Part shown: positions 1 to 29,092 of the stretch, in pieces
Position numbering within the stretch: the first letter of the stretch is position 1
Layout: every line of letters starts with the position of its first letter
Virus record (IMG/VR): IMGVR_UViG_3300006916_000260
Location: 1 to 29,092 of that record
Reading direction: 5' to 3' (one strand)
DNA length: 29,092 nt
Source of the DNA: a virus
Position numbers and translations under genes: made by a program
Notes under the pieces: generated by a model
Told to the model about the DNA's origin: nothing
Databases searched by the model: none
What the model saw: only the letters and a program-made list of their open reading frames with translations

Positions 1-786
1 AAGATAGACACAAGTGATTTACCTCAAGATATTAAGGATGAGATTGAGAAGTTAAGAGCTGCTGGTAAGAGCGAGGAAGAGATTGAAGACGAAATATTAC
101 ACCCACAAGCTAAGAAAGACGGTATTACGTTAAAAAAAAAAGGTTTTAAGTTAGTGGGTGAGGAAGAAGAAAAATTATATGAAGAATCTTGGGCAGACCC
201 AATGGAATTAAAAGAGGGTGTTGAAGTTTCTGATAACTTAAAGCATCACTTAGATAATAAAATCGCATTAGGTGAAAACGTATTTAGATACGGTTCAGAT
301 AAGCATGTTGAATTATATACTGAAGTAAAAGACTTACATGAAAAGGGATTAATAACTATTAATGAAAACGATGAGATTTTACTTGAGGATTTTACTGACC
401 AGTCAATCATTATTGAGGGTGAAACAATTCTTTTAAACCTTATTATTGAGGACAGTGGTGAATATATTCTTGAGGGTGATAAATATAAGGGTAAGAAAAC
501 CAATTCACCAACTAGGGGTGCTGGCGGTGGAAAGGCATATAAGGTATTTGTGCCTGGATGTGCTAAGGAAACTAAATCAAACCCAAGAGGTATTAAAAAA
601 GTAACATTTGGTTCTGGTGGACTTAAGGCTAAATTAACTAACAAAGATGCTAAGAAGTCATATAACGCTAGACACGGGTGTTCTAAGGGTAAACATAACG
701 ATAAATGTAAAGCTGGATATTGGTCATGCAGATTACCTAGATATGCTAATAAACTAGGTTTATCTGGTGGTGGTACTTGGTGGTAA
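1..786 (+). CDS. Phage protein with basic Cys/Gly-rich C-terminal domain (5'-partial)
   Basis: The reading frame is open from base 1, so the start lies upstream; a GTG at 154 is internal and not a convincing start. The 261 visible residues run from a charged Lys/Glu N-terminal part, through a middle segment (about residues 75-160), to a basic C-terminal domain with ARHGC, a second Cys, AGYWSC and a final GGGTWW. A domain with the ARHxC...YWSC pattern is, to my recollection, widespread in T4-like phages of aquatic bacteria, but its role is unknown. The paired Cys/His suggest metal binding or a compact small fold. It lies 12 bp before the next gene, which also has a Cys/Lys-rich C-terminal domain, so the two may act together, perhaps as DNA-contacting virion proteins. 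That function is inference only. Confidence 0.7.
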   Translation, partial: KIDTSDLPQDIKDEIEKLRAAGKSEEEIEDEILHPQAKKDGITLKKKGFKLVGEEEEKLYEESWADPMELKEGVEVSDNLKHHLDNKIALGENVFRYGSDKHVELYTEVKDLHEKGLITINENDEILLEDFTDQSIIIEGETILLNLIIEDSGEYILEGDKYKGKKTNSPTRGAGGGKAYKVFVPGCAKETKSNPRGIKKVTFGSGGLKAKLTNKDAKKSYNARHGCSKGKHNDKCKAGYWSCRLPRYANKLGLSGGGTWW

Positions 787-798
787 AATATAATTAAT

Positions 799-2007
799 AT
801 GGATAGGTTACAAAATTATATGTTTTTTGAGAATCTAGAGCAAATCTCTAGAGATATTAATAAATTAATGTCGTTAGACAAAGAAAAGATTGACGCTATT
901 ATAAGTAATGGGCATGATTGGGTTGGTGAGCATATAACAACCGCAAAGGATGATATCGAAGAAATCACTAACTTTTTATTAAGTAATGCTCAAGAAGATA
1001 AACCATATGGTGAAGAGATTGGTGAGAATGGTATTATTAGAAGGACTTTCTCTGAGAATGTTAATGAATCTGAACTAGAGTGGCATAGAGATAAAGAAGA
1101 TAGAATTGTTTTACCCATTAATGAAAATGATTGGTCAATTCAATTTGACAATGAATTACCTAAGAAGTTAAACGTAAACGAAGAGTTCTTTATACCAAAA
1201 GAAACTTTCCATAGAGTTATTAAGGGTTCTACTGATTTAGTAGTTGAGGTCATTAAAACAACTTTTGAAGAAGATGAGTATGAATTATTTGAAGCATACG
1301 AAACTTACGAAGTTATAGAAGAGGGTAAAAAGAAGAAGAAAAAGAAGAAGAAAAAGAAGAAGAAGAAAACTAAAAAAGATGCTTGCTATTATAAGGTTAA
1401 GGGTAGGTATAAGGTTTGGCCTTCGGCATACGCTTCTGGAGCATTAACTACATGTAGAAACGTTGGTGCTGCTAACTGGGGTAATAGTACTGATGAATCT
1501 GAATTAGATGAAGCTAAAAAGAGAAAACTAACAGCCAAGCCAAGTTCTGAAACAAATCTAGGTGATTGGTTTAAGAGAAAAGGCGCTAAAGGTAAAACAG
1601 GTGGATGGGTTGATTGTAATACTTGTAGAAAAGATTCTAAGACTGGTAGAAATAAATGTAAACCTTGTGGTAGAAAAGAAGGTGAGAAGAGAGCTAAGTA
1701 CCCAGCATGTAGACCAACACCAGGAGCTTGTAAAGCAAAAGGTAAGGGTAAAAAGTGGGGTAAAAAGTCAAAGAAGAACGAAAACTTGCAAGAATCACAT
1801 AAAAATACTATATTTGTAGAAAACATAGATATGAAAGACCTTATAGTACATAACTTACACGAAACGACTCAGCCAGAGGTGAAGCCAGATGTTAAACCTA
1901 CAGTTGTTCCTCAAAAAAATCCTTCACCATTAAGAAGAAGATTGTGGGAAAGTAAACCAGCTAGTAAACCAAAGCCTAAAATGGGTAACAACAATGATAT
2001 TGAATAA
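799..2007 (+). CDS. Cupin-like domain fused by a poly-lysine run to a Cys-rich zinc-ribbon-like domain
   Basis: 402 aa in at least four parts. Residues 1-65 form a helical, acidic N-terminus. Residues 88-153 look like a cupin or double-stranded beta-helix, with H96-x-D98 and a PKETFH segment whose H138 fits the second cupin motif. Residues 177-190 are 14 consecutive lysines. Residues 194-325 are a Cys/Lys-rich region with the VWPSAYASGA and GAANWG signatures common in phage proteins, then C273-x2-C276-x10-C287-x2-C290, a zinc-ribbon-like spacing. The tail (about 326-402) is Pro/Lys-rich and contains LQE|S, a possible prohead-protease site. The stop overlaps the next ATG by one base (TAATG), so the genes are translationally coupled. 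Substrate and role are unknown. The lysine run and basic C-terminus suggest nucleic-acid binding; a metal-dependent oxygenase is an alternative reading of HxD...H. Confidence 0.75.
   Translation: MDRLQNYMFFENLEQISRDINKLMSLDKEKIDAIISNGHDWVGEHITTAKDDIEEITNFLLSNAQEDKPYGEEIGENGIIRRTFSENVNESELEWHRDKEDRIVLPINENDWSIQFDNELPKKLNVNEEFFIPKETFHRVIKGSTDLVVEVIKTTFEEDEYELFEAYETYEVIEEGKKKKKKKKKKKKKKTKKDACYYKVKGRYKVWPSAYASGALTTCRNVGAANWGNSTDESELDEAKKRKLTAKPSSETNLGDWFKRKGAKGKTGGWVDCNTCRKDSKTGRNKCKPCGRKEGEKRAKYPACRPTPGACKAKGKGKKWGKKSKKNENLQESHKNTIFVENIDMKDLIVHNLHETTQPEVKPDVKPTVVPQKNPSPLRRRLWESKPASKPKPKMGNNNDIE
1327..1368 (+). repeat. AAG/AAA codon run encoding 14 lysines
   Basis: Fourteen consecutive lysine codons alternate AAA and AAG. 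The run separates the cupin-like domain from the Cys-rich domain of the 799-2007 gene. A pure purine tract like this is prone to slippage and ribosome pausing. Confidence 0.95.
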
Positions 2008-2429
2008 TGGAAGAATTATACTTAATATACGTTAATAAAATTGGTGAGGACTGGACTGGAAAACATCTTTATGAATTCTTGTTTTCAGATACAACTGAAA
2101 ATGTAGATGGTGATGATTGGGATGCTTATCCAGCATCTGGTAGACCATCACCACCAAGTGAGGGTTTTGTTAAAAGAGTTGGTAAACTAGTTAGTAATGA
2201 ATTAAAATTAAAATTAGTTCAAAATAATAGTGAGTTTGCTGTTTGGGATGCTGTTGATGGTGTTGTAGCTTTAGCTTGGGAAGACATGGATGATTATGAT
2301 GAATATCCAGAAAATAGAATTGCAATTCACTTTGGCGAATCAATTAAGAGTGTTGAAGATAAATTATATGAACATGATTTAGTTTTAGATTATAACAATA
2401 TTAGTGAAACTATTAAAAATGAGAATTAA
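2007..2429 (+). CDS. Conserved acidic phage protein, unknown function
   Basis: 140 aa, strongly acidic, with the segments DDWDAYPASGRPSPP, FAVWDAVDGVVALAWE and YDEYPENRIAIHFG. The first base of its ATG is the last base of the upstream stop codon, and its own end overlaps the next start by 11 bp, so it is in a coupled string of genes. I recall similar proteins as hypothetical conserved proteins of T4-like aquatic phages, with no assigned activity. There is no signal peptide or membrane segment. The regular hydrophobic/acidic alternation suggests a small alpha/beta protein. Function not assigned. Confidence 0.75.
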   Translation: MEELYLIYVNKIGEDWTGKHLYEFLFSDTTENVDGDDWDAYPASGRPSPPSEGFVKRVGKLVSNELKLKLVQNNSEFAVWDAVDGVVALAWEDMDDYDEYPENRIAIHFGESIKSVEDKLYEHDLVLDYNNISETIKNEN

Positions 2430-3114
2430 AAAGAAACATATTAAAGAAAAGGTTGAAACTATAAAAAAAGACCTTGAATCTAAAGATATAGAAAAAGAAA
2501 AAGAATCACCTATAGATGCTAAAGCAGATAAGGTTGATACAGAATTAAGTGATAAATTAGACCAGGTTAAAAAACAACTTAGACCTAGTATAGAGGGTCT
2601 TGAAGATGAACTTGAATTAATGACTGGTAGCAAAGATACTGCTGAAAAGCTTACCCAAGATATGGTTGATGCCGCACTTAAATCAGAAGGTAAAAATAAG
2701 GAAAAAGAAAGTCCTATCCATAAAGAAAAGTGGGAACGTTGTGTTAAAGATGTAAAGAAAAAATCTCCAGATGTAAATCCTTATGCTGTTTGTACAGCTT
2801 CAATAGGGTACGAAGGTTCAATTAAAAAACCACATAGAAGAAAAGATGAAAATGAAGAAAGAATAGCTTCAGATGCAATAAAGCATGGTCAAACTCAAGG
2901 CGAGGTCGGTGATGAATTTTATGATTTACTAAAAAGTTTACCAAATGACGATAAGCCAACACCAAAAGACAACAAAGATGAACCGCTAAATGATTTACCA
3001 TTCGAGTCTGTTAAACCTAAGATGACTAAAAATGAGTTAATAGAAAGTGTTGTTGGTAAAAAAACGAGAAAAGTAATAAAAACAATTAGTATTAAAAATT
3101 TAAGAAATGAGTAA
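2419..3114 (+). CDS. Lys/Glu-rich phage protein with a WxxCV...NPYAVCTAS motif
   Basis: 231 aa from the ATG at 2419. An in-frame GTG at 2404 would add five residues but reaches further into the upstream gene, so ATG is preferred. The first ~100 residues are highly charged and probably coiled coil. In the middle is a small motif, KWERCVKDVKKK followed by NPYAVCTASIGYEG, a recurrent Cys-containing block in phage proteins of unknown function. The C-terminal part is acidic and then basic, and holds ELIESVV, a possible L-x-E|S prohead cleavage site. It overlaps the next gene by 8 bp (ATGAGTAA). Likely a virion or head-associated protein by context, but this is not demonstrated. Confidence 0.7.
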   Translation: MRIKKKHIKEKVETIKKDLESKDIEKEKESPIDAKADKVDTELSDKLDQVKKQLRPSIEGLEDELELMTGSKDTAEKLTQDMVDAALKSEGKNKEKESPIHKEKWERCVKDVKKKSPDVNPYAVCTASIGYEGSIKKPHRRKDENEERIASDAIKHGQTQGEVGDEFYDLLKSLPNDDKPTPKDNKDEPLNDLPFESVKPKMTKNELIESVVGKKTRKVIKTISIKNLRNE

Positions 3115-4306
3115 ATATAGAGAATTAGCAAAAAAAGCTTTAGAAGAAAATAGAGGTAAGTCTAAAGAAGTTGTAAATGAAAACTATCTTTATAAAGAAG
3201 GTATTACTGAAAGAATGCACCCACAATTAGAATCTAGGTTTAGGGAGGGTAAACATTCTTTATCTGACTGTGGTATTATGCCAGAAGGTGATATTATCAG
3301 TAGTGAATTAAAATTTCTTCGTGAGAGATTTGAAGAGGTTGTAAAGAGATGTAGAGAAGCTTTTGATATGGATGAAGTTGATAATTCTGTTATCATGAAA
3401 GAACAAATGCCTTTGGTTATGGCTGCTATGGCTATGGAAGAAGATAATAAAGAAGCGCTTGAAAAGTTAGCTGTTGAGATGATTATGGAAGAATTTGATA
3501 TTCCAGAAGGTGCTGTTGAATTTGAGGCTAAATTAAACCCTAATATAACAAGAGAGGGTACTATTGATGTACCTACAGAAAGTAAGTTAGATGAGGAGTT
3601 TAATAATAATGATGAAAAAGTTATGGCAAACAAACATGTTAAGAAGAGAAGAGTTCTTAACGCATTAACTCAAGGTGCTGCTAAGAGTGTTAATCATATG
3701 TTCCATATGGTACACGACCCATTAGTTAATATAAACCCTAGATTACCAGGAAACTATAAAAAAATGATGTCAGCTGCTGATTATATGTATTTTATAATTC
3801 CAGATATGGACTTAGGTGTTAATGGTGGTAAATGTGATTGTGACTATATAGAAACTGAAGATGGTGGGACTAAACCTGTTATTAAAGCAGAAGCATTGGT
3901 ATTTCCTGTATTAGTTCATGAGCTTTATAAGGGGGTTATGGGTGTGTTATCTACGGTAGGGTTACCAACTGAAGAGAATATAGCTGAGTATGTTATCGGT
4001 AAGGCTGATTTTATTAAGGCAGAACCAGATGATATGAGATTAGGTACTCCAATGTGGAGAAGGTTTTGTGACTGTATCCCAGGTGATGATTTTAATTTAA
4101 AACATTATGTTTATTCCAACTTGGCGGCATTACCGCCAGATGAGTTTAACTCAACTATGAAGGAAGTTTTAGGTAAAACAAAAGAAGGTAAGACCTTAAT
4201 TTCAGATATGGTTTCTGAAATTAAACAACAAATTATTGAAGATGAGTATAATGAAAGTCTAAATCAGAACGATGATTTATTTGATATCAATGAGTTATTA
4301 GACTAG
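3107..4306 (+). CDS. Conserved phage protein, probable structural role
   Basis: 399 aa. The N-terminal third is helical and charged, with a Met-rich stretch (LVMAAMAMEE, about residues 104-113). The middle holds ANKHVKKRRVLNALTQGAAK and a folded-looking region with VNINPRLPGNYKKMM and CDCDYIE. The C-terminus is acidic. The start overlaps the upstream stop by 8 bp, and a strong terminator follows 24 bp after the stop, so this is the last gene of the 1-4306 operon. Its position directly before the terminase and its size suggest a structural or packaging-associated protein, but I recognise no family with a known function. Confidence 0.7.
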   Translation: MSKYRELAKKALEENRGKSKEVVNENYLYKEGITERMHPQLESRFREGKHSLSDCGIMPEGDIISSELKFLRERFEEVVKRCREAFDMDEVDNSVIMKEQMPLVMAAMAMEEDNKEALEKLAVEMIMEEFDIPEGAVEFEAKLNPNITREGTIDVPTESKLDEEFNNNDEKVMANKHVKKRRVLNALTQGAAKSVNHMFHMVHDPLVNINPRLPGNYKKMMSAADYMYFIIPDMDLGVNGGKCDCDYIETEDGGTKPVIKAEALVFPVLVHELYKGVMGVLSTVGLPTEENIAEYVIGKADFIKAEPDDMRLGTPMWRRFCDCIPGDDFNLKHYVYSNLAALPPDEFNSTMKEVLGKTKEGKTLISDMVSEIKQQIIEDEYNESLNQNDDLFDINELLD

Positions 4307-4328
4307 TCTATAATTCATACTATTATTA

Positions 4329-4356
4329 AAAGAGCCGCTATTATGCGGCTTTTTTC
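4329..4356 (+). terminator. Rho-independent terminator
   Basis: Six-bp G/C-rich stem AGCCGC (4333-4338) with GCGGCT (4345-4350) around a TATTAT loop, preceded by A residues and followed by TTTTT (4351-4355) and a further T-rich run. It separates the upstream operon from the terminase gene. Confidence 0.9.
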
Positions 4357-4374
4357 TTTTTTTAACCTTTCTAG

Positions 4375-4391
4375 TATATTTATAAATAAAG
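4375..4391 (+). promoter_or_regulatory. Putative T4-type late promoter
   Basis: Contains an exact TATAAATA (4381-4388), the T4 late promoter core, in the extended form ATATTTATAAATAAAG. It ends 3 bases before the terminase ATG at 4395, which implies an almost leaderless transcript. The core here is also palindromic (TATTTATAAATA). Confidence 0.6.
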
Positions 4392-4394
4392 AAT

Positions 4395-6197
4395 ATGCTT
4401 ACAGGACAGGAAATATTGAAAGAGTATTTGAAATGTATTCAAAACCCATCATATGCGATTGAAACTTATTTAGAAACTAAGGATTTAACGCAAGGTGGTT
4501 TTGTTCCATTCAAACTGTTCCCTAGACAAAAAGAAATTGTGGAGGCTTATGACAAGTATCCATACAATTTGGTAACTAAGCCTAGACAGGCTGGGATTTC
4601 TACAACTACACAAGCGTATATGGCTATTAAGGCTGGTTTTTGTCATCCAGACAACCCAGAGACTATACTTATCATAGCAAATAAACTAAAATTAGCTCAA
4701 AAATTCGTTAGAGGTATCAAGGACTATTTAATTCAATTACCCAGATGGATTTGGGGACCAGATTACTATGGCTCTGAAGAGAACGAAAAGAGAGATATAT
4801 TTGTAACAGATTCAAAAATAGAAATCGAACTACCAAATGGAACACAAATTATTGCAGTGGCAACTTCAGAAGATGCACTTAGAGGTTACACACCAACTTA
4901 CCTTGTTTTCGATGAGGCCGCATTTATCGACAATGGTGATGCAGTTTACGCTGCCGCTATGTCATCATGTGCTACTGGTGGTAGGGTAATGTTAATATCC
5001 ACACCAAATGGTATGGACCCACTTTATTACAAGACTTATGAACAATCTAAAATTGGTAAGAATACTTATAACGTTATTGAAATGCGTTGGTACGAAGACC
5101 CTAGATATAATAAAGACTTAAGATGGATTAAAAAGAATGAAGCTGGGGACATAATAGAAGAGATAACCGAAGTAGAGTTTATTGTTGATAACTACGATAA
5201 AAAGATTAAAGACGGTTATAAACCAACATCTACATGGTATGAAAACATGTGTATGACATTAAATAATAATTCTAGAAAAATAGCACAGGAATTAGATGTA
5301 TCATTTCTAGGTTCTGGTGGTAATGTTATTGCTGACGAAGATATAGTATTCCATGAAGAAAATAATGTTAAAGAACCTATTTGGGTTGATGGTAGAGAAA
5401 AGGAATTCTGGATTTGGGAGAAACCTGTTGAGGGGCATCAGTATATAATGGGTGTTGACGTTGCTAGGGGTGACGGTGAAGATAGCTCAACTATAGTAAT
5501 CGTTGATTTCACCACAATGGAACAAGTTATGGAGTATCAAGGTAAGATACAACCAGATTTATTGGCTGAACTTGTTTATGAATATGGTAATCTATATAAA
5601 TCTTATACAGTAGTAGATATTACTGGGGGTATGGGTGTTTCAACTGTTCTTAAACTTTTAGAATTAGATTATAAATATTTACACTATGACGAACCTAGAG
5701 GTAGAGTTTTAAATAGTAAGAAAGGTCAATTAGATTTACATAGTAAAGATAATAAAGTACCTGGATTCAATGTAAACGGTGTTCGTACACCTATGATTGC
5801 ACATTTAGAATTCATGATTAGAAGTAACGGTATTAAGATTAGGTCTAGAAGAACTACTTCTGAGATGAGAACATTTATATACAAAAATGGTAAAGCTGAC
5901 CATATGGATGGTTATCACGATGATTTATTAATGTCATTTGCGATGCCTCTTTGGGTGCTTGAGCATTCATTTAAGAAATTGGAAAAATTAGAGAAGCAGA
6001 GTAAGGCTATTTTAAGTAGTTGGAAGGCTGGTGCTTCTACTGGGGGTAATAATAACGATAATTATAACACAGGATTCGTGTCTAAAGAAAATAGAGGTAA
6101 AAAAGCAAACCCTAAACCTAAATTTGACCGAAATGTGTCTAAAAACATGCAAGACCCAAGAGGAGACTATTTATGGGTATTAAGTGGATTAAAATAA
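4395..6197 (+). CDS. Terminase large subunit (gp17-like packaging ATPase/nuclease)
   Basis: 600 aa, close to T4 gp17 (610 aa). This is the motor that pumps DNA into the prohead and cuts the concatemer. ATPase domain: adenine-binding region around FPRQKEIV (42-49), P-loop KPRQAGIST (62-70), Walker B YLVFDEAAF (169-177; D173, E174) and coupling motif ISTPNG (201-206). Nuclease domain: GVDVARGD (353-360, D355), VVDITGG (D408) and HDDLLMSF (508-515), the expected acidic triad of the RNase H-like fold. The P-loop lacks the usual GK[ST]; the lysine sits at the front (K62), as in lambda gpA-type deviant Walker A motifs. The C-terminal 60 residues are a polar tail. It starts right after a late-promoter-like motif. 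Portal and capsid genes follow in T4 order. Confidence 0.95.
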   Translation: MLTGQEILKEYLKCIQNPSYAIETYLETKDLTQGGFVPFKLFPRQKEIVEAYDKYPYNLVTKPRQAGISTTTQAYMAIKAGFCHPDNPETILIIANKLKLAQKFVRGIKDYLIQLPRWIWGPDYYGSEENEKRDIFVTDSKIEIELPNGTQIIAVATSEDALRGYTPTYLVFDEAAFIDNGDAVYAAAMSSCATGGRVMLISTPNGMDPLYYKTYEQSKIGKNTYNVIEMRWYEDPRYNKDLRWIKKNEAGDIIEEITEVEFIVDNYDKKIKDGYKPTSTWYENMCMTLNNNSRKIAQELDVSFLGSGGNVIADEDIVFHEENNVKEPIWVDGREKEFWIWEKPVEGHQYIMGVDVARGDGEDSSTIVIVDFTTMEQVMEYQGKIQPDLLAELVYEYGNLYKSYTVVDITGGMGVSTVLKLLELDYKYLHYDEPRGRVLNSKKGQLDLHSKDNKVPGFNVNGVRTPMIAHLEFMIRSNGIKIRSRRTTSEMRTFIYKNGKADHMDGYHDDLLMSFAMPLWVLEHSFKKLEKLEKQSKAILSSWKAGASTGGNNNDNYNTGFVSKENRGKKANPKPKFDRNVSKNMQDPRGDYLWVLSGLK

Positions 6198-6205
6198 ATT
6201 AAATT

Positions 6206-6451
6206 ATGGGATTAGGACCTAAAGTATTTGTAAGGAAAAATGGTTTTCAGAAAGGTGGACAATTATATAAGTGGTCGCCTGGTTCTGATAATAAAAAGAA
6301 CCCTAAAACTGCTGTTAAAAGTAATTATTTTTGTGTTACGGTACCTGGAACACAAGGTAATGATTATAAAACAACATATACTTATGTTGTTGTAGTTGTT
6401 AATGGTCAAGCTGAAAGACATGCTTACGTTGAGTGTGATTATGTAAAATAA
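6206..6451 (+). CDS. Small beta-rich phage protein, unknown
   Basis: 81 aa, 8 bp after the terminase stop, so probably co-transcribed with it. It is basic, Gly/Lys/Tyr-rich, with a hydrophobic beta strand TYTYVVVVVNGQ and two Cys. There is no membrane segment or signal peptide. In T4 the genes between terminase and portal encode tail sheath (gp18) and tail tube (gp19). This protein is far too small to be either and shows no resemblance. It could be a small capsid or packaging accessory protein; not recognised. Confidence 0.65.
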   Translation: MGLGPKVFVRKNGFQKGGQLYKWSPGSDNKKNPKTAVKSNYFCVTVPGTQGNDYKTTYTYVVVVVNGQAERHAYVECDYVK

Positions 6452-6499
6452 CCATTTAATTTTAATTATTTTTACTTATAATTAACAAAAAAGAACAAT

Positions 6500-8521
6500 A
6501 TGGCTGATAAAAATAAAATGACAATATTCCAAAGGTTAAATAATATCTTTACTACTGATGGAATAAACATACCTAAAAATCAAACTAATAGATATTCTAT
6601 TGGTAATGATGTTTTATTAAAAACACAGAATAAACAAGACTATGAAGCTGCAAAAAAACAAGCACAACAAAACAAATACCTTGGTGGGATGTGGAAAAAG
6701 GTTGATGGAGAACTTTTCCAACAATCAATACATTATGAAACTACTCGTATTGGGTCCTATAGTGATTTTGAAAGTATGGAATTTTATCCAGAAATTTCTG
6801 CGGCTTTGGATATTATGATGGAAGAATCTACCACGGTTAATGAGAAAGGTAGAATGCTTAATGTTTATTCATCATCTGATAGAGTCAAAACCATTTTAGA
6901 AGATTTATTTTTTAACCGATTAGATATACACACGTCTCTACCTATGTGGACTAGAAACACATGTAAATATGGTGATAACTTTGTATTTTTAAATATTGAT
7001 GATAAAGCTGGTGTTGTTGGTGCTAGACAATTACCTAATTTCGAGATTGAAAGAAGAGAGGGTGATATATTCAATACTTTAGGTGATAAGGGTGAAGATA
7101 AAACACCTAGACCTAAGTTTTATTGGAGAGGTAGAGATATGCAATTTAATTCTTGGCAGATAGCGCATTTTAGACTTCTTGGTGATGATAGAAAGTTACC
7201 ATACGGTACGTCTGTTTTAGAAAAGGCTAGAAGAATTTGGAAACAATTAATACTATCTGAAGATGCTATGTTAATATATAGGGTTACTAGAGCGCCAGAA
7301 AGAAGGGTATATAAGATATTTGTTGGTAATATCGATGATGATGATGTGCCTTCTTATGTTGATGAAATAGCCAATAGATTTAAAAGAATGCCTATAATAG
7401 ACCCAGGTACTGGGCAAATAGACCTTCAATACAATCAAATGGCTAATGACCAAGATTTCTTTATACCAGTTAGGAGTGAAGATGCTCCAAATCCTATTGA
7501 TACTCTTCCAGGTGCAGCAAACTTAGACCAGATTGCTGATATTGAGTATCTTCAGAAAAAACTATTCACCGCTTTAAGAGTGCCTAAATCATTTTTAGGT
7601 TATGAAGATGCTGTGGGTGATGGTAAAAATTTAGCTTTACAGGATGTTAGGTTTACTAGAACAGTAAATAGAATCCAACAAGCAATAATTATGGAGTTAA
7701 ATAAGATAGCTATTTTACATTTATTCTTGTTAGGTTTAGAAGATGAATTAGATAACTTCACACTTACAATGAATAATCCATCAACACAAGCTGAGATGCT
7801 TAAAGTTGAGCAACTACAATCTAAGATTACATTATACAAAGACGCTGTTTCTGATGCTGGTAATGGATTTGCACCTATGAGTATGACTAGAGCTAGTAGA
7901 GAGATACTTGGCTGGTCTGATAATGAAATTAAGAACGATTTATTAGAACAAAGAATGGAGAAAGCTGCATCTACTGAAATGGAGAATACTGCTAATGTTA
8001 TTAAACATACTGGTACATTTGATGAGGTTGATAAAATATATGGTGATATTGATGCTGCTATGAACGCTTCTGGTTCAGCTGAAGGTGATGAAGGTGATGA
8101 AGGAAGTTCTGATTCTGGAGGTGGCTTCGGAGGTGGAGGTGGCTTCGGAGGCGGAGGTGGCTTCGGTGACGATTCTGGTGATGACGCATTTGGTGACTTA
8201 GGTGATGATGATGCTGGTGATGAAGATACTGGTGGTGATGATGCTGGCGCTGAAGATACTGGCGGTGAAGATACTGGTGGTGATGATGCGTTTGGTGAGT
8301 CTATGGATAAAGCTGAAAACTTGATTTTAGAAAGCAAAAAGAAATATAAATCTAAGGTTAAAAAACACCAAGATAATTACTTTGGTAAGTTACTTGAGTC
8401 TATTAATCCTAATGAAGAAAAAATTATTAATAAGAGAGTTAATATTTCTAATAAGAATTTTAAAGTTAATGAAACTATAAATGGTATGATTAACGATATA
8501 GACAAAATGCTAGATGAATAA
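6500..8521 (+). CDS. Portal vertex protein (gp20-like)
   Basis: 673 aa. Forms the dodecameric ring through which DNA enters the head and on which the head assembles. The T4-like signature is a MEFYPEISAALDIMMEES block near residue 100, then the region with TCKYGDNFVFL, WQIAHFRLL, APERRVYKIFVG and VPKSFLGYED, which follow the gp20 order. It is about 150 aa longer than T4 gp20 (524 aa). The extra length is a C-terminal Gly/Phe repeat (GGGFGG x3), an Asp/Gly/Thr-rich acidic stretch and a basic tail with ILE|S and LLE|S, which resemble prohead-protease sites. A 48-bp AT-rich gap precedes the ATG. Confidence 0.93.
   Translation: MADKNKMTIFQRLNNIFTTDGINIPKNQTNRYSIGNDVLLKTQNKQDYEAAKKQAQQNKYLGGMWKKVDGELFQQSIHYETTRIGSYSDFESMEFYPEISAALDIMMEESTTVNEKGRMLNVYSSSDRVKTILEDLFFNRLDIHTSLPMWTRNTCKYGDNFVFLNIDDKAGVVGARQLPNFEIERREGDIFNTLGDKGEDKTPRPKFYWRGRDMQFNSWQIAHFRLLGDDRKLPYGTSVLEKARRIWKQLILSEDAMLIYRVTRAPERRVYKIFVGNIDDDDVPSYVDEIANRFKRMPIIDPGTGQIDLQYNQMANDQDFFIPVRSEDAPNPIDTLPGAANLDQIADIEYLQKKLFTALRVPKSFLGYEDAVGDGKNLALQDVRFTRTVNRIQQAIIMELNKIAILHLFLLGLEDELDNFTLTMNNPSTQAEMLKVEQLQSKITLYKDAVSDAGNGFAPMSMTRASREILGWSDNEIKNDLLEQRMEKAASTEMENTANVIKHTGTFDEVDKIYGDIDAAMNASGSAEGDEGDEGSSDSGGGFGGGGGFGGGGGFGDDSGDDAFGDLGDDDAGDEDTGGDDAGAEDTGGEDTGGDDAFGESMDKAENLILESKKKYKSKVKKHQDNYFGKLLESINPNEEKIINKRVNISNKNFKVNETINGMINDIDKMLDE
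8117..8170 (+). repeat. Three tandem 18-bp units in the portal gene
   Basis: Unit GGAGGTGGCTTCGGAGGT at 8117-8134, 8135-8152 and 8153-8170 (last copy diverged), encoding GGGFGG repeats. It is followed by Asp-rich degenerate repeats (GAAGATACTGG appears three times up to about 8280). Locally much richer in G than the neighbouring DNA. Confidence 0.9.
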
Positions 8522-8540
8522 AACTTTTAATATAAAAATG

Positions 8541-8558
8541 CATATTTATTAATAAAAG
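8541..8558 (+). promoter_or_regulatory. Putative T4-type late promoter
   Basis: CATATTTATTAATAAAAG, one mismatch from TATAAATA in its core (TATTAATA). It ends 7 bases before the ATG at 8566 and is nearly identical to the minus-strand motif at 19021-19038. Confidence 0.5.
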
Positions 8559-8565
8559 ACTAATT

Positions 8566-9318
8566 ATGAAAAATTTTGGTAAAATTAAAAATACTTTTAA
8601 TACAATATTAGCGGAAGCAATAACTGATAAAGACGAAACTAAAAAAAGTTTATTTAAAAGTTATATTAAAATATTAAAAGAAAATAAAATACTAAAAACT
8701 CAATTTGACATTTATACTAAGATTGAGAAGATGGTGGAAGAAAATCAATTCAAAGCTGAAAAAAAGATAAACAGAATTATTGAGTCTATTAGAGAATTTG
8801 AACATAAGGCAATTATTGAAGCTAATAAAAAGTTAGCTGAGTTAATTAGTGATAAAGAAATAGAAGATTATAAGAGTGAAGAGCTTCACGAGAACATTTC
8901 AAATCTTATATTTTCTGTAGATGTTGACACTTATGTTGATTCATTATATGAAACTATTGAATACGCCAAAAAGAATACAATTAAAGAAGAGGTTAAAGGT
9001 AACGGTGTGCCCAATGAATTACTAGCTAAGTTAGCAGTTGATAAATTTAATGATGCTTATACTGAGTTAGATGAGAGCACTAAGAAAGCTGTTAAGGTTA
9101 TTGTTGAGGGTAATGACGAAACAAAAGAGAGTTTATTTAATAATACAATTAAAGAATGTATTTCACTAATAAATGATAAACTTAAGGATTCTGATATTAA
9201 TATAAAAGAAAGTCTTTTAGCTGCAAAAGAAAATTTATTAGATAGAATTTATAATAATAATACTTTTGAAAACGATATAGCTAAGATATTAAATTTAAAA
9301 AATGATTTAAATAAATAA
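8566..9318 (+). CDS. Coiled-coil protein, probable prohead core component
   Basis: 250 aa, almost entirely Lys/Glu/Asn-rich helix, with predicted coiled coil from about residues 30-110 and 160-240. Near the N-terminus is ILAE|A (residues 14-18), matching the L-x-E|A cleavage rule of T4 prohead proteases and resembling LLTE|A in the capsid and scaffold proteins of this window. In T4 the small core proteins gp67 and gp68 lie between portal and protease, and this gene has that position. No sequence similarity to them can be claimed by eye. Own late-type promoter candidate upstream; 11 bp to the PAS gene. Role as a processed head-core protein is inference from position, composition and cleavage site. 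Confidence 0.7.
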   Translation: MKNFGKIKNTFNTILAEAITDKDETKKSLFKSYIKILKENKILKTQFDIYTKIEKMVEENQFKAEKKINRIIESIREFEHKAIIEANKKLAELISDKEIEDYKSEELHENISNLIFSVDVDTYVDSLYETIEYAKKNTIKEEVKGNGVPNELLAKLAVDKFNDAYTELDESTKKAVKVIVEGNDETKESLFNNTIKECISLINDKLKDSDINIKESLLAAKENLLDRIYNNNTFENDIAKILNLKNDLNK

Positions 9319-9329
9319 ACCATTTATAC

Positions 9330-9779
9330 ATGAGTTTTTCTAAGTCTAAAAATATTGCAAAGATTAAATCTTTGGTAGAAGAGTTGTCTATAAGAGACCA
9401 AGAAGTTTTTGAGATGAAACAAGTTCTAGAACAAATTCTTGAAACATCCACTGATGGGTACTGGGATTGGCATATCGAAAAAGGGTATGAGTATCTTAGT
9501 CCTAGATTCAAAAAACAATTAGGTTACGAAGATAATGAAATGGATAATTGTTCTACTTCTTGGAAAGGTTTAATCAATGATAATGATTTAGATAAAATAT
9601 TAATAGAACTTAAAAAACATTTTGATAGTAAGGGTGCTTACCCATTTAAAGTTATATGTAGGTACACGCATAGAGATGGTCATGAAGTAACAGTATTACG
9701 TAGGGGTACTGTAATCGAATGGGATAACGATAAACCAATAAGAATGGTCGGTACGCATATCGACATAACAAATTTATAG
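9330..9779 (+). CDS. Stand-alone PAS-domain protein (PAS_3-like fold)
   Basis: 149 aa. After a 30-residue helical N-terminus the rest is one PAS domain: ILETSTDGYWDWHI, YLSPRFKKQLGYED, a helical middle with HFDSKGAYPFKVICRY, and the closing block THRDGHEVTVLRRGTVIEW...RMVGTHIDIT. These are the usual PAS/PAC landmarks (S-P-x-F-...LGY, RxxxxDG, GTxxDIT). There is no kinase, cyclase or DNA-binding output domain, so any sensed ligand or protein contact must act through a partner. It is encoded inside the head module, 4 bp before a coiled-coil/membrane protein. Possible roles are a structural fold reused in the virion, or a sensor/adaptor modulating a host signalling protein. The cofactor, if any, cannot be predicted. 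Confidence 0.85.
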   Translation: MSFSKSKNIAKIKSLVEELSIRDQEVFEMKQVLEQILETSTDGYWDWHIEKGYEYLSPRFKKQLGYEDNEMDNCSTSWKGLINDNDLDKILIELKKHFDSKGAYPFKVICRYTHRDGHEVTVLRRGTVIEWDNDKPIRMVGTHIDITNL

Positions 9780-9783
9780 TATC

Positions 9784-10125
9784 ATGAACAAGAAAAATGA
9801 AAACGGTGTAGTGCAAAATGGTTGGAACGAGTATTCTAAATTAGTTTTAGCTGAGCTGGAAAGACTTAATGAGAATGACGAAAAAATTCAAGAAACATTA
9901 AACGAGATTAATTTAAAGTTGGGTAAAATAGACACGCTAGAAAAAGAAGTTAGTAGCATAGCAAAATGGAAACGTTACATGGATGATGTTGCTAGCCCCA
10001 ATACTTTAAAAGAGATGAAAAAAGATGTTACAAGTTTAAACACTTTTAAAACTGTAGCAACTACAGTCTGGGCTGTTGTACAAATAGGTTTCGGTGTATT
10101 TATAGCTTTCTTTAAAGAGGGTTAA
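9784..10125 (+). CDS. Coiled-coil protein with one C-terminal membrane segment (holin-like?)
   Basis: 113 aa. Residues 1-75 are polar helix with heptad pattern (ELERLNENDEKIQETL, INLKLGKIDTLEKEV). Residues 90-109 form one hydrophobic segment (TVATTVWAVVQIGFGVFIAF), followed by a short KEG tail, giving an N-in or C-tail-anchored topology. Small coiled-coil plus single-TM proteins of this shape are common near phage structural genes and are sometimes annotated as holin or XhlA-like; that is only a possibility here because no endolysin is adjacent. It starts 4 bp after the PAS gene stop, which suggests a functional pair, for example a membrane anchor for the PAS protein. Confidence 0.7.
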   Translation: MNKKNENGVVQNGWNEYSKLVLAELERLNENDEKIQETLNEINLKLGKIDTLEKEVSSIAKWKRYMDDVASPNTLKEMKKDVTSLNTFKTVATTVWAVVQIGFGVFIAFFKEG

Positions 10126-10156
10126 TTAGTTTACTGGGGTATTGACTTTCTAAAAT

Positions 10157-10179
10157 TTTTTACTTATTGTTAGTAAAAA
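10157..10179 (+). promoter_or_regulatory. AT-rich inverted repeat just upstream of a start codon
   Basis: TTTTTACT (10157-10164) is followed after 7 bases by AGTAAAAA (10172-10179), an 8-bp perfect stem ending 7 bases before the ATG at 10187. It could be a translational control hairpin or a protein-binding palindrome. Upstream lies TTGACT (10142-10147) at sigma70-like spacing from TATTGT, too weak to call a promoter. Confidence 0.4.
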
Positions 10180-10186
10180 TTAGAAT

Positions 10187-10627
10187 ATGATAACTAAAAC
10201 AGGTAAGCAATTAATAACTCACGATTATATGAATTATAACGTAATTTATGGTACAGTAGATAATAAAAACCCAAAAAGTTTATACTTAACTATTTCTGCT
10301 TGGGGTCAGCCAAAACAACAACCAATAACTAATTACACTAAAGCTCTAAGAAACATTACGAAAAGATTAAAAATGGTTCTACATAATAATTTAGATTCAA
10401 AATTATTTCAAGTTAATAGAACTATAGTTGATTTTGATATGAGAGTATCTGGTATAGAATACGGTAAAAGAAGTTATATGAATTGTGAAATAACTTTATT
10501 CCAAAAAAATAGTTTTAAACTACAAGAAAAAATCATCAAAGATAATTTAGATGTTATATTAAATACTATCATCACAGATGTTTTAGATAATAACATTTAT
10601 TTTGAATTTCAAAAAACTAAATCATAA
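10187..10627 (+). CDS. Conserved small phage protein, unknown
   Basis: 146 aa, basic, mixed alpha/beta. The N-terminal half has strands (NVIYGTVDN, SLYLTISAWGQ), the middle a Lys/Arg-rich helix (YTKALRNITKRLKMVL), then IVDFDMRVSGIEYGKRSYMNCEITLFQKN and a long C-terminal helix. There is no signal peptide or TM. It lies between the TM protein and the prohead protease with an inverted repeat before it and a weak terminator after it, so it may be separately controlled. The overall shape resembles small alpha/beta structural or adaptor proteins, but I do not recognise the family. Confidence 0.65.
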   Translation: MITKTGKQLITHDYMNYNVIYGTVDNKNPKSLYLTISAWGQPKQQPITNYTKALRNITKRLKMVLHNNLDSKLFQVNRTIVDFDMRVSGIEYGKRSYMNCEITLFQKNSFKLQEKIIKDNLDVILNTIITDVLDNNIYFEFQKTKS

Positions 10628-10637
10628 ATAAAGGTTT

Positions 10638-10660
10638 ACCTTAATAAATCAAGGTTTTTT
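10638..10660 (+). terminator. Weak Rho-independent terminator
   Basis: ACCTT (10638-10642) pairs with AAGGT (10651-10655) across an 8-base loop, followed by TTTTT. Short, low-GC stem, so efficiency is probably partial. It lies between the 10187-10627 gene and the promoter motif of the protease gene. Confidence 0.45.
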
Positions 10661-10671
10661 ATTATCACTGA

Positions 10672-10694
10672 CATATTTATAATATAAACAAAAG
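10672..10694 (+). promoter_or_regulatory. Putative late promoter for the protease gene
   Basis: CATATTTATAATATAAAC followed by AAAAG, ending 2 bases before the ATG at 10697. It shares CATATTTATAA with the motif at 11431 and the TATA-rich core of T4 late promoters. Confidence 0.5.
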
Positions 10695-10696
10695 AT

Positions 10697-11392
10697 ATGT
10701 CTGATATTAAAATAGTGAAACCAGGTGAATGTGGGTTCGGTTATCTAATCGAACAAGATGCTGGTTATATATCTCCCAACGATAAAAGAAACAAAGATTT
10801 CATTAATGAAATTAATAAGTTAGAAAAGGGTGAGCAAGTAATAGCTGACCCACTTGTTTTATACGTAGTATTACAAAAGTGGGGTGTTAAAAATAGAAAT
10901 GGTAGAATATACCCAAAAGATATTCTTGAAAGAGAGGTTGAGAACTATCAACAATTAATTAAGGAAAGAAGAGCTATAGGTGAGCTAGACCACCCAGAAT
11001 CATCAATCATTGCTGGTGATAGAATTTCACATAATATATTAGAGACTTGGTGGGAAGGTAAAACTCTCATGGGTAGAATGGAAATCCTTATGTCACCAGG
11101 TTATGTTAAGTATGGTATCGTATCTACTAAGGGTGATGAAGTTGCCAACTTAATTAGAAATAATATTATGATTGGTGTGTCTTCTAGAGGTGTTGGTTCC
11201 CTTAAACAAATTAACGGTGATAATATAGTTCAAGATGATTTCGAAATCATATGTTGGGATGTTGTAACATCACCAAGTACACCAGGTTCTTGGATGTTCA
11301 AAGATAAGGCTGAAGCTAAACCATTTACTGAATCTACTAAAAAGGAAAATAATTTATTAGTAGACGATATTAACAAATTTTTATTAGATTAA
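10697..11392 (+). CDS. Prohead maturation protease (gp21-like)
   Basis: 231 aa (T4 gp21 is 212 aa). This serine protease of the herpesvirus-assemblin-like fold degrades the scaffold and trims capsid proteins before packaging. The family hallmarks are RRAIGELDHPE with catalytic H99 (residues 91-101) and IGVSSRGVGS with the nucleophile serine at S162 or S163 (159-168), followed by FEIICWDVVTSPSTPGS (182-198). The N-terminal KNRNGRIYP motif (65-73) is also typical. A possible self-processing site FTE|S lies at residues 210-213, before a disposable C-terminal tail. It sits directly upstream of scaffold and capsid genes, as in T4. Confidence 0.93.
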   Translation: MSDIKIVKPGECGFGYLIEQDAGYISPNDKRNKDFINEINKLEKGEQVIADPLVLYVVLQKWGVKNRNGRIYPKDILEREVENYQQLIKERRAIGELDHPESSIIAGDRISHNILETWWEGKTLMGRMEILMSPGYVKYGIVSTKGDEVANLIRNNIMIGVSSRGVGSLKQINGDNIVQDDFEIICWDVVTSPSTPGSWMFKDKAEAKPFTESTKKENNLLVDDINKFLLD

Positions 11393-11430
11393 AAAAATAT
11401 TAATAAAAATGGCTTTTTGTGTAAGTATAA

Positions 11431-11447
11431 CATATTTATAAACAAAG
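11431..11447 (+). promoter_or_regulatory. Putative late promoter for the scaffold gene
   Basis: CATATTTATAAACAAAG; the core TATAAACA is one mismatch from TATAAATA. The gene starts 52 bases downstream at 11500, so this transcript would have a real, A-rich 5' leader, unlike the other sites. Confidence 0.5.
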
Positions 11448-11499
11448 TGGAAATACTTTCTACTTATTAAATTAATAAAAAATATTAAATTAAAAAAAA

Positions 11500-12837
11500 A
11501 TGGCTGATAAGAAAAAATCAATTTTAGATGAAGCTCTTTTGGATGCGAAAAGAATCCAAGAGGCTCTAAATGCCAACTCAAAAGAAATACTTGCTTCAGT
11601 AACGAAGGAAGAAATTGACAGTATAGTGAAAGAATCTTTAGAAGAAGATTACCTAGAAGAGGATGTTGATGACACAGAAGAAGAATTAGAAGTTACAGCT
11701 GATGATGCTGGAATGGAAGATGAAGCTGAAGGTGAAATCGAAGTTGGAACATCAGACGATGAAACAGGTGATGACATTGAGAGCGATGAGCTTGAAGGTG
11801 ATTACGAAAGTGGAATGGATGCAGAAGCATCAGATGACGAAATCGAGATGGACATGACAACAGCATCTGACGATGATGTTATTGCGGTTTATAAAAAATT
11901 AACTGGTGATGACGAAATCGAAGTTGTAATTGATACTGATGCTAGTGAGATTCAGATTTCTGTTGAGGAGCCTGGTGAGTATGTTATTAAAACAGACGAA
12001 GCTGGTGAGGAACCAATGGAAGAAGAGTACATGGAGGAAAAAGAAATGGAAGAAGGTGAGCACATGGAAGAAAAAGAAATGTGTGAAGATGACGCTATGG
12101 AAGAAGAGTACATGGAAGAAGAACACATGGAAGAAGGTATTGATGAAATTATGTATGAAATTGCATTAGACGAAGAAACTATGGAAGAAGAAACTATGGA
12201 AGAAGGTGAGCACATGGAAGAAAAAGAAATGTGTGAAGATGACGCTATGGAAGAAGAGTACATGGAAGAGGAAATGACTGAAGAAGGTGAGAAGCTTGAA
12301 GAGTTAATTTCTAAGAATCATGCTGATGAAGGTAAAGCTGGTGGTGACTTGACTACAACAAAAGGAACAGGTGCTAGACAAGCTGCTAAGTATTATGGTC
12401 ATGAAACTAATGAGTCTAAGGTAATCGAAAAATATAATACTCTTTTAACAGAGGCTAAAGAACTTAAGGGCAAAAACGAAGAATACAAACAAGCACTTAA
12501 GCAATTTAGAACTATGTTAGCGGAGACAGTGGTTTTTAATTCTAATTTAACTTATACTACTAAGTTGATGATGGAACATTCGACAACTAAAGATGAAAAA
12601 GAAAACATTCTCAAAAGATTTGATAATGAAGTTTCAACACTGAAGGAGTCTAAAAAACTTTACAAGACAATTGAGAGCGAATTGAAAAATAGAAAGCCAA
12701 TTAACGAATCAATTGAAAATAAAATAATTAAAGAAGTATCTACATCTAAGTCTGCTCAATTAAATGAGTCTACGGCTTATGTTGATAAAGAAACTTCTAG
12801 AATTATGGACTTAATGAAAAGAGTCAATAAACGATAA
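11500..12837 (+). CDS. Prohead scaffold/core protein (gp22-like), highly acidic
   Basis: 445 aa against 269 in T4. Residues about 45-275 are an extremely acidic Asp/Glu/Met region, including in-frame repeats of MEEEYMEE and MEEKEM type. The C-terminal 150 residues are a Lys/Glu coiled coil typical of scaffold cores, ending in RIMDLMKRVNKR. LLTE|A occurs at residues 315-319 and fits the prohead-protease cleavage rule. Its place between protease and major capsid gene is the gp22 position. In T4-like phages this protein fills the prohead and is cut to peptides. The acidic insertion is larger than needed and may be a spacer or charge-based core. Assignment rests on position, composition and the cleavage site; sequence similarity to T4 gp22 is too low to see directly. 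Confidence 0.85.
   Translation: MADKKKSILDEALLDAKRIQEALNANSKEILASVTKEEIDSIVKESLEEDYLEEDVDDTEEELEVTADDAGMEDEAEGEIEVGTSDDETGDDIESDELEGDYESGMDAEASDDEIEMDMTTASDDDVIAVYKKLTGDDEIEVVIDTDASEIQISVEEPGEYVIKTDEAGEEPMEEEYMEEKEMEEGEHMEEKEMCEDDAMEEEYMEEEHMEEGIDEIMYEIALDEETMEEETMEEGEHMEEKEMCEDDAMEEEYMEEEMTEEGEKLEELISKNHADEGKAGGDLTTTKGTGARQAAKYYGHETNESKVIEKYNTLLTEAKELKGKNEEYKQALKQFRTMLAETVVFNSNLTYTTKLMMEHSTTKDEKENILKRFDNEVSTLKESKKLYKTIESELKNRKPINESIENKIIKEVSTSKSAQLNESTAYVDKETSRIMDLMKRVNKR
12046..12119 (+). repeat. 74-bp direct repeat, copy 1
   Basis: Identical, base for base, to 12196-12269 with a 150-bp period, in frame within the scaffold gene. Encodes MEEGEHMEEKEMCEDDAM and the following EEEYMEE. Confidence 0.93.
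12196..12269 (+). repeat. 74-bp direct repeat, copy 2
   Basis: Second perfect copy of the block at 12046-12119. The sequences after each copy are also partly similar, which points to a recent in-frame duplication of about 150 bp. Confidence 0.93.
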
Positions 12838-12868
12838 TAAATAAAATAAATAAAATTAATTAAAAATT

Positions 12869-14653
12869 ATGTCACATTTATTAAATTCTGGAGTGGTTGG
12901 AAACATTGGTTTGGACCACATGAAAGAAGTTAGAAAGCAAACCCAATCAAAATGGGATTCTTTAGGCTTCTTAGACGGGCTTAACGGCCACATTAAAGAG
13001 AATATTGCTCAGTTATATGAAAACCAAGCGTCTTCATTATTAACTGAAGCTACTGATGCGAATTCTTCTGGTTCATTTGAAACTGTAGTATTCCCTATCG
13101 TAAGAAGAGTATTCTCTAAATTATTAGCTAACGATGTTGTATCTGTACAAGCTATGAACATGCCTATCGGTAAATTATTCTACTTCGTTCCACAAACTTC
13201 TAATAGAGTTGATGGTGCTGGAGATGCTGGAGATTTTTACGTTGATGGTGCAACTTACTCTGCTCACACAGGTATGAATCAATTACCAGAGTGTGTAGGT
13301 ATTGGTAACTGCGTTGTTACACCGATGAAGGCTAAAAACCTTTATGACTTGTATTACAACGATGGGTTATTTGATAACTCTAAAGGAACTGTAACACTTA
13401 AAGCTGTTAATGGTGTATTACAAACGTTAAATTCTGCTGGTGTATTTGCTGATGCTGCTAATATTGCTGCATTGCCTTTAGCTACAGATGGTACTGTTAG
13501 AAGTGCAATATTAAGAGTTTCTGGTTTCTCTTCTGAAAACAAAGGTAGACTTACAGGACCAGATGGTAACCAAATGGATACTGAATCTTTCTTAGCTTCA
13601 TTAAAAGTAACTAACGGTAGCGGTGCAGCTATCAATGACGTTGATGCTAAAGAAATCTTTGCTGATGGTGCTGAGATTCCATTTAGATTAGTAACACAAA
13701 AATATGGTAAAGGTATTGTTGATTATGATGATATTTGCGATGTTAACGGTGTTATATATTTAGACCTAGATTTAACTCATCCAGCAGTTACTACTGCAAC
13801 TTTTGATGGGTATGCTGGTGCTGATATAGCTACTGCTTTTTCAGCTGATACAGGTGCTGACTTTGATGTAACTTGGACTGAATACTCTTCTTTAGAGTTA
13901 GAGACTGAACTTGGAGAAGTTTCTTTCAAATTAGACGAAGTTGTTGTTTCTGTTGAAGAAAGAAAATTAAGAGCTACATGGTCACCAGAATTAGCGCAAG
14001 ATGTTAGTGCATTCCACAACATTGACGCTGAGGCTGAATTAACTGCAATGCTTTCTGAGCAAGTTGCTGCTGAAATCGATAGAGAAATCTTAAGAGATTT
14101 AAGAAAAGCTGCTGCTTGGCAACTAAGATGGGATTATAACGGATGGAGAAAATCTTCTTCTGCTGCAAACCCTTATACACAAAAAGACTGGAATCAAACT
14201 TTAATTACTAAAGTTAACCAAATTTCAGCTCAAATCCATAAGTCTACTTTAAGAGGTGGTGCTAACTTTATCGTTGTATCTTCTGAAATCTCAGCTATCT
14301 TTGATGATTTAGAATACTTCCACGTAAGTGATGCTAACCCAGAGCAAGACCAATATAACATGGGTATTGAAAGAGTAGGTTCTTTATCTGGAAGATACCA
14401 GGTATATAGAGACCCATATTCTCCATCATACTCTATGATTATTGGACATAAAGGTAAATCATTGTTAGACACTGGTTACATCTACGCACCATACGTGCCA
14501 ATGCAACTTACACCTACAATGTACAATCCTTTCAACTTCGCTCCAGTGAAGGGGATTATGACAAGATACGCTAAAAAAGTGGTGAACAACAGATTCTACG
14601 GTCACGTAAGAGTTGATGGTATCCCTACATTTAACGTAGCTGAATTAAGATAA
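12869..14653 (+). CDS. Major capsid protein (gp23-like)
   Basis: 594 aa (T4 gp23 is 521 aa), HK97-like fold expected. Strong hallmark: GSFETVVFPIVRRVFSKLLA (about residues 68-87), VSVQAMNMPIGKLFYF, and the C-terminal half with DREILRDLRKAA, GANFIVVSSEISAIFDDL and MTRYAKKVVNNRFYG. The N-terminal 60 residues end in LLTE|A (E60|A61), close to the T4 gp23 site at E65, so the mature subunit should begin at Ala61. The region about residues 110-330 is longer than in T4 and may hold an inserted surface domain. Codon use is more GC- and C-ending than in neighbours, as expected for the most highly expressed gene. A TAAATAAAATAAATAAAA stretch precedes the start. A strong terminator follows. Confidence 0.96.
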   Translation: MSHLLNSGVVGNIGLDHMKEVRKQTQSKWDSLGFLDGLNGHIKENIAQLYENQASSLLTEATDANSSGSFETVVFPIVRRVFSKLLANDVVSVQAMNMPIGKLFYFVPQTSNRVDGAGDAGDFYVDGATYSAHTGMNQLPECVGIGNCVVTPMKAKNLYDLYYNDGLFDNSKGTVTLKAVNGVLQTLNSAGVFADAANIAALPLATDGTVRSAILRVSGFSSENKGRLTGPDGNQMDTESFLASLKVTNGSGAAINDVDAKEIFADGAEIPFRLVTQKYGKGIVDYDDICDVNGVIYLDLDLTHPAVTTATFDGYAGADIATAFSADTGADFDVTWTEYSSLELETELGEVSFKLDEVVVSVEERKLRATWSPELAQDVSAFHNIDAEAELTAMLSEQVAAEIDREILRDLRKAAAWQLRWDYNGWRKSSSAANPYTQKDWNQTLITKVNQISAQIHKSTLRGGANFIVVSSEISAIFDDLEYFHVSDANPEQDQYNMGIERVGSLSGRYQVYRDPYSPSYSMIIGHKGKSLLDTGYIYAPYVPMQLTPTMYNPFNFAPVKGIMTRYAKKVVNNRFYGHVRVDGIPTFNVAELR

Positions 14654-14712
14654 TTAATAATCTTATATAAACTTAAAAGGCTTCTCATTAGAGAAGCCTT
14701 TTTTGGTTTATG
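14651..14712 (+). repeat. Terminator-region direct repeat, copy 1
   Basis: About 62 bp from TAATTAATAATCTTATATAA to GGTTTATGG, matched with a few small gaps and substitutions by 15491-15549. The two copies bracket the 14742-15485 gene. Confidence 0.85.
14675..14704 (+). terminator. Strong Rho-independent terminator after the capsid gene
   Basis: A 12-bp stem AAAAGGCTTCTC / GAGAAGCCTTTT with a tetraloop ATTA and a run of Ts. It has a near-identical second copy at 15511-15540. Confidence 0.95.
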
Positions 14713-14714
14713 GA

Positions 14715-14732
14715 CATATTTATATATAAAAG
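14715..14732 (+). promoter_or_regulatory. Putative late promoter
   Basis: CATATTTATATATAAAAG, 9 bases before the ATG at 14742 and right after the capsid terminator. It gives the downstream gene its own transcription unit. Confidence 0.5.
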
Positions 14733-14741
14733 AAATAGTTT

Positions 14742-15485
14742 ATGAAAAAGAAAGGATTTTTAACAGAAGCAAAAAGAAAAGCCATTATAGCTGATAAAGA
14801 AAAAGCTATAATTGAGTCATTTGCAAAAACATTTAATAGAATTAAACGTATTGATGAGAATGAAATTAGTACAGAGATTAATGAATTAGATTTTGAAGAT
14901 TCGGCAATTGCACAAAAGTTTGATGATTACGATGAAGAATATGAGGCAGCTAAAAAAGACTGGGAAGCTAAGAGATTACCAAAACTAAAAGCTAAAGCAA
15001 TTGCAATGGCAAAAGAAATTAATGAATTAATGGAAAAAGCTATTGACGGGCTTGGTTATTCTGTTGATATTAAAATGTTTGACAACCAAGTAGAAATGCA
15101 ACCAATCCAATATAATGATAATGAAATGGTAATTAGTTATCATTCACCATTGGGTGGTAAAAACTCTGAAAAATTTGATTTAAATAATTATAGCGAATAT
15201 GGTAATAAGGCTGGTTATTATGAAGGTAATAATTTAATTTACCAACTTAATAATATTAAAAAGCAATATAATAAGGCAATAAAAAATATCCAAGGAGGTA
15301 CAAACTTCTACAAATATTATGTAGTTGATATGGATACTAAACAAATTCTTACAACATTCAATGATAAAGATTGGGCTAGAGAAGAATTAGGTGAATATAA
15401 AGATGACTACCCTAATGCTAAGGTAGTTGCAATTAAAGGGCTACAACAACTAGGTCTTGAACCAGTAAACGTTGGTGGAAATTAA
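14742..15485 (+). CDS. Probable prohead-associated protein with own promoter and terminator
   Basis: 247 aa. The N-terminus MKKKGFLTEAKRK carries LTE|A at residues 7-10, the same cleavage signature as the capsid (LLTE|A) and scaffold proteins, which suggests incorporation into the prohead and trimming of the first nine residues. Residues 10-110 are a charged helical region. Residues 110-170 hold a beta-rich segment (VDIKMFDNQVEMQPIQ, EMVISYHSPLGGKN). The C-terminal 60 residues (FYKYYVVDMDTKQILTTF, DDYPNAKVVAIKGLQQLGL) look like a small alpha/beta module seen at the ends of phage proteins. The gene is flanked by duplicated terminator sequences and has its own promoter motif, like a moron-type insertion. 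Possible roles include a decoration, internal or DNA-delivered protein. Confidence 0.7.
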   Translation: MKKKGFLTEAKRKAIIADKEKAIIESFAKTFNRIKRIDENEISTEINELDFEDSAIAQKFDDYDEEYEAAKKDWEAKRLPKLKAKAIAMAKEINELMEKAIDGLGYSVDIKMFDNQVEMQPIQYNDNEMVISYHSPLGGKNSEKFDLNNYSEYGNKAGYYEGNNLIYQLNNIKKQYNKAIKNIQGGTNFYKYYVVDMDTKQILTTFNDKDWAREELGEYKDDYPNAKVVAIKGLQQLGLEPVNVGGN

Positions 15486-15490
15486 AAAAA

Positions 15491-15549
15491 TAATTAATCT
15501 TATATAATTAAAAAGGCTTCTCATTAGAGAGGCCTTTTTTGGTTTATAG
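15491..15549 (+). repeat. Terminator-region direct repeat, copy 2
   Basis: Second copy of 14651-14712. An A-to-G change in the 3' arm (GAGAGGCC instead of GAGAAGCC) turns one U-A pair into a U-G wobble, so the hairpin is kept. Confidence 0.85.
15511..15540. terminator. Bidirectional terminator at the convergence point
   Basis: AAAAAGGCTTCTC, loop ATTA, GAGAGGCCTTTTTT. It has T runs on both strands, so it can end both the rightward head operon and the leftward genes. The leftward 15524-15736 gene reads into the stem and stops inside it. Confidence 0.9.
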
Positions 15550-15736
15550 CATCTTTTATTATATCAAAATTATCACCAGAAACAAAGTCAATTAATTTAT
15601 AGGTATAATTACACCATTTATTGCCACCCCTACAAATACTTTCAGTCACTATTTCTTTATCAAAACAAACATAATATTCTCTAATATCATGAGTAGTATT
15701 AATTACTGTTACATATTTTAAATCTTCTTTAACCAT
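15524..15736 (-). CDS. Small unknown protein, last leftward gene
   Basis: 70 aa (MVKEDLKYVTVINTTHDIRE... to QKRPL). It has two Cys (C38-C46 region, ICRGGNKWCNYTY) and a beta-then-helix layout, with no TM. Its last codons and stop lie in the shared terminator stem at 15524-15540, and the galE terminator lies just upstream, so it is a separate single-gene unit. Codon use matches its neighbours and the frame gives plausible protein composition. A short AT-rich ATTTATATTT precedes the ATG but no clear promoter. It may be real; function unknown. Confidence 0.55.
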   Translation of the reverse strand: MVKEDLKYVTVINTTHDIREYYVCFDKEIVTESICRGGNKWCNYTYKLIDFVSGDNFDIIKDAINQKRPL

Positions 15737-15751
15737 TCGGTAAATATAAAT

Positions 15752-15781
15752 AAAAAAAATGGGATATGCAAGGCAATCCCA
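15752..15781 (-). terminator. Rho-independent terminator after galE
   Basis: On the minus strand TGGGAT (15781-15776) pairs with ATCCCA (15765-15760), with an extra inner TGC/GCA pairing, then eight Ts (15759-15752). It ends the leftward operon 25 bases after the galE stop. Confidence 0.9.
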
Positions 15782-15805
15782 CTTAAATTATAATTAATAA
15801 TTATT

Positions 15806-16786
15806 TTAATTGATTTTATTTAGTATAGATTTTACAGAATCAGTAATATTCTTCTTAGGTTCCCAACCCATAACGTTTTTAGCTTTATCTATATTAGCAT
15901 AAATTTGTTCTATATCACCATCTCTCCTAGGATAAATTTTGTATGGTACATCAGCACCCTCTTTTTGGAACGCTTTAATAATATCTAAAACACTATAACC
16001 ATTACCAGTTCCCACATTAATTACATCATGTTTTTGATTATTAACAATAGTTAAAGCTTTTACGTGTGCATCAGCCAAATCATTTACATCTATATAATCT
16101 CTTATAGCTGAACCGTCTGGTGTGTTGTAATCATCGCCCCACACCCTTAAATGTTCATATTCACCTTCAATAACACCAATTACATAAGGTATTAAGTTTT
16201 CTGGAACCCCGTTAGGGTTCTCGTATATAAGACCAGATTTATGATTACCTATTGGATTAAAGTATCTAAGCGCTACTGAATTTATGTTGTTAGCATCTTC
16301 AAGTATTTTTTCACACATTAATTTAGTCACACCATAAGGTGTTTTAGGTGTTTGTGTTGGTGCTAATTCACTAATAGATTTATATGCTTTTGGCTCACCG
16401 TATACAGTACACGAAGATGAGAATATTATATTTTTAACACCTAACTCTTTCATTGAGGTTAATAATGATATTGTACCATTAACATTATTATCATAATATT
16501 CTAGTGGTTTATTTAAAGAATCTGATACTGATTTTAAAGCAGCAAAATGTATAACGTCTGTTATATGATAATCTCTAATTATTGACATTAAGGATATTTT
16601 ATCCCTAATATCGCCTTTAAAGAAAGTAGGTTTTACTCCTGTTATTTTTTCTATATTAGATAAAACATTAAGTTTAGAGTTACATAAATTATCGATTATA
16701 ACGGTTTCATAACCATTCTCTATTAATTTAACTACGGTGTGGCTACCAATATAGCCTAGACCACCAGTTACTAAAACTTTTTTCAT
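15806..16786 (-). CDS. galE: UDP-glucose 4-epimerase
   Basis: 326 aa, extended short-chain dehydrogenase. It interconverts UDP-glucose and UDP-galactose (or the N-acetyl forms) with tightly bound NAD in the cytoplasm. Motifs: NAD-binding GGLGYIGSH (8-16), the FAALKSVSDS loop (81-90), the catalytic serine region FSSSCTVYGE (122-131) and YGVTK with Y151 and K155. Also GalE-type are LRYFNPIGNH and the AIRDYIDVNDLADAH block. Length is close to bacterial GalE (about 338). It is 12 bp downstream of a zinc-ribbon gene and ends at its own terminator. Together with the two glycosyltransferases and the GDP-mannose epimerase-like enzyme it suggests phage-directed glycosylation. Which UDP-sugar is preferred cannot be read here. 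Confidence 0.93.
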   Translation of the reverse strand: MKKVLVTGGLGYIGSHTVVKLIENGYETVIIDNLCNSKLNVLSNIEKITGVKPTFFKGDIRDKISLMSIIRDYHITDVIHFAALKSVSDSLNKPLEYYDNNVNGTISLLTSMKELGVKNIIFSSSCTVYGEPKAYKSISELAPTQTPKTPYGVTKLMCEKILEDANNINSVALRYFNPIGNHKSGLIYENPNGVPENLIPYVIGVIEGEYEHLRVWGDDYNTPDGSAIRDYIDVNDLADAHVKALTIVNNQKHDVINVGTGNGYSVLDIIKAFQKEGADVPYKIYPRRDGDIEQIYANIDKAKNVMGWEPKKNITDSVKSILNKIN

Positions 16787-16798
16787 AATTATTGGTGA

Positions 16799-17035
16799 TT
16801 ACTTTTTATTGGAGAAATATTCTAAACCTCTTCTAACTCTTTTTTTAATATCGCTATCTTTAATGTAATTTTCAACTATAGCATTATCTTTTTGCCAATT
16901 AATTAGCGCTTCTAAGTCATAAGACTTTATAACAGAATCGTAACCACACTTATGACATAAATAAGGTCTTGAATCGTCAGATGTTATTTCCCAATACCAA
17001 TCACACTTTGGACATTCTGTTTTATTTATACCCAT
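16799..17035 (-). CDS. Zinc-ribbon protein 1
   Basis: 78 aa. Residues 8-31 form a zinc ribbon (CPKCDWYWEIT, then CHKCGYD), followed by a helical region with INWQKDNAIVENYIK and a basic helix. Its start overlaps the end of the next upstream (leftward) gene by 10 bp. Small CPxC...CHxCG proteins are common in phage structural regions and may bind zinc for fold stability or bind nucleic acid. Function unknown. Confidence 0.75.
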   Translation of the reverse strand: MGINKTECPKCDWYWEITSDDSRPYLCHKCGYDSVIKSYDLEALINWQKDNAIVENYIKDSDIKKRVRRGLEYFSNKK

Positions 17036-17208
17036 TTTCTAAAGTATTTAGTTCTTTGGTCTTTTAAGACATATTCTATTACATCGTTTTTACCGCAGTG
17101 AGGACAACTTAAAGATTCAATTTTAGAAGCTTCGTTTATTTTCCATTCACCATCACATGATGAGCATTTATAAATGTATGTGTGTCTAATAAAAACTTTA
17201 TGGCTCAT
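17026..17208 (-). CDS. Zinc-ribbon protein 2
   Basis: 60 aa. CSSC (residues 15-18) and CPHCGK (35-40) form a compact treble-clef or ribbon, followed by DVIEYVLKDQRTKYF. Its 3' end overlaps zinc-ribbon protein 1 by 10 bp and a 6-bp gap separates it from the upstream gene, so the two are translated together. The 4-Cys layout differs from the neighbour, so this is not a simple duplication. Confidence 0.7.
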   Translation of the reverse strand: MSHKVFIRHTYIYKCSSCDGEWKINEASKIESLSCPHCGKNDVIEYVLKDQRTKYFRKWV

Positions 17209-17214
17209 GATATA

Positions 17215-17613
17215 TTAATTTAAATTTTGTTCGTAATCTTTGTTACAAAATATATTTTGAATAAATCTAGCGTACATATTAAAAGTATCTTCATCATTAC
17301 TAAGTCCTTTAGAGATTTCATTCTTTAATTCTACTAAGTGTTCATCTAAATTTACTAAATCTTTTTGTAACTCCTTATCTTCTATTGTATTTATAAATTC
17401 TTTAACACCAGATATTTGATTAGTTTCTTTATCTTTATGTTTTAATTTATAATCTACAACAAATAAATTATTATTTTGGAAAATTTCTGTTTTGTTTATA
17501 AGCTCAAATAATTCTTCTTCATTATTTATACTATAATCGTCACATATGTTTTTTTTAGAAACTTCAAATTCTAAAAGTAACGATTTTACCTTATTTCTAA
17601 TTATATTTTTCAT
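17215..17613 (-). CDS. Helical phage protein, unknown
   Basis: 132 aa, Lys/Glu/Asn-rich. The N-terminus MKNIIRNKVKSLLLEF is a basic amphipathic helix ending in LLLE, a form often seen at the N-terminus of phage proteins targeted to the prohead, but it lacks the small residue expected after a cleaved E. The rest is helical with a Glu-rich middle. The first base of its start codon is shared with the stop of the upstream gene (17613). Function not assigned. Confidence 0.65.
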   Translation of the reverse strand: MKNIIRNKVKSLLLEFEVSKKNICDDYSINNEEELFELINKTEIFQNNNLFVVDYKLKHKDKETNQISGVKEFINTIEDKELQKDLVNLDEHLVELKNEISKGLSNDEDTFNMYARFIQNIFCNKDYEQNLN

Positions 17614-19016
17614 TATTGGCTAATTCTTAAATCACTTTGACTTACTATTTCAAACTTAAGTGCATCTTTATGTGTGTTAACTTCTAAATTAGATTCAAGT
17701 TTAACATCTAAATAGTATGTTCCAGGAACAAGACTAGCGGTATCTAATAAGAAATAATTATAGTTATTTGCAATTTCTACTTGTTGGTAATCAGTTACCG
17801 TGTATTCGTTCCTACCTTCTTTAACGTATAAGCGGTATTTAAGGCTGTCTACCGTCTGTTTTTGTTCTACGGTATAAGGAATTCTAGTAGATACGATAAC
17901 CTTCCTTATATCGCCTCTATTTATCGTCTCATCCATTTTAATACCACTAATATTTAACCCTACTCTTTTAGGTAAAGAATCAGCATCACCAACATTATAA
18001 TATCCCATACTATCTTTAAGTGCAAAATCTAATTCAATATTAGGTCTTGAAACACCATTGATTGAAATACCACTCCATGTATCTGTAAATTGAGTACAAT
18101 CCACATAACTTGAAGATGTTGGAACCTTTATATCAATTGAGTAAACACCCTTAGTTACATGAGTAACATCACTTGGTGTATAAGATGAGAAGGTAACGTC
18201 ATTGTTATCTTTAATAGTTACAGCTGGTTTTGTGTCTAGATTTGTTGGTGTTCCATTTAAATTAACATATAAATACAACTTATTATTCTTGTCTAGATAA
18301 AAATCAGTTCTATCATCTTTTATATGATTACTATATATAGTTTCAACAAATGGTTCATAAAATGTTTGTGTATGTCTAGTAAAGAACCCAACATACTGAT
18401 GTTTAGTTGTTTCAGTTTGTTCTAATGCTCTTGTGAAAGCAATACCTAAACCATAATTTGTATCACCAGTTAAATAAGCGTTAACTATATTTGTTATATC
18501 AATTTCAAGATTTTCATTACCTTGTTCAAAATGTTGTGTAGCTAATGTTGTTGGTGAGCCAGTATATACTCCAGAACCACCAGACCATTGAGTAATTGTT
18601 TTAGCATCAAACCAGTTTGATGGGTCAAAGCTTTCAGAAGTTTCCCCAGCATATGAGCATGTGCTATAATCATATCCACACCCTTCATCCCATTCTTGGG
18701 TAATTGGGAATACTACTAAATCAAACGAACATGTTCTTTGTTTTCCACCACAAGTTGTTTTACCTAATAAATCAGTATCAAACGCACCTGTATTGGTCAT
18801 CTTTAAAGTATGTTTTAATTTAGTTAAATCAGTATAGGTCCCCCCAGTATATAAATTTTTTAATCTAGTTTCATCGAATTGAAATATAAATCTAGAATAA
18901 GATTTTGATGCAGAGTCACCACCATAGAAAAGTTCAGCTATTGGGTTTCTACCAACATTAACTTTATTATTATACACTATTGTATTGTTTCTATCGAAGT
19001 AAGTACGTATTACCAT
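17613..19016 (-). CDS. Large beta-rich virion protein (DNRLRE-like N-terminus)
   Basis: 467 aa. It begins MVIRTYFDRNNTIVYNN, then VNVGRNPIAELFYGG...RFIFQFD, which resembles the start of DNRLRE-type beta-sandwich domains found in surface and tail proteins. Residues 90-130 contain several Cys (TCGGKQRTC, GCGYDYSTC), possible disulfides or metal sites. The middle and C-terminus are repeated beta strands (Ig-like character; PGTYYLDVKLE, DIKVP). It has no signal peptide or TM and lies in a tail/baseplate neighbourhood. A virion surface or tail-associated, perhaps carbohydrate-binding role is inference. Its own late-type promoter motif lies 4 bases upstream. Confidence 0.7.
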   Translation of the reverse strand: MVIRTYFDRNNTIVYNNKVNVGRNPIAELFYGGDSASKSYSRFIFQFDETRLKNLYTGGTYTDLTKLKHTLKMTNTGAFDTDLLGKTTCGGKQRTCSFDLVVFPITQEWDEGCGYDYSTCSYAGETSESFDPSNWFDAKTITQWSGGSGVYTGSPTTLATQHFEQGNENLEIDITNIVNAYLTGDTNYGLGIAFTRALEQTETTKHQYVGFFTRHTQTFYEPFVETIYSNHIKDDRTDFYLDKNNKLYLYVNLNGTPTNLDTKPAVTIKDNNDVTFSSYTPSDVTHVTKGVYSIDIKVPTSSSYVDCTQFTDTWSGISINGVSRPNIELDFALKDSMGYYNVGDADSLPKRVGLNISGIKMDETINRGDIRKVIVSTRIPYTVEQKQTVDSLKYRLYVKEGRNEYTVTDYQQVEIANNYNYFLLDTASLVPGTYYLDVKLESNLEVNTHKDALKFEIVSQSDLRISQ

Positions 19017-19020
19017 TTTT

Positions 19021-19038
19021 CTTTTATTAATAAATATC
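19021..19038 (-). promoter_or_regulatory. Putative late promoter
   Basis: Minus strand GATATTTATTAATAAAAG, ending 4 bases before the ATG at 19016. It differs by two bases from the plus-strand motif at 8541-8558. Confidence 0.5.
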
Positions 19039-19046
19039 TCGAAAAA

Positions 19047-20114
19047 TTAATTAATACGTATATTTTTAGATAACATTGCTTTTTCTAATATTGGTGCGTC
19101 ATTTTTAAATTTTGCTAATGGAAAAGAACTACCATTTCTATCTGTAGCTGGTGCGGCACCCCCTTCATTGTGTATGTGGTTAAAAAGAGCTTCTTTAAGT
19201 AACTGCAAGTATTCGACTAATTTATCACCAAAAACTAATGGGTGTGCTCTATTTAATATTGCATCCATTGTTTCGTCACTGATATATTTTGGAGAGCCTT
19301 TTTTGACACCTTCTCTATTTGTTAGATTAATATCATCATTACCACCAAAACTTTTATCTCCATCATGAGAAAGTAAATTAATTTTGTTAGCGACTATGTT
19401 GGTAACAGTAACATTTTTTGTACCCAAGTCTTTAGAATTATTATCAGAAATACCAAGAGCGTTTAATTCTTTTTCATTAAATTCTTGATTAAATTTTAAT
19501 TGTATGTATCCTGGATTTATTTCATTAAACTTTCTTCGGTTATTTAAAATAAATTTACCAGCCCTAATAAGTATTTCTCCAGATTTTTGTATTATATCAG
19601 TATTATCTCTACCTTCTATGGTTAAATTTTTAGGGTCTTCATAAACACCAAATGCGTTTGGGTCATTTTTTAGTTCACCTTTTCTATTACCAGGACTTAT
19701 TTTACCATCACTAAAATGAGAATCTGCACCAGAATCATAAAAATCCCCACCTAATTTATCTTCAGTAGATATAAAGGGTCCTATATAAAACCTATCACCT
19801 TGTGCTTCATCTTCTCCAAACATAAATACAAAGACTAACTCTCCATTTATTGGCTTGGCGTTTAAGTATTTAGGTATTAATGGAAAACAGTTGGCTAATT
19901 CACCATTAAATGTTTTATTGTCTTCTCCAACTAATCTAACTCTTATTGCATGTGAATCAGCGTTATACCTTAAATCTTTAGCTCTAGTAGCTTCAGTGGT
20001 ATTGTTGACCTGGACTTCTTCACTATCCACCACAATACCAATTTGTATACTTTTAAAAGGTCTAGGTTTATTAGCGGCTCCAGAACCACCTCTAAATCTA
20101 TTAAATATATTCAT
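19047..20114 (-). CDS. Baseplate OB-fold protein (gp5/spike-like N-terminal domain)
   Basis: 355 aa. Residues about 20-120 fit an OB-fold as in gp5/VgrG/gpV-type baseplate hub proteins: IQIGIVVDSEEVQ, HAIRVRLVGED, CFPLIPKYLNAKPINGELVF and GDRFYIGPFIS. The C-terminus has HPLVFGDKLVEYLQLLKEAL and NHIHNEGGAAPATD, a helical block that often follows in T4-like hub or central spike proteins. There is no lysozyme domain (no lysozyme-like catalytic motif), so it differs from T4 gp5. It overlaps a 60-aa gene by 4 bp (ATGA). It probably forms the hub or spike tip of a contractile tail. The fold call is from motif shape; a structural model would test it. Confidence 0.75.
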   Translation of the reverse strand: MNIFNRFRGGSGAANKPRPFKSIQIGIVVDSEEVQVNNTTEATRAKDLRYNADSHAIRVRLVGEDNKTFNGELANCFPLIPKYLNAKPINGELVFVFMFGEDEAQGDRFYIGPFISTEDKLGGDFYDSGADSHFSDGKISPGNRKGELKNDPNAFGVYEDPKNLTIEGRDNTDIIQKSGEILIRAGKFILNNRRKFNEINPGYIQLKFNQEFNEKELNALGISDNNSKDLGTKNVTVTNIVANKINLLSHDGDKSFGGNDDINLTNREGVKKGSPKYISDETMDAILNRAHPLVFGDKLVEYLQLLKEALFNHIHNEGGAAPATDRNGSSFPLAKFKNDAPILEKAMLSKNIRIN

Positions 20115-20293
20115 GACTTATTATTTTTTAATCTATCAGTTATTGTTTTATTAGCTAATTTAAACTTTTCTTCTAACTCAATTAATTTGTCATAATCTCT
20201 TAACATTTTAGTTTTAAGACTTTCATGGTCAATTTGCATTTGTTTTATATCTAATAGTATTTCGTTGTTTGTTTTATCTTTGTAAATATCCAT
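20111..20293 (-). CDS. Short coiled-coil protein
   Basis: 60 aa, Lys/Glu/Leu-rich, entirely helical (EILLDIKQMQIDHESLKTKM, YDKLIELEEKFKL). Translationally coupled to the baseplate OB-fold gene (4-bp overlap). Possibly a small tail or baseplate chaperone or oligomerisation protein; unknown. Confidence 0.6.
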   Translation of the reverse strand: MDIYKDKTNNEILLDIKQMQIDHESLKTKMLRDYDKLIELEEKFKLANKTITDRLKNNKS

Positions 20294-20304
20294 AACTTAA
20301 AATT

Positions 20305-20748
20305 TTAAACTAGCCCACCAGAACCAGTTACTGGTAATACACTAGTTGCGACCCCAGCTACTGGTACTGGTCCAGCAAATCCAGAAACTGAGGACTTTAT
20401 AGCTCCAGGGTCTATTGATACTTGGCTAATAGCTTCTGTTTGTAACATTTTAACCATTTCTTCCGACATAATTCTAACTTTTAACGCTTCTGTGTTTGGT
20501 CCGTCAGCAAATATATCACCCATGGGCACACCAGCGTCACTTTCATATCTAGATATAATTCTAGCCGATAAGTTCCTAGCGCTCATACCAGGTCTTAAAT
20601 TTTTACCTAACAGTAAAAGAGGTGGGGGTATTTTTCTTGCTGGTTTACCAATCAACTTAAATGCAGCAAGTAGAATTTTTAATATATTGGTTATTGAGGT
20701 TAAGTCAGCATCCTCAAAACTTTTCTCTTTTGGTTTACATTCTGCCAT
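20305..20748 (-). CDS. Probable structural protein, unknown
   Basis: 147 aa. A charged start is followed by a hydrophobic amphipathic region (LTSITNILKILLAAFKLIG), a Pro/Leu stretch (KIPPPLLLLGKNLRPGMS), a helical middle and a Gly/Ala/Val/Pro-rich C-terminus (PVPVAGVATSVLPVTGSGG). It sits between a long structural gene and a small coiled-coil gene in a tail-type block, with a TATAAATA 7 bases upstream. The hydrophobic stretch is not a clear TM. Function unassigned. Confidence 0.6.
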   Translation of the reverse strand: MAECKPKEKSFEDADLTSITNILKILLAAFKLIGKPARKIPPPLLLLGKNLRPGMSARNLSARIISRYESDAGVPMGDIFADGPNTEALKVRIMSEEMVKMLQTEAISQVSIDPGAIKSSVSGFAGPVPVAGVATSVLPVTGSGGLV

Positions 20749-20755
20749 AGTATAG

Positions 20756-20763
20756 TATTTATA
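20756..20763 (-). promoter_or_regulatory. Putative late promoter (exact TATAAATA)
   Basis: Exact TATAAATA on the minus strand, 7 bases before the ATG at 20748 and overlapping the stop codon of the upstream gene. The resulting RNA would be almost leaderless. Confidence 0.5.
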
Positions 20764-22273
20764 ATTTTTTTATTTGACCTAACATTTCGAAAACTTCTGG
20801 ACCAACAGGTAAATAGCTAAAAACTATTGACACATATTGTTTGGCCTTCTCAATTTCATCGTCAGTAAACTTCTGTCTTAATTTAATACTTAAGTATTTA
20901 AGTGCTAATTGTAATAACAGATTTAAGAATATGTTCAAAACAATTTTAGCAACATTTTTAACTAGTTTTTTATTCTTCTTAATAAAATCTATAGCACCAT
21001 CATAAGTCGAACCTTGACCATAAATAATTTGATGGTTTATAGCAAATAATGAAATAAACTTAGGTGATATTATTAAATTTAATAATATTCTACAGAACTT
21101 TCTAACTAATTCCACGAAAAAGTTACCTTTAACACTTGGTTTATTAGTTTCACTCGCAAAACTTGCTTGAGTATCTGCTATTTTATCCAAATTTTCAGCT
21201 ACCTTTTTTGCTTCTTGAGCTTTACTCATTGTGGTACTGTCACCACTTAATGAGTTACTTATTTCTACAGCTAAGTTACTATTTATTTGGACTGCTAGAT
21301 TGCCACATGTAGCTAATTCTATAATACCTTTACTTCTATTATCAGCTTCTCTAGATATTTCTGCTAAGGTTGGGTTATCGAAAGTAAAAAACGAATCATC
21401 AATTACATCATTTTCAGAGTTAAGTATACAATCTAACACTCTTCTTATCTCTGCCTCTATTTTTAATTGGCTTTTACTTTTGGTTGTTGGAGGTTCGTTA
21501 GTAGTAGTAGTAGTAGTTGTGGTAGTTTTTGTTGCACTTATCGACCCAAATAATTCTTCTATAATTAAATTAAACATTGTTTGAGAATTATTACTACCTG
21601 GACTACCAAATAGAGTTAATGAATCAATAAAGTCATTATTAAAATCTGTCAACTTTTTATCCTCAAGACCTGTACCCGCCTTTCCGTAGTCAGTTGTGAA
21701 TGTAATTGTATTATTTTGCGTGGTACCAACAGGGTTAAAATTAGCAGTAACTATTTCATTAGAACCCATTGAATTCCCCCATGCGTCTGTAAGACTGGGT
21801 GATTGTATTTTATAATTTAAATAAGTGTTAAAATCTTGACTATTTGTATTTGGTGGTACATCAGTAAATAATAGTGAACCTTCAGTAGTTTCTGGGTTAA
21901 CTTTCATGGTATCATAAAAATCTATTTTAGGTACTCTTAGCTCTACACCACTACCTCCCGTTTGAAACCATGGTGGTACTGATGGGTCTACACTACAGGC
22001 TACCATTTCTTTCAATTCTCTTTTAAGCCCATCCTTAATTGCATCTTCGAACTGGTCTAATCTGTATGTTATACAATCTACCATATGTTCTTTTAAAGCT
22101 TTAGCTCCAGCTAACGCAGTAGTTAAATCAATAAGGAAGTTAGTGCTGTTAGTATCATTGTTTATTGATGAGACTGAATTAGATTTGTCTATCTTGGGAA
22201 AGTCATCATTTAAAACATTTAGTGCACTTATATTACCAAAAATTTCTTCCTTTTGATTTATTATTGTTGCCAT
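20759..22273 (-). CDS. Large virion-like protein with poly-Thr linker
   Basis: 504 aa. N-terminal half: a 60-residue polar start, a Cys-containing helix (EHMVDCITYRLDQFEDAIKD), then a beta-rich region. Residues about 250-260 are nine consecutive Thr, a linker. The C-terminal half (about 265-504) is helical, with hydrophobic stretches ILLNLIISPKF and NIFLNLLLQLALKY that may insert into or lie on membrane or the tail core. It ends with FSYLPVGPEVFEMLGQIKKL. Gaps of 3 and 10 bp to its neighbours place it in the leftward structural operon. I recognise no family with known function; tail, baseplate or injected protein are possibilities. Confidence 0.65.
   Translation of the reverse strand: MATIINQKEEIFGNISALNVLNDDFPKIDKSNSVSSINNDTNSTNFLIDLTTALAGAKALKEHMVDCITYRLDQFEDAIKDGLKRELKEMVACSVDPSVPPWFQTGGSGVELRVPKIDFYDTMKVNPETTEGSLLFTDVPPNTNSQDFNTYLNYKIQSPSLTDAWGNSMGSNEIVTANFNPVGTTQNNTITFTTDYGKAGTGLEDKKLTDFNNDFIDSLTLFGSPGSNNSQTMFNLIIEELFGSISATKTTTTTTTTTNEPPTTKSKSQLKIEAEIRRVLDCILNSENDVIDDSFFTFDNPTLAEISREADNRSKGIIELATCGNLAVQINSNLAVEISNSLSGDSTTMSKAQEAKKVAENLDKIADTQASFASETNKPSVKGNFFVELVRKFCRILLNLIISPKFISLFAINHQIIYGQGSTYDGAIDFIKKNKKLVKNVAKIVLNIFLNLLLQLALKYLSIKLRQKFTDDEIEKAKQYVSIVFSYLPVGPEVFEMLGQIKKL
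21499..21516 (+). repeat. (TAG)6 trinucleotide run inside the 20759-22273 gene
   Basis: Six tandem TAG units on the plus strand. On the coding (minus) strand this gives ACT codons that form part of the nine-threonine linker. A slippage-prone site. Confidence 0.85.
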
Positions 22274-22276
22274 AAA

Positions 22277-22663
22277 TTAATCTTCTTTATTTTCTTCGTC
22301 ATTAGATGAATCTTCTATCATCTTTCTAATTTGTCTAAAATCATTTATATCGACCTTACCATCGGTTCTCTCATCTAAAGCCCCTTGAGCATCACCCTTG
22401 TGTTTTATGATATCATTTTGTAGTTTAGCTATCTCTAATTTTATCCTCATCGCTGAGTCTTTAATCTTAAGAGCATTTGTTTTTTCTTTAGCTATTTTTG
22501 ATAAATCATCAACATCTTCTGGTTCAGCTGAATTAGCCATTTCATTGATGGTATTTTGAGCATCATTTATATTTGAACATGCGTCATTGTATGTTTCTTG
22601 TAAAAGACCCTCTAAACTGTCGATATTGTTATATTTTATCTGTTGTTTTTTCTTACGTGGCAT
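22277..22663 (-). CDS. Helical protein, possible terminase small subunit
   Basis: 128 aa, strongly helical. After a basic start (MPRKKKQQIKY) it has LEGLLQETYNDACSNINDAQNTINEM, then DVDDLSKIAKEKTNALKIKDSAMRIKLEIAKLQNDIIKHKGD, and an acidic C-terminus. The size, the basic DNA-contacting start and the coiled-coil core would suit a T4 gp16-like small terminase, which recognises DNA and activates the large subunit. The call is weak because no diagnostic motif exists and gp16 is usually next to gp17, whereas here it is across the strand switch. It could equally be a structural protein. Confidence 0.6.
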   Translation of the reverse strand: MPRKKKQQIKYNNIDSLEGLLQETYNDACSNINDAQNTINEMANSAEPEDVDDLSKIAKEKTNALKIKDSAMRIKLEIAKLQNDIIKHKGDAQGALDERTDGKVDINDFRQIRKMIEDSSNDEENKED

Positions 22664-22670
22664 AGTGTAT

Positions 22671-22690
22671 AGTTTTTATATAAATATAAT
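22671..22690 (-). promoter_or_regulatory. Putative late promoter
   Basis: Minus strand ATTATATTTATATAAAAACT, ending 7 bases before the ATG at 22663. A weaker match to the CATATTTATATATAAAAG type. Confidence 0.4.
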
Positions 22691-22706
22691 GATAAATAAT
22701 TTTTTG

Positions 22707-23450
22707 TTATTCAATACCGTTTTCTAAACCATCAATCTTAATAAAAGCGTATAATTCTTTATACCTTTTCATAGCTAATCGAATATCTTTGGTATTTAGT
22801 CCAGTATAATTTCTCATACTTTCCAATACCGAATTTTTGTTAAATTTAGTTCCACCAGCCATAGAATCTAAAGTATTTTCCCAATCTTTAAGAATATCCA
22901 TAAGTGCTAAACCAACCTTCTCTTCGTTATCACTAATTTTCTTTTTACCAACAACACTATCACCTTCTAATTCATTTTTGATACTAGTGACTAGTTTGTT
23001 TATAAATTTATTAACAGTGAATTCGTTGTCGTCTAACTCATATTGAAAGTCTTTTCTCTCTTCTAAATATGGTGACAAATCTTCGTATGAAGATAATTGT
23101 TTAGTTTTTTTGTCATCGTTAATTAGTAAACCTAATATATAATTTTTACATATAGTTCCGTAATAAGAATAAGCTTTCTTACCTTTAGAATTTTCAAATT
23201 TATGAGCTTTTGTCATTAGGAACGAAAGAGTGTCAGTGTGCAAGTGCTCAAATGTTTCACTCTTTCTATACAATTTGTATTTCCTAATTATCGATTCAAT
23301 CATCTTATTGAGTGGCTCACGTAGCCACTCATTATAGATTGCATTCCTTTCTAATTCATCCTCTGAATCCAAATATTTTAAAACGGCTTCTTCTTGGTCG
23401 GGACCGAAATATAAATCGTTTTTTCTTTTTCGTCCTCTTTTGTTAGCCAT
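22707..23450 (-). CDS. Late-transcription sigma factor (gp55-like)
   Basis: 247 aa (T4 gp55 is 185). The sigma-region-2-like segment at about residues 45-115 (LNKMIESIIRKYKLYR, HTDTLSFLMTKAHKFENSKG, KKAYSYYGTICKNYILGLLI) follows the order of T4 gp55, where HNFDE...HAYITQACFNAF is the matching stretch. In T4-like phages this protein binds host RNA polymerase core and recognises the TATAAATA-type late promoter. Here such motifs lie upstream of many head and tail genes on both strands. The C-terminal third (MRNYTGLNTKDIRLAMKRYK) is basic and may contact DNA. The N-terminus is basic (MANKRGRKRK). It lies in a tight leftward string with 6-bp spacing to the glycosyltransferase. Confidence 0.85.
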   Translation of the reverse strand: MANKRGRKRKNDLYFGPDQEEAVLKYLDSEDELERNAIYNEWLREPLNKMIESIIRKYKLYRKSETFEHLHTDTLSFLMTKAHKFENSKGKKAYSYYGTICKNYILGLLINDDKKTKQLSSYEDLSPYLEERKDFQYELDDNEFTVNKFINKLVTSIKNELEGDSVVGKKKISDNEEKVGLALMDILKDWENTLDSMAGGTKFNKNSVLESMRNYTGLNTKDIRLAMKRYKELYAFIKIDGLENGIE

Positions 23451-23456
23451 TTTAAA

Positions 23457-24269
23457 TTAGTTTACTTCTTCTTGGACATATGTTATATCTCTTTCGTTAT
23501 CAAAATAATATTCTTTCTTAGCTTGACTTAACCACCAATTAGCTTCTACTGGATTCATAGTATCTTTGTATGAATTAAATAGTGAACCTTCTCTTTGGTT
23601 TAGGTGTTTATACCCAAATCTAGGTATAATCATAGCTTTAGCATCTTTAAATGTCATTCTAAGTAAGAATTCATAAATAAATGTTAATTTAATATTTGAT
23701 TTGAACCCTCCAAAATCTTCGAAAACTTCTTTTTTCATTGTAAGACCATCAATATTAAAATTCTGGAAAGATAATAGTGCATTATTATCTAGAACACCTA
23801 ATTCATCTGAAAAGCTACTAGCCCATACAGCTTCGTTGGTAAGTCCCATAAATCCATTATCTGAAGCATTAACATCTATGATGATTGGCATGAACATGTC
23901 AACATCATCATAAGCTTCTCTGTACTTAACTACATTGGCAAACCATTTATCAGAATATTCATCATCAAATTCTAGGATTGAAAACCATTCTGTTTTAGTT
24001 TCAGAAACACCAAAGTTCATCTGAGATGCGAAATCAGTTTTCCCATCATTAGAAACGATTCTAACGATTTTACTGACATCACCGAAGTCATAATCTTTGA
24101 GTGTTTTTTCTACCTTAGAACCTTTTGGGGTTACAATAAGTAATTCATCTACTTGTGTAGTTTGGTTAGCAACACTTTTAATAGCGTTGTTAAATAGTGT
24201 GTTATTTGACTCACCCTCTAATTCGTGAATCGGTAAAATAACCGTAATGTTTGTTTTCTTTTTAGCCAT
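23457..24269 (-). CDS. Glycosyltransferase, GT-A fold (family 2-like)
   Basis: 270 aa from the ATG at 24269. A GTG 39 bp further upstream would overlap the preceding gene and is less likely. It starts TNITVILPIHELEGE, then VANQTTQVDELLIVTP, typical of GT2 enzymes. The metal/nucleotide site is LEFDDEYSDKWF (acidic FDDE in place of DxD), followed by a substrate region with FNIDGLTMKKEVFEDFGGF. It transfers a sugar from a nucleotide donor to an acceptor; the donor is unknown. Adjacent to a second glycosyltransferase of GT-B type, so the two may act in sequence. An exact TATAAATA on the minus strand (24272-24279) lies 2 bases upstream of the start. Confidence 0.88.
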   Translation of the reverse strand: MAKKKTNITVILPIHELEGESNNTLFNNAIKSVANQTTQVDELLIVTPKGSKVEKTLKDYDFGDVSKIVRIVSNDGKTDFASQMNFGVSETKTEWFSILEFDDEYSDKWFANVVKYREAYDDVDMFMPIIIDVNASDNGFMGLTNEAVWASSFSDELGVLDNNALLSFQNFNIDGLTMKKEVFEDFGGFKSNIKLTFIYEFLLRMTFKDAKAMIIPRFGYKHLNQREGSLFNSYKDTMNPVEANWWLSQAKKEYYFDNERDITYVQEEVN

Positions 24270-24271
24270 AA

Positions 24272-24279
24272 TATTTATA
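24272..24279 (-). promoter_or_regulatory. TATAAATA immediately upstream of the GT-A gene
   Basis: Exact minus-strand TATAAATA, 2 bases before the ATG at 24269. If it is a promoter the transcript would begin inside the start region, so it might only coincide with AT-rich sequence. Confidence 0.35.
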
Positions 24280-25413
24280 TTATTTAGTAGTTTGAGTCTC
24301 CATTTCACTCAACTGTTTTAAAGCGTTATTATATTCTTCTTTTCTTTCAGACACTAATTTAGCCCAAACTGATTTAATACCTTCTACTTCTTTTTCAGTA
24401 GTATAAGTACCTTTAGTTTCAGCCATAGCATCTGTTAAATCTGTAGGAACATTGTCTTCTAACCAAACTTTCATGTATGTAGCAATAAGTTCTGGTATGT
24501 TTATCAATGTATTGGTCCATACACCATTATTTTTAATTCTAGCATTTCCATTTTCATCTGCTTCTTCCATCCATTCTGGTATCATATTTGGCATTTTACC
24601 AATAACTGGTGTGTTAGAATGCATTGCTTCTAATGGGAAGGTACCAAACCCAGCAGCATCGTCAACCCAAACCGCTAAACATGATTTTCCTAACTCTTCA
24701 GCAAATTGTTCTCTAGGTAACCCTCTTAATTCTTTAAATGTAATCCATTTATATAATGGGTTTTGTAAATAGAATTGTTTAGCTATTTTAGCAGCTAACC
24801 CTTGTTCTCTAGTAACAATAGTCACAACAGGTATTTTAGGTTTATCAGAATCTTTAAAGTATTCTGGAATACCTATTGGTGTTACATGTGTTTTAACACT
24901 AGGAAATAAAGATTTAACATAATCAGCTTGTTTTTTAGAAGTAGTAATTACATCATTAAAACCATAGTCTGTCCATCTTCTACCTAATGGTAATAATTCC
25001 AATAAATAAGAGTAGTTCTGTGATAAAACAACTTTCTTACATGGGAACTGTTTTGTTTGGTCCATCACATTAGAAAATATTTCTGGAATTACAATAAAGT
25101 CTTGAGGCGCAACATTTAATTGTTGAGACTCAATAGATACATGAGGTAATTCAGCGTATTCTTTACCTAACCAATCAGCTAATCCCATACCTTCTTGGTC
25201 ACCATAAAGTTTATAATCGTTTTTTTCATGTAAGATTTGAGCATTATACCCTAAATCATTTAAAGTTTTTACGTGTTCGTAAATGTGGGCAACACCAGCT
25301 GTAGGATTACCCTTAGTGTCTAGTGTGAAAAAGTACAAACCAAAGTCTTTATTATCTAGTTTTGACATTAGTTCTGATACTTGTTCTTTTTGTTTTTCTG
25401 TTTGTTCAGACAT
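24280..25413 (-). CDS. Glycosyltransferase, GT-B fold
   Basis: 377 aa. The N-terminal Rossmann half contains FGLYFFTLDTKGNPTAGVAH, LNDLGYNAQILHE, FIVIPEIFSN and VVLSQNYSYLLE; the C-terminal half contains VVTIVTREQGLAAKIA, CLAVWVDDAAGFGTFPLEAM and NTPVIGKMPNMIPEW, the GT4-like nucleotide-sugar-binding block (G-F-G...E-A-M-x5-P-V-I-G). It lacks signal peptide and TM, so it is cytoplasmic. It acts with the adjacent GT-A enzyme, and GalE and the GDP-mannose epimerase-like enzyme could supply donors. Acceptor unknown: virion protein, modified DNA base or host polysaccharide. Confidence 0.85.
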   Translation of the reverse strand: MSEQTEKQKEQVSELMSKLDNKDFGLYFFTLDTKGNPTAGVAHIYEHVKTLNDLGYNAQILHEKNDYKLYGDQEGMGLADWLGKEYAELPHVSIESQQLNVAPQDFIVIPEIFSNVMDQTKQFPCKKVVLSQNYSYLLELLPLGRRWTDYGFNDVITTSKKQADYVKSLFPSVKTHVTPIGIPEYFKDSDKPKIPVVTIVTREQGLAAKIAKQFYLQNPLYKWITFKELRGLPREQFAEELGKSCLAVWVDDAAGFGTFPLEAMHSNTPVIGKMPNMIPEWMEEADENGNARIKNNGVWTNTLINIPELIATYMKVWLEDNVPTDLTDAMAETKGTYTTEKEVEGIKSVWAKLVSERKEEYNNALKQLSEMETQTTK

Positions 25414-25428
25414 TTGTATTAATTTTAA

Positions 25429-25452
25429 ATTATTATTATTATTATTATTATT
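25429..25452 (+). repeat. (ATT)n microsatellite
   Basis: Eight ATT triplets in the 38-bp gap between the 25452-25808 gene and the GT-B gene, reaching the stop of the former. It is a slippage-prone spacer that could alter distance between a promoter and the GT-B start. Confidence 0.9.
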
Positions 25453-25808
25453 TATTCAATTTCTTTTATTATACCATATTCTATAAGGGTATTAAAAGCC
25501 AATTTAAACGGTAAGTTAGTTTTAGATAGCGCTCTATCTATCCCTAAGTCATCATCTAATTCTTCATTATATGTTAATATAACCTCAAAAAACATTCTGA
25601 TGGCATCATATTTTGGGCCATCAATCTCTTTTCCTTTAAAGTATTCTTTAACAATTTCTTCAGAACCAATTAGTTTATCGTGTTCGTCATATATTTTTTT
25701 ATATTCTTTTTCTTCAACTAATTTAGAATCCAACGTATGGTCTTGGGTAAGTAACTTATCCATAGCCGCTAAATCAAACATATAATATATACCACCAATT
25801 TCTAACAT
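25452..25808 (-). CDS. Conserved phage protein, unknown
   Basis: 118 aa, acidic, alpha-rich, with YYMFDLAAMDKLLTQDHTLD, IVKEYFKGKEIDGPKYDAIRMFFEVILTYN and LPFKLAFNTLIEYGIIKEIE. No Cys/His metal motif, signal peptide or TM. 4 bp after the HAD-like gene. The KYDAIRMFFEVILTY helix pattern recurs in conserved proteins near phage late genes. Function unknown. Confidence 0.7.
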   Translation of the reverse strand: MLEIGGIYYMFDLAAMDKLLTQDHTLDSKLVEEKEYKKIYDEHDKLIGSEEIVKEYFKGKEIDGPKYDAIRMFFEVILTYNEELDDDLGIDRALSKTNLPFKLAFNTLIEYGIIKEIE

Positions 25809-25812
25809 ATAA

Positions 25813-26415
25813 TTAAATTTCTTCGTATGTTGTTATTTTAGTATTTAAAATCTTATCCCTTAAATTTTCATCTTTAATAAAATCTAATATACTATCTAAT
25901 TCAAAATCAGCTTTTGAATCTTTATTGTAACTTGCGTTTATTTTTACTGAAATCTTACCCTCTGGTTTTGATTCAAGAGCAACAGGGTTAGCTGTGATTA
26001 GTAAATCAATATTGTCCCAAGTATCTTCGAAATTCGGGACAAAATTTATCTTGTCAGCTTTACAACCCAATTTAGATAGAAAGAAATAAGTTGAGGGTAT
26101 ACTTTTAGCAACTTCTTTTGAAGTTATTATAACTTCGTGTTCTTCTTCATCCTTAATATCCATAAGGAACATATTGAACTGATTCATAATATTTTCATGT
26201 AGTTGGTCTGCATGACCAAAAATTTCTAAAGAAGCTTCTAGAAATAAAAACTTATTTAACTCATCAACAGAGTTAAATTTAAAATGATTTAATAAATCAA
26301 AATCATTTACTGGGTTTTTTAAAATATCAATAGGACCAATGTACTTCTCATAAGTGTAAGCAAATTGCCCTATAAAATCTCTTAAAACCTCGTTTAGACT
26401 AATACCAATTTTCAT
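25813..26415 (-). CDS. HAD-like protein with lost catalytic aspartates
   Basis: 200 aa from the ATG at 26415. An upstream TTG at 26424 would add three residues and is not needed. The N-terminus MKIGISLNEVLRDFIGQFAY matches phage 5'-nucleotidase-like HAD proteins that begin with IGxDxDGVLRDF, but the two catalytic Asp are Ser6 and Asn8 here. Later LLITANPVALESKPEGKISVKI resembles the family's second half (TANP... KP..K). The central helical segment is a cap. A pseudoenzyme with a regulatory or structural role is the simplest reading. A 13-bp inverted repeat precedes the start. The next gene follows after 4 bp. Confidence 0.75.
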   Translation of the reverse strand: MKIGISLNEVLRDFIGQFAYTYEKYIGPIDILKNPVNDFDLLNHFKFNSVDELNKFLFLEASLEIFGHADQLHENIMNQFNMFLMDIKDEEEHEVIITSKEVAKSIPSTYFFLSKLGCKADKINFVPNFEDTWDNIDLLITANPVALESKPEGKISVKINASYNKDSKADFELDSILDFIKDENLRDKILNTKITTYEEI

Positions 26416-26416
26416 A

Positions 26417-26445
26417 TTAACCAAAATAAGCTTTATTATGGTTAA
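26417..26445 (-). promoter_or_regulatory. 13-bp inverted repeat before the HAD-like gene
   Basis: TTAACCAAAATAA (26417-26429) and TTATTATGGTTAA (26433-26445) form a 13-bp stem with one mismatch and a 3-base loop. On the transcribed strand it ends 1 base before the ATG. There is no U run after it, so it is not a standard terminator. It could be an RNA hairpin controlling translation or processing, or an operator. Confidence 0.5.
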
Positions 26446-26453
26446 AGTAAACC

Positions 26454-27314
26454 TTAAAGTTTAAAATTTCTTTTAAAAAATATTTTTAGCTTTCTAAAAT
26501 ATTTATTATTAATTTTCTTAGGTTTAACCTTGTTTGGTTTTTGTTTTATCTGTGTTTGATTCTTTTTATTAGGGACATTGTTACTAACAGTATCGTAGTT
26601 TTTTAGTATTTTACATATGATTGGGTTTCTAACGATATCTTCTTTATCAAATTCAAAGAACCCTATTTCTTCAACATTTTTATGTCTGTTCATAGCATCA
26701 TATAAACCACTTTGTTTTACATCTCTATATCTATCAGATTGGTCTAGGTCACCAGATAAAATAAATTTAGCGTTTTCACCTATCCTCGTTAATAATGTTT
26801 TAACTTGTTCTGGTGCCATGTTTTGAACTTCTTCCATAACTAATATAGCGTTATCGATAGTTTTACCTCTAATAAAAGCTAATGGTTGTATTTGAATCAC
26901 ATCTAATTCTTCTAACTTAGTTCGATTGGATTTACCAATTATTTTATCTACAATATCAATTGATGCTGCAACATGTGGTTCCATCTTTTCTTTCATGTCA
27001 CCAGGTAAAAACCCTAATTTCTCACCAGACTCAATAGCTGGTTTAGAAATTATTAATTTATTATACTTATTGGTTTTGTTTTGTAATAATTCAATAGCTC
27101 TAGCTATTGCAACAAAACTTTTACCAACACCAGCTGGACCAGCGGATATAACAATTTCTTTTTCCGTAATAAGATTTGCAAAATGTTTTTGTTTTACATT
27201 CTTACATTTTAATCTATGCTTGGTTTTAAGTATTTCGTTTATTGGGTTCTCGATGGTTTGTTCACCATACTCATTGGTATTCTTACTTGTACTTCTTCTT
27301 GCGCTTTTTGACAT
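26454..27314 (-). CDS. phoH: PhoH-like ATPase
   Basis: 286 aa. Walker A GPAGVGKS at 59-66, followed by ISKPAIESGEKLGFLPGD (89-106), typical of PhoH, and Walker B-like ILVMEEVQN (157-165), with E in place of the usual D. Then TRIGENAKFILSGDLDQSD (176-194), the PhoH sensor block. The C-terminal 55 residues are basic and low complexity (KNQTQIKQKPNKVKPKK...), an extension beyond the ATPase core that may bind nucleic acid. PhoH-like ATPases are very common in aquatic phages; a role in phosphate stress or RNA metabolism is proposed but not settled. 3 bp spacing to the next gene indicates an operon. Confidence 0.93.
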   Translation of the reverse strand: MSKSARRSTSKNTNEYGEQTIENPINEILKTKHRLKCKNVKQKHFANLITEKEIVISAGPAGVGKSFVAIARAIELLQNKTNKYNKLIISKPAIESGEKLGFLPGDMKEKMEPHVAASIDIVDKIIGKSNRTKLEELDVIQIQPLAFIRGKTIDNAILVMEEVQNMAPEQVKTLLTRIGENAKFILSGDLDQSDRYRDVKQSGLYDAMNRHKNVEEIGFFEFDKEDIVRNPIICKILKNYDTVSNNVPNKKNQTQIKQKPNKVKPKKINNKYFRKLKIFFKRNFKL

Positions 27315-27317
27315 ATA

Positions 27318-28289
27318 TTAGTTTTTACGTTCTTTTTTTTCGTATTTTTTATCTAGCTCATCTAATCTATACTTCTCTAATAAATATATACCATTTACAA
27401 TAACGTTAGCTTTAAATTTAATCACATAGTGACCATTAAACTCAATTATTTTATCGAAGTTAGTTATTTGGTATTGGTATTGATGGAAATCTTTAACACC
27501 TGTTGATTTATAGGTTGTGAACCCAACACCAGATAACTCCAACATACTTGCGTTTCTGGGTCTATCAATAACTCTTTTTAGTTCTGATAAAAATAATCTA
27601 CTTTTCCTATTAAATTCATCTGGGTATTTACTAACATAAAACTCTAAAAGTTTTTCATTATCATTAATACTACGAATATTTAATTTTTTAGTATAGTTTT
27701 CTATATTGAACTTAGTCGCTAAATCCCTAACAACTTTAATTGGTTTTTCTGCTTTAATAGTTGAGTGATATTCTTCTGAACTTATTTCACCTAGTGTAGC
27801 TGAGGTGTCACCACTAATCTCTTTAACACTATCTTGTCTTTCATCTAAATCATATATTTTAATATTATCATTAATAACATCAGAGTTAGATAAAGTAATA
27901 TCTTTATTATCAATAACCATTTCTAGTGGGTAATCATCAAAATCATCTACATTAACTTTTCTTAATACTGATTTAATAGTTTTTGAATCATATTTTTTAA
28001 CATCAAGCTCATGATAACCATCACCATCAACACTAATGCTAGATACCATCATCTTGTCAGAAGCTTCTAGAATTTTAAACATTCTCCATCTTAGTTCTTT
28101 AACCTCTTGAGTTATTTCGCCTCTTTCTAGTGAATCCGCTAAAGTTCCTTGGTTATGTCTTTGTTCATTACTTATGTTACCTTCTAGTTCTTTAGCGTTT
28201 TGACCTAGAACATTTTTTTCAACACTAGCTGTTGCTAATGCAAGCGCTGCAAAGTTTTTTCTTACCCAATTAACAGTCTTTTTTATCAT
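27318..28289 (-). CDS. Conserved PhoH-neighbour protein, unknown
   Basis: 323 aa. The N-terminus MIKKTVNWVRKNFAALALAT is a short basic/hydrophobic segment that could be membrane-associated, then VEKNVLGQN and QRHNQGTLADSLERGEITQE, TQEVKELRWRMFKILEASDK. The rest is a mixed alpha/beta domain ending with a long charged helix (VNGIYLLEKYRLDELDKKYEK). I recall similar proteins beside phoH in T4-like aquatic phages, always as hypothetical. The start lies inside the 3' end of a 53-aa ORF (20-bp overlap), so the two are coupled. No function assigned. Confidence 0.75.
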   Translation of the reverse strand: MIKKTVNWVRKNFAALALATASVEKNVLGQNAKELEGNISNEQRHNQGTLADSLERGEITQEVKELRWRMFKILEASDKMMVSSISVDGDGYHELDVKKYDSKTIKSVLRKVNVDDFDDYPLEMVIDNKDITLSNSDVINDNIKIYDLDERQDSVKEISGDTSATLGEISSEEYHSTIKAEKPIKVVRDLATKFNIENYTKKLNIRSINDNEKLLEFYVSKYPDEFNRKSRLFLSELKRVIDRPRNASMLELSGVGFTTYKSTGVKDFHQYQYQITNFDKIIEFNGHYVIKFKANVIVNGIYLLEKYRLDELDKKYEKKERKN

Positions 28290-28431
28290 AAAATTTTATT
28301 TTTTCACCAACAACTCTATGTCTAATTTTAGAGTCTAACCCTTTTAATTTATCTTCTGCTAAAGATATATTTTCAGCTTCGATATCTGGTCCAGGTGTAC
28401 CATCTTCTCTAACGGTTGTAAATGTTTTCAT
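28270..28431 (-). CDS. 53-aa conserved-looking small ORF
   Basis: Reads MKTFTTVREDGTPGPDIEAE, then NISLAEDKLKGLDSKIRHR and VVGEKIKFYDKKDC. It overlaps the next gene start by 20 bp and has a motif AAATATTTATAAGAACAA just upstream, so it looks like a real small gene rather than chance. No Cys cluster apart from the last residue, no TM. A globular mini-protein with a DGTPGPDI turn; unknown function. Confidence 0.6.
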   Translation of the reverse strand: MKTFTTVREDGTPGPDIEAENISLAEDKLKGLDSKIRHRVVGEKIKFYDKKDC

Positions 28432-28434
28432 TTT

Positions 28435-28452
28435 TTGTTCTTATAAATATTT
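28435..28452 (-). promoter_or_regulatory. Putative late promoter
   Basis: Minus strand AAATATTTATAAGAACAA, 3 bases before the ATG at 28431. Core TATAAGAA is two mismatches from TATAAATA, but the ATATTTATAA extension matches the other sites. Confidence 0.4.
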
Positions 28453-28456
28453 TATT

Positions 28457-29092
28457 TTAACGTTTATTCACTACTTCCCTAGTGTTTGGTTCGGAACCAA
28501 ATTCTCTACGATAAACAGTTTTTCCGTTATCTGGACTTTCATAGATGTAAACTTTATTTTTCACTTGCTCATCTATCCATTCATAAGTTTTTTTCATACC
28601 TTCTATAAGTGGTTGGGAAACTACCCACCCTATTTTTTCATTATAAAGTTTATTGTCAGAATTTCTACCTCTAACACCTAATGGACATTTAAAACCATAT
28701 TTTTCAATAAAATCTTCTCCGTCTATATTTCTAATTTTAACATCTTTACTTGATATGTCAATAGCCATTTGTGCGAGTTCATTAATAGTTACCATTTCTT
28801 CAGAACCTATATTGACAGGACCTATAAAATCTGATTCCATAAGACGAAGCACTGCTTCTACACATTCATCTACATATAAAAATGAACGGGTCTGTTTTCC
28901 ATCACCCCAGACTTCTACCGTCTTGTTTGATTCTGATACTTTCCTACACATAGCTGCTGGAGCTTTTTCCTTACCACCTGTCCACGTACCCATAGGACCA
29001 AATATATTGTGAAATCTTGCGATTCGAACATTTAAACCATAGTTACGACTAAAGGATAAAAATAATCTTTCAGAAAATAGTTTTTCCCATCC
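28457..29092 (-). CDS. GDP-mannose 3,5-epimerase-like NAD(P)-dependent enzyme (partial)
   Basis: The frame is open to the window edge, so the N-terminus is missing; 211 residues are visible. They match the C-terminal part of GDP-mannose 3,5-epimerase-type SDR enzymes: GWEKLFSERL (the catalytic YxxxK, whose Tyr would be just outside the window), RIARFHNIFGPMGTW, GGKEKAPAAMCRK, WGDGKQTRSFLYVDECVEAV, VNIGSEEMVTINELA and GVRGRNSDN. Known enzymes of this family, best studied in plants, convert GDP-mannose to GDP-L-galactose/L-gulose. Here, with GalE and two glycosyltransferases, it may supply an unusual sugar. A short insert before GVRGRN and a 35-residue C-terminal tail are additions. The exact product cannot be stated without the N-terminus. 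Confidence 0.85.
   Translation of the reverse strand, partial: GWEKLFSERLFLSFSRNYGLNVRIARFHNIFGPMGTWTGGKEKAPAAMCRKVSESNKTVEVWGDGKQTRSFLYVDECVEAVLRLMESDFIGPVNIGSEEMVTINELAQMAIDISSKDVKIRNIDGEDFIEKYGFKCPLGVRGRNSDNKLYNEKIGWVVSQPLIEGMKKTYEWIDEQVKNKVYIYESPDNGKTVYRREFGSEPNTREVVNKR

Follow-up and report, generated by a model that had tools for sequence, protein, structure and literature searches.

Lytic phages are often regarded as having a fixed late programme. In T4, the prohead core genes lie between gp20 and gp21, and XhlA, from the lysis cassettes of Bacillus prophages, is small and has a coiled coil and a membrane helix at its C-terminus. PAS domains, in turn, can serve in dimerisation. Among the described systems that are closest to the locus analysed here, VqmA of vibriophage VP882 is a phage PAS receptor with its own DNA-binding output domain (PMC8284805), and the short LOV proteins, such as PpSB1-LOV (PDB 5j3w), are PAS folds that occur alone, flanked by helices and lacking an output domain (PMC5314338). 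Phage PAS sensors and stand-alone PAS-fold proteins are thus already known. The pairing of a lone PAS protein, by way of a common N-terminal motif, with a small coiled-coil membrane protein (here called ccTM) is apparently undescribed; no paper on such a module was found in the literature searched, the coverage of which was incomplete.

A lone PAS gene between portal and protease genes

The window, that is, the whole stretch of DNA that was analysed, comprises 29,092 bases from an uncultured virus, a marine T4-like phage, and Pfam recognises gp17-, gp20-, gp21- and gp23-like genes in it. Over part of the length only, the major capsid protein shares about 40% identity with those of Flavobacterium phage immuto and Microcystis phage Mel-JY01, and no relative of ccTM or of the PAS protein was recognised in the head modules of these two phages. 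The features discussed below are the following:

6500..8521, plus strand: gp20-like portal (Portal_T4, 4.6e-74)
8566..9318, plus strand: 250-aa gene upstream of the PAS gene (no Pfam match)
9330..9779, plus strand: stand-alone PAS_3 gene, 149 aa (open reading frame call, Pfam, PDB sequence match, model and Foldseek)
9339..9449, plus strand: N-terminal helix of the PAS protein, residues 4-40, holding the partner motif (predicted helix and motif comparison)
9453..9770, plus strand: PAS core, residues 42-147 (Pfam 55-143, PDB alignment 39-148, Foldseek)
9784..10125, plus strand: ccTM partner, 113 aa, with a coiled-coil-like body and a C-terminal membrane helix
10054..10110, plus strand: predicted membrane segment of ccTM, residues 91-109 (Kyte-Doolittle 19-residue peak of 1.96)
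10187..10627, plus strand: downstream 146-aa gene, conserved in head modules, no family assigned
10697..11392, plus strand: gp21-like prohead protease (Peptidase_S77, 2.1e-26)
11500..12837, plus strand: scaffold-like protein, named by position (six conserved [LI]xE sites, no Pfam match)
12869..14653, plus strand: gp23-like major capsid protein (Gp23, 7e-71)

Elsewhere in the window, a minus-strand block at 15806-28289 carries a GDP-mannose dehydratase-like gene, a glycosyltransferase and PhoH.

The 149-aa protein matches Pfam PAS_3 with an E-value of 2.8e-13 and 50.4 bits, above the curated cut-off of 25.6 bits, and TIGR00229 (sensory_box) at 8.9e-10. Its top PDB sequence match, at 5.5e-15, is 3mr0, the PAS domain of a sensory-box histidine kinase. 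An AlphaFold (AF2) model built from 17 homologues shows the PAS fold, with a mean pLDDT of 83, values of about 90-95 in the PAS core and of about 60 in the helix; the predicted order is a helix at residues 4-40 followed by the usual PAS strands and helices. In a Foldseek search of this model against the PDB, 3mr0 was again the best match (2.3e-10), and the rest of the best 50 matches were all PAS- or LOV-containing structures. Among viral structures, the nearest match is a 165-aa protein labelled 'histidine kinase' from an uncultured marine phage. The original prediction, that a complete PAS domain stands alone between the portal and the protease gene and is followed after a 4-bp gap by a coiled-coil/TM protein (start ATG at 9784), is therefore borne out by profile, fold and gene order, with two refinements: portal and PAS genes are not contiguous, since the 250-aa gene lies between them, and residues 4-40 are modelled as a long N-terminal helix outside the PAS domain. 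Helix and PAS together use up the 149 residues, leaving no output domain, and no DNA-binding output domain was found with Pfam or in the predicted model. No ligand- or cofactor-specific signature was identified either. The open frame is not a chance one, as over 20 related contigs have an intact homologue at the corresponding place and dN/dS of 0.05-0.33 indicates purifying selection.

Association with ccTM and a shared N-terminal motif

The same slot was compared in 53 related portal loci (labels such as L007 denote individual loci). Wherever coverage is full, the usual order is terminase, a small gene, portal, the 250-aa gene, a variable gene, ccTM, the 146-aa gene, protease, scaffold and capsid. 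The variable gene is the PAS gene in the clade of the window, a tandem pair of PAS genes in L007 and L008, and a helical protein of 73-76 aa in a sister clade. Three close relatives (L045-L047) retain ccTM and have no PAS gene, while both genes are absent from the slot in L026, L027, L044 and L048. The first 18 or so residues (SxNIxKLRxL) are common to the PAS and the short protein; a profile comparison of PAS against the short partners alone gave a probability of 46% (P 2e-4), which was only suggestive before the larger survey. The ccTM gene, with dN/dS of 0.02-0.09, is under about the same constraint as the portal, and the PAS gene evolves faster. Other variations in these regions are a glutamine synthetase-like open frame of 358-384 aa, recognised by sequence inspection, which lies within the T4-like head module between ccTM and the 146-aa-type gene (L102, L103, L113, L120, L132, L136, L167), and a protein of 90-104 aa with apparent membrane helices directly 3' of ccTM (L103:5353-5625, L113:3268-3576, L136:5336-5650, L102:5355-5660), for which no convincing Pfam or PHROG match was obtained. 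Portal, terminase or protease frames enlarged to roughly 600-1850 aa in L045-L047, L039, L042-L044, L048 and L053 suggest inteins in these head genes.

Profile scans also found PAS-ccTM pairs away from the head module, including L085, L087, L090-L092, L184 and L207-L210. In L085 ccTM precedes PAS and an opposite-strand endolysin adjoins them. In the 40-kb record of L087, where no T4 portal was found, PAS is followed by a short ccTM, by a small gene that weakly matches a holin and by an M15-like frame. ccTM followed by PAS, with a tail-tube-like gene nearby, is the arrangement in L090-L092, L105, L106 and L109; at L090:2816-3702, one ccTM gene is followed by two lone PAS genes, one of the Pfam class PAS_4 and the other of PAS_3. 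A short partner, ccTM and PAS occur together in L184/L186. In some phages the pair lies 3' of a baseplate-like gene, in another T4-like group after two gp23-like genes and before a head-tail adaptor, and in L227/L228 beyond the recognised structural genes. Each ccTM-bearing contig of the first set of large records has one ccTM and zero or one PAS_3, and the T4 portal, where found, is up to tens of kilobases from ccTM. A phage-like contig (L203:1908-4757) carries a row made of a full PAS histidine kinase, two response-regulator-like frames (168 and 308 aa) and a 127-aa coiled-coil/membrane protein.

The constant association of the PAS protein is therefore with ccTM and not with the head module. 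Partner and ccTM are found together in nearly every ccTM locus, and a few ccTM genes are without a recognised partner. The partner comes first in 131 pairs and ccTM in 8, with a median gap of 1-2 bp and a usual spacing of 0-20 bp. In 45 of 45 large phage records, which were selected for carrying ccTM, its copy number is exactly one. On a ccTM tree of 146 proteins, which has limited resolution, partner type needs 19 changes against a shuffled mean of 70, which indicates that partner type passes down within a clade and is exchanged from one clade to another.

The window protein carries the motif NIxKLxxLVxxLxxRDxx at residues 8-30 or thereabouts, and in a second ccTM scan of at least 80 loci the adjacent gene, normally upstream, starts with LxxLxxLVxxLxxRDxxLK. 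The domains behind the motif differ: PAS_3 in the window clade, a PAS_4-like type of about 180 aa, a third PAS-like type, and short helical forms of 58-97 aa. The 180-aa type is assigned to PAS on its predicted fold, as a confident model reproduces the order of the PAS strands and most of its fold matches in the PDB are sensor domains of PAS type; Pfam PAS_4 is found in 9 of 27 members (best 5e-5). The third type (L227-L232, L227 being a contig of a single-cell Prochlorococcus genome) may be called PAS-like on its sequence and on a weak match (3e-5) to a PAS_3-based model.

A model of 33 N-terminal columns, trained on the 180-aa PAS_4 type only, was searched at E<=10 against 13,230 open frames from 306 sequences (the loci and the window). 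It matched 124, of which 118 adjoin ccTM, including 27 PAS_3-type and 57 short partners; several of the other six are PAS genes that either lie at the end of a contig or belong to the tandem pair. Background adjacency to ccTM is 479 of 12,951 frames, and the test measures association within loci, not overall frequency, since the loci had been chosen for ccTM, PAS or portal genes. Of 185 matches to the motif, 180 begin no later than residue 25. In 31 bacterial PAS-sensor loci, the PAS model matched 31 frames at E<=1e-3 and the motif models matched none at E<=0.1; the motif is accordingly not the usual PAS cap, and this control excludes an ordinary PAS N-cap. The window PAS protein thus shows the two features that define the proposed ccTM-partner module, the N-terminal motif and adjacency to ccTM.

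Proposed mechanism and rival explanations

On a narrow balance of probability, the pair is a two-gene phage signalling module tethered to the membrane, in which the PAS protein serves as the soluble, cytosolic sensor. Its N-terminal helix would dock on the coiled coil of ccTM at the inner membrane, a contact for which gene adjacency and the common motif are circumstantial evidence. A small ligand, or a redox or energy change, in the PAS core would alter the helix, as in the linkers of PAS-linked kinases, and ccTM would pass this change on so as to govern a step of infection that is linked to the membrane. The leading guess for that step, improbable in itself, is lysis timing, and the second, somewhat less probable again, is head assembly at the membrane. 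Sensing would be dispensable for the basic role of ccTM, given the many short helical partners without PAS and the retention of ccTM without PAS in L045-L047. The original suggestions of a phage-made sensor and of a link to the 9784-10125 protein both gain from the finding that the pairing is constant across distant phages.

It is tentatively proposed, with slightly less than even confidence, that this is a widespread phage signalling system, in which a tail-anchored coiled-coil platform and a docking-helix partner, with a sensor swapped between lineages, read the state of the host at the membrane without a kinase or transcription factor. If true, many large marine phages monitor the condition of the host through a membrane platform with exchangeable PAS sensors. 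The motif and ccTM would provide a simple handle for finding further sensors and what they control, and unannotated or misannotated proteins, of which the 165-aa 'histidine kinase' is an example, would gain function-bearing neighbours.

Several other explanations have to be weighed against this signalling module. In both the window clade and the large short-partner clade the pair is found between the portal and the protease gene, in another T4-like group it has two gp23-like genes on one side and a head-tail adaptor on the other, and ccTM is under portal-level constraint. These points would fit a role in the head or virion, with ccTM tethering prohead initiation to the inner membrane near the portal and the PAS or short partner acting as an assembly adaptor or as a minor prohead or virion component. 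Such a role is rather unlikely, however, given that the pair also lies after tail-tube-like and baseplate-like genes, beside an endolysin and outside the structural genes (L227/L228), and that neither gene is in the slot in L026, L027, L044 and L048. A conserved gp21-type [LI]xE site is present in the scaffold, major capsid, protease and 250-aa protein families (in the last, an N-terminal [IL]xE-like stretch is kept, by eye, and an LDES site is conserved near residue 168), but none was found in the PAS or ccTM columns, and a processed prohead protein was rejected on this difference. The non-head positions, the lack of a conserved protease site and the loss of PAS in L045-L047 all speak against the original alternative, in which the PAS fold has become a component of the virion. 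A lysis-timing device, in which ccTM acts as a tail-anchored protein of the XhlA/holin kind and its PAS partner tunes the time of membrane opening, draws on weak matches of the L087 ccTM to XhlA-type 'hemolysin' PHROGs (1.3e-3) and of the L207 ccTM to a holin PHROG (6.7e-4), on endolysins that adjoin the pair in L085 (4.2e-18) or lie near it in L121 (2.7e-16), and on the M15-like frame 3' of the pair in L087. On the other hand, the window-clade ccTM has no match to a holin family, and for the window ccTM none to any lysis family was obtained. When the phrog_894 endolysin was sought in the 45 records, it adjoined the pair in L085 and L087 (the latter a weak match, 7.8e-4), was 40-180 kb away in three and went unrecognised in most, so a lysis cassette is not a general explanation, and this device is unlikely, if slightly less so than a role in the head or virion.

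It is also conceivable, if doubtful, that the PAS core senses nothing now and serves only as a scaffold, dimerising and keeping the docking helix at its spacing. Short partners without PAS pair with ccTM alone, PAS changes faster than ccTM, and genes of the L019 type have an insertion of about 40 aa within the domain, all of which would suit a passive core. Against this, several Pfam classes of PAS-type domain are found behind the same helix, with two different PAS partners in L090 and two in tandem in L007, and this multiplicity is easier to understand if sensing is selected. Far less probable is a decoy role, in which the protein would titrate away a kinase of the host that contains PAS, or the signal of that kinase. 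The nearest cellular relatives are indeed PAS domains in long multidomain sensors, at no more than 42% identity among the matches listed, yet a decoy leaves the phage-specific N-terminal motif and the pairing with ccTM unexplained, and the original idea of a decoy for host signalling has found no specific support.

Origin and comparison with known systems

Among the matches listed from 150 genomes of one bacterial phylum, the nearest bacterial PAS_3 domains are at most 42% identical, and all those listed lie within longer open frames of 273-2721 aa. In a tree of 53 rows, one branch separates phage from bacterial PAS_3 with weak support (78/69), and the head-module PAS set is likewise on one side (91/83). 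A single capture of PAS from a bacterial sensor is possible on this comparison set of one phylum. A tblastn search of INPHARED with the PAS protein, three ccTM versions, the 250-aa gene and the third-type PAS gave no match besides the record of Pseudomonas phage Y10 (OQ572411.1, L088, marked UNVERIFIED). This candidate was rejected as a phage relative: the region encodes a bacterial PAS-GGDEF-like protein among ordinary bacterial-looking genes, on account of which the DNA is probably not from a phage.

The bacterial PAS_3/sensory-box domains, for example 3mr0, share sequence family and core fold with the phage PAS, but are parts of longer proteins, whereas the phage protein consists of a phage-specific helix followed by this one domain. 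The T4 prohead core genes occupy the same portal-protease slot as the PAS and ccTM genes of the window; unlike them, PAS and ccTM have neither a match to their families nor a conserved protease site, and the pair is found elsewhere in other phages. XhlA and ccTM are alike in architecture, with weak PHROG matches only for distant ccTM members; in contrast to the XhlA cassettes, the window ccTM has no significant family match and no lysis gene was recognised beside it in the window. The short LOV proteins are among the fold matches of the window PAS, and both are lone PAS folds with no output. Photoactive LOV domains nonetheless require a conserved cysteine near the flavin, and no invariant cysteine was found across the 17 aligned homologues, in which a recurrent LCRG cysteine is replaced by Arg in the window and by Ser in others; the identity of a LOV photosensor was dropped for this reason. 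Finally, VqmA is likewise a phage-encoded PAS protein and gives a precedent for PAS sensing by phages; it has a DNA-binding output, whereas the window PAS is without one and has a membrane protein as its conserved partner.
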